DNA from: Micromonospora cathayae
GTDB lineage: Bacteria; Actinomycetota; Actinomycetes; Mycobacteriales; Micromonosporaceae
Length of the DNA: 64,000 nucleotides
Assembly (NCBI RefSeq): GCF_028993575.1
Contig: NZ_CP118615.1
Location: 186,001 to 250,000, forward strand
Direction: 5' to 3'
Made by a program: the position numbers and the translations under genes. Below, in pieces: positions 1 through 64,000 of this stretch (its first letter is position 1; each line of letters begins with the position of its first letter). The notes under the pieces were generated by a model that searched no databases, was not told where the DNA came from, and saw only the letters and a list, made by a program, of their open reading frames with translations.

Positions 1-170
1 GCCCGGGGCACGCCCGCCCCGGTGGTGACCAGCCGCACGGCCAGCACCACGGCCAGCAGCAGGGCCGCACCCAGCGCCGCGCCGGCCAGCAGCTCGACCG
101 GCCGGCCGGCGAGCGGCACGAGGTGGGTGAGCGCGTACGCCCACACCTCGGTCAGCAGCAGAGCCGGCAC
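1..170 (-). CDS. Membrane protein, N-terminal fragment (runs off left edge)
   Basis: Only the first 56 codons are inside the window. The start is taken as the GTG at 168-170 because an in-frame TAG lies three codons upstream. The visible peptide begins VPALLLTEVW and carries a hydrophobic stretch rich in Leu, Ala and Val (about residues 28-46) that would form a membrane span, so this is probably a polytopic or anchored membrane protein. It is divergent from the carboxylate-amine ligase gene. The family cannot be named from this fragment. Confidence 0.5.
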   Translation of the reverse strand, partial: MPALLLTEVWAYALTHLVPLAGRPVELLAGAALGAALLLAVVLAVRLVTTGAGVPR

Positions 171-363
171 GCCGCCAGCCTAGGACCCGGTGTCAACGTC
201 CCTGACCGGCTCCGACGACGACCGGCACCGTCCACTTCCCGCGTCGCCCGGCGACCCCCGCGTGGGTGGCGCCCGGCCTTCCGCGTTTCCCGGCGGCCCG
301 CGCATGGGTAGTGCTCGGCGCGACACCCGCGAAGCGCGCGGGGCGGGGAAGGTGGTGAAGGCC

Positions 364-1566
364 GTGATCGGCCAAGGGGCACAGGAGAGCCGAGAGGCAG
401 CGGCGGCCGGTACGGCGGTGCCGCACCAGCCGCAGACCGGCGCACCGGCGGGACCGGACCTGCTCACCGTCGGCGTCGAGGAGGAGTTCCTCCTGGTCGA
501 CCCGCACACCGGGGTGGCCGTCCCCGCCGTCGACCTGGTCATGGAACAGGTGCCCGCCGAGCTGTCCGGGCAGGTGGAACGCGAGTTCCAGACCAGCCAG
601 ATCGAGATCGGCAGCCCACCCGGGCTGGACCTGGGCGCGATCCGGCACTCGCTGGGCCTGCTCCGGGCCGGGCTCTCCGACGCCGCCGAACGGGCCGGCG
701 TCCGGCTGCTCGCCATCGGCACCGGACCGGTCGCCGGGCCGGTCCCGCCGGTGGTGGACAAGCCCCGCTTCGACCGCATGATCGAGCGGTTCCGGCTGCT
801 CGCGCCCGGCCCCGGCAACAACGGCATGCACGTACACGTCGGGGTGCCCGACCCGGACACCGGCGTGCAGGTGCTCAACCACGTCCGCCCCTGGCTGCCG
901 GTCCTGCACGCGCTCACCACCAACTCCCCCTTCTCGGCCAGCGAGGACACCGGGTACGCCAGCTGGCGGTCGATCGAGTGGGAACGCTGGCCGTCGGTGG
1001 CCCCCACCCCCTGGCTCGACTCGTACGCGCACTACCAGCGGCTGATCGGGCAGCTCATCGACAGCGGCCTGATGCTCGACGAGGGGATGCTCTACTGGTA
1101 CGCCCGGCTGTCGGCGAAGTACCCGACGGTGGAGATCCGCATCGGTGACGTCTGCCCGGCGCTGGACGACACCATCCTGGTGGCGGCGCTGGTCCGGGGC
1201 CTGGTCGGGACCGCGATGGCGGACATCTCGGCCGGTCGGCCCGCGCCCCGGGTCGACCACCACCTGCTGGTCGCGGCGCACTGGCGGGCCGCCCACGACG
1301 GGCTGGCCGGCAAGGCGGTCGACCTGGGCTCCGGTGGGGTCGTGCCGGCCTGGGAGCTGCTGGACCGGCTGGTCGAGCGGGTCCGCCCGGAACTCGACCG
1401 GCACGGCGACACCGACCGGGTCACCGACCTGCTCGCCGGGGTACGCCGGCACGGCACCGGCGCGCAACGCCAGCGGGCCGTGTACGCCCGGACCGGGCAG
1501 CTCGTCGACGTCGTCGCCGACGTGGCCCGACAGACGCGCGGCGGCGCACCGACGGTGACAGACTGA
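364..1566 (+). CDS. Carboxylate-amine ligase, YbdK / glutamate-cysteine ligase type 2 family
   Basis: The protein carries the family hallmark TVGVEEEFLLVD near its start, followed by EIGSPPG, GMHVHVGVPD and EIRIGDVCPALDD, which are the conserved ATP, glutamate and metal-binding blocks of the GCS2/YbdK branch of glutamate-cysteine ligases. Family members have weak gamma-glutamylcysteine ligase activity; the physiological substrate here is unknown. I place the start at GTG 364 because an AAGGTGG Shine-Dalgarno-like sequence (349-355) sits 8 bases upstream and the resulting 400-residue protein fits the family length. Longer in-frame starts (ATG 304 or further upstream near 190) would add an arginine-rich low-complexity tail. 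The next gene starts 4 bases after the stop, so the two are probably co-transcribed. Confidence 0.8.
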   Translation: MIGQGAQESREAAAAGTAVPHQPQTGAPAGPDLLTVGVEEEFLLVDPHTGVAVPAVDLVMEQVPAELSGQVEREFQTSQIEIGSPPGLDLGAIRHSLGLLRAGLSDAAERAGVRLLAIGTGPVAGPVPPVVDKPRFDRMIERFRLLAPGPGNNGMHVHVGVPDPDTGVQVLNHVRPWLPVLHALTTNSPFSASEDTGYASWRSIEWERWPSVAPTPWLDSYAHYQRLIGQLIDSGLMLDEGMLYWYARLSAKYPTVEIRIGDVCPALDDTILVAALVRGLVGTAMADISAGRPAPRVDHHLLVAAHWRAAHDGLAGKAVDLGSGGVVPAWELLDRLVERVRPELDRHGDTDRVTDLLAGVRRHGTGAQRQRAVYARTGQLVDVVADVARQTRGGAPTVTD

Positions 1567-1570
1567 CCCG

Positions 1571-2941
1571 ATGGCGCAACGGTTGATCGTGATCGGCGGG
1601 GACGCCGGCGGCATGGCGGCGGCGTCCCAGGCCCGACGGCGTCGGGACCGCACCGACCTGGAGATCGTGGCCTTCGAGCGGGGCCGGTTCACCTCGTACT
1701 CGGCGTGCGGCATCCCGTACTGGATCAGCGGGCTGGTGGAGGACCGGGACGACCTGGTCGCCCGGGACCCGGAGACGTTCCGGCGCGACTTCGCCATCGA
1801 CGTCCGGCTGCGGCACGAGGTCACCGTGATCGACCTGGACCGCCGCGAGGTCGTCGCCCGGGACCTGGCCGGCGGCGGCGAGGTCCGCGAACGGTTCGAC
1901 CTGCTGATGTACGCCACCGGCGCGAACCCGGTGCAGCCGGACTGGGCCCGCACCGACGCGGCCGGGGTGTTCGGGGTGCAGACCCTCGACGACGGCGACG
2001 CGCTGCGCGACTGGCTGGAACGCGACCCGGCGCCCCGCCGGGCGGTGGTGGTGGGCGGCGGGTACATCGGGGTGGAGATGGCCGAGGCGCTGATCCTGCG
2101 CGGACTCGACGTGACCCTGGTCGAGCAGGCCGAACAGCCGATGTCCACGGTGGACCCGGACATGGCGGTGCTGGTGGCGGACGCGATGCGCGGGCTCGGC
2201 ATCGACATCCGGACCGGGGTGACGGTGACCGGGCTGACCGAGGAGGACGGCCGGGTCACCGAGGTGGTCACCGACGCCGGGGCGTTCCCGGCCGACGTGG
2301 TGGTCCTCGGTCTCGGGGTACGCCCGAACACCGCGCTCGCCGAGGCGGCCGGGCTGCCGCTCGGGCCGTCCGGTGGGGTCCGGGTGGACCGCCGGATGCG
2401 GGTGGTCGGGGTGCCGGACGTGTGGGCGGCCGGGGACTGCGTGGAGACCCTGCACCGGGTCAGCGGCCAGCCGGTGCACATCCCGCTCGGTACGCACGCC
2501 AACAAGCAGGGCCGGGTCGCCGGCATCAACATCGGCGGCGGGTACGCCACCTTCCCCGGGGTGATCGGCACCGCGGTGACCAAGGTCTGCGACCTGGAGG
2601 TCGGCCGGACCGGCCTGCGGGAACGCGACGCCGCGGCGGCCGGTTTCGCGTTCGTGTCGGTGATCGCCGAGTCGACCAACCGGGCCGGCTACTACCCGGG
2701 GGCCCGGACGATGACCGTGAAGCTGATCGCCGAGCAGCCCAGCGGTCGGCTGCTCGGCGCGCAGATCGTCGGCTGGTCGGAGGCGGCCAAGCGCATCGAC
2801 ACGTTGGCCGTGGCGCTGTGGAACGGCATGACGGTGGACGACATGACCTCGCTCGACCTGGGCTACGCCCCGCCGTACGCGCCGGCCTGGGACCCGGTCC
2901 TGGTCGCCGCCCGCAAGGCCGTCGACGCCCTACCGAGGTAG
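1571..2941 (+). CDS. FAD-dependent CoA-disulfide reductase-like oxidoreductase
   Basis: A 456-residue pyridine nucleotide-disulfide oxidoreductase. It has an N-terminal FAD Rossmann motif (IGGDAGGMAAA, residues 8-18), a single redox Cys at position 46 in SYSACGIPYW, a second NAD(P)H-binding motif GGGYIG (162-167), and a C-terminal dimerisation domain with the YAPPYAP segment near residue 433. This arrangement, with one active-site Cys and the conserved C-terminal Tyr pair, is that of CoA-disulfide reductases and related NADH oxidases or persulfide reductases, not of glutathione or lipoamide reductases, which have a CxxxxC pair. The likely role is redox homeostasis of CoA or other low-molecular-weight thiols. 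Its close spacing behind a glutamate-cysteine-ligase-like gene is consistent with thiol metabolism, but that link is inferred. Confidence 0.85.
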   Translation: MAQRLIVIGGDAGGMAAASQARRRRDRTDLEIVAFERGRFTSYSACGIPYWISGLVEDRDDLVARDPETFRRDFAIDVRLRHEVTVIDLDRREVVARDLAGGGEVRERFDLLMYATGANPVQPDWARTDAAGVFGVQTLDDGDALRDWLERDPAPRRAVVVGGGYIGVEMAEALILRGLDVTLVEQAEQPMSTVDPDMAVLVADAMRGLGIDIRTGVTVTGLTEEDGRVTEVVTDAGAFPADVVVLGLGVRPNTALAEAAGLPLGPSGGVRVDRRMRVVGVPDVWAAGDCVETLHRVSGQPVHIPLGTHANKQGRVAGINIGGGYATFPGVIGTAVTKVCDLEVGRTGLRERDAAAAGFAFVSVIAESTNRAGYYPGARTMTVKLIAEQPSGRLLGAQIVGWSEAAKRIDTLAVALWNGMTVDDMTSLDLGYAPPYAPAWDPVLVAARKAVDALPR

Positions 2942-2962
2942 CACCCGTCGACACGCTCACCT

Positions 2963-2994
2963 GACCGGTGGGGCCCGTTCGGGCCCCACCGGTC
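2963..2994. terminator. Strong bidirectional hairpin terminator
   Basis: A perfect 14-bp stem (2963-2976 pairing with 2981-2994) with a GTTC loop lies between the convergent flavoprotein gene and the HAF-repeat gene. There is no long T tract, as is usual in high-GC actinobacteria. Confidence 0.8.
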
Positions 2995-3000
2995 TTCCCG

Positions 3001-4242
3001 TCAGCGGCAGGTCCACCGCAGCGGCTCACCGGTCCGGATCGGTTGACCGTCGGTGGACCGGTACTGGTAGAAGCCGGCGATCGTCCGGCCGTCGTCGCTG
3101 AGCACCCGGGCCATCGGGGAGAGCAGCGCCGGGGCCGGATCGATCCGGGGCGGTGCGAGCTCCAGCAGCCCGGCCTCGGTCAGCAGCCCGGCCCGGTCGG
3201 TCCCCACCAGGCCGACGACCCAGCCGCGCGCGTTGCCGGCCAGCGGCCGGAACCCCTCTGCCACCTGCGGCAACGGCGCGAACTCACCGGTCGACAGGCG
3301 CAGCCGGGCGACCTGTTGACGCGCCGGGGACTGATTCTCGGGCAGGCTGCTCCCGATCGCCCAGGGACCACGGGCGGTGGGCCGGAAGAAGTGGGCGGCC
3401 CCCGGGGGCGTCGGCAGGAACTCGCCGGTGCCGTCCGGTCGCCACAGGTAGCCCCGTTGGAAGCCCCCACCCTGACCCACCGAGCCGACGATGGTGCCGT
3501 CGTCGGCGATGCCCTCGGCCCGACCGGCCCAGTCCGGGCCGGGCAGCGCCAACTCGACCGGGGTGCTGGTCGACGACGCCCACACCACCGGCACCGACAG
3601 GTTCGGGTCGTCCGGGCCGACCCGTAGCCGGTTACCGGCGATCCGGCCCGCCTCGTTGATCGCCACCGGTTGGGTGTTCGGCCCGCCGGGAAGTGGACGG
3701 ACCACCCCTCCGTCGCCCGACGCGCCCTGGCCGGAGTCGAGCTGGTGGAAGTAGCCCACGCTGCCCCGGTCACCGCCCACGCCGATCGCCTGGCCGGCGG
3801 TGTTCACGTCCAGCAGGGTCAGGTTCCGCGCCGCCGGGGGGAGTTCCCGGAGCCGACCGTCCACCCACAACACCGTCCACCCGCCGGAGAGGTCGGGCGA
3901 GGCGACGCTGCCCAGCAGGTAGCGGCCGGTCGGATCGCCGGTTGTCACGTCACCACTGCCGGCTCCGGCCGGCAGGGGGAGCCGTTCGACCGTGCAACCT
4001 GTCGGCGGTGCCGCCGCCGGCGGCGTGCCCTCGGACCGGCCGGCGTCCCGCAGCACCGGCACGGCCACCAGCGCGGCGAGTGCCACCACCAGCGCGGCCG
4101 ACCCGGCCCCCGTCATCCGTCGGGCCCGCCGCCGACGACGCCCGTCGCGTACCGCCCGGGCCAGGTCGACCCGGGCCGGCCGGTGCGGCCCCTCGTCCAG
4201 TCGGCGCAGCATGCCGACGACCTCTTCGTCGTTCATCGTCAT
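3001..4242 (-). CDS. Membrane-anchored HAF-repeat protein, probable anti-sigma partner
   Basis: A 413-residue protein. Residues 1-42 form a short, basic cytoplasmic region, followed by one transmembrane helix (about 43-66, AALVVALAALVAVPV) and a large extracytoplasmic domain. That domain contains repeats of the type AINEAGRIAGN, GIADDGTIVGSV and VLSDDGRTIAGFY, which resemble HAF repeats and suggest a beta-rich propeller-like fold. The start ATG (4240-4242) overlaps the stop of the sigma-factor gene in an ATGA arrangement, so translation is coupled. This topology and position are typical of a membrane regulator of an ECF sigma factor. No zinc-binding anti-sigma motif (HxxxCxxC) is present, so the anti-sigma role is inferred from position. 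A second ATG at 4236 is an alternative start. Confidence 0.65.
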   Translation of the reverse strand: MTMNDEEVVGMLRRLDEGPHRPARVDLARAVRDGRRRRRARRMTGAGSAALVVALAALVAVPVLRDAGRSEGTPPAAAPPTGCTVERLPLPAGAGSGDVTTGDPTGRYLLGSVASPDLSGGWTVLWVDGRLRELPPAARNLTLLDVNTAGQAIGVGGDRGSVGYFHQLDSGQGASGDGGVVRPLPGGPNTQPVAINEAGRIAGNRLRVGPDDPNLSVPVVWASSTSTPVELALPGPDWAGRAEGIADDGTIVGSVGQGGGFQRGYLWRPDGTGEFLPTPPGAAHFFRPTARGPWAIGSSLPENQSPARQQVARLRLSTGEFAPLPQVAEGFRPLAGNARGWVVGLVGTDRAGLLTEAGLLELAPPRIDPAPALLSPMARVLSDDGRTIAGFYQYRSTDGQPIRTGEPLRWTCR

Positions 4243-4760
4243 CTCCGCTCCCCTCCGGCGCTGGCGGCCGGCTCACGGTCTCCGAGTTGCCGGCGCATCG
4301 CGGCCAGTCCGTGCGCGGTCTGGCTCTTCACCGTCCCGCTGGAACAGCCGAGGATCTCGGCCACCTCCTCCACCGGCAGGTCATGCAGGAACCGCAGCAC
4401 CAGCACCGCCCGCTGTCGGGGTGGCACCCGACCCAGCGCGGTCCGCAGCACCGTCCGGTCCTCCACCCCCGGGTCGGCGGGCACGGGTGGCGGGTCCGGC
4501 GGGGCCGCCGAGAGGCGTACCCGCCACCAGCCGCGTCGCCGCCCGTCGATGAAGAGCCGCACCACCACCGTCCGGACGTACGCGTCGACCCGCTCCGCCC
4601 GGGAGACCCGCGCCCAGCGCTGGTACAGCCGGGTCACCGCCTCCTGCACCAGGTCGTCGGCCTCGTCGGCGTTGCCGCACAACGCGTACGCCAGCCGGTG
4701 CAGCGCCGGCAGCCGCGCGGTCACGTACTCGGTGTACTCCTGCTCCGATGCGTCCGGCAT
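4239..4760 (-). CDS. SigE-family ECF RNA polymerase sigma factor
   Basis: A 173-residue sigma factor of the actinobacterial SigE-like extracytoplasmic-function group. Region 2 is visible in HRLAYALCGNADEADDLVQE and region 4 in LPVEEVAEILGCSSGTVKSQ, the helix-turn-helix that reads the -35 element. The start is the ATG at 4758-4760, preceded by a good GGAGGT ribosome site; the longer open frame upstream has no such signal and overlaps the divergent gene. It probably controls its own operon with the downstream HAF-repeat membrane protein and perhaps the divergent WGR gene through the 162-bp shared intergenic region. Confidence 0.85.
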   Translation of the reverse strand: MPDASEQEYTEYVTARLPALHRLAYALCGNADEADDLVQEAVTRLYQRWARVSRAERVDAYVRTVVVRLFIDGRRRGWWRVRLSAAPPDPPPVPADPGVEDRTVLRTALGRVPPRQRAVLVLRFLHDLPVEEVAEILGCSSGTVKSQTAHGLAAMRRQLGDREPAASAGGERR

Positions 4761-4922
4761 CCGATACCTCCGTCGCTTCCACCCATCCAGACGGAGGCGG
4801 CCCGGAAGTGGTTGTACGCCATCGGTCGGGTTTCCCTGTCGGAGGTGGGCGTTAGGTTGTGCCCGCAGTCGACACCGCCGGCCGGATCGCCGCCGGTTTC
4901 CCGCCCCCTCGGAGGATTCCCG

Positions 4923-6344
4923 ATGTCCCAGGAGACGACCTACCTCGAACTGTCCGAAGTGGACGGAGGCGCGCACAAGTTCTACGAGGTCGTCGTGGAC
5001 GGCTCCGAGCTGACCGTCCGGTACGGCCGGATCGGTGAGCAGGGCCAGGTCAAGAGCAGCAGCTTCGCCGACCAGGCCAAGGCCCGCGCCGCCGCCGCGA
5101 AGAAGATCGGCGAGAAGGTCCGCAAGGGGTACGCACCGGCGGTGCGCGGGGTCCGGCAGCGTCGGCCGGTCAGCCGCCGCCAGATCGTCAGCACCCGGTC
5201 CACCGCCCGCACCGCGCCGGTGCTGTGGCGGTACGACTCGGGCGCGCCGGCCTTCGGCATCTTCGTGGACGGGCAGCACTGCATGATCGGCAACGAGCGC
5301 GGTGTGATCACCACGCTCGGCCACGACGCGCAGGTGCTGGGTCAGGTCCGGCTGCCGGACGGGGTGAAGTGCATCGTCGCCGACGACGCCTGGATCTACG
5401 CCGGCTGCGACGACGGGAACGTCTACGACCTCTCCGGCAAGGTGCCCCGGGTGGCGTACGCGATCGCACCGGACATCGACATCTACTGGCTGGACATCCA
5501 CGACGGGGTGCTCGGGGTCTCCGACGCCGGTGGTGGCATCTCCGCCGTCGACCACGAGGACGAGTTCCTCTGGCGGCGTCCGGGGCGCGGCTCGTCGGCG
5601 TGGATGGTGCGCTGCGACGACGACGGGATCTACCACGGGCACTCGCAGGGCGTCACCGGCTACGACTGGCGGACCGGCCAGGAACGCTGGCACAGCCGCA
5701 CCGGGGCGGTGCTGTTCGGCTGGCAGGAGGGCGACCACGTCTTCGCCGGCACCGCCACCCGCGAGGTGGTGCGGCTGAGCAAGCGCGGGCGGGCGGAGCA
5801 GTCGTTCCGCTGCGACGCGCCGGTCTTCTCCTGCGCCACCGCCCCCGACGGCCGGTACGTCTTCGCCGGGGACAGCCACTCCTCGATCTACTGCTTCGAC
5901 CGGGCCGGCAACCGGCTGTGGAAGCTCGGCACCGGCTGCGGCTCGGCGTACTCGATGCAGTACCACGACGAGCGCCTGTACGTGGTCACCACCGGCGGCT
6001 ATCTGGCCTGCGTCGACGCCAGCGAGGCGGCGGTACGGGCCGCCGAGGCGGGCAGCGTGCCCCAGGTGGTGGACGTCAAGGCACCCCGGGAGGCGCCCGC
6101 CCCGGTGTCGTCCACGGTGGTGGAGGTGGTCCGGCACGTCGACGGCGGGGTGGTGGTGCAGTGCGTCGAGGAGCGGGGCCGGCTGCGCGTCCAGGTCGTC
6201 TCCGACGGGTACCGACCGGACTGGTCGGTGCAGTTCCCCAAGGGCATCCGCGAGCCCGGGGCGCGCTACCTGGTCACCGAGGTCCGCGAGTCCGGTCGGG
6301 GCGGCTTCTACCGGGCGTACGGCGACATCCGCCGGCTGCTCTGA
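4923..6344 (+). CDS. WGR-domain protein fused to a PQQ-like beta-propeller
   Basis: A 473-residue protein with no signal peptide, hence cytoplasmic. Residues 1-75 match a WGR domain (VRYGRIGEQGQVK in the place of the W-G-R core, followed by an Ala/Lys-rich helix). WGR domains bind nucleic acid or act as protein modules in PARPs and MolR-type proteins. Residues about 100-400 contain repeated blades such as YAGCDDGNVYDLSGK, GYDWRTGQERWHSRTG and FAGDSHSSIYCFDRAGNRLW, typical of PQQ/quinoprotein-like propellers. The start ATG follows GGAGG by 7 bases. It is divergent from the ECF sigma operon and 17 bp upstream of a phosphotransferase gene. The biochemical role is unknown. Confidence 0.75.
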   Translation: MSQETTYLELSEVDGGAHKFYEVVVDGSELTVRYGRIGEQGQVKSSSFADQAKARAAAAKKIGEKVRKGYAPAVRGVRQRRPVSRRQIVSTRSTARTAPVLWRYDSGAPAFGIFVDGQHCMIGNERGVITTLGHDAQVLGQVRLPDGVKCIVADDAWIYAGCDDGNVYDLSGKVPRVAYAIAPDIDIYWLDIHDGVLGVSDAGGGISAVDHEDEFLWRRPGRGSSAWMVRCDDDGIYHGHSQGVTGYDWRTGQERWHSRTGAVLFGWQEGDHVFAGTATREVVRLSKRGRAEQSFRCDAPVFSCATAPDGRYVFAGDSHSSIYCFDRAGNRLWKLGTGCGSAYSMQYHDERLYVVTTGGYLACVDASEAAVRAAEAGSVPQVVDVKAPREAPAPVSSTVVEVVRHVDGGVVVQCVEERGRLRVQVVSDGYRPDWSVQFPKGIREPGARYLVTEVRESGRGGFYRAYGDIRRLL

Positions 6345-6361
6345 GCCGCCACAATGGTCCG

Positions 6362-7267
6362 GTGAGCGGGCAACTGTGGATTCCGGAGGCGCTGGGCTGG
6401 GTGCGGGAGGCGCCCGCCGGCCGGGAGTGGCTGGCGGGGCTACCGGATCGGCTGGCCGCCTGCGCGGAACGCTGGCAGCTGCGCCTCGGACCCGCGTACG
6501 ACGGGGGTGTCGCCTCGCTGGCGTTGCGCGCGGACCTGCCGGACGGGACACCGGCCGTGCTGAAGCTCCAGTACCCCGATCCGGACAGCGTGCACGAGGC
6601 GACGGCGCTGGCGGCCTGGGCCGGCGACGGCGCGGTCCGGCTGCTGGCCCACGAACCGACCTGGCGGGCACTGCTGGTCGAGCGGTGCCTGCCCGGCGAG
6701 CCGCTGCGCCACCGCCCGCCCGAGGAGGCGCTCGGGGTGGTGGTCGATCTGCTTCCCCGGCTCTGGCTGCCGGTCGACGGGCCAACTGCCGCCGGTGTCG
6801 CCGTGGCCGGGATCACCCCGCTGGCCGAGGAGGCCGCCGGCTGGGTGGAGCGGATGCCGGGCAACTGGGAGCGGGCCGGCCGCCCGTACGATCGGCGGCT
6901 GCTCGACGCCGCCCGTGACCTGCTCGCCGACCTGGTTCCGACCCAGGGCGGACAGGTGCTGGTCAACCAGGACCTGCACGCCGGTAACGTGCTGCGCGCC
7001 GACCGCGAGCCGTGGCTGGTGATCGACCCGAAACCGCTGGTCGGCGAGCGCGAGTTCGGCGTGGTGCCGATGGTGCGCGGCGCGGAGCTGGGCCACTCCC
7101 CGGCGGCGGTCCGGTACCGGCTGGACCGGCTCACCGCCGAGCTGGGGCTGGACCGGGACCGGGTCCGGGGCTGGACGATCGGCCAGACGCTGGCCTGGAG
7201 CATCGGCGCGGGGCAGGTCTTCCCGCAGCAGGTCGAAGTGGTCCGCTGGCTGCTCGACGGCAGCTGA
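6362..7267 (+). CDS. Aminoglycoside/hydroxyurea phosphotransferase family protein (APH(6)-like)
   Basis: A 301-residue kinase-like protein of the streptomycin 6-kinase/hydroxyurea phosphotransferase group. K68 in AVLKLQYP is the likely ATP-binding lysine. QDLHAGNVL (D204, N209) is the catalytic loop, with Asn-Gln replacing the common His-Gly before the Asp, and VIDPKPLVGE (D222) is the metal-binding motif. The start GTG is chosen because it lies 17 bp after the WGR gene stop and gives the expected N-terminus. It could inactivate an aminoglycoside-like compound or phosphorylate a small metabolite; the sequence alone does not decide. It converges on the exporter gene with a gap of only 3 bases. 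Confidence 0.75.
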   Translation: MSGQLWIPEALGWVREAPAGREWLAGLPDRLAACAERWQLRLGPAYDGGVASLALRADLPDGTPAVLKLQYPDPDSVHEATALAAWAGDGAVRLLAHEPTWRALLVERCLPGEPLRHRPPEEALGVVVDLLPRLWLPVDGPTAAGVAVAGITPLAEEAAGWVERMPGNWERAGRPYDRRLLDAARDLLADLVPTQGGQVLVNQDLHAGNVLRADREPWLVIDPKPLVGEREFGVVPMVRGAELGHSPAAVRYRLDRLTAELGLDRDRVRGWTIGQTLAWSIGAGQVFPQQVEVVRWLLDGS

Positions 7268-7270
7268 CGG

Positions 7271-8845
7271 TCAGGACGCGCCGGAGTCCTCCGGGGCCGA
7301 CTCGGCTCCGTCCCCACCCGAGTGCCGGAGCATCGTCGCGGTGAGCACCGCGGTCAGGGCCAACGTCGCGGCGGCGACCCCGGTCGCCACCGAGAAGCCG
7401 TTCTCGAAGGCGCGCTGGGCGGCCGCGACGATCTGCTGGGCCAGCGCCGGCTCGTGGGTGCTCGCCACCTCGGTCGCCGCGCCGATGGACTCCCGTACCG
7501 TCCGCTCGTCGTCGGCGGCGAGATCCGGCGGGCGGATCGTGGCGCCGTAGACGGCCAGCAGGACGGTGCCCAGGATGGCGACGCCGAGCCCGGCGCCGAG
7601 TTCGAACGAGGTCTCCTGGACGGCCGCCGCCTCACCGGCGCGCTCGGGTTCCGCCGAGGCCATGATGGCGTCCGCGCCGAGCGTCATGACGACGCCCGCC
7701 CCCGCCCCGGCCACCAGCATCGCCACCACGGTCTGCGGGTAGTGGCCCGTCCCGCTCACCACCGTCAGGCCGAGCATGGCCACGGCGAACGCGCCGAGCG
7801 CCAGCGCCATCGCTCTGCCGCGTCCCCACCGCTCGGACAGCCAGGGTGCGCCGATCGCGCCGACCGCATTGGCGGCGGCGAGCGGCACGAGCGCGAACCC
7901 GGCGGTCAGCGGCGAGTACCCGTCCATCAGCTGGAACCACTGGGTGAGCAGGTACAGCAGCCCGACGTACGAGCCGAAGCAGGCCAGCACGCAGACCACC
8001 GCGAGGGAGAACCGGCGGTTGGCGAAGAGGGTGATGTCGAGCAGCGGCTGGGTCAACCGGCGTTGCCGGGCCGTGAACCAGACCAGCAGCGCCAGCCCGC
8101 CGAGCCCGCTGACCAGCAACGTGGGCTCCAGGCCCAGGGCGGACCCGGCCTCCTTGATGGCGTACACCAGCCCGCCCAGCCCGACGATCGACAACAGTGC
8201 GCTGGTCAGGTCCCACCTGCGGGGGGTGCTGCTCTTCGACTCCGGCACCACCAGGAAGCCGGCGACCAGCACCACCACGATGATCGGCACGTTGACCAGG
8301 AACACCGAGCCCCACCACCACCGCTGGAGCAGCAGCCCGCCGATGACCGGCCCGACGGTGGCTCCGACACTGTGCGCGGCGGTCCACAGGCCGAGGGCGA
8401 GGGTCCGCTCGCGGTCGTCCACGAAGACCACCCGGATGATCGACACGGTCGCGGCGATGATCATGGCGGTACCGGCCCCGAGCAGGGCCCGGGTGACGAT
8501 CAACTGGGTGGTGGTGGTCGAGAGGGCCGCCCCCAGCGAGGCGAGCCCGAACACCGCGAAGCCGGCCAGCAGCAGCCGCTTGCGTCCGATGCGGTCGCCG
8601 ATGGTGCCGGAGGTCACCAGCAGCGCCGCCACGGTCAGGGAGTAGATGTCGACGATCCAGAGCAGGGCGGTCCCGCTCGGCAGCAGGTCACGGGTCAGAT
8701 TGGGAACCGCGACATTCAGCACGGTCAGATCGATGCCCGCCAACAGCAGACTGGTGCACATGACCGCGAGAACGGCCCACCGGTTGTTCCGTGAGACGGG
8801 TGCGCCGACCGACACGGCGGGCCCCTCCGCATGCTCCAGGGTCAT
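7271..8845 (-). CDS. DHA2-family MFS multidrug exporter (14 TM)
   Basis: A 524-residue drug:H+ antiporter of the EmrB/QacA type. The first helix carries the DHA2 motif GIDLTVLNVAVP, and motif A (GDRIGRKR) lies in the loop between helices 2 and 3; about 14 hydrophobic segments follow. The ATG at 8845 is preferred over an upstream in-frame start at 8890 because the protein then begins with a short polar segment before helix 1 and clears the divergent promoter region. It is divergent from an HxlR-type regulator, the usual arrangement for a drug- or metabolite-inducible pump. The adjacent biosynthetic-looking operon makes product export or self-resistance a reasonable inference. Confidence 0.88.
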   Translation of the reverse strand: MTLEHAEGPAVSVGAPVSRNNRWAVLAVMCTSLLLAGIDLTVLNVAVPNLTRDLLPSGTALLWIVDIYSLTVAALLVTSGTIGDRIGRKRLLLAGFAVFGLASLGAALSTTTTQLIVTRALLGAGTAMIIAATVSIIRVVFVDDRERTLALGLWTAAHSVGATVGPVIGGLLLQRWWWGSVFLVNVPIIVVVLVAGFLVVPESKSSTPRRWDLTSALLSIVGLGGLVYAIKEAGSALGLEPTLLVSGLGGLALLVWFTARQRRLTQPLLDITLFANRRFSLAVVCVLACFGSYVGLLYLLTQWFQLMDGYSPLTAGFALVPLAAANAVGAIGAPWLSERWGRGRAMALALGAFAVAMLGLTVVSGTGHYPQTVVAMLVAGAGAGVVMTLGADAIMASAEPERAGEAAAVQETSFELGAGLGVAILGTVLLAVYGATIRPPDLAADDERTVRESIGAATEVASTHEPALAQQIVAAAQRAFENGFSVATGVAAATLALTAVLTATMLRHSGGDGAESAPEDSGAS

Positions 8846-8902
8846 GGTCGGATTCTCGGTGGACGGGTGCGAACCGACAAGTACGCACATTCCTGTCCAG
8901 TA

Positions 8903-8918
8903 GTGTCACGGGTGATAC
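8903..8918. promoter_or_regulatory. Candidate HxlR operator between exporter and regulator
   Basis: An imperfect palindrome GTGTCACGGGTGATAC (7-bp arms, 6 of 7 matching, 2-bp spacer) lies 18 bp before the HxlR start codon, in the 91-bp divergent intergenic region. Winged-helix dimers such as HxlR bind symmetric sites of about this size. This is a prediction from symmetry and position only. Confidence 0.4.
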
Positions 8919-8936
8919 CAGGGAGGTGCTGCGGCG

Positions 8937-9356
8937 ATGCGTACGAATGTGGCTCACGCGCTTGATTCCTGCGCCATCGAGGTCGCGATCGAGGTGGTGG
9001 GCGGCCGGTGGAAGTTGGCGATCCTGTCGCAACTGTTCACCGGGACGAAAAGGTTCGGTGAACTCCGACGGGCGCTGCCGGGCGTGACCCAGCGGATGCT
9101 CACCCGACAACTGCGCGAATTGGAGGCCGACGGCCTGGTCACCCGGACCATCTACCGGGAGATCCCGCCGAAGGTCGAGTACTCACTGACCGAGATCGGC
9201 CGCAGCCTGGAACAGACCGCGAAACTGCTGGACGAGTGGGGTAACTGGTACCGCACGGTGATCCGGGAAACGGCACCGACGCCGCCCGGGACGGACGGGC
9301 CGGACGCCGGGCGGCCGGACGAGCTGACGGTGCCGGTGCCCGGGTCCGCACCGTGA
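8937..9356 (+). CDS. HxlR-family transcriptional regulator
   Basis: A 139-residue winged-helix regulator. It shows the HxlR signature CAIEVAIEVVGGRWKLAIL, KRFGELRRALPGVTQRMLTRQLRELEADGLV (recognition helix) and YSLTEIGRSL. A single Cys at residue 12, at the position used for redox sensing in YodB/HypR-type members, is present. A GGGAGG ribosome site precedes the ATG by 10 bases. It probably controls the divergent DHA2 exporter. The C-terminal tail after residue 110 is Pro/Gly-rich and probably disordered. Confidence 0.88.
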   Translation: MRTNVAHALDSCAIEVAIEVVGGRWKLAILSQLFTGTKRFGELRRALPGVTQRMLTRQLRELEADGLVTRTIYREIPPKVEYSLTEIGRSLEQTAKLLDEWGNWYRTVIRETAPTPPGTDGPDAGRPDELTVPVPGSAP

Positions 9357-9428
9357 GCCCCCGCTGGTGGTCGCCCACCGGCGCCCGGTGACCGGCGCGG
9401 GCGACCGTCCCCGGGCACGCCGGAACGA

Positions 9429-9468
9429 CCGCCGCGGGCCCCGCGCGGGGCGGGGGGGCACGCGGCGG
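9429..9468. terminator. Convergent hairpin terminator
   Basis: An outer 8-bp stem CCGCCGCG/CGCGGCGG (9429-9436 with 9461-9468) encloses an alternative 14-bp palindrome at 9438-9451. It sits between the convergent HxlR and CTP synthase genes and probably ends transcription from both sides. Confidence 0.6.
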
Positions 9469-9489
9469 CCGTCAGCCGACCCGGGCGGC

Positions 9490-11190
9490 CTAGGCGACCT
9501 GCCCGTCGTGCACGAGCCGGGCCGCGCTGCCGGCGACGTGCCCCGGCGACGACAGGGCGGACACCAGCCCCGCACGGTCGCAGGCGGCCCGGACGAAGGC
9601 GAGGAATAGCGGGTGGGGCCGGGTCGGCCGGGACTTGAACTCCGGGTGTCCCTGGGTACCGACGAAGAACGGGTGCACGTCCGACGGCAGTTCGACGAAC
9701 TCGACGAGTTCGCCGTCCGGCGACGTGCCCGAGATCCGCAGCCCCGAGTCCTCCAGGACCGCCCGGTACTTGTTGTTGACCTCGTACCGGTGGCGGTGCC
9801 GCTCCGAGACGACGAGCCCGCCGTACGCGGCGGCGGTGACGGATCCGGGCCGCAGCCGGGCCGGGTACGCGCCGAGCCGCATGGTGCCGCCCAGGCCCCG
9901 CCGGCCCGCCACCACGTCGTGCTGGGCGGCCATGGTGTGCACCACCGGGTGCGGGCTGTGCGGATCTACCTCGGCGGAGTTGGCGTCCGCCAGCCCGGCC
10001 AGCGACCGGGCGGCCTCGATCACCATGCACTGGAGGCCCAGACAGAGACCCAGGACCGGGATCCGGTGGATCCGGCCGTGACCGATCGCCCGCACCTTCC
10101 CCCCGATGCCACGGATCCCGAACCCGCCGGGGACCAGGATCCCGTGCACGCCCGCCAGGGACCGGTCCGCCCCGTCCGGGGTCCGGCAGTCGTCGGCGTC
10201 CAGCCGTCGCACGTCGACCGACACCCCGTGCGCGAAACCGGCGGCCCGCAACGCCTCGGTGACCGAGAGGTAGGTGTCCGGGGACTCGACGTACTTGCCC
10301 ACCAGGGCCACCTCGACGGTGCGGTCGGCCGCGCCGGGCCGACCGGTCAGCCGCTCCCAGGCCCGCAGGTCGGGTTCGGCGGTACGCAGTCCGAGGCGGC
10401 GGGTGACGAAGGTGTCGAGCCCGTTGGTGTGCATGAGCCGGGGCAGGTCGTAGATGGAGGGCGCGTCGGGTGCGGACACCACCCCGTCGACCGGTACGTC
10501 ACAGGTGAACGCGATCTTCCGGGCCAGGCTCTCCGGCAGGGCACGGGCGGACCGGCAGACCAGCACGTCCGGTTGGATGCCGAGGTTGCGCAGGGCCGCC
10601 ACCGAGTGCTGGGTGGGTTTGGTCTTCAGTTCGCCCGACGGCGAAATGTACGGCACCAGTGACACGTGGACGAAGACGCAGTTCTCCTGGCCGACCTCAC
10701 GGCGGATCTGTCGGGCGGCCTCGATGAACGGCAACGACTCGACGTCGCCCACGGTTCCGCCGATCTCGACGATCCGCACCTCGTCGCCGGTGTTCGTCAC
10801 CCGGGTACGGATCTCGTCGGTGATGTGCGGAATGACCTGGACGGTGTCGCCCAGATAGCGGCCCCGTCGTTCCCGGTCGATGACCGAGGAGTAGATCTGT
10901 CCCGAGGTGACGTTCGCGGTGCGATCCAGTTCGACGTCGAGGAACCGTTCGTAGTGGCCGATGTCCAGATCGGTCTCGGCGCCGTCCTCGGTGACGAAAA
11001 CCTCACCGTGCTGGTACGGGTTCATGGTGCCCGAGTCGACGTTCAGATACGGGTCGAGCTTCTGCATCCCCACCTTCACGCCTCTGGCGGTCAGCAGACA
11101 GCCCAGACTGCTCGCCGTGAGGCCCTTGCCCAGGGAGGAGGCCACCCCCCCGGTCACGAATACGTACTTGGTCGCGGTTCCTGGCGGCAT
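9490..11190 (-). CDS. pyrG: CTP synthase, last gene of the cytosine-nucleotide operon
   Basis: A 566-residue enzyme that aminates UTP to CTP using glutamine and ATP. The synthetase domain (about residues 1-270) shows the P-loop [26 protein letters not shown] and [15 protein letters not shown]. The glutaminase domain (about 285-550) shows the oxyanion loop PGGFGIRG, the nucleophile in GLCLGLQ and the HPEFKSRP catalytic pair, so both activities look intact. The ATG at 11190 is chosen because GGGAGG lies just upstream and the protein then starts like family members; the longer open frame adds an Arg/Pro-rich leader. It is separated from the kinase-reductase gene by 125 bp containing a nested hairpin. 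Its place in a secondary-metabolism-like operon suggests an extra, pathway-dedicated copy, but a housekeeping role cannot be excluded from this window. Confidence 0.92.
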
Positions 11191-11234
11191 CGGAGCCTCC
11201 CGGGGTGTCGAGCCTCTGCCGACCGCCCGACGCG

Positions 11235-11301
11235 GCCGTGGCCGACGAGGGGCCGGTGGTCGCCGGTCGGCGGACCACCGACCCCGATCACCGGCCACGG
11301 C
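11235..11301 (-). promoter_or_regulatory. Nested hairpin upstream of pyrG, candidate attenuator
   Basis: A 10-bp stem (11235-11244 with 11292-11301, GCCGTGGCCG/CGGCCACGGC) encloses an 8-bp stem (11254-11261 with 11273-11280, CGGTGGTC/GACCACCG). The segment 11251-11258 (GGCCGGTG) can alternatively pair with 11289-11296 (CACCGGCC), so two mutually exclusive folds exist. It lies 45 bases before the pyrG start in the longest gap of an otherwise tight operon. It may be a terminator, an attenuator or an RNA-processing site; no CTP-sensing motif was recognised. Confidence 0.4.
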
Positions 11302-11315
11302 GGCGGATCGTCGGT

Positions 11316-12599
11316 TCAGAGGACGGTGGTGGCGGTGGTGTAGCTGCCGGCGTGGTAGATCAGCGGCAGGTGCAGACGCCGGATCCGGGCCTCGACCGCC
11401 CGCGCGACCACCAGGTGGTGGTCACCGGCCTCGAACCTCGACTCCGGTACGGCCCGCAGGTAGGCCGGGACCCCGTCGAGGACCGGCTCCCCACTGGGCA
11501 GCCGCGACCACGACGTGGGCGCGGCGAAGCGGTCGACGTGACTCGTCGCGAAGCGACGGGCGATCTCGTGCTGGTCGGCCGAGAGGAAGTTGACCACCAC
11601 GCTCGTCGCCGCGCTGACGGTCTCCCAGGACGAGGCGGACGTCGACAGCGCGAAGGCCACCAACGGTGGGTGCAGCGAAACGGAACTCAGCGACGTGGCG
11701 GTGAAACCGACCGGCCCGGACCCCGCGTCCGCGGTGATCACCACCACCCCGGCCGCGTGGCCCCGGAACAGCGACCGGAAGGTGGCCGGGCTGGTGATCG
11801 TCTCCTGCGGTCCGTCGTCCGGCGTACCGTCCGGACCGACGGGCGGGTGGGCGGCCAGCCGGAGCATGCCCCGCTCGTCGGCCAGGGACACCAGCCGGTC
11901 GACGACCTCCGCCGGGGTCATGCTGGTGGTGTCCACCTCGACCGCGTCCGGTGCCTTCGCCAGCGGACTGACGGCGCGGTTGCGGTCCCGGGTGTCCCGG
12001 CGCAGCAGTGCCTGGCGGACGGCCATGATCCCGTTCCAGGTGGTCACCCCCTCCTGCCGCGACCGGCGCAGGGCACGCTCGTCGTCGGACGCGGTCAGGA
12101 AGACCTTCAGCCCGGCTTCGGGGGCGACGACGGTGCCGATGTCCCGGCCCTCCACCACGATCCCCCCGCGACTGGCGACCAGGCGGGCGATGACGTTCCG
12201 CTGGATCTGGTGCACCGCCTCCCGGACGATCGGGTGACTCGCCACCGACGGAACGGCTTCCGACACCTGCCGGGAGCGCAGTTGGGCCTCGACCCGCTCG
12301 CCGTCCACCGTCACCTGCTGGCCGAGCGACGGGTCGACGCTGATGTCGATGTCGAGCCGACCGGCCAGGTCGGCGACCTGGCCCCCCTCCGGGCTGAGGC
12401 CGTCCCGCAGCACCGCCCAGGCCACCGCCCGGTAGATGGCTCCGGTGTCCAGGTAGGCCGCCCCCGACAGCAGCGCCAACCCGCGCGCGGTGGTGGACTT
12501 GCCGGCCGCCGCCGGTCCGTCGATCGCCACCACGCCGCGCAACGCGCCCCGCGATTCGCCCTCGGAGTGGGCCGCCGACACGATCTGCGAGCTGGTCAT
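11316..12599 (-). CDS. Cytidylate kinase fused to a flavin reductase domain
   Basis: A 427-residue two-domain protein. Residues 22-245 are a complete cytidylate kinase: P-loop GPAAAGKS (28-35), DTGAIYRA (51-58), [13 protein letters not shown] (148-160), [13 protein letters not shown] (201-213) and DAVEVDTT (218-225), so CMP/dCMP phosphorylation should be intact. After a linker (246-269), residues 270-427 are an FMN-binding split-barrel flavin reductase of the RutF/HpaC type, with [16 protein letters not shown] (298-313) and [15 protein letters not shown]. Such reductases supply FMNH2 to two-component monooxygenases, one of which is encoded two genes upstream. The ATG at 12599 overlaps the stop of the FMN reductase gene (ATGA). 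I know of no characterised protein with this architecture. Confidence 0.85.
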
Positions 12600-13153
12600 A
12601 CGGCCGTCGCCTCCGCCGGCTGGCGCAGCGCGGCGACCGTGGCGGCCACCACCGGCGCGTACCGACCGGCCCACTCCCGGGCCAGCTCCGGTACCGCGCC
12701 CAGCTCGGCCTCCTCGACCAGCAGCGAGGGGACCGGCAGGCTCGCGCCCAGCTCGGCGAGAACCGGACGGAGGTGCAGGTCGGCCACGAGCTTGTGGGCG
12801 AGGGACGCCGACACGCTCACCGGGACGGCCACGACCCGGGCCAGGCCACCCGGCGGGAGCTGGTCGAGGAAGAGCTTGAGCAGCCCGGTGAAGCTCGACT
12901 TGTAGACCGGCGTCGCGACGATCACGACCTCGACGTCGGCCGGGATCGCGTACCGGTCCCGGTGGCCGCCGGACGCGTCCACCAGTTCCGACGCGTGCTC
13001 GGCCAGGTCGATGACGTGGGTGGTGGCGTCGTGCCGGCCGGTCTGCGACACGAGCGCCCGGGCGAGTTCCTCCGCCACCGCGCGGGTACGGGACCCGGGG
13101 CGGGGATTACCGATCACCAGTGTCGTCCGCGAGATGGTGCCGTGGTGTCCCAT
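12596..13153 (-). CDS. NAD(P)H-dependent FMN reductase, flavodoxin fold (SsuE-like)
   Basis: A 185-residue flavoprotein of the NADPH-dependent FMN reductase family. It has the N-terminal phosphate-binding loop GNPRPGSRT after a beta strand (LVIGNPRPGS), and the isoalloxazine-contacting segment ATPVYKSSFTGLLKLFLDQLP that is typical of SsuE/MsuE enzymes. Those enzymes supply reduced FMN to flavin-dependent monooxygenases such as SsuD. A GGAGACCGAAGG sequence precedes the ATG. It starts 27 bp after the stop of the monooxygenase gene and overlaps the next gene by 4 bp. Together with the reductase domain of the downstream fusion, this operon encodes two unrelated flavin reductases. Confidence 0.85.
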   Translation of the reverse strand: MGHHGTISRTTLVIGNPRPGSRTRAVAEELARALVSQTGRHDATTHVIDLAEHASELVDASGGHRDRYAIPADVEVVIVATPVYKSSFTGLLKLFLDQLPPGGLARVVAVPVSVSASLAHKLVADLHLRPVLAELGASLPVPSLLVEEAELGAVPELAREWAGRYAPVVAATVAALRQPAEATAV

Positions 13154-13180
13154 CCTTCGGTCTCCTACCTCTGGACTCCG

Positions 13181-14491
13181 TCAGAACTCGGTGAGGGTCT
13201 GCCGGAGGGTCGGTTTCGTGTACGCGGAGCGGGTGAGGCCGCGTCGTTGCAGGGCGGGCACGAGGCCGTCGGCGATGTCGATCGCGAAGCGGCGGTTCAT
13301 CCGCAGCGACGGCGTCGTGATCACGAAGCCGTCGCCGCCGACCTCCTCCATCGCCTCGCCCATCCGCTCCGCCACCTGGTCGGGGGTGCCGATGAGTTCC
13401 AGCGAGGACACCAGGCCGCCGGCGCTGTCCATCACGAGCTGGCGGAGCGTCTTGCCGCTGCCCCACTGCTGGAACATGTCCAGCGACCCCTGTTCGCCGT
13501 TGGTGGTCAGCCGTTCCGGCAGCGGTTCGTCGAGGTCGAACCGGGCGAAGTCGATCTCGGTGATCGACGACGTCTGGATCAGCAGGTCCCTGATGAACTG
13601 CGGCGACGAGACCATCCGCTGGTGGCGTCCGATCGCCTCGCGTTCGGTCTCACCGAGCGTCGGGGTGACGCAGAACAGCACCTTGATCTCGTCCGGATCG
13701 CGGCCGGCCGCGACGGCGTGCGCCCGTACGTCGTCCCGGAACCGTCGCATCCCCTCCACCCCGTTGGCGATCGCGATGATCGCGTCCGCGTTGCGGGCGG
13801 CGAACCGGCGACCGCGCGGTGACGCACCGGCCTGGACGAACGCGGGACGGTGCTGGGGCGAGGGCACGGTGTTCAGCGGCCCCCGGCACTGGTAGTACTT
13901 CCCGACGAAGTTGATCGGCCGTACCTTGCTGGCGTCGACGTAGACACCGTTCTCCCGGTCCAGCACGACGGCGTCCTCGTCCCAGGAACCGAAGAGTTCC
14001 CGGACCAGGTCGACGTACTCGTCGGCCATCTCGTACCGGACGTCCCGGGGCGGCAGCGACTCGAGCCCGAAGTTGCGGGCCGCGAGGTCCTCCGCGCTGG
14101 TCACGATGTTCCAGCCGAACCGCCCCTCGAGCAGGCTGTCCATGGTGGAGGCGAGCCGGGCGGTCATGAACGGCGGGTACGCCATGGTCGACAGGGTGGC
14201 GACGATGCCCAGGTGGGAGGTGGCCAGGCCCATCGCCGCGGCCAGCGGCACCGGGTCGTGCTTGGGCGCGATCGTCCCCTGCCGCAGGGCGGCCTCCGAC
14301 GAGCCGCCGTACGTCTCGGGGACCATGAGCTTGTCCTCGATGATGACGAAGTCGAAGCAGGCCCGTTCGAAGGCGCGGGCCACCTCCACGTGGAAGCGAC
14401 CGTTCCACGGCGACCCGCCGTTGCCGAACGGCCCCTGCCAGTCGTCGGGGGTGAAGTTGAAGATCGACGCGAGGTGAAACTTGGTCGGCAC
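13181..14491 (-). CDS. Flavin-dependent monooxygenase, NtaA/SnaA/DszA class (luciferase-like)
   Basis: A 436-residue luciferase-like monooxygenase. The start of the protein (PTKFHLASIFNFT...WNGRFHVEVARAFERACFDFVIIEDK), the segment GRFGWNIVTSA, and FVQAGASPRGRRFAARNADAI are characteristic of the NtaA/SnaA/DszA group, which uses FMNH2 and O2. Members of this broader class include DszA and RutA, which cleave C-S or amide C-N bonds, the latter in uracil. The GTG start is supported by AAAGGAG 6 bases upstream. FMNH2 would come from the SsuE-like reductase and the kinase-fused reductase downstream. The substrate is not known; a pyrimidine or pyrimidine-derived ring is the best inference from the neighbours. 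Confidence 0.88.
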   Translation of the reverse strand: MPTKFHLASIFNFTPDDWQGPFGNGGSPWNGRFHVEVARAFERACFDFVIIEDKLMVPETYGGSSEAALRQGTIAPKHDPVPLAAAMGLATSHLGIVATLSTMAYPPFMTARLASTMDSLLEGRFGWNIVTSAEDLAARNFGLESLPPRDVRYEMADEYVDLVRELFGSWDEDAVVLDRENGVYVDASKVRPINFVGKYYQCRGPLNTVPSPQHRPAFVQAGASPRGRRFAARNADAIIAIANGVEGMRRFRDDVRAHAVAAGRDPDEIKVLFCVTPTLGETEREAIGRHQRMVSSPQFIRDLLIQTSSITEIDFARFDLDEPLPERLTTNGEQGSLDMFQQWGSGKTLRQLVMDSAGGLVSSLELIGTPDQVAERMGEAMEEVGGDGFVITTPSLRMNRRFAIDIADGLVPALQRRGLTRSAYTKPTLRQTLTEF

Positions 14492-14529
14492 TACTGGTCT
14501 CCTTTGCGGGACTCGGTGTCAGGTCCTCG

Positions 14530-15462
14530 TCACGGCGTCGCGGCGGGCAGCTTCGGAACGGCCCGCAGGTCCGCGCCGCCACCCGATTCCGCACCGCCAT
14601 CCGGTTCTGTGGCGGTGGGCGACTCCGCAGCACCACCCGGTTCCGCGGCGGCTGCCGGCTCCGCGGCGGCGGGCCGACGCATCCCCGGCCCCTGGCGCAC
14701 CAGCGCCGTCGCGCCCGAGATGACGTGCCAGAAGAGCCGCTCGCCCAGCTCCTGACTGGCGCCGACGGTGGAGGAGAGCACACCCTGGTTCGTGGTGACC
14801 GTCGGATCGGCGGGATGCAGGTAGATCCCGGCGAGCGGTGGGTTGTGGTGTTCCGGTCGCTCCGGGGAGACGAGGTCGGGCCGGAGGAACAGCATGAGAC
14901 TGGTTTCGGTGACCCCGGCGTGCTCGGCGTGCCAGCCGGGGAACCCGGCCACCTCCTCGTTCAGCCACGCGTCCGTCACCAGACTCCACCAGCTGAACGC
15001 GATGGCCTCCCGGCCGTCGAGCAGACCCCGCTGGCGGACGTCGTCGACGGCCTCGAAGATCAGCGCCTCGTTCTCGAAGTGGCCGTTGAGCAGGATCAGC
15101 CGGTGGAACGGTAGGTGACACAGCGATTCCAGCGTCTCCGTCAGGTACCGGATGAGCGTGTCGCCGCGCAGGTGGAGGGTGCCGGGGAAGGCCGGCCCTC
15201 CCCCGCTCTGCGGCAACGACCGGGCCCCGATCGGCTGCACCGGCAGGCGGTACCCGTCGAGTTCGAAGGCGAGCTGCTGGGCCAACGCCTCCGGGATGAC
15301 GGTGTCCACCGCCAGGGGCAGGTGGGGGCCGTGCTGCTCGATGCTGCCGAGCGGCCAGATCAGGGTCCCGCCGCGCACGGCCTCCGCCACGGTGGCACTG
15401 CTGAGTTCGGCGAGGTTGCGGGACCACGGTGAACGGATCTTCATCTCGGCCCGGCCCCTCAT
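14530..15462 (-). CDS. Creatininase-family cyclic amidohydrolase
   Basis: A 310-residue metal-dependent amidohydrolase. The residues expected to bind the two metals are all present: E42 and H44 in GSIEQHGPHLPL, D53 in AVDT, H128 and E130 in NGHFENE. From memory these have the same spacing as E34, H36, D45, H120 and E122 of Pseudomonas creatininase. The segments SGGGPAFPGTLHL and PGWHAEHAGVTETSLML also closely match true creatininases, including the tryptophan before the EH pair. The reaction would be hydrolysis of a five-membered or similar cyclic amide. The ATG at 15462 overlaps the upstream stop (ATGA); an ATG at 15444 has a GAGGGG upstream and is an alternative. The last 45 residues form an Ala/Glu/Pro/Gly-rich tail not needed for catalysis. 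Confidence 0.85.
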   Translation of the reverse strand: MRGRAEMKIRSPWSRNLAELSSATVAEAVRGGTLIWPLGSIEQHGPHLPLAVDTVIPEALAQQLAFELDGYRLPVQPIGARSLPQSGGGPAFPGTLHLRGDTLIRYLTETLESLCHLPFHRLILLNGHFENEALIFEAVDDVRQRGLLDGREAIAFSWWSLVTDAWLNEEVAGFPGWHAEHAGVTETSLMLFLRPDLVSPERPEHHNPPLAGIYLHPADPTVTTNQGVLSSTVGASQELGERLFWHVISGATALVRQGPGMRRPAAAEPAAAAEPGGAAESPTATEPDGGAESGGGADLRAVPKLPAATP

Positions 15463-16376
15463 CCCGCCACGGCGGCGTGGTCGGGCGTCACCGCTGCCGC
15501 GGGTGCCGAGGCGACCTCGTCGAGGATGCGCCGCAGGGTGTCGAACATGTTGGTGTGCAGGGCGGTGTAGACCTGCGCGACGGACGCCCCGACCCGCAGG
15601 TAGTCGTGCACGTCGGCACCGGAGGTGACGCCCCCGGAGGCGAGGATCGGCACGTCGAAGCCGCGCCGACGCAGCCGGACGATCGCCGCCAGCACCAACG
15701 GCTTGATGCCGGGACCGGAGTAGCCGTAGACCCCGCCCAGGGCCAACTGCCCGTCGTCGGCGATCGCCGCGCCCGGGATCGTGTCACTGATCGTGATCGC
15801 GTCGGTGCCGCCCTCGATCGCGGCGGTGACCCGGTCCGGCAGGCCCTCGCCGATGCCCAGCTTGACCGCGATCGGCGCGGTGACCCGCTGCCGCACCGCG
15901 CGGGTGTAGGCGAGGACCCGTTCCGGGGTGTCCTGGAGATCGCCCTCCTCCTCGTTGAGACAGGAGATGCCGAGTTCGAGCGCGGGGGCACCGGCGAGCA
16001 CCACCGCCTCCGCGAGACTGCCCAGTTCCTCGGGGCTGTCCGCGTGGATGGAGGCGATCACCGGCGACCGGTCGTCGGCGAGGGACCGCAGCAGCCGCAG
16101 CCACCAGCTGACCGGACGCTTGGAGTAGGTGGTGCTGTTGAGCATGCCGGTCGGGATCCGTACGATCCGTTCGTCCAAAGTGGTCGGCGGGTTGGGATGA
16201 ATGGTCTTGGTGACCACCGCTCCCGCCCCGGCCGCCAGCAGCTTCCGAATGTTGCGCTCCTGGTCGGTGAGCAGACCGGAACCGATCACCAGGGGATTCG
16301 CGAGTCGGAGACCGAGCACCTGTACGTCATTCATTTCGGATCCAATGCCGAAGCGGTCGGAGTGGACATGGCTCAC
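15459..16376 (-). CDS. Dihydroorotate dehydrogenase-like FMN oxidoreductase
   Basis: A 305-residue TIM-barrel flavoprotein related to class 1 dihydroorotate dehydrogenase and PreA. The FMN-binding parts are conserved: K57 in VVTKTIH, VKLGIGEG, and ILASGGVTSGADVHDYLRVGASVAQVYTAL at the C-terminus. The substrate region differs from the family: class 1 enzymes have NxSCPN around the catalytic Cys, whereas this protein reads GISCLN (C139, N141), and the NSMGLPN-type loop is replaced by NSTTYSK (80-86). The Cys base is therefore kept but the orotate contacts are not, so another dihydro-ring or enamide substrate is likely. The GTG start overlaps the CMP hydrolase stop (GTGA); an ATG at 16334 is an alternative. 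Confidence 0.85.
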   Translation of the reverse strand: MSHVHSDRFGIGSEMNDVQVLGLRLANPLVIGSGLLTDQERNIRKLLAAGAGAVVTKTIHPNPPTTLDERIVRIPTGMLNSTTYSKRPVSWWLRLLRSLADDRSPVIASIHADSPEELGSLAEAVVLAGAPALELGISCLNEEEGDLQDTPERVLAYTRAVRQRVTAPIAVKLGIGEGLPDRVTAAIEGGTDAITISDTIPGAAIADDGQLALGGVYGYSGPGIKPLVLAAIVRLRRRGFDVPILASGGVTSGADVHDYLRVGASVAQVYTALHTNMFDTLRRILDEVASAPAAAVTPDHAAVAG

Positions 16377-16915
16377 GAGATCGCGCTGGCGAGAATTGCT
16401 TCCCGCTGCCGCCCGGTGGCGGACAGGATCCCGTTGATGAGGAACTCCGGCTCCTTCAGGACGAGCTCCAGGTCGAGGACGGTCACCGATCCCACCATGT
16501 GCAGACCCTTGAGAAGGTGACTGGCGGAGTTGTTGATCGGAAGCGACGTGACCAGGACGATCGGGCGACCGAGAGCGGTGGCCCAGCCCAGTTCGATATG
16601 CGTCCCGTCGGTCCGCAGCAGCGTACCGTCCTCACCCACGGGGAGGAAAGGGACGAACACGTCGCACTTCTTCATCCAACGGAAGTCCCGCAGGGAGACC
16701 TGCTCCGGGGTGAAGGCGGCCGTCTTGTCGCCGAACTCTTCCACCACGTGGGCGGAGAAAACGTTCCCGCCGTTCGCCCGTATCTGACCGATGGCCGTCG
16801 AGATGGACTCCTGGAGGCTGGGCAGGAAGCCAACCGGACGAATGGCGTGCTGGATGGGGCCACCAACGAATACGTCGAGGCCACCCAGGTACTGTTCGGG
16901 TTTCTCGCCCACCAC
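16373..16915 (-). CDS. MilB/BlsM-like CMP N-glycosidase (nucleoside 2-deoxyribosyltransferase fold)
   Basis: A 180-residue protein with the nucleoside 2-deoxyribosyltransferase fold. It shows DVFVGGPIQ (14-22), NVFSAHVVEEFG (51-62), KKCDVFVPFLP (82-92) and THIELGWATALGRPIVLV (105-122), in which E108 would be the catalytic glutamate. These blocks follow the order and spacing I recall for MilB (mildiomycin) and BlsM (blasticidin S), which hydrolyse CMP to free cytosine and ribose 5-phosphate. The start codon is GTG, preceded by GGAAAGGATCA; a second GTG follows directly. It is the first gene of the operon, 452 bp downstream of the LmbU-family gene. Hydrolysis of CMP is the best prediction; hydroxymethyl-CMP or another nucleotide is possible. 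Confidence 0.75.
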   Translation of the reverse strand: MVGEKPEQYLGGLDVFVGGPIQHAIRPVGFLPSLQESISTAIGQIRANGGNVFSAHVVEEFGDKTAAFTPEQVSLRDFRWMKKCDVFVPFLPVGEDGTLLRTDGTHIELGWATALGRPIVLVTSLPINNSASHLLKGLHMVGSVTVLDLELVLKEPEFLINGILSATGRQREAILASAIS

Positions 16916-17367
16916 TGATCCTTTCCGGAACGAGTTGGTTCACCGAAGGGGTACGACAGCAACGCGACCCCTGGCGACGCCGATAGCGAGGCATCAATGG
17001 ACGCCAATCCGAGAGGCTACCTGTCAGCATTAGTGCCGGCAAGGGAGCCGCACGCGATTCGTAGATCGTTCAGTGCATCCCGGAGAAGATCGTTTTTGTG
17101 GTCCACGCGGAGCCGGCCGACACCGATTCCGCGGCGGGACGGCGGAGGAGCCCTCGCCGTCCCGCCGCGTCCCGCCGGCGGGACGGCAGACCCCTGGGCG
17201 ACAGACCGGACGGAGTCGGCGACCTACACGCTGAGCAGCGCGGACGACGAACCCACCGGCCGGATGGGGGCAGCCGAGAGCCGGGCTACACCACCCGACC
17301 GCGCGCCCGCGCCTCGGACGGAATTCCCAGCAGTCGCCCCGCCCCGTGCAACGGCCGCCCCGAGGGA
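16916..17367 (-). other. Long intergenic region upstream of the cytosine operon
   Basis: This 452-bp gap holds no convincing gene. Bases 16981-17100 are noticeably poorer in G+C than the surroundings, as expected for a promoter or leader, and contain a direct repeat AGATCGTT at 17063-17070 and 17087-17094. Bases 17131-17184 contain nested palindromes (listed separately). Open frames crossing the region, such as one on the minus strand at 17030-17419, have no family features or ribosome site. I could not assign -10 and -35 boxes with confidence. Confidence 0.5.
17131..17184. promoter_or_regulatory. Cluster of inverted GGCGGGAC half-sites, candidate LmbU-type operator
   Basis: Four copies of GGCGGGAC lie within 52 bp: 17133-17140 (+), 17159-17166 (-), 17169-17176 (-) and 17177-17184 (+). 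They form a perfect 14-bp inverted repeat (17131-17144 with 17155-17168, 10-base loop) and, directly next to it, a perfect 16-bp palindrome GTCCCGCCGGCGGGAC (17169-17184) whose centre is CGCCGGCG. From memory, the lincomycin regulator LmbU recognises a CGCCGGCG-type palindrome. The site lies about 220-250 bp upstream of the first operon gene and downstream of the LmbU-family gene. Confidence 0.5.
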
Positions 17368-18099
17368 CTACCCGGCGGGAAGATCGTCCGATGCGTCGTC
17401 CAGGATGGACATAATCCATTCCTCGAGCGTCCGGTTGGTACGGGCGGCGGCCCGCTGCCAGCGCTCGAACCGATCCGAGGCGGGGTCCACGGACAGAATC
17501 AACGGAAGCCGCTTACGGACTGTCGACGAGGCGACCCGGGAACCGCCCTCGTCGTTCCGTACCCATTCCTCGCCAGGTGGCGGCGGATCGACCCGGTCGG
17601 CCCGCTTCCGCAGTTCCCGGCGCAACGTGTTCTTCGACCACTTTCCCTCGGCGGCCCGCTGGAGCCAGAGGTCTTGTTCCGCCTTGGAGAGGGTGGCGAC
17701 CTCGGCGTGATGGGAGAAGCTCAACTGCGCCCAACGCCGGTGCGGCTCGAAGCGGCGAGCGACCCAGGCATAGTTCCGCAGGGTCTGATAATCCAGCGAC
17801 GTCCGTTCGATCGCGGCGGCGTAGCGGTCCGGGTACATGCGTTCGCCGTAGAGCAGCCAGTCGCCGAGCCACCAGGCGGAGGACCGGACGATAAGGGAGA
17901 GTTGCCCGCCGATGCGGTCCCAGGTCGAATAGGGGACGCTCGCCGGAATGTGCAGGCTGGTCGGTTGCGGGACAACGACGCTGTCCAATCCCAGGTTCGC
18001 CCCTCGCCCCGCCGGATGTTTCGGGTGAAGGGCCAGGGCGTGCCGGACGCTCCGCGCGGCCGGGGGTATGGAAGCGGACAGGGAACGATCGGTCGGCAT
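17368..18099 (-). CDS. LmbU-family cluster-situated transcriptional regulator
   Basis: A 243-residue protein whose central part (about residues 48-165) matches the LmbU/NovE/HmtD family of antibiotic-cluster regulators: LHIPASVPYSTWDRIGGQLSLI, SSAWWLGDWLLYGERMYPDRY, LDYQTLRNYAWVARRFEPHRR and SFSHHAEVATLSKAEQDLWL. Family members activate lincomycin, novobiocin and hormaomycin genes through a helix-turn-helix. The ATG at 18099 has GGAGGAGG just upstream; an ATG at 18114 is a possible alternative. It lies on the same strand as, and just upstream of, the cytosine-nucleotide operon, which is the main reason to regard that operon as a natural-product cluster. Confidence 0.85.
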   Translation of the reverse strand: MPTDRSLSASIPPAARSVRHALALHPKHPAGRGANLGLDSVVVPQPTSLHIPASVPYSTWDRIGGQLSLIVRSSAWWLGDWLLYGERMYPDRYAAAIERTSLDYQTLRNYAWVARRFEPHRRWAQLSFSHHAEVATLSKAEQDLWLQRAAEGKWSKNTLRRELRKRADRVDPPPPGEEWVRNDEGGSRVASSTVRKRLPLILSVDPASDRFERWQRAAARTNRTLEEWIMSILDDASDDLPAG

Positions 18100-18543
18100 G
18101 CCCTCCTCCGGCATCAGAAGAGCACCTTCCCCATCGGCGGCCCGGCGATCACGGCCCCACCGGTCCGGCCGGCCGGAAATCGACACGGCACTCCGGAAAC
18201 CGCCAGGAAACCGTGGTCGTCGACACTACGGCTAAGGTCTGTCCGCTTTGGACCAACGTGACAGCACATACCGGCAGAGTAACTACTCAACGTGGCGGAT
18301 CTGTAGCGGAGAGCCCAACGGATGCCCGGCCGCCCACAGTGACGACCGTCACGTTCAATGGGGGTTGCCGGACCCGCCGACGACCGGGCGGGGCGCGGCG
18401 CCGGTCGGCCCCCGGGGCCGGAGTTCTCCTACCGGACACGCCCGGGCAGCACTCCGCAACCCGACGGCCACCGTCCCCCGCGTGCCCACGGAACGGTCAG
18501 GGCGTACCCGGCGGCCGGTGTCGCGGTACCGGGTGGGCGCGGC
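18100..18543. other. Intergenic region between the regulator and the DNA glycosylase, with two small palindromes
   Basis: No gene is seen in this 444-bp stretch. It must hold the promoter of the LmbU-family gene. Two short symmetric sites stand out: GAGTAACTACTC at 18277-18288 (5-bp arms, 2-bp spacer) and GTGACGACCGTCAC at 18339-18352 (6-bp arms, 2-bp spacer). The surrounding 18230-18310 is relatively AT-rich. The rest, 18360-18543, is plain GC-rich sequence downstream of the glycosylase gene. Confidence 0.4.
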
Positions 18544-19353
18544 TCAACCGGCCTGACAGCCGGCACACCAGTAGAGGTTCCGGCCGCCCAGTTCACCCCG
18601 GGCCACCGGGGCGCCGCAGACGTGACAGGGCTGACCCGGCCGGCGGTAGACGTACACCTCGCCACCGTGCCGGTCGATCCGGGGCGCGCGACCCATCGCC
18701 TCCGGCAGATGGTCGGGGCGGACGGTGTCGATCCGGCCGCGCTCGACGGCGACCGTCATCAGCTCGACCAGATCCGCCCAGAGGGTCCGCCACCCGTCCG
18801 GGGTCAGCTCCCGGCCGGGCCGCAGCGGCGGCAGCCCGGCCCGGAACAACGCCTCGGTCACGAAGATCAACCCGGTGCCGGCCACCACCGACTGGTCCAG
18901 CAGCAGCGCGGCGAGCGGGGTGGCGCTGCGCCGGATCCGGTCGAACGCCCGCGCCGGGTCGGCGTCGGCGCGCAGTGGATCGGGGCCGAGCCGGGCCCGC
19001 AACGCGTCCACCTCGGGCGGGGTGAACAGCTCGCAGGCGGTCGGCCCGCGCAGATCCAGCCAGTGCCGGTCGGTGGTCAGCCGGAGCCGGACCTGCCCGA
19101 CCGGCGCCGGCGGCTCCCCCGCCCCGTCGGCGAACTTGCCGTACAGCCCCAGGTGGACGTGCAGGGTCAGCTCGCCCGCGTAGTGGTGCAGCAGATGCTT
19201 GCCGTACGCCTCGGTGCGCTCCAGCACCGCGCCGGAGATCAGCGCGGCCCCCTCGGCGAACCGGCCCTGCGGGCTGCTGACCTGCGGCTTGTCCCCGGCG
19301 AACAGCTCGGCGTGCCGAGCCGCCAGGCGGTGAATCGTATGTCCCTCCGGCAC
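18544..19353 (-). CDS. Fpg/Nei-family DNA glycosylase (endonuclease VIII-like)
   Basis: A 269-residue base-excision repair enzyme. The start is fixed by chemistry: after removal of the initiator Met, the GTG at 19353 exposes Pro in VPEGHT, the catalytic proline with its Glu partner. An upstream TTG at 19362 would bury it. GKHLLHHYAGELTLHVHLGLYGKF contains the conserved Lys and the helix-two-turn-helix strand, RSATPLAALLLDQSVVAGTGLIFVTEALFRAG is the H2TH motif, and CHVC...CAGC forms the C-terminal zinc finger. PEGHT in place of PELPE points to the Nei side of the family (oxidised pyrimidines). It appears unrelated to the neighbouring biosynthetic operon. Confidence 0.9.
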   Translation of the reverse strand: MPEGHTIHRLAARHAELFAGDKPQVSSPQGRFAEGAALISGAVLERTEAYGKHLLHHYAGELTLHVHLGLYGKFADGAGEPPAPVGQVRLRLTTDRHWLDLRGPTACELFTPPEVDALRARLGPDPLRADADPARAFDRIRRSATPLAALLLDQSVVAGTGLIFVTEALFRAGLPPLRPGRELTPDGWRTLWADLVELMTVAVERGRIDTVRPDHLPEAMGRAPRIDRHGGEVYVYRRPGQPCHVCGAPVARGELGGRNLYWCAGCQAG

Positions 19354-19501
19354 AGCCGCCAAGCGTAGTCAGCGACACCCGTCGCATCGACCACGCCCCC
19401 GCCGCCCTGTCGATCAGGAGGTTCGAGCACGGCTCCGCGCGAACCGGTACGTGAACCGCTTGACCGTGCGAGAGGCCCCCGCCGGGGCGGCCTACCTGTC
19501 G

Positions 19502-20455
19502 TCAGTCGGCCAGGCCGCCGGCGAACGGCGTCGACCGCCACTGTTCCACCAGCGGCCCGATCGCTTCCACCAGCATGGGTAGCTGCGGTGCCAGGGCCAG
19601 GGCGGCGAGGCCGCGCAGCATCCCCACGGCGGTCACGAAGCGCAGGACGTCCCGGTCCAACCGCCGCAGCCCCAGCCGGTCCGCCTCACGGTCGTAGGCG
19701 GCCTCGCCGTCCGGGCCGAGCCCGGCCAGGTCCCACTCGACGGGCCCCAGGGTCACCATCTCGAAGTCGGCGTACAGGTTGCCGTGCAGGCTGGGGAAGA
19801 TGTTGGCCGGCGGACAGTCCCCGTGCACGGGTCGCAGGTCGATCCCCGGGAACCGGGCCTCGAACTCCGCCCGAGACCGCACCATCGGCTCCAGGGCCCG
19901 CCACTCGCGGCCGGCGCGGTCCAGATCGGCCGGCTCGACGAGGTCGGGACGCTCGGCCAGCAGCGCCAGACTGTCCTCGATGAACCGTGGCTCGGCGGCG
20001 GACAGGAACGACAGCTCGCCCGGGTAGTCACGCATCGCGGCGTGCAGCCCGGCGACCAGGCCGCAGTTCGCCACGTAGTCGGGTTCCGCGTCCGGGGCCG
20101 GTTCGACGTACTGCCAGAAGGTCATCGAGAACCCGTCGACCTGAACGGGTTCCGCTGGCACGAGCGGGCTGGGCGGGATCACCGGAACGCCCCGGTCGGC
20201 GAGCCACCGGACGACGCCCAGCTCGGCCCGCTGGCGGGTCGCCTGGCTGGCCAGGTCCGCGTAGTGCGGCAGCACCGTGAGCACCCGGGCCACCACCGGC
20301 GCGGGTTCGAGGTGGACGACCACGGAGAACACGTCGTGCAACACCCGGGGACCGGTCACGGTGAGGCCGAGGCCACGCGCGGCACGCACCGCCGCGTCGA
20401 CCGCGCGGGCGGTCCGGTGGGCGAGCTGCTCGGGCGTCAGGAAGGCACTCATCAC
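19502..20455 (-). CDS. Aminoglycoside phosphotransferase-like kinase (APH family)
   Basis: A 317-residue kinase-fold protein. VHGDCPPANIF is the catalytic loop (HGDxxxxN) and YADFEMVTLGPVEWDLAGL is the metal-binding block, with Glu after Asp-Phe where many members have Asp. VVARVLTVLP may hold a glycine-loop equivalent, but the usual ATP-binding lysine is not obvious because Arg takes the likely position. The GTG at 20455 is followed directly by ATG at 20452, and neither has a strong ribosome site. The substrate is unknown. Members of this family with no resistance context are common in actinomycetes. Confidence 0.7.
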   Translation of the reverse strand: MMSAFLTPEQLAHRTARAVDAAVRAARGLGLTVTGPRVLHDVFSVVVHLEPAPVVARVLTVLPHYADLASQATRQRAELGVVRWLADRGVPVIPPSPLVPAEPVQVDGFSMTFWQYVEPAPDAEPDYVANCGLVAGLHAAMRDYPGELSFLSAAEPRFIEDSLALLAERPDLVEPADLDRAGREWRALEPMVRSRAEFEARFPGIDLRPVHGDCPPANIFPSLHGNLYADFEMVTLGPVEWDLAGLGPDGEAAYDREADRLGLRRLDRDVLRFVTAVGMLRGLAALALAPQLPMLVEAIGPLVEQWRSTPFAGGLAD

Positions 20456-20487
20456 GAGATCGTGTCATTCCGCCGCCGGGTGGCGGA

Positions 20488-20603
20488 GACCCGGGCCGCC
20501 CGGGTCCCGTCGCCGCCGGGCGCGAAGGGGCCCACCCGAAAGGTCCATCGATATGTACGGGCCAGCGACCAGCGTGGGGATGTTCACCCGACGGTCGGGT
20601 GAA
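20488..20603. promoter_or_regulatory. Two palindromes upstream of the GT2 gene
   Basis: A palindrome with 9-bp arms (20488-20496 with 20498-20506, GACCCGGGC/GCCCGGGTC) and a second with 9-bp arms TTCACCCGA/TCGGGTGAA and a 3-base spacer (20583-20591 with 20595-20603) lie in the 178-bp divergent gap. The second, 30 bp before the GTG start of the glycosyltransferase, is well placed for an operator or a leader hairpin. If translation started at ATG 20580 it would lie inside the coding region. Confidence 0.35.
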
Positions 20604-20633
20604 GGCAACCCGCGTCGGGCAGGGTCACGGGGT

Positions 20634-21749
20634 GTGAGCAGCGCAGAGTCCACTTCCGGACGTCCCCGGCTGTCCGTCGTCGTTCCGGTCCACGGGGTCG
20701 AGGCGTACCTGACGACCTGCCTCGACTCGATCCTCGCCGAGCCGACCGACGACGTCGAGGTGGTTGCCGTCGACGACGCCTCACCGGACGGCTGCGGCGC
20801 GATCCTCGACCGGTACGCCGCGCACGAACCCCGGCTACGCGTGGTGCACCTGAGTGCCAACGCCGGGCTCGGTGGTGCCCGCAACGCCGGGCTGGACCGG
20901 GCCACCGGCGAGTACGTCTGGTTCGTCGACGGCGACGACTGGCTGCCACCCGGCGCGCTGGCCGCGGTCCGGGACCGGCTCGCCGCGACCCGCCCCGACG
21001 TGCTCCTCATCGACCACGCCGAGGTCTTCCCGGGAAACCGGGTGGTGCCCCGCCCCTCGGCCGATGCGCTCGGTGGACAGCCCACCCCGCTACGGCTGGC
21101 CGACGCCCCGCAACTGCTCCGACTGGCCCAGTCCGCGTGCACCAGGATCGTCCGGCGCGGTCTGCTCGCGGAGACCGGGCTGCGCTTCCGGGGCGGCTGG
21201 TACGAGGACGTCGCCTACAGCCACCCCCTGTTGATGGCCGCCGACCGCATCGACGTACTCGAAAGGGTCTGCTACCACTACCGGCAGCAACCGCAGGGCC
21301 GGATCACGGTGACCCGCAGCGACCGGCACTTCGAGGTCTTCGACCAGTACGCCGCCGTCTTCGCCGCCGTGGACGCCGCCGCCGGCCGGTACGACGTCTT
21401 CCGTCCGGAACTGTTCCGCCTGATGGTCAACCACTACCTGGTGATCGTCGGGAACGATTCCCGGCTACCGGACACCGCGCGCCGAGGGTTCTTCCGGCGG
21501 GCCGCCGAGGACTGCCGCCGCTGGCTGCCACCGGGCGGCTATCCGGTACCCGGCGGGGTCGCCGGGTTGAAGCACCGGCTGCTCCAGCGGGACGGCTACG
21601 CCGCCTGGGCCGCGCTGCGGTCGGTCCACCGCACGCTCGCCCGGGTACGGCGGCCCGGTGGCCCGACCACGGAGACCGCCCCGCTGCCGCAGCCCGTGCC
21701 ACTTACCGGGACGGAGACCACCGCCCTCCCCACCACCCCGATCCACTGA
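20634..21749 (+). CDS. Family 2 glycosyltransferase
   Basis: A 371-residue inverting glycosyltransferase of the GT-A fold. LSVVVPVHGVEAYLTTCLDSIL, VVAVDDASPDG, AGLGGARNAGLDRATGEYVWFVDGDDWL show the nucleotide-binding Asp and the DxD metal motif (DGDD), and GGWYEDVAYSHPLLMAADRI holds a likely catalytic acidic residue. It resembles capsule or teichoic acid glycosyltransferases. The start is taken as GTG 20634; ATG 20580 is possible and would add 18 residues. The C-terminal 40 residues are Pro/Thr-rich. The GalE-like gene follows after 28 bp, suggesting that the epimerase provides the sugar nucleotide. Confidence 0.85.
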   Translation: MSSAESTSGRPRLSVVVPVHGVEAYLTTCLDSILAEPTDDVEVVAVDDASPDGCGAILDRYAAHEPRLRVVHLSANAGLGGARNAGLDRATGEYVWFVDGDDWLPPGALAAVRDRLAATRPDVLLIDHAEVFPGNRVVPRPSADALGGQPTPLRLADAPQLLRLAQSACTRIVRRGLLAETGLRFRGGWYEDVAYSHPLLMAADRIDVLERVCYHYRQQPQGRITVTRSDRHFEVFDQYAAVFAAVDAAAGRYDVFRPELFRLMVNHYLVIVGNDSRLPDTARRGFFRRAAEDCRRWLPPGGYPVPGGVAGLKHRLLQRDGYAAWAALRSVHRTLARVRRPGGPTTETAPLPQPVPLTGTETTALPTTPIH

Positions 21750-21777
21750 TCCGGCGACGCGTAGCGAGGAGCGACTG

Positions 21778-22812
21778 GTGAAGGTGCTGGTCACCGGCGG
21801 AGCCGGTTTCATCGGCAGCACCGTGGCCTCCGCGCTGCTCGACGGGGGACACGTCCCGGTCATCCTGGACGACCTCTCCACCGGTCGGGAGTCGTTCACC
21901 GCCGGACGGGCCTTCTACCGGGGTGACATCGCCGATCGCCGCCTGGTCGACCGGATCTTCACCGAACACCCGGACATCAGCGCCACCGTGCACTGCGCCG
22001 GGGTGATCGTGGTGCCCGAGTCGGTCCGCCAACCGCTGCGCTACTACCGGGAGAACCTGGCCAAGACGATCGCGCTGGTGGACCACCTGGCGGGCAACGG
22101 TTGCCGCCGGGTGCTGTTCAGCTCGACCGCCGCGCTGTACCGGCCCGGCGCGGACTTCGGCGTCGACGAGACGTCCCCGGTCGACCCGACCAGCCCGTAC
22201 GCCCGCAGCAAGGCGCTGGTGGAACAGGTGCTCGCCGACGCCGCGGCGGCCGGCGAGGTGACCGCTGTCGCGTTGCGCTACTTCAATCCGATCGGCGCGG
22301 ACCCGCAACTACGGACCGGGTTGCAGATCCGCGACCCGAGTCACGCCCTCGGCCGGATGATCGAGGCGTGGTTCGGCGGGGAGAAGTTCTGTGTCACCGG
22401 CGTCGACTGGCCGACCCGGGACGGCACCGCGATCCGCGACTACGTCCACGTCTGGGACCTGGCCGAGGCACACGTGGCGGCGTTGACCCGGTTCGACGAG
22501 GTGGCGGCCACCGAACCGAACAGGTTGGTGGCGGTCAACGTGGGCACCGGCACCGGCACCACCGTCCGGGAACTCCTGGCGGCCTTCGAGCAGTTCACCG
22601 GTGAGCCGTTCCCGTACCGGGAGACCGGTCCCCGGCCCGGTGACACCGCCGGGGTGTTCAACCGGAGCCGACGCGGCCAGGAGTTGCTGCGGTGGCGGCC
22701 CCGGTACGGCATAGCCGACGCCATCGGGCACGCGCTGCGCTGGCGGGAACTCGACGCCGCCGGCCCGGCGGGCGCGACCCGGACCGGACCCGCCGGGCGG
22801 GCACGGCCCTGA
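21778..22812 (+). CDS. NAD-dependent sugar epimerase (UDP-glucose 4-epimerase-like)
   Basis: A 344-residue short-chain dehydrogenase of the extended type. KVLVTGGAGFIGS is the NAD-binding glycine motif at the N-terminus, SSTAALY provides the catalytic Ser/Thr, and SPYARSK holds the YxxxK pair. RYFNPIGADP and RDYVHVWDLAEAH are typical of GalE. The GTG start has a GAGGAG ribosome site. It is the last gene of a two-gene operon with the GT2 and converges on another glycosyltransferase 10 bp away. The product is likely UDP-galactose or another epimerised sugar for a cell-surface polymer. GalE itself remains a family-level call. Confidence 0.85.
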   Translation: MKVLVTGGAGFIGSTVASALLDGGHVPVILDDLSTGRESFTAGRAFYRGDIADRRLVDRIFTEHPDISATVHCAGVIVVPESVRQPLRYYRENLAKTIALVDHLAGNGCRRVLFSSTAALYRPGADFGVDETSPVDPTSPYARSKALVEQVLADAAAAGEVTAVALRYFNPIGADPQLRTGLQIRDPSHALGRMIEAWFGGEKFCVTGVDWPTRDGTAIRDYVHVWDLAEAHVAALTRFDEVAATEPNRLVAVNVGTGTGTTVRELLAAFEQFTGEPFPYRETGPRPGDTAGVFNRSRRGQELLRWRPRYGIADAIGHALRWRELDAAGPAGATRTGPAGRARP

Positions 22813-22822
22813 CCGTCCGGGC

Positions 22823-24499
22823 TCAACGGCGCTGGGCCAGTCGGGCGACGACCCGCCGCGGGGTGAGCGGGACAACCGAGATCATCAGGCGTCCGGAGTC
22901 GTCCCGGCTCGGGCTGACCGCGTAGAGCCGCCGGCCGCGTCGGCAGACCACCGGACGGGACGCATTCAACCTGGTCGCCCGCAGTGGTGCCGAACCGTTG
23001 TCACCGGCCACCGTCACCTCGACCCGTACCGCGCGGCGCTGCCCGGTGACCGCGCTCGCCGCGACCAGGGCGGCCACCTCGAACAGGGCCGTCACCGAGG
23101 TCGCAGCTTCCTGCCGGGTGAGCTGGACCTCGCCACCCGGCACCTCCTCCGCCAGCACGGCCAGGGTCGAGGCGCGGGCGTCCAGATCCGGCAGCGGGCT
23201 GCGGGCGTGCACGGCGAGCACCGTCCGGCCGGCCCGGTCACGGGCCCAGCCGACCGACGTCACGTCCAGCTTGGCCAGCCACTGCGGCAGCGCGTCGGTC
23301 ACGTCGAAGACCTGGTCGGGCAGCCCGCCGCCCACATCGCCGCCGTCCGCGCCACCGTCGGCCGCGTCGCCACCATCCGCAGCACCGTCGGCCGCGCCAC
23401 CGTCGGCCGCGTCGCTACCGCCCACGGCACCACCGCCCGCAGCACCGGCGTCGGCGGTGGGGCCGAAGCCGGGGTACGTGGCGTACCAGCGGTCCCCCAC
23501 CATCGTGACCGGCGGCACCCCCCGTTCGGCGTCCTGCCGGATCACCGCGACCAGGTCGTCCAGGCCACCGTGGCGGGCCACCGCCAGCCGGAGCCGGGTC
23601 TCCACCGCCAACCGTCCGGCGATCCGGGCGCTGAGGTGCCGCTCGGCGAGCGTCCGCACCCCGGCGTGCAGCTTGGCCTGGGTCGTCCGGTCCAACCGGA
23701 GGAAGTCGTCGGCCAGCAACGCCCCGACCTCCAACGCGAAGTACCGGGTCAGGACGGTGTCCCGGGCCGGCCCTGGCCCGATCAACCCGTCCGCGAAGGC
23801 GACCAGCGCCTCGGCGCAGGCCAGCCGTTCCTCGGCCCTGCTCAGGTAGGTGATGTTGCGCGCGTCGAGGCGGCGGACCGCGAAGTAGTAGTCGTAGTCG
23901 GCGAGTACCGAGACCCGCCTGGCGTGGTGACAGGCCGCCAACGTGAAGGGCTGGTCGCTGCCGATCGGCATGTCCTCCGGATAGCGCAGCCCGTACCGCT
24001 CGATCAGGTCCCGGCGGAACAGCTTGGTGTTCGCCAGCGACCAGGACAGTGCCGGGTCGTCCAGCCCGATTTCCGGCCGGGTGGCGGCGAACACCTCCTG
24101 GTGGATGAACCGGCTGTTGACCCCCACCACCCGGCCGAGGACCACCTCCGCGTCGTACCGGTCAGCGGCGGCGACAAGCCGCTCCAGCGCCTCCGGTCCC
24201 AGCTGGTCGTCCGCGCCGAGGAAGAAGACGTACCGGCCGGTGGCCCGGTCCAACGCCCGGTTGCAGGGAGCCGCCGGCCCGCCCGAGTTGGGTTGCCGCA
24301 GCACGGTGACCCGGCCGGCGAACCGCCGCGCGAAGCGATCGAGGTGCCGGTGCCCGAGATCGGTGGAACCGTCGTCGACCGCGACGACCTCCATCCGGTC
24401 CGCGCCGATGGTCTGTGCCGCCAACGAGGCCAGGCAGCGGGTCAGGTACGGCATGGCGTTGTAGACCGGCAACACCACGGTGACGTCGGGGACGCTCAC
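22823..24499 (-). CDS. Family 2 glycosyltransferase with C-terminal extension and low-complexity linker
   Basis: A 558-residue protein. The N-terminal 230 residues form a GT2 domain: VTVVLPVYNAMPYLTRCLASL, VVAVDDGSTD, NSGGPAAPCNRALDRATGRYVFFLGADD, with AD-D replacing the common DGDD, and EDMPIGSDQPF. After it come a helical region, a linker of Asp/Gly/Ala repeats (encoded at roughly 23325-23460) and a beta-rich C-terminal domain with VTSVGWARDRAGRTVLAVHARSPLP, seen in some teichoic acid and polysaccharide polymerases. The GTG start overlaps the stop of the upstream GT4 gene by 4 bp (GTGA), so the two glycosyltransferases are translationally coupled. Confidence 0.8.
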   Translation of the reverse strand: MSVPDVTVVLPVYNAMPYLTRCLASLAAQTIGADRMEVVAVDDGSTDLGHRHLDRFARRFAGRVTVLRQPNSGGPAAPCNRALDRATGRYVFFLGADDQLGPEALERLVAAADRYDAEVVLGRVVGVNSRFIHQEVFAATRPEIGLDDPALSWSLANTKLFRRDLIERYGLRYPEDMPIGSDQPFTLAACHHARRVSVLADYDYYFAVRRLDARNITYLSRAEERLACAEALVAFADGLIGPGPARDTVLTRYFALEVGALLADDFLRLDRTTQAKLHAGVRTLAERHLSARIAGRLAVETRLRLAVARHGGLDDLVAVIRQDAERGVPPVTMVGDRWYATYPGFGPTADAGAAGGGAVGGSDAADGGAADGAADGGDAADGGADGGDVGGGLPDQVFDVTDALPQWLAKLDVTSVGWARDRAGRTVLAVHARSPLPDLDARASTLAVLAEEVPGGEVQLTRQEAATSVTALFEVAALVAASAVTGQRRAVRVEVTVAGDNGSAPLRATRLNASRPVVCRRGRRLYAVSPSRDDSGRLMISVVPLTPRRVVARLAQRR

Positions 24500-25875
24500 C
24501 CTTCCGTCCCACCGGTCGGGGCGGAAGCAGGCAGCAGGTCGGCGTAGATCCGGTCGTACACCTCGGCCTGTGCCGGCCAGGACCACGACTTCAGCAGGCC
24601 GGGCCGGTCGTACGCGGCGCGGTGGCGGGCCGGGTCGGCGAGGACCGCCCGGACCGCCCGGACCAGGTCGGCGGGGTCCCCGGCGCGGAACACCTCCCCC
24701 TGCCCGGTGGTGCGGACGGTCTCCGCCATCGTCCGTACGTCGCTGACCACGACCGGCAGCCGGGCGTGCGAGTACTCGAAGAACTTGGTGATCAGGGCGA
24801 TCTCGTGGTTCGGCCAGTGCTCGATCGGGATCACCCCGACGTCCGCCCCGGCCAGGAACGGCACCACCCGGTCGGCGGGGACGTACCCGCCGACGTGCAG
24901 CCGGTCGGCCACCCCCAACTCCCCGGCCCGGTCGACCAGGCCCCGGACGTACTCGCCGTCCGGCCGGTTCACCACGAACGCCACGTGCACGCCGGGCAGC
25001 GCGGGCAGTGCCTCCACCAGTACCGCCAGCCCTCGCTGCGGGGCCGCCGCCCCGCTGTAGACCAGCAGCGGCACGTCCGGCCCGAGCCCACACCGCGCCC
25101 GCACCGACACGAACTCCTCCTCCGGCTGCGGTTTCCCGCTGTCGACGGGATCGGGGGCGTTGAGCACCACCGCCGGCCGGTCCGCGAGGCCGTGCTCGGC
25201 CTGGAGCAGCCGGGCCAGTTCGGCGGAGACGGTCACCACCGCGTCCGCGTACGGGGCGTACTCCCGCTCGTACGCGCGGTGCGCGGGCAGCCAGCGGACG
25301 TTGTCCCGCCAGGGCTTGATACCGGGCAGGAACTCGTGCGCGTCCCAGAGCAGCCGGACCCGGCGACCCCGCTCGGCGGCCCGCAGCTTGGCCCGGGCAC
25401 CCACCCCGAGCATCCGGAAGTCGTGGGCGTGGATCAGGTCGGGGTCCAACGCGTCCACCACCGGCCCGTACGCCCGCTCGTACTGCCACAGCGACGGCTC
25501 CAACCGCCGCCAGGCCCGCTCCCGTAGCGCGGTCGACCAGAAGCGGGTGTACGCCGTCTCGACCGGCCGGCGCAGCCCACCGAGCGCGGCCACCGCGCGC
25601 CGCCGTCGGGCCTGCGCCCCGGTGGGCGGGCCACCCATCGGCAGCAGCCGGACCTCGGCGCCCCCGAGCCGCCACCGGTGCGGTACGCCGTCCGGCGAGC
25701 GCCCCAGCAGGGTCACGTCCCAGCCGGCGGCGGCCGCGGAACGGGCCGCCTTCTGCACCCGCGAGTCACCGTCGACCGCGTTGTCCACCAGCATGACCAC
25801 CCGGCCCCGGGTCCCCGGACGGCGGTCGGCCACGGTGTCGTTCGTCCCGGTCACGGCTGGGGATCCTACGGCCAC
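24496..25875 (-). CDS. Family 4 glycosyltransferase
   Basis: A 459-residue GT-B protein. The N-terminal domain begins RVVMLVDNAVDGDSRVQKAARS, a segment common in actinobacterial GT4 enzymes that act on surface polymers. LLVYSGAAAPQRGLAVLVEAL opens the donor-binding domain, and VIPIEHWPNHEIALITKFFEYSHARLPVVVSDV holds the nucleotide-sugar site, where EY replaces the usual E-x7-E spacing only in part. The GTG at 25875 is used; a GTG at 25857 would shorten the disordered N-terminus. It is upstream of and coupled to the GT2 gene, and probably acts on the same polysaccharide. Confidence 0.82.
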   Translation of the reverse strand: MAVGSPAVTGTNDTVADRRPGTRGRVVMLVDNAVDGDSRVQKAARSAAAAGWDVTLLGRSPDGVPHRWRLGGAEVRLLPMGGPPTGAQARRRRAVAALGGLRRPVETAYTRFWSTALRERAWRRLEPSLWQYERAYGPVVDALDPDLIHAHDFRMLGVGARAKLRAAERGRRVRLLWDAHEFLPGIKPWRDNVRWLPAHRAYEREYAPYADAVVTVSAELARLLQAEHGLADRPAVVLNAPDPVDSGKPQPEEEFVSVRARCGLGPDVPLLVYSGAAAPQRGLAVLVEALPALPGVHVAFVVNRPDGEYVRGLVDRAGELGVADRLHVGGYVPADRVVPFLAGADVGVIPIEHWPNHEIALITKFFEYSHARLPVVVSDVRTMAETVRTTGQGEVFRAGDPADLVRAVRAVLADPARHRAAYDRPGLLKSWSWPAQAEVYDRIYADLLPASAPTGGTEG

Positions 25876-26053
25876 CGTGGGCCGCGTCGAAGCCCAACAG
25901 GAACACGTCGACCCCTGTTCACCTGCGCTTCGATCGACGGATGCCGGAGCGACCAGGTGTGCCGGAAAGCGGCACCGGGTACGTCAGGGACGTCACCGCG
26001 TGGCTGAACCGGCGCGTCCGAGGTCTCCACGCATCGATCAGGAGGTGTTTCTG

Positions 26054-26944
26054 GTGAAGATTCCTTCGCTGTCGCGCCGGAGCGAGCCGGCAATCGGGGA
26101 CGAGAACGCGGACAGCCGGGTGGACCGGAACGGGGACGGCCGGGTGGACGGGCAGGACCGCACGACCACCCTGGACACCGGCGACGGGGGGGTCACCCCG
26201 CCGGTGGTCACCGGTCGGGACGACGACCGGACCACGTACCGCAGCAGCGCCGCGCCCCACGACGGCCGGGACCCCCGCGACGCGGAGGCGGAGCGTCGGG
26301 CCGCCGCCCGCGCCGCCACCGCCCGCGCCGCCACCGGCCGGCCGGCGGAGGGCGACCGCGCCACCGCCCGTCCGGTCGACGCCACCGGCGGTACGACGAC
26401 CACCCCGACCGTCGACCTGGACGCGGACGGGGCCCGGGAACGTACCGTCGACCGGGGCCACCTGCACCGCGACCGGACCGACACGGCCCCGGCCACCCTG
26501 CACCGCGCCGACCCGGACCGGACCGACCTGGACCGGAGCGTGGCCGGCGTGGACCGGACCGACCCGGACCGGGACGTCGACGGCGGGCCCGTCACGGAGC
26601 CCCCGGCCGTGGCCGGCAAGCGGCCCCGGTCCAGCCTGCTCGCCACGCTCGGCCTGGTCGTCGGGGTGGTCGGGGTGCTGTTCGTGCTGACCGGCACACT
26701 CGCCGGGTACGGCATCGCGGTCGGCGCGATCGGCGCGGTGCTGGCCGTGCTGGGGCTGGTCGCGACCCGGCGTCGGCACGTGGCCGGCAAGTTCGACGCG
26801 CTGGTCGGCATGGCGGCCGGTCTCGCCGCGGTGGTGCTCGGGGTGCTCGCGATGAGCGGCCAGTACGACTGGCCTACCACAGACGGTGACTGGGTGCTGC
26901 GGCTCCGGGAGTGGCTTGACTCACAGTTTGTCGACCGGTTCTGA
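26054..26944 (+). CDS. Membrane protein with EF-hand-like Asp-rich N-terminus
   Basis: A 296-residue protein of unknown function. GTG 26054 is preceded by GGAGG at 26041-26045. Residues 16-35 contain two DxNxDxxxD-type loops (DENADSRVD and DRNGDGRVDGQD), like dockerin or thrombospondin-3 calcium loops. Residues 40-185 are strongly charged and rich in Asp, Arg and Thr, with repeated DRTD elements. About three membrane spans follow (roughly 192-267: LLATLGLVVGVVGVLFVLTG, IAVGAIGAVLAVLGLVA, LVGMAAGLAAVVLGVLAM), then a short polar tail ending FVDRF. The topology would leave the Asp-rich part on one side of the membrane. No enzymatic motif is seen. Confidence 0.65.
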   Translation: MKIPSLSRRSEPAIGDENADSRVDRNGDGRVDGQDRTTTLDTGDGGVTPPVVTGRDDDRTTYRSSAAPHDGRDPRDAEAERRAAARAATARAATGRPAEGDRATARPVDATGGTTTTPTVDLDADGARERTVDRGHLHRDRTDTAPATLHRADPDRTDLDRSVAGVDRTDPDRDVDGGPVTEPPAVAGKRPRSSLLATLGLVVGVVGVLFVLTGTLAGYGIAVGAIGAVLAVLGLVATRRRHVAGKFDALVGMAAGLAAVVLGVLAMSGQYDWPTTDGDWVLRLREWLDSQFVDRF

Positions 26945-27251
26945 CGGGCACTGTTGCCCGCGCCGGTGATGCACCGGCCGAGCCCGGTCAAACTGGTGGT
27001 TCACCAGCGGGGGCGACTCTTTCAGGGGCGGCGGTTCGCCGCCCCTGAAGCATGTCCGGGTCCGGACGGCACCCCCACCATCGCCTCACGCAACGAATCA
27101 CCTGTACCGACCCTCCCAGACGCAATGAACGTCTGCCTCACGCAATCCTCACGGGTGGATACCGCCGCCCCGGGCCGCATAGCGTTGAAGAACGGCGCCA
27201 GCCCGTGGGCCGAAGGTGGCCAGGGCGCGCCCGACCCCCGGGAGCAGGACA
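26945..27251. other. Intergenic region with terminator and repeated ACGCAA elements
   Basis: This 307-bp gap holds a terminator (27022-27050, listed separately) followed by the upstream region of ddaH. GCCTCACGCAA occurs twice (27083-27093 and 27135-27145), and its core ACGCAA a third time at 27120-27125. These could be binding sites for a regulator of the ddaH-rocD operon; I cannot name it. No gene was found, although a minus-strand open frame at 27022-27252 exists. Confidence 0.45.
27022..27050 (+). terminator. Rho-independent-like hairpin
   Basis: A perfect 13-bp stem TTCAGGGGCGGCG/CGCCGCCCCTGAA (27022-27034 with 27038-27050) with a GTT loop lies 77 bp after the stop of the EF-hand-like membrane protein gene. 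Confidence 0.8.
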
Positions 27252-28073
27252 ATGACGATGGACGCCACCAGCCAGCGCTTCCTCATGTGCCGGCCGACGT
27301 ACTTCGCCGTCGACTACGCGATCAACCCCTGGATGGACCCGACCGCCCCGGTCGACACCGAGCTGGCCGTCCGGCAGTGGGAACAGCTCCGCCAGGTGTA
27401 CCGCGAGCTGGGCCACACCGTCGAGGAGATCCCTCCGGTGCCCGGCCTGCCGGACATGGTCTTCGCCGCCAACGGCGGGACCGTGATCGACGGTAGGGCG
27501 ATGGCGGTGCAGTTCCGCGACCCGCAACGCGCCGACGAGGCCCCCGCCTACCGCGCCTGGTTCGAGGCCGCCGGCTTCGAGATGTCCGACCCGAAGCACG
27601 TCAACGAGGGCGAGGGCGACATCCTGCTCGCCGGTGACCTGCTGCTCGCCGGCACCGGCTTCCGCACCGCGCACGCCTCGCACGCCCAGTTGCAGGAGGT
27701 CTTCGGGTACCCGGTGATCAGCCTCCAGCTCGTCGACCCGCGCTTCTACCACCTGGACACCGCCCTCACCGTGCTCGACGAGCGGACCGTGGCCTACCTG
27801 CCGGAGGCGTTCTCAGCCGGCAGCCAGGCCGCGCTGCGCCGGCTCTTCCCCGACGCCGTGCACGCCACCATCGCCGACGCCGAGGTGCTCGGACTGAACG
27901 CGGTCAGCGACGGCCGGCACGTGGTGCTGCCCGTCCAGGCCACCGGCCTCGCCGCGCAACTGCGCGACCGGGGCTACCAGACCATCGGTGTCGACCTGTC
28001 CGAGCTGCGCAAGGCCGGCGGCGGACCGAAGTGCTGCACGTTGCGTCTCCGACAGGGAAAGGCAGGCAAGTGA
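27252..28073 (+). CDS. ddaH: Dimethylargininase / arginine-deiminase-fold hydrolase
   Basis: A 273-residue amidinohydrolase. FLMCRPTYFAVDYAINPWM, DMVFAANGG, NEGEGDILLAGDLLLAGTGFRT and YHLDTALTVLDE (His of the catalytic pair) belong to the dimethylarginine dimethylaminohydrolase group, and GGGPKCCTLRL near the C-terminus holds the nucleophilic Cys. It would release citrulline from methylarginine, or possibly hydrolyse arginine or a related guanidine. ATG 27252 follows GGAGCAGGAC; an ATG six bases later is an alternative. It overlaps rocD by 4 bp (GTGA), the usual actinobacterial pairing for arginine/ornithine breakdown. Confidence 0.85.
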   Translation: MTMDATSQRFLMCRPTYFAVDYAINPWMDPTAPVDTELAVRQWEQLRQVYRELGHTVEEIPPVPGLPDMVFAANGGTVIDGRAMAVQFRDPQRADEAPAYRAWFEAAGFEMSDPKHVNEGEGDILLAGDLLLAGTGFRTAHASHAQLQEVFGYPVISLQLVDPRFYHLDTALTVLDERTVAYLPEAFSAGSQAALRRLFPDAVHATIADAEVLGLNAVSDGRHVVLPVQATGLAAQLRDRGYQTIGVDLSELRKAGGGPKCCTLRLRQGKAGK

Positions 28074-29293
28074 TCGTCGACGACATGCTGCGGACGCCGG
28101 GGGCGGTCCGGGAGGCCGAACAGTGGACGGCCCACAACTACCACCCGCTGCCGGTGGTGGTCTCCTCCGCCGAGGGGGCCTGGCTGACCGACGTGGACGG
28201 CCGGCGGTACCTCGACTGTCTGGCCGGCTACTCGGCGCTCAACTTCGGTCACCGGCACCCGAAGCTGATCGCCGCCGCGCACGCCCAGCTCGACAAGCTC
28301 ACCCTGACCAGCCGGGCGTTCATCCACGACCAGTTCGCCGACTTCTGCCGCGAGCTGGCCCAGCTCTGCGGCAAGGAGCTGGTCCTGCCGATGAACACCG
28401 GCGCGGAGGCGGTGGAGACCGCGATCAAGGTGGCCCGCAAGTGGGGCTACCAGGTCAAGGGCGTACCGGCCGGCAAGGCGAACATCGTGGTCGCCGAGGG
28501 CAACTTCCACGGCCGGACCACCACCATCGTCAGCTTCTCCACCGACCCGGACGCCCGCGACGACTTCGGGCCGTACACCCCCGGCTTCACCGTCGTCCCG
28601 TACGGCGACCTGGACGCGCTGGCCGCCGCGATCGACGAGCACACCGTGGCGGTGCTGATCGAGCCGATCCAGGGCGAGCAGGGCGTGGTGGTGCCGCCGG
28701 CCGGCTACCTGCCGGGCGTACGCCGGGTCTGCACCGAACGCAACGTGCTCTTCCTGGCCGACGAGATCCAGTCCGGCCTGGGGCGTACCGGGGCGACGTT
28801 CGCCTGTGACCACGAGGGCGTCGTGCCCGACATGTACCTGCTGGGCAAGGCGCTCGGCGGCGGCATCGTGCCGGTGTCGGCGGTCGCCGCCAACACCGAC
28901 GTGCTGGGTGTGCTCCGGCCGGGACAGCACGGCTCCACCTTCGGCGGCAACCCGCTGGCCTGCGCGGTCGCCACCGAGGTGGTCCGGTTGCTGGCCACCG
29001 GCGAGTTCCAGCGCCGCTCCGCCGAGCTGGGCGAACGGCTGCACGCCGGCCTGCACGCGCTGGTCGGCCGGGGTCTGGTGGCCGTCCGCGGCCGGGGCCT
29101 GTGGGCCGGGCTGGACATCGACCCGACGTTGATGACCGGCCGGGAGGCGTGCGAGAAGCTGATGGCCCTGGGCGTCCTCGCCAAGGACACCCACGGCTCC
29201 ACGATCCGCCTCGCCCCGCCCCTGGTCATCACCCCCGAGGAGATCGACCACGCCCTCACCCAACTCACCACCGTCCTGACCCCCACCCCCTAA
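28070..29293 (+). CDS. rocD: Ornithine aminotransferase
   Basis: A 407-residue PLP enzyme of class III. It contains HNYHPLPVVVSSAEGAWLTDVDGRRYLDCLAGYSALNFGHRHP, NTGAEAVETAIKVARKWGY, FHGRTTTIVSFSTD, LADEIQSGLGRTG and LLGKALGGGIVPVSA with the PLP-binding Lys. These are ornithine--oxo-acid transaminase blocks. It converts ornithine plus 2-oxoglutarate to glutamate semialdehyde and glutamate. The GTG at 28070 overlaps the ddaH stop; the ATG at 28085 is an alternative. The role fits arginine-derived ornithine use. Confidence 0.92.
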   Translation: MIVDDMLRTPGAVREAEQWTAHNYHPLPVVVSSAEGAWLTDVDGRRYLDCLAGYSALNFGHRHPKLIAAAHAQLDKLTLTSRAFIHDQFADFCRELAQLCGKELVLPMNTGAEAVETAIKVARKWGYQVKGVPAGKANIVVAEGNFHGRTTTIVSFSTDPDARDDFGPYTPGFTVVPYGDLDALAAAIDEHTVAVLIEPIQGEQGVVVPPAGYLPGVRRVCTERNVLFLADEIQSGLGRTGATFACDHEGVVPDMYLLGKALGGGIVPVSAVAANTDVLGVLRPGQHGSTFGGNPLACAVATEVVRLLATGEFQRRSAELGERLHAGLHALVGRGLVAVRGRGLWAGLDIDPTLMTGREACEKLMALGVLAKDTHGSTIRLAPPLVITPEEIDHALTQLTTVLTPTP

Positions 29294-29333
29294 CCCCCTC
29301 CCCTGCCCCCTGCCCCCTCCCGCCTCCCGCCCG

Positions 29334-29394
29334 GTTGATCATGAAGTTGTTGCCCCGACACGCCGGTGCCGAGGACAACAACTTCATGGTCAAC
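29334..29394. repeat. 61-bp hairpin repeat, copy A
   Basis: Arms of 19 bp (29334-29352 beginning GTTGATCATGAAGTTG, and 29376-29394) pair with 18 of 19 matches around a 23-base loop. It lies between the convergent rocD and FHA genes. The same arms and the same loop length occur at 58414-58474, while the loop sequence differs. Confidence 0.85.
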
Positions 29395-29438
29395 GCGCCG
29401 AGGGGGCGGGCGGCGGGGAGGGAGGGGGGCAGGGAGGG

Positions 29439-30593
29439 TTAGGGGCGGGGGAGGCGCATGGCCATGGTGGGGGCTTCGGCCATCACCGAGGTGGGGGTGT
29501 ACTGGGCGCCGGCCGGCAACTCGCCGGGGCGGCCGATCTGCACACCCGGATAGAGCTCGAGCATGTCGCCGGGATCCAGTACCCGGGACTGCTGCGGGGC
29601 CAGCGGGATCCGCTCCGCCTCGGCCATCGAGCCGCCCGGCCGGATGCCGCTGCCGTTGGTGCTGACGTCGGTCACCACCACCGTGCCGGCCCGCAACTCG
29701 AACTTGGCGTGGCTGCGGCTGATCCAGCGTCGGGCCTCGTCGTTGAGCCACTGCCCGAGCACGATCCCATCGGCGGCGTCCGGTGCCCGGCCGACCAGCA
29801 CCGGCTGGTCGGCAGTGAGCACGAACCGGCGGCGGACCAGCCCACCGATGCGGACCGCGAGAACCTCGGTGCGGGGCCGGGCTCCGGCGTCACCGAGCCG
29901 GGAGCCGTGCCGCGGGCAGGTGGGCGCGCCACCGCGCAGGGTGGGTGGCGGCTGGGCGGCCGGGCTGCGCTCGACGACCCGGGCGAGGTCGGCGAAGGCG
30001 CCGCCGCCACCGCCGCTGCCGAACAGGGCACAGCCCGGCTCGGGGCAGCGCCACAGCCGGGCCAACAGCTTGGCGCCGACCGGTGAGGGCTGGCCGGCGA
30101 CCGGGACGGTGCCCGTGCCGACGTGGGCGACGAAGGTCGGGCCGCCCTGGCCGGGCACCGGTGCGACCACCCGTCCCGGCTGGTCGACCACCCACGGGTA
30201 GCGGCCCCGCAGCCCGTCGAAGCGGGCCCGGCTGAGCACCGGCAGACCGAGCAGGTCGGCCACCTCGAGGATCCGGTCACCCGGCTGGTCCAGCACCTCC
30301 ACCAGCCCGTCGTCGGCCCAGCGCCGGACCACCATCCGCTCGTTGGAGGTCAGGTCGGCGTCGGAGAGCAGCGCCCGGTGCACCACCGCGTAGACCGGGA
30401 CGCTGTCCTCCTCCAACTGGCGGGCCAGCGCGTCGATCACCATGCCGAGCCGCAGCATGCTGGCGGGGCGGCCGGCGTCGAGATCCTGGTACCGGATCAC
30501 CTCGGCCAGGTCGACCACGGCCCGGGCCAGGACGGGGTCGGTGCAGACGCGTCCCTCGATGGCGTCCAGCACCTTGCTGATCTCGAATCTCAT
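29439..30593 (-). CDS. FHA-domain protein
   Basis: A 384-residue cytoplasmic protein. The N-terminal 150 residues are helical with no recognised domain. The C-terminal part has an FHA domain (about 275-345): VLVGRAP, SRSHAKFEL and TNGSGI provide the conserved Gly-Arg, Ser-x-x-His and Asn residues that bind phosphothreonine. Between them lie CPEPGCALFG and CPRHGSRLG, which resemble a small zinc ribbon. FHA proteins usually dock onto Ser/Thr kinase substrates; a PknB-like kinase is encoded 7 kb away. The ATG overlaps the stop of the upstream pterin dehydratase gene (ATGA). Confidence 0.82.
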   Translation of the reverse strand: MRFEISKVLDAIEGRVCTDPVLARAVVDLAEVIRYQDLDAGRPASMLRLGMVIDALARQLEEDSVPVYAVVHRALLSDADLTSNERMVVRRWADDGLVEVLDQPGDRILEVADLLGLPVLSRARFDGLRGRYPWVVDQPGRVVAPVPGQGGPTFVAHVGTGTVPVAGQPSPVGAKLLARLWRCPEPGCALFGSGGGGGAFADLARVVERSPAAQPPPTLRGGAPTCPRHGSRLGDAGARPRTEVLAVRIGGLVRRRFVLTADQPVLVGRAPDAADGIVLGQWLNDEARRWISRSHAKFELRAGTVVVTDVSTNGSGIRPGGSMAEAERIPLAPQQSRVLDPGDMLELYPGVQIGRPGELPAGAQYTPTSVMAEAPTMAMRLPRP

Positions 30594-30892
30594 CGCGCGC
30601 TCCGGACGATCTCGTCGATCCGCCGGGCCAGGTCGACGTCACGCTGGGTGACTCCACCGGCGGAGTGGGTGGTACAGCGGAAGGTCAGCGTCCGCCACCG
30701 GATGTCGATGTCGGGGTGATGGTCCCGCTCCTCGGCCACCACGGCGACCCGGTCGACGACCGCGATCGCCGCGGGGAAACTGTCGAGCTGGACGGTCCGA
30801 CTGATGCCGGCAGGGTCGCCCGTCCAGTCCGCCAGTGCGGCCAGCTCGTCTCGCACCGCCTCGGCGGTGAGCACCTCTGCCATGGTCAGCAC
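30590..30892 (-). CDS. 4a-hydroxytetrahydrobiopterin dehydratase (PCD/DCoH)
   Basis: A roughly 100-residue protein of the pterin-4a-carbinolamine dehydratase family. WTGDPAGISRTVQLDSFPAAIAVVDRVAVVAEERDHHPDIDIRWRTLTF holds the catalytic His pair (DHHPD) and the following W; THSAGGVTQRDVDLARRID closes the domain. It recycles 4a-hydroxypterin cofactor or acts as a small structural partner. GTG 30892 lies 4 bases after GGAGG; ATG 30883 is an alternative start. Coupled to the FHA gene by a 4-bp overlap, without an obvious metabolic link. Confidence 0.85.
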   Translation of the reverse strand: MLTMAEVLTAEAVRDELAALADWTGDPAGISRTVQLDSFPAAIAVVDRVAVVAEERDHHPDIDIRWRTLTFRCTTHSAGGVTQRDVDLARRIDEIVRSAR

Positions 30893-30955
30893 CCTACCTC
30901 CGACGGTGCCGACAGCGAGTGACGGCGAGCGACGGGTGGGACGGAGGTGACCCGG

Positions 30956-33900
30956 CTACCCGAGCCGGCCGACGAGGGACCGCAGCCGGGCCAGGTCCCG
31001 CCGCCGCCGCTCGTACGTGGTGGCCAGCCCGATCAGCGCGAAGCCGCCCACGGCCAGGAAGATCCACCGGGGTACCAGATCCCAGCTCCGGATCGCCTCG
31101 TGCAACGCGAGCAGGGCCAGCGTGGCCGCCCCGGAGAGCACCGGCGCCTGCCACCGCCGGACCGCCCCGGCCAGTACGACCAGCAGCGCCCCCGCACCGA
31201 GCAGCAGCCGCCGCCATGGCTGCGGGTCCGGGGCGAACAGCACCGAGACCAGACTGGGCAGCAGCGCCGCGGCGAGCCCCGGGCCGAGGGCGGGCCAGCT
31301 GGTCAGGCCCGTCCGGGTACGCATCGCCACCACCCCGGCCAGCACCGCCAGCGCCGCCGCCGGCAGGGTGTACGCCTCCAGCAGCGCCACCTGACCGGCG
31401 GCCAGCAGCAGCCACCCGCCGAACAGCTCACTGGCACCGGCGATGGTCGCGAAGCCCCACCGTCGACCGATGGACTCCCCCGGCCGGAGCGACCGGAGCG
31501 CGACCACGGCACCCCAGAGGGTGCAGACCACGGCGGCGTGCCGGAGCGACCCGACGGTCAGCAGCAACGCGGTCAGCGCGACAGCCTGGGCGGACGCGTC
31601 CAGCACCAGGCTCTCCCCGGGCCGGCGGCCGGCCAGCCGGGCGGCGGTCACCAGGGCGAGTACCGCCACCGCGAGGACGGCGAACGCGGTGGTCCGCAGC
31701 GGTAGGTCGCCGGCGGACGCGGCGGTCAGGGCGAAGCCGGTCGCCGTGAGGGTCGCCACGATCCAGCCGGCCGGACGGACGGCTGCGGACCGCCCGGCCA
31801 CCCCGACGACCACCGCCGCGACCAGCATCAGTCCCAGCCCGGCGAGGGTGGTGGCCCGGGTCGGGACCAGCCCGGCCAGCCCGGCCCCGACCAGTGGTAC
31901 CCCGGTCCAGGCCAGCACCGGCCGCACCAGCCACCCGGCCCGGGAACCACCGGGTGCCGGTGCGGGGACGAGCGCGGCGGCCAGCAACACGGCCACGCCG
32001 ACCAGCAGGGACAGCCCAGGCATGACCGGCCACGGGGCACCGGCCCCGGCGGCCAGCACCGGCCCGGCGAGCGCGACGAGCGGCAGCCCGGCCACCAGCA
32101 CGGCCGAGCCACCGAGGCCGAAGCGACCGGGGCCAGACCGACCGACGCCAGATCGACCGACGAGGGGCGCGGCCGAAGGGCCGGAACCGGATCGACCGGC
32201 CGGGGCGAACGCTGGGCGGTCAGGGCCGGGACCACCGGTCAGGGGCACCAGGGGGCGGTCGGGACCGGAGCGGGCGGCCACGGCCACCGCTGCGAGCAAC
32301 AGGAGCAGCGCGACGCCGGCAGAGAGGCGGACCGGGGCCAGCCCGGATGGCAGGCCCACCCCGTCCGGAGCGCCGGACCAGACGTCCCCGAGCCAGCCGT
32401 ACGGGGCGACCAGCACCAGGAACCAGGTCGGGGCGAGCGCCGCCACGGTCACCGCCGCCAGGCCGGCACCGACCATCCGGAGTACGCCGGTCGCGCCGAC
32501 GACCGATCCGACGGCCGCCACCAGCACCATCGACGCGAGGTACAGCGGCACCGACTCACCGGCCGGTACGACCAGCGGCACGAGCCCGGCCAGCGGGGGC
32601 GCCACGGCCAGCGCGCCGACGGCGTACCCCCGCAGGTCCGGCCAGTGGCGACGGACCGCGACCAGGGCGACCGGCAGCAGCCCGACGGCGAGAGCCAGCC
32701 CGCGCAGCCGCCACCGGACCGGGGTGTCCAGCCCGATCAGTGTCACCACCACCAGGGCCGGTACGACGAGCACCGCCACCGTCAGCGCCGGGCCGGCCAG
32801 TTCCCGCCCCGGACCGGTCAGCCGCCGGCCCCGACCGGCCATCACCAGTCCGGTCAGCAGCAGCCCGGCCAGGACCGCACCGGCCCCCACCGGCGCGGCC
32901 ATCCCGACGAGCAGGGCGTGCCCGGTCAGCAGTACGCCCCCGGTGGCGGTGAGCACCGGCTGCCATCCGCGCCGACCCGGCCGGAACACCGCCGCCAGCA
33001 GCAGCACCACCCCGGCGACCAGGTCCAGGGTCAGCACGGCGGGCCAGGGCGCGGGGTGGACGGCCGGGGTGGCCAGCACGGTGACCACACCGCTGGCGAG
33101 GCCGATCGGGAAGCGGGCCGCCCGGGGCGACAGCAGGGCCGCCGCCAGTGCGGTCAGCAGGACCGCGACAGGCAGCTGCCAACCCCAGGAGAGGTCCGGA
33201 CCGGCCGCCGCGCCCCGCCACGGCGGGGCGGACCGGGCCACCGCGGCGACGGCCAGCACGCCGGTCAGCAGCAGGGCGACCTGGGCCGTCCCGCCGGCCA
33301 CCACCAACGCGCCGACCCGGGGACCGGTCCGCGTCCGTCCCGGCAGCAGCCGGACCGACCCGGCCGACGCAAGGGCCACCAGCGCCGCCGTGACCAGCAG
33401 CATCGACGGGCGGAGTTCGGCCACCGGGCGGAGCACCGCCGCGGCGGCCAGCACCACCAGCAGCCCGGCGGCGATCCCCCGGAACACCGGACCGCCGGCC
33501 ACCAGCGCCGCCCCGAGCAGGACCGCCCCCACCGCCAGCAGCGGCGCCCCGGCCAGGTAGGCGGTGCCGGCGACCTCCCCCAGCGCCAACGCCACCAGCG
33601 CGCAGACCGTGGCCGGGACCATCGCCAGGGCGTACCCGATCCAGGCGACGACCCGGCCGGCGGTGCCCAGCGGACCGGTCACCGGCCGGACGCGCGGCCC
33701 CGCCGCACCGGCCTGCCCGACCGGCGCGGCAGCGGAAGCCGGCCCCGCCGGCCCGACCGGCGCGGGCACCGTGGCCGGCCCCGCCACTCCGAACGGCACG
33801 GAAGCCGGCCCCGCCTGGCCGGCGGGCGCGGACACGGCGCGTAGGACGCCCAGCACGGCCAGGTCGAGCAGCGCGACCCCGGCGAGGACCATCGCCCAGC

Positions 33901-34807
33901 CGGCGGCGTCCGGCCGGGCCTCGACGGCGAGCAGCGGCAGCACCGGCTGCACGACGATCAACGCCGTGAACCAGGGCACTGCCAGCCGGGTGAGCAGCCC
34001 GTACCCGGCGGCGACCGCCGCGCTGACCCCCCCGGCCAGCGCGACGTACCGGGTGCCCGGCCAACCGGCGACACCGAACAGGTCCACCGTCCACGCGGCG
34101 TACCCGTCGAGGAGCACCAGCAGCAATCCGACGGCGGCGAAGGTCTCCGCCGTGCCGCGCAGCCCCCGCCGCGCGACGACCGGTGGCACGGCGAGCGCCA
34201 GCGCGGTGAACCCGGCCAGTATCGCCGCCCGGCCCACGATCCCGACCGACGCCCAGGCGACCGCCGTGAAGACGATCGCCGCCGTACCGAGCAGCAGCCC
34301 ACCGAGAACGAACAGCAGGCCCTGCACGGTCCGGGTCGAGGTCTCCCGGCCGCCGGCCACCACCGGCACCCCCACCGGTGGCCCGACCGGCAGCCGACCG
34401 CCCACCGGCGGCACCCCCACCACCGGCCCGACCGGCAACGACCCGACCGGCACCGGCCCGGCAGACGTCGGCCCGACCGGCAGCGGTCCGGCCGGCGTCG
34501 GAGCGACCATGCCCGGTCCAGCCGGTACCGGCGCCCGGGGCGGGACCGGCCGGGGCGGGACGGTCCGGGACGCGCGCACCCGCGCCGCCAGTTCCGCCCG
34601 CCGCCGCTGCGCCGTGTGCAGCGTCGCACCGAGTTCGAGGTACGTCCGGCGGGCCTGCTCCACCCGGGCGGACAGCACGGGAATCTCGGCGTCGAGGCGG
34701 ACCACCTCGGCGGCGACCGGGTCGGGTCCCCGGCCGCAGGACCGGCAACCGACGGTCAGGTCGGCCGGTGCCGCGCAACCGGGGCAGGGGTAACCGGTGA
34801 TCTGCAC
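30956..34807 (-). CDS. Very large polytopic membrane protein with N-terminal zinc ribbon
   Basis: A 1283-residue protein. Residues 8-24 contain two CxxC pairs (C8/C11, C21/C24) that would form a zinc ribbon. Residues 33-80 form a probable coiled coil (VVRLDAEIPVLSARVEQARRTYLEL...). A Pro/Gly/Val linker with PVGP-type repeats spans about 84-155, and the remaining 1100 residues consist of several dozen hydrophobic segments with short loops. Similar large multi-span proteins of unknown function occur in Streptomyces and Micromonospora. There are no obvious transporter or enzyme motifs. It follows cutA on the same strand after 48 bp, and may be co-transcribed with the acyltransferase-patatin group. 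Confidence 0.75.
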   Translation of the reverse strand: MQITGYPCPGCAAPADLTVGCRSCGRGPDPVAAEVVRLDAEIPVLSARVEQARRTYLELGATLHTAQRRRAELAARVRASRTVPPRPVPPRAPVPAGPGMVAPTPAGPLPVGPTSAGPVPVGSLPVGPVVGVPPVGGRLPVGPPVGVPVVAGGRETSTRTVQGLLFVLGGLLLGTAAIVFTAVAWASVGIVGRAAILAGFTALALAVPPVVARRGLRGTAETFAAVGLLLVLLDGYAAWTVDLFGVAGWPGTRYVALAGGVSAAVAAGYGLLTRLAVPWFTALIVVQPVLPLLAVEARPDAAGWAMVLAGVALLDLAVLGVLRAVSAPAGQAGPASVPFGVAGPATVPAPVGPAGPASAAAPVGQAGAAGPRVRPVTGPLGTAGRVVAWIGYALAMVPATVCALVALALGEVAGTAYLAGAPLLAVGAVLLGAALVAGGPVFRGIAAGLLVVLAAAAVLRPVAELRPSMLLVTAALVALASAGSVRLLPGRTRTGPRVGALVVAGGTAQVALLLTGVLAVAAVARSAPPWRGAAAGPDLSWGWQLPVAVLLTALAAALLSPRAARFPIGLASGVVTVLATPAVHPAPWPAVLTLDLVAGVVLLLAAVFRPGRRGWQPVLTATGGVLLTGHALLVGMAAPVGAGAVLAGLLLTGLVMAGRGRRLTGPGRELAGPALTVAVLVVPALVVVTLIGLDTPVRWRLRGLALAVGLLPVALVAVRRHWPDLRGYAVGALAVAPPLAGLVPLVVPAGESVPLYLASMVLVAAVGSVVGATGVLRMVGAGLAAVTVAALAPTWFLVLVAPYGWLGDVWSGAPDGVGLPSGLAPVRLSAGVALLLLLAAVAVAARSGPDRPLVPLTGGPGPDRPAFAPAGRSGSGPSAAPLVGRSGVGRSGPGRFGLGGSAVLVAGLPLVALAGPVLAAGAGAPWPVMPGLSLLVGVAVLLAAALVPAPAPGGSRAGWLVRPVLAWTGVPLVGAGLAGLVPTRATTLAGLGLMLVAAVVVGVAGRSAAVRPAGWIVATLTATGFALTAASAGDLPLRTTAFAVLAVAVLALVTAARLAGRRPGESLVLDASAQAVALTALLLTVGSLRHAAVVCTLWGAVVALRSLRPGESIGRRWGFATIAGASELFGGWLLLAAGQVALLEAYTLPAAALAVLAGVVAMRTRTGLTSWPALGPGLAAALLPSLVSVLFAPDPQPWRRLLLGAGALLVVLAGAVRRWQAPVLSGAATLALLALHEAIRSWDLVPRWIFLAVGGFALIGLATTYERRRRDLARLRSLVGRLG

Positions 34808-34855
34808 GCGGCCATCCTGACCTGCGCCGGCAACCGTTGCCCAGAGTGTGCGTAC

Positions 34856-35176
34856 TCAGAGTCGGGTCTGGTCGTGTACCCAGGTCGAGTAGTCGGGGTT
34901 TCCGCTCTCCACCCGGGTCACCAGGATCTCCGGTACCTCGTACGGGTGGCTGGCCCGGATCTGGTCGACCAGCGCGACCACCCGGTCCGGGGCGGTCTTG
35001 AACTGCACCGACCACTCGGAACTGGTCTCCATCGCGGACTGCCACCAGTAGGTGCTGTCCACCTGACCGCCGACCTGGGCGCAGGCCGCCAGCCGGCCGG
35101 CGACCGCGGTGGCCGCCAGCAGGTCGGCTACGGAACGGGCGTCCACCACGGTCGTCACCACGCAGATGTGCTCCAC
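34856..35176 (-). CDS. cutA: Divalent-cation tolerance protein CutA
   Basis: A 106-residue protein of the CutA1 family. It shows CVVTTVVDARSVADLLAATAVAGRLAACAQVGG, STYWWQSAMETSSEWSVQFKT and HPYEVPEILVTRVESGNPDYSTWV, the trimeric ferredoxin-like signature. CutA proteins bind metals and have been linked to copper tolerance, though the true role is unsettled. It starts 9 bp after the acyltransferase stop and is probably in the same operon. Confidence 0.9.
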   Translation of the reverse strand: MEHICVVTTVVDARSVADLLAATAVAGRLAACAQVGGQVDSTYWWQSAMETSSEWSVQFKTAPDRVVALVDQIRASHPYEVPEILVTRVESGNPDYSTWVHDQTRL

Positions 35177-35185
35177 GAGCGCACC

Positions 35186-36421
35186 CTACGCGCCGACCGG
35201 CCCGTCGCGGTCGATCCCGACCGGGTCGTCGCGGCCCGGTTCGGCGGCCGGAGCCGGTTCGGCGGCCGGAGCCGGTTCGGCGGCCGGAGCCGGTTCGTCG
35301 CCGGTGGGGTCGGCCACGACCAGCGGACCGTCACCGGCGACGCCGACCGGACCCGGTCCGGCGCGGCCCGGTCCGTCGGCCGGAGCCGGCCCCGTACCGG
35401 CGGAGTCGGCTACGCCGTCGCGGTTCTCCGCGATCCAGCCGTCGATCCGCGCCCACCAGTCGAACAGCCAGTCGATGCGTTCCTGCCGCCCGGACGGGAT
35501 CTCCTCGGGCGGCACCGACCAGAACCGCATCACGATCCGCTTGTCCATCGGCAGTTCCCGCCAGACGTCCGCCACGGTCAGCATCCGGTCCAGCCCGGTG
35601 TGCGCCACGAAGATCACCCCGGCGTCGGGGGCCGCCTCCAGGGCGGCGAGCATCCCACCCGGTTGCGGGGCGAGCACGTGCTGCATCTTCTCGGCCCGTA
35701 GCGCCATCCGCTCCAGGCCGCGTGAGCGGAGCCGGGCGATGGCCCGCAGCCGGCGACGCGGGGTGAAGTTCCCGCCCTCCGGGAAGATCACGAAGGCGTC
35801 GTTGTCGTCCAGGCCGGTGGCGAGGTGCCCGATCTGGTCGGTCACGCTCCCGTCGCGGCGCGCCCCGGGGGCGAGGAACCGGCTCGGCAACCGGTTGAGC
35901 AGGACGTCGATGGCCGGATCCCACTGGAGGGTGTCCTTGAGGACGATCCGCGGCTCCCGGTAGAACCAGTTGACCAGCGCGTGGATCAGGATGAACGAGT
36001 CACCGGGGCCGGCGTGCCGGCACAGCACCAGCTCCGGCCGGCCGGGCAGCGCGGTGTCCGGGTCGGTGCCGACCACGTCGATGCTCAACCGCAGGGTCCA
36101 CCGGGCCTGCCAGAACAACACCCGCAGGAACCAGCCGGCGAGCAGGTAGTGGGCGCGCTGGAAGGCCGGGGACCGGGTCCGCCAGCCGAACCCGGAGCCG
36201 ACCCACAGCCCGAACAGCGCGAGCAGCGCGGCGGCGTCCCACAGCAGGTAGACGTAGCCGATCCAGACCAGTCGCAGCGGGCGCAGCCGACCGGGGACGA
36301 ACGGCGACAGGGCCGCCGCGACCAGCAGCCAGACCGGCAGCGTGGTGACCACGGTGAACGCCAGCAACACCACGGCGGGCGCGAGCAGGATCCGCCGGAC
36401 CCACCTCGGGGGCAACGGCAT
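35186..36421 (-). CDS. Membrane-bound PlsC-type acyltransferase
   Basis: A 411-residue protein with two to three membrane helices near the N-terminus (about 11-38 and 50-76) and a PlsC-like domain: CRHAGPGDSF supplies the catalytic HX4D motif (H136, D141) and FPEGGNFTPRRR the acyl-acceptor site, with Gly where many members have Thr. It would transfer an acyl group to lysophosphatidate or another lipid. The ATG shares one base with the stop of the patatin gene (TGATG), so a lipase and an acyltransferase are coupled. The C-terminal 60 residues contain three EPAPAA repeats and are probably disordered. Confidence 0.82.
   Translation of the reverse strand: MPLPPRWVRRILLAPAVVLLAFTVVTTLPVWLLVAAALSPFVPGRLRPLRLVWIGYVYLLWDAAALLALFGLWVGSGFGWRTRSPAFQRAHYLLAGWFLRVLFWQARWTLRLSIDVVGTDPDTALPGRPELVLCRHAGPGDSFILIHALVNWFYREPRIVLKDTLQWDPAIDVLLNRLPSRFLAPGARRDGSVTDQIGHLATGLDDNDAFVIFPEGGNFTPRRRLRAIARLRSRGLERMALRAEKMQHVLAPQPGGMLAALEAAPDAGVIFVAHTGLDRMLTVADVWRELPMDKRIVMRFWSVPPEEIPSGRQERIDWLFDWWARIDGWIAENRDGVADSAGTGPAPADGPGRAGPGPVGVAGDGPLVVADPTGDEPAPAAEPAPAAEPAPAAEPGRDDPVGIDRDGPVGA
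35238..35291. repeat. 18-bp tandem repeat x3 inside the acyltransferase gene
   Basis: GGTTCGGCGGCCGGAGCC is repeated three times without change and encodes a hexapeptide (Glu-Pro-Ala-Pro-Ala-Ala) on the minus strand. The perfect identity suggests recent expansion by slippage. Confidence 0.9.
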
Positions 36422-37260
36422 CAGTGGTCCAACGCGGCGAGGTAGTCCCGGGAGGCGGTGTACGCGCGGCTGATCCGCCGGCCCACCGCGGCCATGTCCC
36501 GGTACGCCCACGGGGAGTCCTCGCGCGGTTCGAGCCCGCCGGTCGGCAGGACGTGCACCTCCACGCCGGCCGGCAGCGCGGCCAGCTCCCGGGCGAACCG
36601 GTGCCGGCGGGCGATCTCGAACGCGACCTGGGCGACCTCCCAGGGCCGGCGGGGCGGGGACAGCTCCCGTTCGATCCGGCCCACCTGGAGGACGAAGATC
36701 CGGGCCGCGCCCAGGGTGACCGCCTCGCCGATCGGGATCGAGTTGACGATGCCCCCGTCCACGTAGTGCTGGCCGTCGATCTGGGCCGGTGGCAGCAGCC
36801 CGGGTACCGACGCCGAGGCGACCACCGCGGGCACCACCAGCCCGGTGCCGAACCAGTGTTCGGCGGCCCGTTCGATGTTGGCCGCGCAGCACCGGAACGG
36901 GACCGCCAGGTCGGCGAAGGTGGTCTCCGCGCCCAGCTCGTTCTCCAGCAGTTTGCGCAGCGGGCGCGGCGAGTGCAGGTGGGTACGGGCGGCGAAGCGG
37001 CGCAACTGCCGGGCCACCGAGTCACCGTAGACCTCGCTGGCCTCGGGCGAGGCCCACAGCCGGACCAGCCGGTCGGTGACCGCCTCGGTGGGGTCGGCGG
37101 CGACCAGGGCACCGTTGACCGCGCCGATCGAGGTGCCGAGCACCAGGTCGGGACGGATTCCGGCGCGGAACAGGGCACGCAGCATGCCGACCTCGACCGC
37201 GCCCAGCACGCCGCCACCACCGAGCACGAACGCCACCGGACCGCCAACCATGGCGTTCAT
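36421..37260 (-). CDS. Patatin-like phospholipase
   Basis: A 279-residue serine lipase. FVLGGGGVLGAVEVGML contains the oxyanion loop (GGGxxG), LGTSIGA has the nucleophile S44, and YVDGGIVNSIP provides the catalytic Asp of the dyad (DGG). It resembles bacterial patatins of the RssA type, which hydrolyse phospholipids. ATG 37260 is used; ATG 37251 is an alternative and an upstream GTG at 37296 is less likely. It is divergent from the Ser/Thr kinase gene and coupled to an acyltransferase gene, so the pair may remodel membrane lipids. Confidence 0.85.
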   Translation of the reverse strand: MNAMVGGPVAFVLGGGGVLGAVEVGMLRALFRAGIRPDLVLGTSIGAVNGALVAADPTEAVTDRLVRLWASPEASEVYGDSVARQLRRFAARTHLHSPRPLRKLLENELGAETTFADLAVPFRCCAANIERAAEHWFGTGLVVPAVVASASVPGLLPPAQIDGQHYVDGGIVNSIPIGEAVTLGAARIFVLQVGRIERELSPPRRPWEVAQVAFEIARRHRFARELAALPAGVEVHVLPTGGLEPREDSPWAYRDMAAVGRRISRAYTASRDYLAALDH

Positions 37261-37419
37261 CCTGGCACGGCGACGCCCGTCGCTGGTCACGGCCAATCAC
37301 CGGGGCACCCTGACGGCAACGGACCGGATACCGTCGGCGAAACCGGCCAGCCGTTGACACGTCGGACACATTCCCGCAACCTGATAGCGCTTCCGACCCG
37401 AGGGCAGGTGCGTTCAGAG

Positions 37420-38913
37420 ATGGGGGCGCTGCACGCCGGCAACCTGCTGGCCCGCCGGTACCGGCTCGTCGACCGGATCGGCTCCGGCGGCATGTCGGTG
37501 ATCTGGCGGGCCCGGGACGAGGTCCTCGACCGGATCGTCGCGGTGAAGGTGCTCGCCCCCTCGCTCGCCGCCGACGCCCGGTTCCGGGACATGGTCCGCG
37601 AGGAGGCCCGCGCCGCCGCCCAACTGGTCCATCCGCACGTGACCTCGGTACACGACTACGGCGAGGCGATCGCCCCGGACGGCTCGATCACCTCGTTCGT
37701 GGTGATGGAACTGCTCACCGGCGAGGAACTGGAGTACCGGCTCACCGAGGGGCCGCTGCCCTGGGCCGAGGCGGTGGAGATCGGCGCCCAGGTGGCCGAC
37801 GCCCTCGCCGCCGCCCACCGGCTCGGCATCGTGCACCGGGACATCACCCCCGCCAACGTGATGATGACCCCGGTCGGCGCGAAGGTCCTCGACTTCGGCA
37901 TCGCCACCCGGATCGGCACCCCGGACGACGACGAGGACGGCGGCACCTTCGGCACCCCCGCGTACGTCGCGCCGGAACGCCTCGACGGCGCGCCCGCCCA
38001 GCCGTCCACCGACATCTACTCGCTCGGCGTGCTGCTGTACGAGACGCTGACCGGGCGGGTCCCGTACCCGGCGGAGACCTGGGAGCAGCTCAGCGTCGCG
38101 TTGGAGACGACCCGGAGCCCGTCCCTGGCGGACGTGCCGGAGCTGCCGCCGGCCGTGGCGCGGACCTGCCTGCGCTGCCTGTCCCGGGACCCGGCCGACC
38201 GGCCGACCGCCCGGCAGGTCACCGAGGCGCTCCGCAAGCAGCTCAGCGCCGAGGCGGCTCCCGCCCAGACGGTCCCGTTGCCGGCGGGCGAGGCGGAGGC
38301 GCCGGCCGCCGTACCGCCCGACGGGCCGGCGCGGCCGGTCGGGCGGGTGGCGGTCGCCGCCCCGCCGCCGGCCGGGGACGCGGAGCCGGCCGCCCCGGTC
38401 AGCGCCCGCCGGCGGTGGGCGGTCACCCTGGCCGCCGGGGCGCTGGTGCTGCTCGTCGCGGGTGCCCTGGCCTGGCGCGAAGCCCCCGGGACGACGCCCA
38501 CCACCCCGCAGGTGCAGCCGACCACCGAGGCGGTCGCCGAACCCACCGCGACCGTCACCCGGCCCAGCCCGTCGGCGTCGGCCACCCGTCGCCCGGCCCC
38601 CGCGCCGAGCACCCCGGCCGGGACCCCACCCGCCGACGACGGGGAGACGCTGGTCGCCGCCGCGAACCGGCTGGACCAGCTCATCGACGCCGGGGTCAGC
38701 TCCGGCGAGATCCGCTCCGACGTCGGCCTGGACCTGGACAACCTGCTGCGCAACCTGACCATGGCGGCAGCCGACGGGCGGGGCGACGTGGCGGAGTCGG
38801 TGGCGGAGATGCGGGCGAAGGTCGCGCGGCGGGTCACCGAGGGCGGGATCACCCCCGGGTACGCCCGCCAGCTCGACGCCGCCCTCGAACGGCTCGCCGC
38901 AGCCCGGGTCTGA
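37420..38913 (+). CDS. Transmembrane Ser/Thr protein kinase (PknB-type)
   Basis: A 497-residue receptor-like kinase. The kinase domain (about 14-275) has the glycine loop RIGSGGMSVIW, K43 in VAVKVL, catalytic loop HRDITPANVM (139-148), DFGIA (158-162) and YVAPE. Thr143 takes the place of the usual catalytic-loop Lys; kinases with this change are known but the effect on rate is not certain here. A Pro/Ala linker leads to one transmembrane helix (333-352), then a Thr/Pro-rich stretch and a helical extracellular domain of about 100 residues without PASTA repeats. GTG 37408, just upstream, is a second possible start. Confidence 0.88.
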   Translation: MGALHAGNLLARRYRLVDRIGSGGMSVIWRARDEVLDRIVAVKVLAPSLAADARFRDMVREEARAAAQLVHPHVTSVHDYGEAIAPDGSITSFVVMELLTGEELEYRLTEGPLPWAEAVEIGAQVADALAAAHRLGIVHRDITPANVMMTPVGAKVLDFGIATRIGTPDDDEDGGTFGTPAYVAPERLDGAPAQPSTDIYSLGVLLYETLTGRVPYPAETWEQLSVALETTRSPSLADVPELPPAVARTCLRCLSRDPADRPTARQVTEALRKQLSAEAAPAQTVPLPAGEAEAPAAVPPDGPARPVGRVAVAAPPPAGDAEPAAPVSARRRWAVTLAAGALVLLVAGALAWREAPGTTPTTPQVQPTTEAVAEPTATVTRPSPSASATRRPAPAPSTPAGTPPADDGETLVAAANRLDQLIDAGVSSGEIRSDVGLDLDNLLRNLTMAAADGRGDVAESVAEMRAKVARRVTEGGITPGYARQLDAALERLAAARV

Positions 38914-39035
38914 GCCGACCGGGTCTGAGCGGGCCGCGGGTGCCCCCGGCCGGGATCGTCCGCCGGCGGGCTCCAGGCCCGGCCCGGCACCTGGGCGGGC
39001 AATCAGCGGCCGGGCCGGCCCCCCGGGGAGGGCTG

Positions 39036-40139
39036 TCAGCGGGCCGGTACCCGGGCCGACGCGGGACGGCCGGCGGAGGTCGGACGGCCGGCGAACCGCC
39101 GGTAGACGGCCTCGTAGCCACGGGCCATCCCGACGGTGGAGAAGTGCTCGGCCACGTGCGCCACGCAGTCCTCCGGCCGCAGCCGGTCCACCTCGCGCAG
39201 CGCCGCCGGCAGTTCCTCCGGACGGTCGCAGACCAGCCCGGTCACCCCGGGCCGGACCAGTTCCGGCACCGCCCCCCGGTTGAGCGCGACCACCGGCGTA
39301 CCGGTCGCCATCGCCTCCACCATCACCATGCCGAACGGTTCATCCCACTGGATCGGCATGATCAGGCAGCGGGCCTCGGCCAGCAGCCGCAGGCAGGTGT
39401 CCCGGTCGGCGTTGACCAGCACCCGCACGTCCGGCCCGAGCAGCGGCTCGACCACCTCGGTGTAGTGGCGGCGCTCCCCCGGTTCGGTGCACTTGCCGGC
39501 CAGCACCAGTGGCAGTCCGGCCGCCCGGCAGGCCGCGATGGCGACCTCCGGGCCCTTGTCCGGGCTGAACCGGGCCAGCCAGAGCACCGGGCCGGCACCG
39601 GGGCTGCGTTTGCGGGGGAAGTCCGCCGTCTCCAGCGCGTTGTGCACCGTCCCGGCCCAGGGCAGGCCCGGGTTCGACCGGCGCTGGGCGTGCGAGATGG
39701 CGACCAACCCCACCGACGGGTGGACCAGGCTCAGCACGTCGCCGTACTCACCGACCGGGTTGCCGTGGACGGTGGCGACGGTCGGCACGGTCCGCCGGTC
39801 CGCCAGCAGTGGACCGACCGTGGTGTGGTCGTGGACCACGTCGAAGTCCGCCGGGCTGAGCAACCGGTGCACCCGCGCCAGGTGGGCCAGTTCGGGCAGC
39901 GACTCGCCGATCCGCTCGTGCTGGAGGTCACCGACCGTCGGGACGTAGTCCGCGTCGGTGCCGTGCCAGCCGCCGGCCCCGAAGAGGGTGACCGCGTGGC
40001 CGCCGGCGATCAGGCCGTCGACCAGGCCGGCGACCACCTGTTCCAGGCCGCCGTACCCGGACGGGGGCACCGGATACCACGGCGGCACCAGCATGGCGAT
40101 CCGCAACGGCTCCCCGCGCTCCCCGAACGAGTGGTCCAC
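39036..40139 (-). CDS. Family 4 glycosyltransferase
   Basis: A 367-residue GT-B enzyme. RIAMLVPPWYPVPPSGYGGLEQVVAGLVDGLIAGGHAVTLF is the acceptor domain start common to actinobacterial GT4 proteins; LWLARFSPDKGPEVAIAAC and EPFGMVMVEAMATGTPVVALNRGAVPELV provide the donor site with the E-x7-E motif. GTG 40139 has a purine-rich upstream stretch. It is convergent with the kinase gene. It may build a surface glycan or glycolipid; there is no sugar-nucleotide gene next to it. Confidence 0.85.
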   Translation of the reverse strand: MDHSFGERGEPLRIAMLVPPWYPVPPSGYGGLEQVVAGLVDGLIAGGHAVTLFGAGGWHGTDADYVPTVGDLQHERIGESLPELAHLARVHRLLSPADFDVVHDHTTVGPLLADRRTVPTVATVHGNPVGEYGDVLSLVHPSVGLVAISHAQRRSNPGLPWAGTVHNALETADFPRKRSPGAGPVLWLARFSPDKGPEVAIAACRAAGLPLVLAGKCTEPGERRHYTEVVEPLLGPDVRVLVNADRDTCLRLLAEARCLIMPIQWDEPFGMVMVEAMATGTPVVALNRGAVPELVRPGVTGLVCDRPEELPAALREVDRLRPEDCVAHVAEHFSTVGMARGYEAVYRRFAGRPTSAGRPASARVPAR

Positions 40140-40300
40140 GACGATGAGCCCCTCCCCCTGTCAGGTCCGCGCCGGGCGTCTTCCCGCCGCATGCCCGGGT
40201 AAACGGAGCGGCGGGCCGGGCCGGGCCCACGACCGGCACCCGGTGCGGGCATCCGAGCGGCGCGGGGCCAGGTGCAGGGGCGGCGCACCGGGCCGGCGGC

Positions 40301-40387
40301 GGGTGAGCCGCCTCACCCGGACCGGGTGACGTGACGAGGCGACGGCGGGCGACGGAACCGACCCCCTCGGTTCCGCCGCCCGCCGTC
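40301..40387. terminator. Two hairpins downstream of the HtrA gene
   Basis: The main hairpin has 21-bp arms (40341-40361 with 40367-40387, 20 of 21 paired) and a CCCCC loop; it lies directly after the HtrA stop. A second, GGGTGAG/CTCACCC (40301-40307 with 40312-40318), follows in the direction of HtrA transcription. The remaining 160 bp up to the GT4 gene show nothing else. Confidence 0.85.
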
Positions 40388-40407
40388 GCGGGAGGAGACA
40401 GGCTCGG

Positions 40408-42114
40408 TCAGGACGCTTCGGCGAGCGTCGCGGTGGTGTTGGCGGTCGCGCCGTCCCGGCGGTACTCGATCTGCACCCGGTCGCCGACCTTGCCCGCCTG
40501 GACGGCCGCCACCAGGTCGTTCGAGTCGCTGATCGCCTTGTCGCCGAACTTGACGATCACGTCGCCCTGGCGCAGGCCGGCCTTCTCGGCGGCGCTGCCC
40601 GGGGTGACCGTCGAGACCAGCGCCCCGCCGTCCTCGGCGACGGTGACGCTCACGCCGAGCGAGGCGTGGCTGACCTTCTCGCCCCGCTGGAGGGCCGCGG
40701 CGACGTCCTTGGCCTTGTTGCTGGGGATGGCGAAGCCCACCCCGATGTTGCCGGTGCTCTGCCCGCTGGTGGCGATGGCGGTGTTGATGCCGATCACCTC
40801 GCCCCGGGTGTTGACCAGCGCGCCGCCGGAGTTGCCCGGGTTGATCGGGGCGTCGGTCTGGAGCAGCCCGGAGATCGAGCTGGCCCCGGCGCCCGGCTGC
40901 TGCTGGCTGCCGGCCTGGATGGTCCGGTCCCGGGCGCTGAGGATGCCGGCGGTCACCGAGCCCTGCAGGCCGAGCGGGCTGCCCAGCGCGAGCACCTGGT
41001 CGCCGACCTGCATCGCGTCGCTGTCGCCGAGCTTGGCCGCCTTCAGCCCGGACACGCCGGTCGCCTTCACCACCGCCAGGTCGGTCTTCGGGTCGGTGCC
41101 GACGATCTCCGCGTCGGCGGTCTTGCCGTCGGCGAAGACCACCCGGACGGTGTCCCCGCCGGCCGAGGCGACCACGTGGTTGTTGGTCAGCACGTAGCCG
41201 TCGGCGGTGAGGATGACGCCCGAGCCCTCGCCGCTGCCGGCCTGGATCGAGACCACGCTGGGCTGGACGGCGGCGGCGATCTTCGGCAGGTCGGCGCTGT
41301 CGATCACCGGGGCGGCGGTGTAGGTGCGGGTGGGGCCGGAGTTGTCGGCCAGGGCGAGCGCGAGCGCGCCACCGCCGACACCGGAGCCGAACATCAGGGC
41401 CACCACGGCGATCCCGGCGGCGGCGAACTTCGCCACCCGACCCGGCTGCGGACCGGGCCGCTGGCCCGGCCCCTGCGCCCACGGCGGCACCGGCCCGGAC
41501 CCGCCGGGCGGCACCGGCCCGAACGGCCCCTGCTGCCCCGGGTACCCGGCGTTCCATCCGCCCTGGTTCCCGGGGTACCAGGGGCCGGTCGGGTACCGGC
41601 CACCGGGCGGCGGGTAGCCGGGCTGCCCGGACACCTGACCCGGGTAGGGCGGGGCGGACGGCGGGGGGCCGGCCGGCGACCAGCCCTGCGGGGCCCCGGT
41701 CGACGGGCCGGACAGGGTGCCGGCGGTCGGGGTGGGGGCGGACGGGGTGCCGGGCCCGGAGCCCTCGATGGGACGGACGATCGCGGTGGGGTCGTCGGCC
41801 CGGTCGGCGTACGGGCCAGCCGGAGCGTACGGGTCAGCCGGAGCGGCGGGGTCCGCCGGGCCGGTCGGAGCGGACGGCCCGGTCGCGGTGGGCCCGGTGC
41901 CGGGCGACGGGGCGTCCGACGACGGCGCGGTGGCGGACGACGGCGCGGTGGCAGAGGACGGGGCGTACGGCGACGGCGCGGTGGCCGGCGGCGCGGCGTC
42001 CGGGGCGTACGGCGACGGCGCGCTCTCGGCGCGGGGCAGCTCGGCGGTGGGATGCGCCGGCTCGGCGTCGGACTGGGCCGGTCGCCGCTGCGGGTCGGTC
42101 TCGTACTCGGTCAT
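40408..42114 (-). CDS. Membrane-anchored HtrA/DegP-type serine protease with PDZ domain
   Basis: A 568-residue protein. Residues 1-228 are a Pro/Ala/Gly-rich cytoplasmic part, followed by one helix (229-256) that anchors the protease outside. The trypsin-like domain has H313 in TNNHVV, D345 in KTDLAVVK and S429 in INPGNSGGAL; the PDZ domain (about 475-560) has ASLGVSVTVAEDG and LRQGDVIVKFGDKAI. It should degrade or signal misfolded envelope proteins. ATG 42114 is chosen because the longer frame runs through the intergenic space. It lies 76 bp downstream of the sensor kinase on the same strand, like pepD after mprAB in mycobacteria. Confidence 0.9.
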   Translation of the reverse strand: MTEYETDPQRRPAQSDAEPAHPTAELPRAESAPSPYAPDAAPPATAPSPYAPSSATAPSSATAPSSDAPSPGTGPTATGPSAPTGPADPAAPADPYAPAGPYADRADDPTAIVRPIEGSGPGTPSAPTPTAGTLSGPSTGAPQGWSPAGPPPSAPPYPGQVSGQPGYPPPGGRYPTGPWYPGNQGGWNAGYPGQQGPFGPVPPGGSGPVPPWAQGPGQRPGPQPGRVAKFAAAGIAVVALMFGSGVGGGALALALADNSGPTRTYTAAPVIDSADLPKIAAAVQPSVVSIQAGSGEGSGVILTADGYVLTNNHVVASAGGDTVRVVFADGKTADAEIVGTDPKTDLAVVKATGVSGLKAAKLGDSDAMQVGDQVLALGSPLGLQGSVTAGILSARDRTIQAGSQQQPGAGASSISGLLQTDAPINPGNSGGALVNTRGEVIGINTAIATSGQSTGNIGVGFAIPSNKAKDVAAALQRGEKVSHASLGVSVTVAEDGGALVSTVTPGSAAEKAGLRQGDVIVKFGDKAISDSNDLVAAVQAGKVGDRVQIEYRRDGATANTTATLAEAS

Positions 42115-42190
42115 GTGTCTACCTTGCCCCCGTGGACTGCGTTCAGCCTGGAACCAACCTGGATGTTGCCTGAAAATCACTGCGTGTCGA

Positions 42191-43810
42191 TCACTGCGGG
42201 GCCGTCGGCGGGTCCGCCGGCGGGGCCGTCGGCCCGGCCGCCTCCTCCGGGTCGCCGGCCGGCTGCCCCTCACCCACCGGGAGCAACGGCAGCCGCACCT
42301 GGAAGGTCGCGCCACCGCCCGGGGTGGGCACCACCTGGACGGTGCCCTGGTGCACCGCGACCAGCGCGGCGACGATGGCCAGGCCGAGACCGGTGCCGGT
42401 CACCCCACCGGCCCGGCGGGTACGGGCCGCGTCGGCCCGGTAGAACCGCTCGAAGACCCGCTCGGCCTGCTCCGGGGAGAGCCCGGGACCGGTGTCGGCC
42501 ACCTCCACCAGCGCGGTCCGCTCCCCGTCGGTGCAGAGCCGCAGGGTGACCGACGCCTCCGGCGGGGTGTGGGTCAGCGCGTTGGTCATCAGGTTCCCGA
42601 TGATCTGCCGCAGCCGGGCGTCGTCGCCCTGCACCACCAGCGGACCGGAGCCGGGGGTGATGTCCAGTTCGATCCGGCGGTCCGGGGCGACCACCCGGGC
42701 GGCCTGCACCGCGTCGGCGGCGAGCACCGGCAGCTCGACCGGGGCCAACGACAGCGGCCGTTCCCGGTCCAGCCGGGCGAGCAGCAGCAGGTCCTCCACC
42801 AGCAGCCCCATCCGGGCCGCCTCGTCCTCGATCCGGCGCAGCAGGCCGGCGGTCTCCTCGGGGGCCCGGGCCGCGCCCTGCCGGTACAGCTCGGCGAAGC
42901 CCCGGATGGTGGTGAGCGGGGTGCGCAGCTCGTGCGAGGCGTCCGCGACGAACTGCCGCATCCGTTCCTCGGACCGGATCGCCCGCGCCTCGGACGCCTT
43001 CGCCGCCTCGGCCGCGTCCCGGGCGGCGGCCTCGGCCCAGCGGGCGGCGGCCTCCGAGGCGGCCCGGGCCCGGAAGGCGGCCTCGATCTGGGCGAGCATC
43101 GCGTTCAACGCCCGGGACAGGCGACCCAGCTCCGAGCTGGGGCACTCCTGTCCGCTCTCCGGGTCGGGCACCCGCCGGGTGAGGTCACCACCGGCGATCG
43201 CCGCCGCCGTCCGTTCGATCTCCACCAGCGGCTTCAGGCTGGTCCGCACGATCGCCGCCCCGATCGAGGCGAGCAGGACCAGCACCGCCCCGCCGACCAG
43301 CATGTCGATCCAGACGAGCTGCTTGACCGCCCGGTCGACGTCGGTGAGGTTCTGCCCGACCGCGAGCACCCGGTTGTCGGGCAGCTCGACGTAGATCATC
43401 CGCCACCGGATCGAACTCTCCCGCGCCGGCGCGTTGAACGGCTCCCCGACCTTCTGCTGGAAACCGGCCAGGTCCGACGGGAACGTCGGCAGGTCGTCCA
43501 GGCTGAGGTTGATCCGGTCGTACGCGGCGATCCGCGCGCGCTGCGGGTCGGCCAGCGCGACCACGTAGTCGGTGGGGGCGGCGGCCTTCACGTACCCCTG
43601 GTCGAGTTCGGGCAGCCACGCGGTGATGCCGTCGCCGTACGTCCGCAGTTCCGCGTCGACCTGGTCGACCAGGTAGCTGCGGAGGAAGAACGTGGTCAGC
43701 GAGCTGATCACCAGCAGCGCGGCGGCCACCAGGGCGAGCACCGCCGCGACCAGCTTGACCCGCAGCGGTACCGACCGCAGTCGCCCCTTCGCCTGGTCGA
43801 CCGCGTTCAC
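42191..43810 (-). CDS. Sensor histidine kinase (HAMP, HisKA, HATPase)
   Basis: A 539-residue membrane kinase. Helices at about 18-43 and 165-188 flank an extracytoplasmic sensor domain of 120 residues; a HAMP region follows, then an unusually long Ala-rich helix (245-285) before the HisKA domain with H293 in ASHELRTPLTT. NLMTNALTHTP, DTGPGLSPEQ and GTGLGLAIV are the ATP-binding boxes. The GTG start overlaps the response-regulator stop (GTGA). The C-terminal tail is Pro-rich. The stimulus is unknown; an envelope stress role is inferred from the HtrA gene downstream. Confidence 0.92.
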   Translation of the reverse strand: MNAVDQAKGRLRSVPLRVKLVAAVLALVAAALLVISSLTTFFLRSYLVDQVDAELRTYGDGITAWLPELDQGYVKAAAPTDYVVALADPQRARIAAYDRINLSLDDLPTFPSDLAGFQQKVGEPFNAPARESSIRWRMIYVELPDNRVLAVGQNLTDVDRAVKQLVWIDMLVGGAVLVLLASIGAAIVRTSLKPLVEIERTAAAIAGGDLTRRVPDPESGQECPSSELGRLSRALNAMLAQIEAAFRARAASEAAARWAEAAARDAAEAAKASEARAIRSEERMRQFVADASHELRTPLTTIRGFAELYRQGAARAPEETAGLLRRIEDEAARMGLLVEDLLLLARLDRERPLSLAPVELPVLAADAVQAARVVAPDRRIELDITPGSGPLVVQGDDARLRQIIGNLMTNALTHTPPEASVTLRLCTDGERTALVEVADTGPGLSPEQAERVFERFYRADAARTRRAGGVTGTGLGLAIVAALVAVHQGTVQVVPTPGGGATFQVRLPLLPVGEGQPAGDPEEAAGPTAPPADPPTAPQ

Positions 43811-44508
43811 GCCGCCGGCTTGCGGAGCACGTAACCGACCCCACGCAGGGTGTGGATCAGGCGCGGCTGGGTGTTGTCGACCTTCCGTCGCAGGTACGAG
43901 ATGTACGACTCGACGATGTTGTCGTCGCCCCGGAAGTCGTAGTTCCACACGTGGTCGAGGATCTGCGCCTTCGACAGCACCCGGTTGGCGTTGAGCATCA
44001 GGTACCGCAGCAGCTTGAACTCGGTCGGTGAGAGCTGCACCCGCTGGCCCGCCCGGTGCACCTCGTGGGTCTCCTCGTCCAGCTCCAGGTCGGCGAAGGT
44101 GAGCCGGGACGGGGCGTGCTCACCGGTGACCGTACGCCGCAGCACCGCCCGGATCCGGGCGGTCAGCTCCTCCAGGCTGAACGGCTTGGTGACGTAGTCG
44201 TCGCCGCCCAGGGTCAGCCCCCGGATCTTGTCGTCGGTGGCGTCCCGGGCGGTGAGGAAGACCACCGGTGTCCGGGTACCGCCCTCGCGGAGCATCCGGA
44301 TCACCTCGAAGCCGTCCAGGTCGGGCAGCATCACGTCGAGGACGACCAGGTCGGGGCGGTGGTCCTTGGCGGCGTTCAGCGCCGCGCTGCCGCTGGTCGC
44401 CGTCGCCACGTCGAAGCCGGCGAAACGCAGGCTCGCGGAGAGCAGCTCGAGGATGTTCGGGTCGTCCTCGACGACGAGCAGTCGCGCCTCGGTCTGGGTA
44501 GGGGCCAT
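43807..44508 (-). CDS. OmpR/PhoB-family response regulator
   Basis: A 233-residue regulator. The receiver domain has the acidic pair in VVEDDP, phosphoacceptor D58 in VVLDVMLPDLDG, and the Lys in VTKPF; the C-terminal winged helix has LSPTEFKLLRYLMLNANRVLSKAQIL and YLRRKVD...LRGVGYVLR. ATG 44508 is the first start that gives a normal receiver N-terminus; the longer frame adds a Cys/Arg-rich leader. It is the first gene of the operon with the sensor kinase and HtrA. Confidence 0.92.
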   Translation of the reverse strand: MAPTQTEARLLVVEDDPNILELLSASLRFAGFDVATATSGSAALNAAKDHRPDLVVLDVMLPDLDGFEVIRMLREGGTRTPVVFLTARDATDDKIRGLTLGGDDYVTKPFSLEELTARIRAVLRRTVTGEHAPSRLTFADLELDEETHEVHRAGQRVQLSPTEFKLLRYLMLNANRVLSKAQILDHVWNYDFRGDDNIVESYISYLRRKVDNTQPRLIHTLRGVGYVLRKPAA

Positions 44509-44691
44509 GCCCGCCATCATCCGTGACGTCGCTGCGCCAGCGCTGGACGCTTCCTGCAAAAACCCTGAAAGCCCGGGGTGTCGGTTTGGCAGCGGGCCAG
44601 CGGCCACTCTGCCACAGCACCCCCGGGTGCGGGCCACCGCCGCGACAGCGACGCGGGGCCGGCCACCGCCGCGACGGACGCGGAGTGCCGG

Positions 44692-45534
44692 CTACCGCCG
44701 CAGTGGGGTCAGCCGCAGCGCGGACTCGGCGGTGCGGGCCAGCCGCCGCCGGTCCGCCTCCGGGGTGGGGTGCAGGGCCGCGCCGACCGCCACCTGGACC
44801 ACCAGGTCCCGGGCGGCCAGCACCCGGCGCACCGACCGCCAGAGGTTCGCCTCGCCGACGAACGCGGGGGCGGTGGTCGGCGTCCCGGTGCCGGCACAGC
44901 GGTAGCTGATCCGGACCGGCACCACGGCCGCACCGGCGTCGACGGCGGCCTGGAACATCGCCGCCCGGAAACCACGCCGGGGCGGTACGTGGGCCGGGTC
45001 GGCGCTGCCGCACCAGGTCGTACCCTCCGGGTAGACCGCGACCGTGCGGCCGGCACGCAGCAGGTCGGCGACCCGGCGGACGGTCGCCGGCAGCTCGCGC
45101 GGCCGGGACCGGTCGACGAAGACGGTGCCGGCGGCCCGGGCGATCGGCCCGACCAGCGGCCAACCGCGCACCTCCCGCTTGGCGACCATCCGGGCCGGGC
45201 CGAGCGCCAGCAGCGCCACCACGTCCAGCCAGGACACGTGGTTGGCGACCAGCAGCGCCGGCCCGCGCGGCGGCCGGCCCCGCACCACCAACCGCGCACC
45301 GCACGCCCGGGTGGTCCCCCGTGCCCAGGCCCGACCGCCGGCCCGCCGGGCGTCCGGCGGCAGCAGCGGGTACGCCGCCGCCAGCACCGCCCCGGCCAGC
45401 AGCATTCCGAGTACGGCCAGCAGTCGCGCCACCTGCCGGGCGGCCGGCACGGCGGGCACCTGCCCGGCCGCCGGTAGGCAGCCCTCGCCGCACCCGGAGA
45501 GCGGCCGCCACAGGTCCGCCCCGACCGTGCTCAC
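44692..45534 (-). CDS. PlsC-type acyltransferase, OlsA-like
   Basis: A 280-residue 1-acyl-glycerol-3-phosphate acyltransferase family member. One or two helices near residues 37-58 anchor it; VANHVSWLD (H99, D104) is the HX4D catalytic motif and AVYPEGTTW the acceptor motif. The GTG start overlaps the upstream OlsB-like gene by 4 bp. A GNAT-type N-acyltransferase followed by a PlsC enzyme is the order and pairing of ornithine-lipid synthesis (OlsB makes lyso-ornithine lipid, OlsA O-acylates it), so this is the most likely function. Confidence 0.8.
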   Translation of the reverse strand: MSTVGADLWRPLSGCGEGCLPAAGQVPAVPAARQVARLLAVLGMLLAGAVLAAAYPLLPPDARRAGGRAWARGTTRACGARLVVRGRPPRGPALLVANHVSWLDVVALLALGPARMVAKREVRGWPLVGPIARAAGTVFVDRSRPRELPATVRRVADLLRAGRTVAVYPEGTTWCGSADPAHVPPRRGFRAAMFQAAVDAGAAVVPVRISYRCAGTGTPTTAPAFVGEANLWRSVRRVLAARDLVVQVAVGAALHPTPEADRRRLARTAESALRLTPLRR

Positions 45535-46376
45535 GCGGACGTCCCGAGGAAGTGCCGCAGGTGACGCGGGTTCATCCGGTCCAGGCTGAGCAACACGTAG
45601 AAGTCGGCGACGGCGAAGTCCGGGTCGTAGGCCGGTTCACCGCACACCCAGGCACCCAGTCGCAGGTACCCGCGCAGCAACGGCGGCATCGCCGGCCGCT
45701 CGACACCGGTCACCGGAGCCGGCCCGACGGTCACCGACCCGGCAACGGACGACCCGGCGGTCACCGGACCGGCTACGAACGGCCCGGCGGTCAGCGACCC
45801 GGCGGCGGACGGCTCGGCGAACCAGGGTCGGTGCGGTCGGACCCGCAGCGGCGGCGGCGCGAGGTGTCCCTCCCGCACCCTCGCCCACACCTCGGCGGCG
45901 GTACGACCACCGTCGGCGACCGGCACCGAGGCACAGCCACCGAGCCACCGGGAGCCGCGCAGGTGCAGGTAGCGGGCGATCCCCGCCCACATCAGGTTGA
46001 TCACCGCACCGGAGCGGTGGGCAGGGTGGACGCAGGTCCGCCCCGCCTCGACCAGGGTGTCCCGGAGCGGGTCGAGCGCGGTCAGGTCGAACTCCTGGTC
46101 GGCGTAACGCCGGCCGGTGCGTCCCGGCGGCAGCAGCCGGTACGTGCCGACCACCGCCCCGGTCCGCTCCTCCCGGACGATCAGGTGGTCGCAGAAGGGG
46201 TCGAGGTCGTCGACGTCCAGGCCGGTGGCGGCCGGGCGCAGGACGGCCCCGAGTTCGGTGCCGAAGACCTCGTGCCGCAGCCGTTGGGCGGCTGCCACCT
46301 CGGCCGGATCATCGGCGATGTGCAGGGTGTAGCCGCTGGTCGTCAGGGGTGCGCCAGCGGTGGGCAGAACGGCCAT
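45531..46376 (-). CDS. OlsB-like N-acyltransferase (GNAT fold)
   Basis: A 281-residue protein of the ornithine N-acyltransferase/GNAT family: AAAQRLRHEVFGTELGA, DPFCDHLIVRE, GTYRLLPPG, DLTALDPLRDTLVEAGRTCVHPAHRSGAVINLMWAGIARYL and LRLGAWVCGEPAYDPDFAVADFYVLLSLDRM follow the pattern of OlsB and related hemolysin-like acyltransferases. A segment of about 35 residues made of TAGP/VAGS pentapeptide-like repeats is inserted before LLRGYLRLGAWV and is absent from typical members. ATG 46376 is preferred over GTG 46382. It is coupled to an OlsA-like gene. Confidence 0.78.
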   Translation of the reverse strand: MAVLPTAGAPLTTSGYTLHIADDPAEVAAAQRLRHEVFGTELGAVLRPAATGLDVDDLDPFCDHLIVREERTGAVVGTYRLLPPGRTGRRYADQEFDLTALDPLRDTLVEAGRTCVHPAHRSGAVINLMWAGIARYLHLRGSRWLGGCASVPVADGGRTAAEVWARVREGHLAPPPLRVRPHRPWFAEPSAAGSLTAGPFVAGPVTAGSSVAGSVTVGPAPVTGVERPAMPPLLRGYLRLGAWVCGEPAYDPDFAVADFYVLLSLDRMNPRHLRHFLGTSA

Positions 46377-46526
46377 GAGCACTGTGTAGGCGGTCGGGGT
46401 TGCCGCTTACCGGTTCGGCGGGTGTCGATCCGGTGAACGCCGGTCGCATCCCTGCCGACGCGCGTGGCAGGCTGCCGGGAGGCCCGGCGACGACGCCCGG
46501 CCCGGGTCGACCGGAAGGGTGCTCGG

Positions 46527-47348
46527 ATGATCATCGAGGCGCGGTTCAACGGGCCGCCCGGCTCGGGCAACGGTGGTTGGAGCGCGGGCGTCTTCGCCGC
46601 CGCCGCCGAGATCGCCGCCGCCAGGTCCGGTGCCGCCGCAACCGGTGCGGTCAGGGCCGGTGACGCCGAAACCGGTGACGCCAGGTCCGGTGACGCCGCA
46701 ACCGGTGCCGGCGGGACCGGTGAGGTCAGGGCAGGTGACGTCGACGGTGGGGCGGCCGGTGGTGCCGTCGAGGTGACCCTACGGCGACCGCCACCGCTGG
46801 CGGTGCCGCTGGCCGCCGTGCCCTCGGCCGCCGTCCCGGGCCGGTACGAGATCCACGGTCCGGACGCGACGGTGATCGCCCAGGTCGACCGGGTGACGGA
46901 GTTCACGCCGGTCGTGCCGGGCGTGGATCTGCCCGCCGCGACGGCCGCCGCCGGCCGGTACCCCGGCTTCACCGACCATCCGTTCCCGGGCTGCTACGTC
47001 TGCGGCCCGGACCGTCCCGACGGGTTGCGGATCTTCCCCGGCCGGCTCCCCGACGGCCGGACGGCGGCCCCGTTCCGGGTACCGGACGAGGTCGTTCCGG
47101 CAACGGTCTGGGCTGCGCTGGACTGCCCCGGCGGCTGGGCGGTGATCGCACCCGGCCGCCCGTACGTGCTCGGCCGGATCGCGGTGACGGTCGCCGCGCT
47201 GCCCCGCCCCGGCGAGGTGTGCGTGGTCACCGGTGCGGCAAGCGGCGGCGAGGGACGTAAGGCGCTGGTCCACTCCAGCCTGTACGGCCCGGACGGCACG
47301 CTGCTGGCGCACGCCCGCGCCACCTGGATCGCGCTCCCGCCCGAGTGA
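46527..47348 (+). CDS. Hotdog-fold-like protein of unknown function
   Basis: A 273-residue protein. The first 20 residues (MIIEARFNGPPGSGNGGWSAG) resemble the beginning of actinobacterial thioesterase-like proteins; residues 30-80 are a low-complexity run of Gly/Asp/Ala/Thr repeats (encoded by near-identical 15- to 18-bp units at about 46635-46745) inserted into the fold; and the rest has FPGCYVCGPDRPDGLRIFPG, WAALDCPGGWAV and HARATWIAL, typical of hotdog-like proteins. The CYVCG pair could bind metal. The function is not known; a CoA-thioester hydrolase is a guess from the fold. Confidence 0.6.
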   Translation: MIIEARFNGPPGSGNGGWSAGVFAAAAEIAAARSGAAATGAVRAGDAETGDARSGDAATGAGGTGEVRAGDVDGGAAGGAVEVTLRRPPPLAVPLAAVPSAAVPGRYEIHGPDATVIAQVDRVTEFTPVVPGVDLPAATAAAGRYPGFTDHPFPGCYVCGPDRPDGLRIFPGRLPDGRTAAPFRVPDEVVPATVWAALDCPGGWAVIAPGRPYVLGRIAVTVAALPRPGEVCVVTGAASGGEGRKALVHSSLYGPDGTLLAHARATWIALPPE

Positions 47349-47422
47349 CCGACCGGCCGGCCCGCCCGCCCCGGCCCGCCCGCCCGAGTGACCGACCGAC
47401 CCGCCCGCCCCGGCCCGCCGGC
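47340..47422. repeat. 43-bp tandem duplication covering a stop codon
   Basis: CCCGAGTGACCGACCG occurs at 47340-47355 and 47383-47398, and the GC-rich sequence after each is also shared apart from a 3-bp deletion. The duplicated unit includes the last codons and TGA of the hotdog-like gene. Confidence 0.7.
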
Positions 47423-47584
47423 TCGACCCGGCCCGGCGGACTGCCCGCCCCGCCCGGCTGACCGTTCCGGCCGGTCGACCGGCCCGGTCGTTCTCGGCCC
47501 GGTCTCGTCCCTGGGGATGATCCGCTCCTGCCTGAGACGGAGACGGATCTCGGAGTACAGCTTTATTGACCTTGCCCCGCGCAC

Positions 47585-47603
47585 CCGTCACGCTGTGTGA
47601 CGG
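47585..47603. promoter_or_regulatory. Palindrome upstream of the ABC transporter
   Basis: CCGTCAC (47585-47591) and GTGACGG (47597-47603) form a perfect 7-bp inverted repeat with a 5-base spacer, 28 bp before the ATP-binding gene start. The spacing suits a dimeric repressor such as a TetR or GntR-type protein; no such gene is adjacent. Confidence 0.4.
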
Positions 47604-47631
47604 CGCTACCGGGCGCCAAGGGAGGAGAAGA

Positions 47632-48567
47632 ATGTCTGACGGGCAGCGGAGCCCCGCCGACGAGGGCCGGATCGTGGTGTCCGGCCTGACGAAGCAGTAT
47701 CGCACCGTGCGCGCGGTCGACGACCTGTCGTTCACCGTCGCGCCGGGGCGGGTGACCGGCTTCCTCGGCCCGAACGGCGCCGGCAAGACCACCACGTTGC
47801 GGATGCTGTTGAACCTGGTCACGCCGACCTCGGGCACGGCGACCATCAGCGGCGTACGGTACGCCGACCTGACGCAGCCGTTGCGGCACGTCGGCGCGGT
47901 GCTGGAGGCGTCCAGCGCGCACAAGGGCCGGACCGGGATCAACCACCTGCGGGTGATCTGCGCGGCGGCCGGGCTGCCACGGCAGCGGGCCGACGAGGCG
48001 CTGGCGATGGTCGGTCTGACGCCGGCCGCGACGCGCAAGTTCAAGGGGTACTCGCTGGGCATGAAGCAGCGGCTCGGCATCGCCGCCGCGATGCTCGGTG
48101 ACCCCCGGGTGCTGATCCTGGACGAGCCGGCCAACGGGCTCGACCCGGAGGGCATCCGCTGGATGCGCGGGTTCCTCAAGGACCTCGCCCGGCAGGGGCG
48201 GACCGTGCTGGTCTCCAGCCACCTGCTCTCCGAGATGCAGCTCCTCGCCGACGACGTGGTGATCATCGCGGCCGGCCGGCTGGTGCGGCAGGGGCCGGTG
48301 GACGAGGTGGTCGGCTCGATGGCGCAGGGCGGCCGGGTGCGGGTGCGTACCCCGCAGGCCGAGGAGCTGACCACCGCGTTGCGGGAGCTGTCGGCGACGG
48401 TCGAGCCGGACGGGCACGGCGCGCTGCTGGTCACCGGCGCGGACGCCCCGGCGGTCGGCCGGGCCGCCCTGGCCGCCCGGGTCGAACTGCACGAACTGAC
48501 CCCGGAACGGCCCGACCTGGAACGGGTCTTCCTGGACCTGACGGCCGGAAAGGCGGGCATCCGATGA
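47632..48567 (+). CDS. ABC transporter ATP-binding protein
   Basis: A 311-residue ATPase. Walker A GPNGAGKT (46-53), signature YSLGMKQR, Walker B VLILDEPANGLDPEG and the H-loop SSHLL are intact. The sequence belongs to the group of drug and lipid exporters related to CcmA/DrrA/BcrA. A GGGAGGAG ribosome site precedes the ATG. The permease gene overlaps its stop by 4 bp (ATGA). The cargo is unknown. Confidence 0.9.
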   Translation: MSDGQRSPADEGRIVVSGLTKQYRTVRAVDDLSFTVAPGRVTGFLGPNGAGKTTTLRMLLNLVTPTSGTATISGVRYADLTQPLRHVGAVLEASSAHKGRTGINHLRVICAAAGLPRQRADEALAMVGLTPAATRKFKGYSLGMKQRLGIAAAMLGDPRVLILDEPANGLDPEGIRWMRGFLKDLARQGRTVLVSSHLLSEMQLLADDVVIIAAGRLVRQGPVDEVVGSMAQGGRVRVRTPQAEELTTALRELSATVEPDGHGALLVTGADAPAVGRAALAARVELHELTPERPDLERVFLDLTAGKAGIR

Positions 48568-49388
48568 ACCTGGTCCGATCCGAGCTGCTCAAGATCCGTA
48601 CCACCAGCACCTGGTGGCTGCTGGCGATCGGCGCGTTCGGGGCGGTGGCCCTGGCGTTCGCGTTCAACGCCTGGATCGCCCACACCGCCCTCTCCGGCGA
48701 CGCGACGAACGTCGGGCTCAGCCCGGAGGAGGCGGCGGCCCAGAACGACGTGGCCGGGCAGGCGGCCAACCTCTACACCTCCGGCCAGTACTTCGGCCTG
48801 CTCTTCGTGATGCTGATCGGCATCCTGATGGTGACCAACGAGTTCTTCCACCAGACGGCCACCACGACCTTCCTCAGCACGCCGCGCCGCACCTCGGTGA
48901 TCTTCAGCAAGCTGCTCGCGGCGTCCGCGGTCGGTTTCGTGTTCTGGCTGGTGACCACGGTGGTCGACCTGGTCGCCGGGGCGGTCTTCCTGACCCTGAA
49001 CGACTACGGCACCCAGCTCGGCGAGTGGGAGGTGCACCGGGCGCTGCTGCTCAACCTGCTGGCGTACGCGATCTGGACGGTCCTCGGGGTCGGTATCGGC
49101 ACGCTGATCACCAACCAGCTCGGCGCGGTGATCACCGCTTCGGTGGTCTACCTGGTCGGCACCCAGGTCGTCGGCCTGCTCTTCCTGCTGCTGTCCAACC
49201 TGCTCAAGAGCGAGAGCGTGCTGGAGTGGCAGGTGCTCTGGCCGGCGGTCGCCTCCCAGGTGATGATCAGCGGCATCGACTCACCGATGCTGCCGCCGTG
49301 GTGGACCGGTGCCCTGGTGCTGGTGGGGTACGCGGTCGCCGCCGGTCTGGCCGGCATCATGATCACCCGCCGGCGGGACATCTCCTGA
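48564..49388 (+). CDS. ABC transporter permease (ABC-2 type)
   Basis: A 274-residue membrane protein with about six helices. It starts LVRSELLKIRTTSTWWLLAIGAFG, a typical ABC-2 permease N-terminus, has the long loop rich in Asn/Glu (AAQNDVAGQAANLYTSGQYFG) after helix 1, and QTATTTFLSTPRRTSVIFSKLLAA before the second half. It works with the upstream ATPase, probably as a homodimer, to export an unidentified substrate. Confidence 0.88.
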   Translation: MNLVRSELLKIRTTSTWWLLAIGAFGAVALAFAFNAWIAHTALSGDATNVGLSPEEAAAQNDVAGQAANLYTSGQYFGLLFVMLIGILMVTNEFFHQTATTTFLSTPRRTSVIFSKLLAASAVGFVFWLVTTVVDLVAGAVFLTLNDYGTQLGEWEVHRALLLNLLAYAIWTVLGVGIGTLITNQLGAVITASVVYLVGTQVVGLLFLLLSNLLKSESVLEWQVLWPAVASQVMISGIDSPMLPPWWTGALVLVGYAVAAGLAGIMITRRRDIS

Positions 49389-49573
49389 CCGATCGGGGGG
49401 CGCCGCGCGGCCGGCTGCGGTTGCGGCCTCGGCTTGCCTCGGCGGCCGGCTGCGGTCGCGCGTCGCCCCCCGAACACGGGCCGCTACTATCAGTAGGCGG
49501 AAACCTACGCAGCAGTTGGTGAATTTCTGCCATCTTCTGTGAAACGTGACACGGGCCGGAGGCGGAAATGCCC

Positions 49574-49633
49574 CGGGCAGTCGCACGGCGTAGCCTGGGA
49601 CGCGTCTGTCCGCGTCCCGCACGGGACTGCCCG
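49574..49633 (+). promoter_or_regulatory. Nested hairpin in the leader of kgd
   Basis: A 9-bp stem CGGGCAGTC/GACTGCCCG (49574-49582 with 49625-49633) encloses an 8-bp stem GGGACGCG/CGCGTCCC (49597-49604 with 49611-49618, 6-base loop). The element ends 48 bases before the kgd start codon. A further GTAGG/CCTAC pair lies at about 49493-49508. It may be a 5' untranslated regulatory fold or a terminator of the ABC operon. Confidence 0.45.
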
Positions 49634-49681
49634 CGGACGCCGCGAGACACACAACCCGCGTGAAAGAGGCGATTACCGGCC

Positions 49682-52600
49682 GTGTCGACCCAGCAGACTT
49701 CGCAGGAGAACCCACTGGCGGGTTTCGGCCCGAACGAGTGGATCGTCGAGGAGATGTACCAGCGCTACCTCGCCGACCCCAACAGCGTCGATTCGGCCTG
49801 GCACGACTTCTTCGCCGACTACCGGCCCGCGCCGGGTGCCACAGCCGGCGCGCCGACCAAGACGTCCGCGCCGACCGGTAAGTCCGAGCCGGCCGGGCAG
49901 CAGGAAGCGGCCGCCCGGGTGGCGCAGCCCGACGGCGGCAAGCCGGCCGGCACGCCCCCGGCCAAGGCCGCCGCGTCGCAGGACGGGGCCGCCGCGCCGG
50001 AGCGCAAGGCCAGCACGGCGCCGGCCAAGCCGGCTGCCGCCCCGTCGACCGCCAGCGCAGCCGGCGGGAACACCCAGACCAAGGCCGCGCCGGCCAAGCC
50101 GGCCGCCAAGGCCGCCCCGGCCAAGCCCGCCGCCGGTACGCCGGCACCGGACGGCGCCCGGACCACCCCGTTGCGGGGCGTGGCGGCGAAGATCGTCCAG
50201 AACATGGACGCCTCGCTGAGCGTGCCGACCGCGACGAGCGTGCGGGCCGTGCCGGCGAAGCTGCTGGTCGACAACCGCATCGTGATCAACAACCACCTGG
50301 CCCGGGGCCGGGGCGGCAAGGTCAGCTTCACCCACCTGATCGGGTACGCGCTGGTCCGGGCGCTGGTCGCGCACCCGGAGATGAACAACTCCTTCGCCCA
50401 GGTCGACGGCAAGCCGGCGCTGGTCGCCCCGGAGCACGTCAACCTGGGCATCGCGATCGACCTGACCAAGCCGGACGGCAGCCGCAACCTGGTGGTCCCG
50501 TCCATCAAGGCATGCGAGCAGATGGACTTCCGGCAGTTCTGGCAGGCGTACGAGGACGTGGTCCGGCGCGCCCGCCGCAACGAGCTGACCATGGAGGACT
50601 ACTCAGGCACCACCATCTCACTGACCAACCCGGGCGGCATCGGCACGGTGCACTCGATGCCGCGCCTCATGCAGGGGCAGAGCGCGATCATCGGGGTCGG
50701 CGCGATGGAGTACCCGGCGCCGTACCAGGGCATGAGCGAGGCCACCCTGGCCGAGCTGGCGGTCAGCAAGGTCATCACGTTGACCAGCACCTACGACCAC
50801 CGGGTCATCCAGGGCGCGCAGTCCGGCGAGTTCCTGAAGGTGATGCACGAGCTGCTGCTGGGCGAGCACGGCTTCTACGACCAGATCTTCACCTCGCTGC
50901 GCATCCCGTACGAGCCGGTGCGCTGGATGCGCGACGTGGCGGTGAACAGCGAGGGCCAGGTCAACAAGACCGCCCGGGTACACGAGCTGATCCACGCGTA
51001 CCGGGTGCGCGGTCACCTGATGGCCGACACCGACCCGCTCGAGTTCAAGATCCGCAAGCACCCGGACCTGGACGTCCTCCAGCACGGCCTGACCCTGTGG
51101 GACCTGGACCGCGAGTTCCCGGTCAACGGCTTCGCCGGCAGGCAGCGGATGAAGCTGCGGGACATCCTCGGTGTGCTGCGGGACTCGTACTGCCGCCGGA
51201 TCGGCATCGAGTACATGCACATCCAGGACCCGGAGGAGCGGCGCTGGATCCAGGAACGGATCGAGCGCAAGTACGAGAAGCCCAGCGCCGACGAGCAGAA
51301 GCACGTGCTCAACCGGCTCAACGCGGCCGAGGCGTTCGAGACCTTCCTGCAGACCAAGTACGTCGGCCAGAAGCGCTTCTCGCTGGAGGGCGGCGAGTCG
51401 CTGATCCCGCTCCTCGGTGAGGTGCTGGAGTCCTCCGCCGAGGCCGGGCTGGACGAGGTCGTCATCGGCATGGCCCACCGGGGCCGGCTGAACGTGCTGG
51501 CCAACGTGGTCGGCAAGCCGTACGAGAAGATCTTCTCCGAGTTCGAGGGGCACCTGGACCCGCGTTCGACGCAGGGTTCCGGCGACGTGAAGTACCACCT
51601 CGGGCAGAACGGCAAGTTCAGCACCCCGGACGGCGAGCACTCGGTGAAGGTCTCGGTGGTGGCGAACCCGTCCCACCTGGAGGCGGTCGACCCGGTGCTG
51701 GAGGGCATCGTCCGGGCCAAGCAGGACCGGATCGACCTGAAGCTGGAGGGCTACACCGTGCTGCCGCTGGCGGTGCACGGGGACGCCGCCTTCGCCGGCC
51801 AGGGCGTGGTCGCCGAGACGCTGAACCTCTCCCAGCTGCGCGGCTACCGCACCGGCGGCACCGTGCACGTGGTGGTCAACAACCAGGTCGGCTTCACCAC
51901 CGCCCCGGAGTACAGCCGGTCCAGCCTCTACAGCACCGACGTGGCCCGGATGATCCAGGCGCCGATCTTCCACGTCAACGGCGACGACCCGGAGGCCGTG
52001 GTCCGGGTGGCCCGGCTGGCCTTCGAGTACCGTCAGGCGTTCAACAAGGACGTCGTGATCGACATGGTCTGCTACCGGCGGCGCGGGCACAACGAGGGCG
52101 ACGACCCGTCGATGTCCAACCCCCAGATGTACAAGATCATTGACTCGAAGCGTTCGGTGCGCAAGCTCTACACCGAGGAGCTGATCGGCCGGGGCGACAT
52201 CACCGTGGAGGACGCGGAGGAACTGCTCCGCGACTACCAGGCGCAGCTCGAACGGGTCTTCAAGGCCACCCGGGACGCCGCCTCCGCCCCCAAGCAGGTC
52301 AGCCGGCCGCGCCGCGAGGACGAGCCGGAGCCGCAGGTGGAGACGGCCACCGACGCGGCCGTGGTCAAGGCCGTCGGCGACGCGCACGTCAACCTGCCGG
52401 AGGGTTTCACCCCGCACAAGCGGATCCAGCAGCTCCTCGACCGGCGGGCCAAGATGTCCGTCGAGGGTGGCATCGACTGGGGCTTCGGCGAGATCATCGC
52501 CTTCGGTTCGCTGCTGCACGACGGGGTGACCGTCCGGCTGGCCGGGCAGGACTCCCGCCGGGGCACCTTCGTGCAGCGGCACGCCGCCGTGGTCGACTCG

Positions 52601-53506
52601 AAGACCGGCGACGACTACCTGCCGCTGAAGTCGCTCACCGCCGACGGCGAACGCTCCCGGTTCTTCGTGCACGACTCGCTGCTCAGCGAGTACGCGGCGA
52701 TGGGCTTCGAGTACGGCTACTCGGTGGAGAACGTCAACGCGCTGGTCTGCTGGGAGGCCCAGTTCGGTGACTTCGTCAACGGCGCCCAGTCGGTGATCGA
52801 CGAGTTCGTCTCGTCCGGCGAGGTGAAGTGGGGCCAGCGCTCCGCGGTCACCCTGCTGCTGCCGCACGGCCACGAGGGCCAGGGCCCGGACCACACCTCC
52901 GGTCGTCCCGAGCGGTTCCTCCAGATGTGCGCCGAGGACAACATGCGGGTGTCCATCCCGACCACCCCGGCGAACTACTTCCACCTGCTGCGCCGCCAGG
53001 CGCTGTCGCCCAAGCGCAAGCCGCTCGTGGTCTTCACGCCGAAGTCGCTGCTGCGGCACAAGCTGTGCATCTCGCCGGTGGAGGACTTCACCACCGGCAC
53101 CTTCCAGCCGGTGCTGCACGACGGGGCCGCCCCGGCCCCCGAGCAGGTCAAGCGGGTGCTGCTCTGCTCGGGCAAGGTCTACTACGACCTGTTCCAGGCC
53201 CGGCAGGAGCGGGGCGTCACCGACACCGCGATCATCCGGCTCGAGCAGCTCTACCCGCTGCCGGTGGAGGAGATCCGGGCCGCGCTGGCCGAGTACCCGA
53301 ACGCCGAGGACTACGCCTGGGTGCAGGAGGAACCGGCCAACCAGGGCGCGTGGAGCTTCGTCGCGCTCAACCTGCTGGAGCACCTCGCCGACGTCCGGCT
53401 GCGCCGGATCTCCCGGCCCGCCGCCGCCGCCCCGGCGGTCGGCTCGGCCAAGATGCACGACGTCGAGCAGCACGCCCTCATCGAGGCGGCCCTGCCCCGT
53501 CCCTGA
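49682..53506 (+). CDS. kgd: Multifunctional 2-oxoglutarate decarboxylase/dehydrogenase E1 with E2-like domain
   Basis: A 1274-residue protein of the actinobacterial OdhA/Kgd type. Residues 1-40 are the short E1-like start ([35 protein letters not shown]), followed by an Ala/Lys/Pro-rich linker (about 45-160) and a succinyltransferase-like core (about 165-400, with [15 protein letters not shown] and [15 protein letters not shown] holding the catalytic His). The ThDP-dependent E1 (about 410-1270) has [15 protein letters not shown] and [20 protein letters not shown]. It feeds the TCA cycle from 2-oxoglutarate. The start is GTG 49682. In mycobacteria and corynebacteria the enzyme is inhibited by an FHA protein (GarA/OdhI). 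Confidence 0.95.
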
Positions 53507-53517
53507 CCCGTCCCGCT

Positions 53518-53558
53518 GCTGGGGCAGCGCCCGCCGGACCCGGTGGGCCTGCCCCAGC
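53518..53558 (+). terminator. Hairpin terminator after kgd
   Basis: A 10-bp stem GCTGGGGCAG/CTGCCCCAGC (53518-53527 with 53549-53558) starts 12 bp after the kgd stop; GCCC/GGGC within the loop can extend it. It lies just before a small downstream gene, so it may attenuate readthrough. Confidence 0.7.
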
Positions 53559-53579
53559 GGCATGTGCGAGGAGAGCACC

Positions 53580-53759
53580 GTGTACTTCACCGACCGTGGC
53601 ATCGAGGAGCTGGTCCAGCGACGCGGGGAGGAGTCCGTGTCGGTCGAGTGGCTGGGCGAACGGCTGCGCGACTTCGTCGACCTGAACCCGGAGTTCGAGA
53701 CCCCGATCGAGCGCTTCGCGACCTGGCTGGCCCGACTGGACGACGAGGACGAGGACTGA
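53580..53759 (+). CDS. Small conserved actinobacterial protein (DUF6104-like)
   Basis: A 59-residue acidic protein beginning VYFTDRGIEELVQRRGEE and ending LARLDDEDED. The beginning matches a small family of unknown function widespread in actinomycetes, often found after the oxoglutarate dehydrogenase gene. The GTG at 53580 has GAGGAG seven bases before it; an ATG at 53562 gives six more residues. It probably is soluble and helical. No function is known. Confidence 0.75.
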   Translation: MYFTDRGIEELVQRRGEESVSVEWLGERLRDFVDLNPEFETPIERFATWLARLDDEDED

Positions 53760-53851
53760 CCGCACGCCCCGCACCCGCCGGACGAGCGACCACCGGATGG
53801 CGGGCCGCCGCGGGCCCCGCAGTCGAGGGCGGCGGCGCACGGCGTCGCCCC

Positions 53852-53905
53852 CGGGGACACCGGGGACACCGGGGGCAACGGGGACACCGGGGGCAACGGG
53901 GACGG
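53852..53905. repeat. 9-bp minisatellite, six units, G-quadruplex-prone
   Basis: Six consecutive 9-bp units: CGGGGACAC twice, then CGGGGGCAA, CGGGGACAC, CGGGGGCAA and CGGGGACGG. Each unit supplies a run of four or five G, so the plus strand could fold into one or more G-quadruplexes. It lies in the intergenic space between the small DUF6104-like gene and a membrane protein gene. Confidence 0.9.
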
Positions 53906-54024
53906 ACCGGCGTCACCCGGCGGGGTGATTGACACCCAGCGTCACCGGCGGTGCACTGGGAGGCAGCGTCCCCGGTCAGGCCGACCCGGCCGGCCGTACG
54001 CCTGCCCGGCCCAGGGAGGCGACC

Positions 54025-54708
54025 GTGACCCCCGAATCCCCCAGACCCCCGCAGGACGCGGTGACCGTACGCCGGCTCCGGGTCGGTGTCGGCGCCGTCG
54101 GCCTGGCCCTGCCGATCGTCCTGATCGTCGGGCACGGCGTCGTGGTCGGCCGGCCCGCCCTGCTCGACTCGCTCAGCGGGTACTACCACTCTGAGCTGCG
54201 GGACGTCTTCGTCGGCAGCATGTGCGCGATCGGCGTGTTCCTGATCAGCTACCGTCACCGGCACCCCGACGACCTGATCAGCACCATCGCCGGGGTGCTG
54301 GCCATCGCGGTGGCGCTGTTCCCCACCGCGCCGGCCGATCCGAGCCGTACCGAACGGATCGTCGGCGTGGTGCACCAGGTGTCCGCCGGCGCGCTGTTCC
54401 TGCTGCTGGCGGTCTTCTGCCTGGTCCTGTTCACCCGGGCCGACCCGACCGTCCGCCCCGACCCGAAACCCGGCAACCGGTTCTACCGCAGCTGCGGTCT
54501 CCTCATCCTGGCCGCGATCGGCCTGGCGGTGGCGAGCATCGCCCTGCCCGACGACGTACGCGACACCGTACGGCCGGTGTTCTGGTGCGAGACCGTCGCG
54601 GTGTTCGCCTTCGGCGCGGCCTGGCTGGCCCGCAGCGACGCGATCTTCCGGGCCGCCCAGCCACCCCGCGAGGGCACCCCCCGCCCCGCCGAACCCGCCC
54701 TCCCCTAG
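54025..54708 (+). CDS. DUF998-like polytopic membrane protein
   Basis: A 227-residue membrane protein. GTG 54025 has GGGAGG eight bases upstream; the longer frame from 53929 would begin in non-coding-looking sequence. About six helices are seen (VGAVGLALPIVLIVGHGVVV, VFVGSMCAIGVFLISY, ISTIAGVLAIAVALFP, GALFLLLAVFCLVLF, LLILAAIGLAVASIAL, TVAVFAFGAAWLA). It contains the short loop SGYYHSELRDVFVG. The hydrophobic pattern resembles DUF998-type proteins of unknown function. It is upstream of pta-ackA by 57 bp. Confidence 0.7.
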   Translation: MTPESPRPPQDAVTVRRLRVGVGAVGLALPIVLIVGHGVVVGRPALLDSLSGYYHSELRDVFVGSMCAIGVFLISYRHRHPDDLISTIAGVLAIAVALFPTAPADPSRTERIVGVVHQVSAGALFLLLAVFCLVLFTRADPTVRPDPKPGNRFYRSCGLLILAAIGLAVASIALPDDVRDTVRPVFWCETVAVFAFGAAWLARSDAIFRAAQPPREGTPRPAEPALP

Positions 54709-54765
54709 CCGGCCCCGGGACCAACGACCCGGGCGGCACCAGCAGCGATCTTGTAGCGTGAGGGC

Positions 54766-56832
54766 GTGGCACGGAGCGTCTACCTCACCAGCGTGGGCTC
54801 GGGCGGCGGCAAGTCGACCATCGCGCTCGGCCTCGCCGAACTCCTCTCCCGGCAGGTGGAGCGGATCGGCGCGTTCCGGCCGCTGGTCGCCGGCAACGGC
54901 CCGGACCCGATCCTCGCCCTGCTCGGGGACCGGTACCGGATCGACCCACCCGTCGACGACCTGTACGGCACCACGTACGCCGAGGCGGCCACCCTGGTCG
55001 GCGACGGCCGCCGGGAGGAGCTGGTCTCCCGGATCGTCCAGCGGTACCGGGCGGTGGAACGCCGCTGCCCGGCGATGGTGGTGGTGGGCAGCGACTTCGA
55101 CGACACCGGCGACCCGGGCAACCCGCGTGAGCTGGCCTTCAACGCCCGGCTGGCGACCGAGTTCGGCAGCGTGGTGGTGCCGGTGGTGGACGGCTTCGGG
55201 CAGGAGCCGGCAGCCGTCGCGGCGGCGGCGCGCGGGGCGTACCACGATCTGACCGACCTGGGCGCGACGGTGCTGGCGGTGATCGCCAACCGGGTGCCGG
55301 AGCCGATGACCCTGCCCGAGCTGCCCGTCCCGGCGTACGCGATCCCGGAGGTGCCGACCGTGTCGGCGCCGACGGTGGCCGAGGTGGCGACGGCGCTCGG
55401 CGCGACCCTGCTGGCCGGGGACGACGCCGCGCTCGGCCGGGACGTGCTCGACTACGTGGTCGGCGCGGCGCACGTGCCGACCCTGCTGGAGCACCTCACC
55501 GACGGCTGCCTGATGATCACCCCCGGGGACCGGGACGACCTGCTGGTGGCGGCGAGCGCCGCGCACGTGGCCGGGCAGGTCTCGCTGGCCGGGCTGGTGC
55601 TGACCCTCGGCGAACGGCCCGACCCCCGGGCGATGCGCCTGGTCGAGAAGCTGAACACCGGGCTGGCCGTGCTCTCGGTGCCCACCGACAGCTACGACAC
55701 GATCTCCGCGTCCAACCGGATCGAGGGCCGGCCCAGCCCGGCCAACCCGCGCAAGGTGGAGGCGGCGCTCGGCGCGTTCGAGGCCAACGTGGACACCGTC
55801 GACCTGGCCCGCCGGCTGGAGGTCAGCCGGTCGGAGCGGGTCACCCCGATGATGTTCGAGTACGACCTGATCGACCGGGCGCGGGCCCAGCGGCGGCGGT
55901 TGGTGCTACCGGAGGGGGCCGAGGAGCGGATCCTGCGGGCGGCGGAGATCCTGCTGCGCCGGGGCGTGGCCGACCTGACCCTGCTCGGCCGCCCCGACGA
56001 CATCGCCCGCCGGACCCGGGAACTCGGCATCGACCTCGGTGACGCCGACCTGCTCGACCCGGCCACCAGCGACCTGCGGGACGGGTTCGCCGAGACGTAC
56101 GCGAAACTCCGCGCCCACCGGGGCATGACGGTCGACCTGGCCCACGACATCGTGGCGCAGCCGAACTACTTCGGCACGATGATGGTGCACACCGGGCACG
56201 CCGACGGCATGGTCTCCGGGGCCACCCACACCACCGCCGCCACCATCCGCCCGGCCTTCGAGATCATCCGTACCGTGCCGGGGGTCTCGGTGGCGTCCAG
56301 CGTCTTCTTCATGCTGCTCGCCGACCGGGTCCTGGTGTACGGCGACTGCGCGGTCAACCCCGACCCGGACGCCGCCCAGCTCGCCGACATCGCGATCTCC
56401 TCGGCGGACACCGCGGCCCGGTTCGGCATCGAACCCCGGGTGGCGATGCTGTCGTACTCCACCGGCAGCTCAGGCTCCGGCGCGGACGTGGAGAAGGTCG
56501 CGGCGGCCACCGAGCTGGTCCGGGAGCGTCGGCCCGACCTGCTGGTCGAGGGGCCGATCCAGTACGACGCGGCGATCGACGCGAAGGTCGCCGCCACCAA
56601 ACTGCCGGACAGCCCGGTCGCCGGACGGGCCACGGTGTTCGTCTTCCCCGACCTCAACACCGGCAACAACACGTACAAGGCGGTGCAGCGCTCGGCCGGG
56701 GCGGTCGCGGTCGGCCCGGTCATGCAGGGCCTACGCCGGCCGGTCAACGACCTGTCCCGGGGGGCCACCGTCGCCGACATCGTCAACACGGTGGCGATCA
56801 CCGCCATCCAGGCCGCCGGGGAGCCGTCGTGA
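54766..56832 (+). CDS. pta: Phosphate acetyltransferase, long (DRTGG-containing) form
   Basis: A 688-residue enzyme that interconverts acetyl-CoA and acetyl phosphate. The N-terminal part has a P-loop-like VGSGGGKSTIALGLAE and a DRTGG-type regulatory region; the C-terminal 325 residues form the phosphate acetyltransferase domain with NYFGTMMVHTGHADGMVSGATHTTAATIRPAFE and LSYSTGSSGSG. The GTG start overlaps nothing upstream. It ends in a 4-bp overlap with ackA (GTGA), the usual pta-ackA operon. Confidence 0.95.
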   Translation: MARSVYLTSVGSGGGKSTIALGLAELLSRQVERIGAFRPLVAGNGPDPILALLGDRYRIDPPVDDLYGTTYAEAATLVGDGRREELVSRIVQRYRAVERRCPAMVVVGSDFDDTGDPGNPRELAFNARLATEFGSVVVPVVDGFGQEPAAVAAAARGAYHDLTDLGATVLAVIANRVPEPMTLPELPVPAYAIPEVPTVSAPTVAEVATALGATLLAGDDAALGRDVLDYVVGAAHVPTLLEHLTDGCLMITPGDRDDLLVAASAAHVAGQVSLAGLVLTLGERPDPRAMRLVEKLNTGLAVLSVPTDSYDTISASNRIEGRPSPANPRKVEAALGAFEANVDTVDLARRLEVSRSERVTPMMFEYDLIDRARAQRRRLVLPEGAEERILRAAEILLRRGVADLTLLGRPDDIARRTRELGIDLGDADLLDPATSDLRDGFAETYAKLRAHRGMTVDLAHDIVAQPNYFGTMMVHTGHADGMVSGATHTTAATIRPAFEIIRTVPGVSVASSVFFMLLADRVLVYGDCAVNPDPDAAQLADIAISSADTAARFGIEPRVAMLSYSTGSSGSGADVEKVAAATELVRERRPDLLVEGPIQYDAAIDAKVAATKLPDSPVAGRATVFVFPDLNTGNNTYKAVQRSAGAVAVGPVMQGLRRPVNDLSRGATVADIVNTVAITAIQAAGEPS

Positions 56833-58001
56833 CCGACCGGGTACTGGTGCTCAACTGCGGTTCGTCGTCGGTCAAGTACCGCCTCTACGCCGGGGACGAG
56901 ATCCTCGCCAAGGGCACCGTGGAGCGGATCGGTGAGCCGGGCGGCGGCCCGGCCGACCATGAGGCGGCGGTCCGGGAGATCCTGGCCGGGCTGGACCTGA
57001 CCGGGCTGACCGCGGTCGGGCACCGGGTGGTGCACGGCGGCCGACGGTTCACCGAACCGGTCCTGGTCGACGACGCCGTCCTCGCCGCGATCCGCGAGCT
57101 GTTCCCGCTCGCCCCACTGCACAACCCGGCGAACCTGGCCGGCATCGAGGTGACCCGGGCGCTGCTGCCGGACGTCCCGCAGGTCGCCGTCTTCGACACC
57201 GCGTTCCACCACACCCTGCCCGAGGCCGCCGCCACCTACGCCATCGACCGGGACACCGCCCGGCGGTACGACATCCGGCGGTACGGCTTCCACGGCACCT
57301 CGCACGCGTACGTCTCCCGGCGTACCGCCGAACTGCTCGGCCGGGCGTACGACGACACGAACACCGTCACCCTGCACCTGGGCAACGGGGCGAGCGCCTG
57401 CGCGGTGGCCGGCGGACGCAGCGTCGCCACCTCGATGGGGATGTCTCCGCTGGAGGGCCTGGTGATGGGTACCCGCAGCGGCGACCTGGACCCGACCATC
57501 ATCTTCCACCTGCGCCGCGAGGGCGGGCTGAGCGTGGACGAGATCGACGACCTGCTCAACCACCGCAGCGGCCTGCTCGGCCTGACCGGGGCCAACGACA
57601 TGCGCGAGGTGCTGGCCCGCCGCGCCGACGGCGACCCGGCCGCCACCCTCGCCTTCGACGTCTACTGCCGGCGGATCACCGGCTACGTGGGGGCGTACTA
57701 CGCCCTGCTGGGCCGGGTCGACGCGGTCACCTTCACCGCCGGGGTGGGCGAGCACGCCGCCGAGGTCCGGGCCGCCGCGCTGGCCGGCCTGGACCGGCTC
57801 GGCATCACCGTCGACCCCGCCCGCAACACCACCGGCACCGGTGACCGGCGTATCTCACCGGACGGCTCGGAGGTGGCGGTCTTCGTGGTCGGCACCGACG
57901 AGGAACGCGAGATCGCCCGGGAGGCCCGCGCCGTCGCCCGCGCCACCGCCAGTGCCGTCACCGGTGCGGGCAGCGTTCCCCGCCCGACACCGCCCGGCTA
58001 G
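56829..58001 (+). CDS. ackA: Acetate kinase
   Basis: A 390-residue ASKHA-fold kinase converting acetyl phosphate plus ADP to acetate and ATP. The motifs LVLNCGSSSVKYRLY, GHRVVHGG, VFDTAFHHTLPE, RRYGFHGTSHAYVS, HLGNGASACAV and HRSGLLGLTGANDMR are complete. The GTG start overlaps the pta stop. The C-terminal 20 residues are Ala-rich and probably flexible. Confidence 0.96.
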   Translation: MTDRVLVLNCGSSSVKYRLYAGDEILAKGTVERIGEPGGGPADHEAAVREILAGLDLTGLTAVGHRVVHGGRRFTEPVLVDDAVLAAIRELFPLAPLHNPANLAGIEVTRALLPDVPQVAVFDTAFHHTLPEAAATYAIDRDTARRYDIRRYGFHGTSHAYVSRRTAELLGRAYDDTNTVTLHLGNGASACAVAGGRSVATSMGMSPLEGLVMGTRSGDLDPTIIFHLRREGGLSVDEIDDLLNHRSGLLGLTGANDMREVLARRADGDPAATLAFDVYCRRITGYVGAYYALLGRVDAVTFTAGVGEHAAEVRAAALAGLDRLGITVDPARNTTGTGDRRISPDGSEVAVFVVGTDEEREIAREARAVARATASAVTGAGSVPRPTPPG

Positions 58002-58040
58002 AAGACCGGCCGCTACGTCGGAAGGTGCTAGCACGCCTCC

Positions 58041-58140
58041 CACCCGCTGCTTTCCTCCCCTGCCCGCCGGTTCCCTCGCCCGTCCGCCGGTTCCGTCCCC
58101 CGCCGGCCGGTTCCCTCCCCTGCCCGCCGGTGTCGCCCCG
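58041..58140. repeat. 20-bp tandem repeat, about five units, after ackA
   Basis: GCCGG falls exactly every 20 bp at 58066, 58086, 58106 and 58126 with shared flanks (consensus about CGCCCGCCGGTTCCCTCCCC); the unit at 58041-58060 is a more degenerate copy. It fills the gap between ackA and the small membrane protein gene, and its end abuts that gene's stop codon. Confidence 0.75.
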
Positions 58141-58142
58141 GT

Positions 58143-58325
58143 TCAGCCCAGGGCGATCCAGGTGGCGAGCGCGAGCAGCACCGCCGCCACGACCACCGCG
58201 CCGATCAGGGGCAGCCGGGACGCGTCACGCACCGGCGCGTCCCCCTGAGCGGCCAACTCCGGAGCGTGGACGAAAGCGCGGAACGCCTCGGTGTCCCCAC
58301 TCCGATCGACGTACTCCTCACCCAT
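58143..58325 (-). CDS. Small single-pass membrane protein, hypothetical
   Basis: A 60-residue protein: polar, acidic N-terminus (MGEEYVDRSGDTEAFRAF) and one C-terminal transmembrane helix (LIGAVVVAAVLLALATWIAL). ATG 58325 is chosen over an in-frame upstream start at 58343. It has no recognised domain; similar tail-anchored-like small proteins are frequent in actinomycetes. Confidence 0.55.
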   Translation of the reverse strand: MGEEYVDRSGDTEAFRAFVHAPELAAQGDAPVRDASRLPLIGAVVVAAVLLALATWIALG

Positions 58326-58413
58326 AGGCCCGACCCTAACCACCCCCCGCCACCCCCGCCGCCCACCCAGTCCCGCCCCCTCCCCCAGCCCTCACCCTCT
58401 CTCCTCCAGCCCC

Positions 58414-58474
58414 GTTGATCATGAAGTTGTTGTCGTCCCCACCGCGTGTCGCGCACAACAACTTCATGATCAAC
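58414..58474. repeat. 61-bp hairpin repeat, copy B
   Basis: Arms of 19 bp (58414-58432 and 58456-58474) pair perfectly around a 23-base loop. The flanks CCAGCCCC and AGGGCTGG add 7 more pairs, so the stem may run from 58406 to 58482. The arms are shared with copy A at 29334-29394. It lies between the divergent small membrane protein gene and the first lipoprotein hydrolase gene. Confidence 0.88.
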
Positions 58475-58580
58475 AGGGCTGGGGAAAGGGGGTGTGCGGT
58501 GGGAAGGGTTGGCCGGGTGGGGGGTGACGAACACCGGAAAGGTGGGAGCGGGGCGGCCCGCCGACGCCTACCTTCAGGGC

Positions 58581-59471
58581 ATGTCCCTACCCCGTCTGGT
58601 CGCCGCGCTGCTGACGGTGCTGCTGGCCGGATGCGGGTCGGTCACCGCTGCGCCTGGCACGGCCATGTCGTCCCGCCCGGTGCCCCGGGAGACGTACGCC
58701 GTCGGCATGCGGACGCTCACCGTCGATCCCGGATCGGCCCGGCCGCTGCGGGTGACCGTCTGGTACCCGACCGCCGGCGGTACGGTCGCCCCCGGGCGGT
58801 TCCCCATGGTACTGCACAGTCACGGGCTGCGTAGTCTGCCCGCTCTGCACGCGGCGCTGACCACCCGCTGGGCGGCGGCCGGTTTCGTGGTCGCCGCGCC
58901 CACCTACCCGCACACCAACCTGCGGGCGCAACGGTTCGACCGGCACGACGTACGCAACCAACCGGCGGACGCCTGGCGGGTGGTCCGCCACCTGACCCGC
59001 CTCGCCGGCACCCGCGGCGACCCGTTCGCCGGTCACCTGGACACCGCCCGGATCGCGGCCAGCGGACACTCGGCGGGCGGCTTCACCACCGCCGGGATGT
59101 TCACGTCGGGGCATCCGGACCGGCTCCGGGCCGGCATCGTCATCGCCGGCGGGGGGATGGCGGGGAGTTTCGCCGGGCCGCCGGCCGCCCTGCTCTTCGT
59201 GCACGGCGGGGCAGACCAGGTCGTACCGCTGACCGTCGGCCGGGCCGCGTACGACCGGACGGACTGGCCACGGGCCTTCCTCACGCTGTCCGGTCAGGGG
59301 CACGGCGAGTACCTGACGCCCGGGCGGCCCGGTTTCGAACAGATCCTCGCCGCCACCACCGACCTGCTGCGCTGGCGGCTCTACGACGACGCGGCGGCCG
59401 GGCGACGGATCGCCGCCGGGGCGACCCGGGCCGGGGTGACCAGCTTCGAGAACCGCCTCGGCACCCCCTGA
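58581..59471 (+). CDS. Lipoprotein alpha/beta-hydrolase, paralogue 1
   Basis: A 296-residue secreted lipoprotein. The signal peptide ends in the lipobox LLAGC (Cys18), so the protein is lipid-anchored at the outer face of the membrane. The hydrolase domain has LHSHGLR (oxyanion region), ASGHSAGGFT (nucleophile Ser), FVHGGADQVVP (acid Asp) and GQGHGEYL (His). It resembles PAF-acetylhydrolase-like and dienelactone-hydrolase-like esterases. The downstream paralogue shares TRWAAAGFVVAAPT and HSAGG. Confidence 0.85.
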   Translation: MSLPRLVAALLTVLLAGCGSVTAAPGTAMSSRPVPRETYAVGMRTLTVDPGSARPLRVTVWYPTAGGTVAPGRFPMVLHSHGLRSLPALHAALTTRWAAAGFVVAAPTYPHTNLRAQRFDRHDVRNQPADAWRVVRHLTRLAGTRGDPFAGHLDTARIAASGHSAGGFTTAGMFTSGHPDRLRAGIVIAGGGMAGSFAGPPAALLFVHGGADQVVPLTVGRAAYDRTDWPRAFLTLSGQGHGEYLTPGRPGFEQILAATTDLLRWRLYDDAAAGRRIAAGATRAGVTSFENRLGTP

Positions 59472-59551
59472 GCCACCGCCGCCCTCGCCCTCGCCCTCGC
59501 CCCCTCCCGACGGGCGGGCGGGCCGGGCGGGCGGAGCCGACAGCCGGACCG

Positions 59552-59666
59552 GGACAGGCAGGACCCGACGGGCAGGATCCGACAGGTCTGACCGGACAGG
59601 CAGGACCCGACGGGCAGGACCGGGCAGGGGGGTCTCGACCCGGTGAGTAGACCCGGTGAGTAGACC
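59552..59666. repeat. Tandem repeats between the two hydrolase genes
   Basis: A 26-bp sequence beginning GGACAGGCAGGACCCGACGG occurs at 59552-59577 and identically at 59594-59619, so the period is 42 bp. A second repeat, CGGTGAGTAGACC (13 bp), occurs twice in tandem at 59641-59666. Neither period fits the codon length. No gene is seen in 59472-59764. Confidence 0.85.
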
Positions 59667-59764
59667 CGGCGTGGAGCGGGCGGCACGGCGTCGTGAGGCG
59701 CCCCACCCACCGGGTACCGCCCGAGCCGGGCCGGACGTCACCGCCGCGAGGCACAATCGAGAGC

Positions 59765-60730
59765 GTGTCCCGTCGCCGTGCTCCCACCGTCGTCGCCGCG
59801 CTGCTCACCGCGGTGCTGGCGGCCTGCTCGACGGACGCCGCGCCGGCCACCTGGTCCCCGGCGGCCGAGCCGTCCACCACGACCAGCCCCACCAGCCCCG
59901 GCATCCCGGAGGGTCGGGCACCGGAGCAGACGTTCGCGGTCGGCGTACGCCAACTCCCGCTCAACCGGGACGGCGAGCGCCCCCTGCCGGTGACCCTGTG
60001 GTACCCGGCCCGGGGTGCGTCCGGCGGGCCGGCCGGACAGTCCGCCCCGGCGGCGGACGGCCGGTTCCCGGTGGTGCTGTTCAGTCACGGGTTGAACGCC
60101 CGCCCGGCCGACTACGCCACCCTGCTGACCCGCTGGGCGGCGGCCGGTTTCGTGGTGGCCGCCCCGACCTTCCCGAACACCGGCCGGGGCTCCCAGGTCA
60201 ACCCGCTCGACGTGCTCAACCAGCCGGCCGACGTCTCGTACGTGCTGACCGAGGTGCTCAAGCTGGACGAACGGCCGGACGACGTGCTGCGCGGACGACT
60301 GGCCGCCGACCGGGTGGCCGCGACCGGGCACTCGGCCGGCGGGGTGACCACCATCGGCCTGTTCACCGCCGGCCGCGACGAGCGGCTCGACGCCGGGGTG
60401 GTCTTCGCCGGCACCGCGCTCGGCGTGGGCAGCACGTTCGCCGGTGCCGCCGCCCCGCAGCTCTTCGTGCACGGCGAGCTGGACGAGGTGGTCAACTACT
60501 CGTCCGGCCGGGCCGTCTACGACCGGGTGCCGTGGCCCAAGGCGATGCTGAGCCTGCCGCAGGGCGACCACGGGCGGGCCCTGCTCACCGACGGCGCGGC
60601 GCTGCGGGTGGTGGCCGACACCACCACCGAGTTCCTCCGCTGGTCCCTCTACGGCGACCAGGCCGCCAAGCGTCGGATGCCGGCCGACGCCGCCCGGGGC
60701 GGCCTGGCCGTGCTCGACGACCGGCTCTGA
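59765..60730 (+). CDS. Lipoprotein alpha/beta-hydrolase, paralogue 2
   Basis: A 321-residue lipoprotein that duplicates the upstream gene. The lipobox is VLAAC (Cys at about 21), followed by a Thr/Ser/Pro-rich linker. FSHGLNARPADYATLLTRWAAAGFVVAAPTFPNT, ATGHSAGGVTT, FVHGELDEVV and QGDHGRALL supply the oxyanion region, Ser, Asp and His. The GTG at 59765 is the first start that yields a normal signal peptide. Divergence outside the core suggests an old duplication. Confidence 0.85.
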   Translation: MSRRRAPTVVAALLTAVLAACSTDAAPATWSPAAEPSTTTSPTSPGIPEGRAPEQTFAVGVRQLPLNRDGERPLPVTLWYPARGASGGPAGQSAPAADGRFPVVLFSHGLNARPADYATLLTRWAAAGFVVAAPTFPNTGRGSQVNPLDVLNQPADVSYVLTEVLKLDERPDDVLRGRLAADRVAATGHSAGGVTTIGLFTAGRDERLDAGVVFAGTALGVGSTFAGAAAPQLFVHGELDEVVNYSSGRAVYDRVPWPKAMLSLPQGDHGRALLTDGAALRVVADTTTEFLRWSLYGDQAAKRRMPADAARGGLAVLDDRL

Positions 60731-60851
60731 CGGGCGCACGCCGCCCGCCATCGGCCCAGGCGTACCCGACGACCGGCCCGGCGCATACCCGGAGACCGGC
60801 TGGTGCTCTGGCCTACCCGGCGGGCGACCGGCTCTGACCGGCAGCTGCCGG

Positions 60852-61805
60852 TCAGCTGGTGTGGTCGACGACGACCTTGCCGAAGACCTGGCCCGAGTGC
60901 AGCCGGGCGAACGCGTCCGCCACCCGACTGAACGGGTACACGCTGTCCACCACCGGGCGCACCCCCCGCTCGGCGCAGAAGGCCAGCACCTGGGCCAGGT
61001 CGTCCGGGGTACCCATCGAGGTGCCGAGGATCTCCAACTGCATGGCGAAGATCCGGCGCAGGTTGACCTTCGGCTCGAAGCCTGCGGTCGCACCGGAGAC
61101 GACGATGCGGGCCAGCGGCGCGGCCGACTTCAACGAGTGGTCGAAGGTGGCCGCGCCGACCGTCTCGATCACCACGTCGACCCGTTCCGGCAGCCGCGCG
61201 CCGGGTTCCAGCGCGGTGGCGCCGAGCGCGGCGATCCGGTCCCGCTTGCCGGCGTCGCGGCTGGTCGCGTAGACCCGCTTGCCCATCGCCACGGCCAGCA
61301 CCACGGCGGCGGTGGCGACCCCGCCGCCGGCACCCTGCACCAGGACGGCGTCGGCCTCGTCGACCCGACCCTTGGTGGTGAGCATCCGCCACGCGGTGAG
61401 CCAGGCGGTGGGCAGGCAGGCGGCGTCGGTGGCGGAGAGTCCGGCCGGCAGCGGCAGCAGGTTCGACCGGGGTACGGCCACCCGCTCGGCGAGCGTGCCG
61501 GGGGCGTGCTCGGAGAGGATCGAGATGCCGCGCGGGTCGCCGGGGTCGGCGATCAGCGGGTACACGACGACCTCGTTACCGTCCGGGTCCACGCCCACCG
61601 CGTCGCAGCCGAGGATCATCGGTAGCCGGTCCGCCGGCAGCCCGACGCCGCGCAGCGACCAGAGGTCGTGGTGGTTGAGCGAGCTGGCCAGCACCCGCAC
61701 GGTCACCCAGTCGTCGGCCCAGTGGGTCGGCTCGGGCTGCTCGCCGACGGTGAGCGCGGCGAGCGGGTCGGCGTCGTCGATCCGGGAGGCAAAGGCGGCA
61801 CGCAT
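60852..61805 (-). CDS. Medium-chain dehydrogenase/quinone oxidoreductase-like protein
   Basis: A 317-residue MDR-family enzyme. It has NHHDLWSLRGVG and ILGCDAVGVDP in the catalytic domain and VLVQGAGGGVATAAVVLAVAMGKRVYATSR as the NADPH-binding fold. The structural zinc cysteines and a catalytic zinc set are missing, so it is more like a zinc-free quinone oxidoreductase. ATG 61805 is preferred over the longer frame from 61862. The substrate is unknown. Confidence 0.85.
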   Translation of the reverse strand: MRAAFASRIDDADPLAALTVGEQPEPTHWADDWVTVRVLASSLNHHDLWSLRGVGLPADRLPMILGCDAVGVDPDGNEVVVYPLIADPGDPRGISILSEHAPGTLAERVAVPRSNLLPLPAGLSATDAACLPTAWLTAWRMLTTKGRVDEADAVLVQGAGGGVATAAVVLAVAMGKRVYATSRDAGKRDRIAALGATALEPGARLPERVDVVIETVGAATFDHSLKSAAPLARIVVSGATAGFEPKVNLRRIFAMQLEILGTSMGTPDDLAQVLAFCAERGVRPVVDSVYPFSRVADAFARLHSGQVFGKVVVDHTS

Positions 61806-61947
61806 GGTCGGCACGGTAACAGGGCGGGCCGCCACCGGGCAGCGTCCGCCGTCACCCACCATCGCCCGCAGCCGGCCGGACCGGGCCGGACGCCGGGGCC
61901 CTTCCGCACCACCGCAGCGGCGTGGGGGAAGGGCCCGGCGAGGAACG

Positions 61948-63126
61948 TCAGGCGCGGGCGACGCCGTCGGCGCGGGCCGCCTCGGCGACCGCTTCGGCGA
62001 CGGCCGGGGCGACCCGGGGGTCGAGCGGGGACGGCACGATCGCGTCCGGGGTGAGGGTCTCGGCGACCACCCCGGCGATCGCGTCGGCTGCCGCCACCTT
62101 CATGTTCTCGGTGATCCGGGTGGCCCGGGCGTCCAGTGCGCCCCGGAACACCCCGGGGAAGGCCAGCACGTTGTTGATCTGGTTGGGGTAGTCGCTCCGG
62201 CCGGTGGCGACCACCGCGACGTGCCGGGCGGCCACCTCGGGGTGCACCTCCGGGGTCGGGTTGGCCAGCGCGAAGACGATGCCGCCGGGGGCCATGCCGG
62301 CCACCGCCGCCTCCGGGATCTGCCCGCCGGAGACGCCGATCAGCACGTCCGCGTCGCGCAGCGCCTCGGTGATGTCGCCGTGCCGGCCGGCGCTGTTGGT
62401 GCTGGCCGCCAGCTCGGCCTTGGTTTCGGTGAGGTCGCTCCGGTCCCGGGTGATGATGCCGCGCGAGTCGCAGACCACCACGTCGTCCGGGTTGACGCCA
62501 CCGGCGATCAGCATCTTCGTCACCGCGATGCCGGCCGCGCCCGCGCCGCTGACCGCCACCCGCAGGTCGCCGAGCTTCCGGTTGAGCAGCCGGGCGGCGT
62601 TGCGCAGTGCGGCGAGCACCACGATCGCGGTGCCGTGCTGGTCGTCGTGGAAGACCGGGATGCCGAGGGCCTCGTCGAGCCGACGTTCGATCTCGAAGCA
62701 GCGCGGGGCGCTGATGTCCTCCAGGTTGATCCCGCCGAACGACGGCGCGAGCGCGGTCACCGTCCGGATGATCTCGTCGACGTCCTGGGTGTCCAGGCAG
62801 ATCGGCACGGCGTCCACGCCGCCGAACTGCTTGAACAGCACCGCCTTGCCCTCCATCACCGGCATCGCGGCGCGGGGGCCGATGTTGCCCAGGCCGAGTA
62901 CGGCCGAACCGTCGGTGACCACCGCGACGGTGTGCGACACCCAGGTGTAGTCGTCCACCAGGGCGGGGTCGGCGGCGATGGCCTCGCAGACCCGGGCGAC
63001 CCCGGGGGTGTACGCGAGGGAGAGGTCCTCCCGGCTGGTGAGCGGGACCGTCGACGCGACGGCCATCTTGCCGCCGGCGTGCAGCCGGAAGACGGGATCA
63101 GCGGGATCCGGTGAGGGCGAAGACAT
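61948..63126 (-). CDS. NAD(P)-dependent malic enzyme
   Basis: A 392-residue short-form malic enzyme that decarboxylates malate to pyruvate. SLAYTPGVARVCEAIA holds the catalytic Tyr, EGKAVLFKQFGGVDAVPICLDT the Lys, NLEDISAPRCFEIE and HDDQHGTAIV the metal ligands, and VAVSGAGAAGIAVTKML the dinucleotide-binding site. The ATG at 63126 is clear. There is no phosphotransacetylase-like extension of the MaeB kind. It belongs with the central-carbon genes nearby. Confidence 0.92.
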   Translation of the reverse strand: MSSPSPDPADPVFRLHAGGKMAVASTVPLTSREDLSLAYTPGVARVCEAIAADPALVDDYTWVSHTVAVVTDGSAVLGLGNIGPRAAMPVMEGKAVLFKQFGGVDAVPICLDTQDVDEIIRTVTALAPSFGGINLEDISAPRCFEIERRLDEALGIPVFHDDQHGTAIVVLAALRNAARLLNRKLGDLRVAVSGAGAAGIAVTKMLIAGGVNPDDVVVCDSRGIITRDRSDLTETKAELAASTNSAGRHGDITEALRDADVLIGVSGGQIPEAAVAGMAPGGIVFALANPTPEVHPEVAARHVAVVATGRSDYPNQINNVLAFPGVFRGALDARATRITENMKVAAADAIAGVVAETLTPDAIVPSPLDPRVAPAVAEAVAEAARADGVARA

Positions 63127-63265
63127 GGTGACTCCAGGATCTGTCGAGCAGATGGACCGGCCAGCCGGGCCACGTGGTCAGCGGCATCGGGCGGCACGCG
63201 GTGCGGGGGTCACCCGGGCACTGCCCGAGCATAGTGTCCGCGCCCCGGCTCGAATGTGAGTAGGG

Positions 63266-63625
63266 TCATACCCGTCGGTCACTGAAGCGCCGTGGTCGCG
63301 GCCAGTACCGGGCGACGACCCGTCCGAGCACGTCAGCCACCCCGTACGTGCCGGAGTCGTCGGTGCCGAGGGCGTTGTCCCCACAGACCCACCAGCCGCC
63401 CTCGACGGGGCGCACCGCGCGCTTGACCACGAGCAGGTCCGGGCGGCTGCGGAAGACCGCGACCACGATGTCCCCCGGCCGGACGGCCCGGCCACCGCGC
63501 CGGACCAGCAGCGCGTCGCCGTGCCGCAGGGTCGGGACCATGGACGGCCCGGTCACCAGTACGGCGGTCAGTGGGCCGCGCAGTCGGGGTGGCAGTCGGG
63601 GTGCGGGAGGTTCGAAACCGGTCAC
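63266..63625 (-). CDS. sodX: Nickel superoxide dismutase maturation protease (SodX, S26-type)
   Basis: A 119-residue signal-peptidase-like serine protease. VTGPSMVPTLRHGD contains the nucleophile S28, and LLVVKRAV contains the general-base Lys (K68); GDNALGTDDSGTYG completes box E. The protein is shorter than housekeeping signal peptidases and lacks their membrane anchor. GTG 63625 follows GGAGGTGAAACCCG. It is divergent from sodN, whose leader it is expected to remove so that the nickel-hook His becomes the N-terminus. Confidence 0.88.
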   Translation of the reverse strand: MTGFEPPAPRLPPRLRGPLTAVLVTGPSMVPTLRHGDALLVRRGGRAVRPGDIVVAVFRSRPDLLVVKRAVRPVEGGWWVCGDNALGTDDSGTYGVADVLGRVVARYWPRPRRFSDRRV

Positions 63626-63710
63626 CGGGTTTCACCTCCACCCCGTTGGGGAGCAGTCTCCAGGAGTAATGTCATCTCGGATCATCGCAAACGTCTCATG
63701 GAGGATCCCG

Positions 63711-64000
63711 ATGCGTCTTCCCCGCATCTTCACGCCGCGCGTGACCGTCAGCGCCCACTGCGACCTGCCGTGTGGCGTCTACGACCCGGCCCAGGCCCGG
63801 ATCGAGGCCGAGTCGGTCAAGGCGATCTGCGAGAAGTACCAGGCGAACACCGACCCGGAGTTCCGCACCCGTGCCCTGATCATCAAGGAGCAGCGCTCCG
63901 AGCTGGTCAAGCACCACCTCTGGGTGCTCTGGACCGACTACTTCAAGGCCCCGCACTTCGAGAAGTACCCGAACCTGCACACGCTGTTCAACGACGCCAC
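63711..64000 (+). CDS. sodN: Nickel superoxide dismutase, 5' part (cut by window edge)
   Basis: The first 96 codons of nickel superoxide dismutase. The 15-residue leader (MRLPRIFTPRVTVSA) is followed by the nickel hook HCDLPCGVYDP, in which the future N-terminal His and the two Cys bind nickel. The four-helix part follows (KHHLWVLWTDYFKAPHFEKYPNLHTLFNDA). A GGAGG ribosome site lies 6 bases before the ATG. The divergent sodX should cleave before the His. In Streptomyces, nickel control of sodN works through an RNA from sodF; the 85-bp gap here shows no site I can assign. Confidence 0.95.
   Translation, partial: MRLPRIFTPRVTVSAHCDLPCGVYDPAQARIEAESVKAICEKYQANTDPEFRTRALIIKEQRSELVKHHLWVLWTDYFKAPHFEKYPNLHTLFNDA

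Follow-up and report, generated by a model that had tools for sequence, protein, structure and literature searches.

The window, a stretch of 64,000 nucleotides from the genome of the soil bacterium Micromonospora cathayae, carries seven minus-strand genes that are all open and without internal stops, and domain assignments checked with Pfam and NCBIfam bear out the gene set described in an earlier note. These genes and the features around them are as follows.

7271..8890, minus strand: DHA2-type efflux MFS, SmvA/LfrA/QacA-like, 539 aa (PF07690)
8937..9356, plus strand: HxlR-family regulator, 139 aa (PF01638, 115 bits, cut-off 20.8)
9490..11190, minus strand: CTP synthase, 566 aa (TIGR00337, 711.6 bits)
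11316..12599, minus strand: CMP kinase (Cytidylate_kin)-flavin reductase (Flavin_Reduct) fusion in one frame, 427 aa (PF02224 and PF01613)
12596..13153, minus strand: SsuE-like NADPH-dependent FMN reductase, 185 aa (PF03358)
13181..14491, minus strand: LLM, FMNH2-dependent monooxygenase of the NtaA/DmoA family, 436 aa (TIGR03860, 394.9 bits)
14530..15462, minus strand: CRN, creatininase-family amidohydrolase, 310 aa (PF02633, 187.4 bits)
15459..16376, minus strand: DHOD-like flavoenzyme, 305 aa (PF01180)
16373..16915, minus strand: NDT, CMP N-glycosidase/CMP hydrolase, 180 aa (PF05014)
17130..17169, no strand: perfect 15-base inverted repeat with a 10-base loop (arms 17130-17144 and 17155-17169), terminator-like, between LmbU and NDT
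17368..18099, minus strand: LmbU-family transcriptional regulator, 243 aa (NF038070, 212.2 bits)

Overlaps of 4 bases join NDT to DHOD, DHOD to CRN, and the FMN reductase to the CMP kinase fusion, and the remaining gaps measure 38, 27, and 125 bases. We compared the locus with 17 sister loci of what we define as type A, the combination of NDT, DHOD, and CRN (the triad) with LLM and the MFS, which all 17 and the window contain. By sequence comparison, the operon unit is larger than the interval 9490..18099: we count the divergent HxlR and efflux MFS genes as members because their products are 62% identical to the HxlR protein of one sister locus (L015) and 54-60% identical to the MFS of 17/17 type A loci, respectively.

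The LmbU regulator passes its family model (cut-off 125; scanned on a longer reading, 17368-18186) and is co-directional with the operon, but it is probably a transcript of its own upstream of it, since the 452 bases between LmbU and NDT hold the inverted repeat, whose position suggests a terminator-like role. LmbU had been taken to mark the cluster as specialised metabolism, an argument that fails because no LmbU match was present in the stretch examined at any of the 17 type A loci. An HxlR homologue was found in 15 of them, and an AsnC-type regulator, with no match in the window, in 9. Positions 7000-20600, searched for RNA regulation, matched no Rfam family at E values up to 0.5. Twenty flanking reading frames, scanned for a larger cluster, contained no NRPS or PKS, in agreement with the expected small, polar, nitrogenous product; they matched glutamate-cysteine ligase, redox, glycosyltransferase, epimerase, kinase, response-regulator, ABC, 2-oxoglutarate dehydrogenase, Pta, and hydrolase families, or nothing.

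The predicted cytosine-to-amidine triad

NDT has the PF05014 fold and GTHxExGWA motif of the CMP hydrolases MilB and BlsM, and its best solved relatives are a CMP N-glycosidase (4jen), BlsM (5vto), and a CMP/hydroxymethyl-CMP hydrolase (4jem). Both the motif and E108 are invariant in 24 aligned sequences. The enzyme is thus predicted to split CMP into cytosine and ribose 5-phosphate, the entry step already proposed for this operon. The MilB and BlsM pathways (mildiomycin, blasticidin S) keep cytosine as a base, whereas the genes that follow NDT here are predicted to reduce and open it.

For the DHOD-like enzyme, dihydropyrimidine dehydrogenase (DPD) was both the best sequence match among solved structures and the closest fold to the predicted model (two AlphaFold models served for fold ranking only). 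It shares its fold and catalytic Cys with DPD, PreA, and DHOD, but at 305 residues it lacks the NADPH/Fe-S domains of DPD, and it scores 87.6 bits against the PreA equivalog NF006183, under the cut-off of 335. The catalytic C139 is kept in 57/57 sequences, as are G136 and D198, which replace DPD N668 and N736, two Asn residues that contact the pyrimidine. We predict that this enzyme reduces cytosine to 5,6-dihydrocytosine; the operon offers it no obvious partner for electron transfer, which counts against the proposed route.

CRN best matches the creatininases 1q3k and 1j2t among solved structures, and all 57 sequences keep the metal-site motifs EQHGPH, WWS, and NGH(Y/F)EN. The label "true creatininase-like" applies at the level of the Pfam family (cut-off 31.3) but goes too far for the NCBIfam creatininase model TIGR04448, where CRN reaches 199.8 bits against a cut-off of 235. 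CRN is predicted to hydrolyse the C2-N3 bond of dihydrocytosine, giving a carbamate that would lose CO2 to leave 3-aminopropionamidine.

The three genes lie adjacent in the order NDT, DHOD-like, creatininase-family, an arrangement we take to be a module of the Cgc4-6 type, cgc4-6 being presumably the genes that make 3-aminopropionamidine. We consider it quite likely from these sequence features that the triad makes this compound. Because the DHOD-like enzyme is a DPD relative with its catalytic Cys and CRN keeps the creatininase motifs, the cytosine ring is probably reduced and then hydrolysed to an acyclic amidine instead of being opened oxidatively. Of the earlier proposal, oxidative opening with re-closure to a cyclic amidine, the amidine is supported, whereas the oxidative opening and the re-closure are not. 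The predicted logic is that of reductive pyrimidine catabolism (uracil to dihydrouracil to beta-alanine), namely reduction, hydrolysis, and loss of CO2, but with cytosine as substrate, an amidine analogue of beta-alanine as product, and a creatininase-like hydrolase in place of a dihydropyrimidinase.

Triad loci and their distribution

NDT was used to fetch loci (best 80 of 135), so all locus counts are conditional on it; gene presence was counted by tblastn because the gene caller merged or missed some genes. NDT, DHOD, and CRN occurred together in 56 of these 80 loci, one of them the Streptomyces netropsis pyrrolamide cluster (L046), and 24 had neither DHOD nor CRN. Order and strand were kept within 2.5 kb in 53/56 triad loci, which argues that the grouping is more than chance. 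As for the kinase-reductase fusion, no other protein combined the two domains among the 120 best matches listed. NDT itself is patchy: of 354 genomes in the family, 5 have it, and the window's own is one of these.

The operon had been thought to bring together activities that no one characterised pathway was known to contain, but its core sits in the congocidine/distamycin (cgc, dst/pya) clusters of Streptomyces, where L046 and a further six loci of type D have the same triad order and share with the window the predicted 3-aminopropionamidine unit. Beside the operon there are no pyrrole-precursor genes and no condensation or adenylation protein; the window has LLM, CTP synthase, the CMP kinase-reductase fusion, and the MFS instead. 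Condensation and UDP-sugar dehydrogenase queries from L046 had no match in the window, and the only pyrrolamide query that matched was an epimerase (28%, 21781-22581), outside the operon. Pyrrolamides contain 3-aminopropionamidine, which the literature, in the portions consulted, names as a precursor without naming the genes that make it.

The type A sisters (L008-L024) come from Streptomyces, Kitasatospora, Amycolatopsis, and a record titled Streptosporangium, and have no NRPS. Their LLM proteins are 76-81% identical to that of the window in 17/17 loci, and 13/17 have a flavin reductase (31-39% identity), which stands alone before NDT, whereas in the window it is fused to the CMP kinase and lies downstream. 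AsnC and CTP synthase genes are divergent in the sisters, with variation among them, whereas the window's CTP synthase is co-directional. A nitroreductase-family gene occurs in 9/17 and is absent from the window. LLM was missing from the stretch examined in 36/56 triad loci (types C, D, E, Photorhabdus, and other). In a FastTree tree of the triad, the group that holds the window together with types A, B, C, and E has support 0.99. Type A is not one clade: the other 16 type A loci are separated from the window and L024, which branch outside them, by loci of types C and B, and type E, which lacks LLM, nests inside type A. The node that would put L024 next to the window's group has a support of 0.09. 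The triad core is not unprecedented, and the LLM-type cluster is a variant of triad-bearing clusters. We found no description of this cluster type or of the triad chemistry in the portions of the open-access literature searched, including PMC4047045, PMC11784345, PMC9491552, PMC4795551, and PMC11195616.

Predicted oxidation, precursor supply, and the likely product

LLM passes the NtaA/DmoA model (cut-off 279.7), and it differs from the two-component monooxygenases NtaA, DmoA, BdsA, HcbA1, and RcaE in that its predicted substrate is an amidine made by its own operon. In triad or NDT genomes, a search for LLM elsewhere gave no match at E<=1e-100 in 7/8, the single match being L024's own. We think it somewhat likely that LLM acts on 3-aminopropionamidine or its direct precursor. 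Its characterised relatives break, for the most part, C-N or C-S bonds (NtaA, EmoA, and RcaE cleave C-N), so that N-oxygenation is a tentative guess at the reaction, to which we give rather less than even weight; we know of no luciferase-like family enzyme that N-oxygenates an amidine. The FMN reductase, called SsuE-like earlier, falls under the SsuE cut-off (TIGR03567, 78.5 versus 164.05 bits) and has no counterpart in the 17 type A loci; it is predicted to supply FMNH2. The kinase-reductase fusion is the special feature of the window; with the start set at 12599 it has 427 aa, as does database entry P0241.

On balance, we favour a specialised-metabolite cluster built on a cytosine-to-3-aminopropionamidine module plus an oxidation, a frame that leaves the exact product aside. 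Gene content, enzyme families, active-site signatures, and recurrence of the triad in several cluster types are established, and from these we infer every reaction. Against the frame stand the scores of the DHOD-like enzyme, CRN, and the FMN reductase under their equivalog cut-offs, the conditioning of the locus counts on NDT, the split placement of type A in the triad tree, and the presence of CTP synthase in only part of the sisters. CTP synthase and CMP kinase would keep up the supply of cytidine nucleotides for the triad, and LLM, with FMNH2 from the two reductases, would N-oxygenate 3-aminopropionamidine, most likely to the amidoxime, the primary amine being the second choice of site. The product may then leave through the cation-type MFS, which scores 369 (SmvA), 325 (LfrA), and 280 (QacA/B) bits, each under its cut-off.

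The CTP synthase is a second copy, 64% identical to one elsewhere in the genome, and adjoins the operon in 9/15 judgeable type A loci (5 long matches, 4 as first codons before a contig end). These observations would also suit a self-resistance copy, with the product inhibiting CTP synthase, but the enzyme retains its glutaminase motifs, Cys and His alike, along with the GDxES loop, and shows no special residue; the other 6/15 loci have no CTP synthase within 10 kb upstream, so the gene is not obligatory; and the adjoining CMP kinase fits the predicted supply role better. We regard resistance as unlikely.

Nitrogen salvage, in which the operon would degrade CMP, cytosine, or an amidine while LLM breaks C-N bonds, draws on a catabolic-looking alphaproteobacterial unit (TetR / binding protein-permease-ATPase-LLM-RutF-like, 8/8 loci), where one binding protein (L107) passes the urea-type TIGR03427 (402.3 versus 333.9). 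The genes of the present operon, however, code for an efflux pump but for no importer, and a degradation pathway would gain nothing from a CTP synthase. The patchy distribution of NDT and the occurrence of sister modules in NRPS and ligase clusters are in keeping with a specialised metabolite, as supposed earlier, leaving salvage improbable.

The same RutF-like neighbour (252.7 bits in L106, cut-off 254.75; homologue in 8/8 loci), together with LLM and the flavin reductases at the locus itself, could suggest that a RutA-like LLM opens cytosine oxidatively before the creatininase-like enzyme re-closes it to a five-membered cyclic amidine. We consider this very unlikely: the RutA/RutF model offered earlier is not supported, with LLM at 64.8 bits against 498.3 for RutA (TIGR03612) and the fusion at 68.3 against 254.75 for RutF (TIGR03615), the 36 triad loci lacking LLM in the stretch examined argue that the triad works without its oxidation, and the DPD-like enzyme would be left jobless. 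Least weight of all goes to a nucleoside-antibiotic path returning modified cytosine to sugar (as in mildiomycin, blasticidin, or 5-azacytidine-like compounds), which the joint presence of CMP hydrolase, CMP kinase, and CTP synthase and the solved NDT relatives might recall, but which has no glycosyltransferase in the operon or the conserved sister set and whose base DHOD and CRN would destroy. A 5-azacytidine cluster was rejected on this last ground, and the literature among the matches listed (best 20 of 110) concerned other uses of the drug.

Within the favoured cytosine-to-amidine frame, we offer as a speculative and rather unlikely specific that the product is a very small amidine, free and either N-oxygenated or N-N-cyclised, made straight from the cytosine ring (3-aminopropionamidoxime, hydroxylaminopropionamidine, or 3-aminopyrazoline), with LLM as amidine N-oxygenase and the fusion tying nucleotide and FMNH2 supply together in one protein. 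To our knowledge, this natural-product class has no known example.

If the frame is correct, a three-gene cytosine-to-amidine module would be reused across chemically different clusters, including NRPS pyrrolamides and ATP-grasp ligase, salicylate-NRPS-like, PKS-linked Photorhabdus, and NRPS-free monooxygenase types, and searching with the triad would be a way to amidine natural products which NRPS/PKS-keyed tools may miss. Gly/Asp for Asn/Asn would be a testable residue signature of cytosine-reducing dihydropyrimidine dehydrogenases, and luciferase-like monooxygenases would gain an unexplored substrate class. The cluster may thus point to tiny antibiotic-like molecules of a family not yet explored, built from an amidine block known from DNA-binding antibiotics.

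Operon layout in the window

The seven genes and the LmbU regulator gene listed in the earlier note were present as it described them, on the minus strand, and what it observed in the sequence was right. From the gene for the predicted CMP hydrolase (NDT) to that for CTP synthase, the junctions are three overlaps of 4 bases and gaps of 38, 27, and 125 bases, and because they are so short we read these genes as one operon. The LmbU gene lies 452 bases upstream with a perfect 15-base inverted repeat in the spacer, and its transcript is therefore probably separate. The unit extends past the end originally given, to two further genes whose families also accompany the operon in related genomes:

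8937–9356, plus strand (divergent): HxlR regulator, PF01638, 115 bits
7271–8890, minus strand: efflux-type MFS transporter

The genome is 7.2 Mb on one contig. Elsewhere in the window, a low-scoring arginine deiminase/dimethylarginine hydrolase-like protein (27189–28073, plus strand; PF19420, 27.6 bits; PF02274, 25.5 bits) showed no apparent link with the operon. Positions 30956–34855 are 79% GC with long overlapping frames on both strands, and within them 32001–34000 has a strong AT skew (0.57).

Distribution of the triad and its cluster types

NDT was found in only 5 of 354 genomes of the host's family, the window's own counted and two of the five weak, which suggests sporadic acquisition in this family. 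For one family member, the match has the coordinates of Dactylosporangium roseum L066, which places the host in that family. A profile search of a one-genome-per-species collection confirmed 135 stretches with NDT relatives, and the best 80 were kept and queried with the window's proteins. The triad of NDT, a DHOD-like flavoenzyme, and a predicted creatininase-family hydrolase (CRN) occurred in 56 of these 80 loci, with order and strand conserved within 2.5 kb in all except L074, L076, and L078 (53/56). In the other 24, NDT was the only triad member found; since loci were fetched via NDT, these counts do not speak to DHOD or CRN without it. We sorted the triad loci by gene content, assigning each family with Pfam at one or two loci and tracing it through the others by tblastn; LLM denotes an NtaA/DmoA-family monooxygenase.

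Cluster types among the 56 triad loci
Type A (n = 17; L008–L024): LLM and MFS, without a condensation protein
Type B (n = 3; L026, L027, L030): LLM, condensation and adenylation proteins, and a chorismate-binding enzyme resembling salicylate synthase, with a weak carrier domain
Type C (n = 15): ATP-grasp ligase
Type D (n = 7): pyrrolamide-type sugar-nucleotide genes; condensation protein also in 5
Type E (n = 2): penicillin-amidase-like gene
Photorhabdus type (n = 9)
Other (n = 3)

In type A, L023 shows a stretch resembling adenylating enzymes (31%) on the opposite strand, 6.5 kb off. The type B hosts are Streptomyces sp. LBL, Kutzneria viridogrisea, and Amycolatopsis coloradensis, and the product of these loci is possibly a salicyl-capped oxidised amidine. 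Among the Photorhabdus loci (L050, L051, L056, L058, L059, L064, L067, L069, L073), the triad of L056 adjoins PKS proteins and a carrier-aminotransferase fusion. Eleven Xenorhabdus loci (L052, L053, L055, L057, L060, L062, L063, L065, L068, L070, L079) carry NDT at 47–52% identity, with no match to the window's DHOD or CRN, and would represent a different use of the predicted CMP hydrolase; in L053, NDT follows a co-directional gene run including a kinase-like protein and a phosphatase/acetyltransferase fusion.

A predicted route to 3-aminopropionamidine

Streptomyces netropsis (L046) is among the type D hosts, and a related protein is named Dst4 in UniRef. The pyrrole of pyrrolamides is derived from sugar precursors, which makes the triad the logical candidate for supplying the amidine; cgc4-6 have reportedly been assigned to making 3-aminopropionamidine. 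The claim that this combination of activities was novel must be cut back, as the core module is already known from pyrrolamide clusters. We also replace the oxidative ring opening of cytosine proposed earlier with reduction and hydrolysis, a chemistry consistent with the triad: C5–C6 of cytosine would be reduced to give dihydrocytosine, which would be cut hydrolytically between C2 and N3 to a carbamate that would lose CO2, leaving H2N-CH2-CH2-C(=NH)NH2, the amidine counterpart of beta-alanine.

Noformycin is the cyclic amidine ADPC joined to 3-aminopropionamidine. An ectoine-synthase homologue accompanied the ATP-grasp ligase in 4 of 15 type C loci, namely L025 (PF06339, 139.9 bits) and L033, L036, and L066, whose homologues are 55–71% identical to that of L025; the other 11 had no ectoine-synthase match within the locus stretch examined. 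As a side reaction, ectoine synthase can convert glutamine to ADPC (PMC4795551). These four loci are candidate noformycin-type clusters, combining a cyclic glutamine amidine with 3-aminopropionamidine, and their ectoine-synthase homologues are an independent hint of 3-aminopropionamidine. L076 and L078 pair the triad with an ectoine-synthase homologue without an ATP-grasp match.

The monooxygenase-bearing variant

Its gene content (triad, LLM, MFS, and HxlR) makes the window a type A cluster. The triad tree places it as a deep branch within a well supported group formed by types A, B, C, and E (support 0.99) and outside the type A loci (16, L024 not counted), and therefore type A is not a single clade there; the node that would place L024 beside the window's group has a support of 0.09, and both type E loci are nested within type A. 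By the topology of the LLM tree, the window clusters with L024 and with Saccharothrix and Lentzea relatives. Unlike the 17 sister loci of type A, the window has a flavin reductase fused behind its CMP kinase, an SsuE-like FMN reductase, and LmbU, the last found in none of the sisters, whereas a nitroreductase-family gene and an AsnC regulator, each in 9/17 sisters, are missing from it. The fusion matched 2908 database proteins at E ≤ 1e-20, and among the best 120 only the window's own has both domains.

Upstream of the operon, five sisters (L009, L012, L013, L015, L019) have a long match to CTP synthase, and four more (L010, L011, L014, L016) apparently hold just its opening codons where the contig ends, with a match of only about ten codons in L014 and L016; it is absent from the 10 kb upstream in six (L018, L020–L024). 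This count leaves out L017, which ends too early, and L008, which has no upstream DNA. The four are draft contigs that appear to break off within the opening codons of this gene, and these ends are perhaps assembly breaks at stretches near-identical to the housekeeping gene.

Around LLM relatives in an alphaproteobacterial family (L105–L112), we observed a conserved unit of a TetR regulator and the series binding protein (SBP), permease, ATPase, LLM, and RutF-like protein. In four of the eight (L105, L107, L108, L112), it adjoins genes of families represented in L107 by guanine deaminase, OHCU decarboxylase/HIU hydrolase, and a xanthine dehydrogenase-type protein.

We found no description of the LLM-type variant in searches of an open-access library. 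The part still new is an NRPS-free variant that carries a monooxygenase, present in 17 named genomes among the 80 loci kept.
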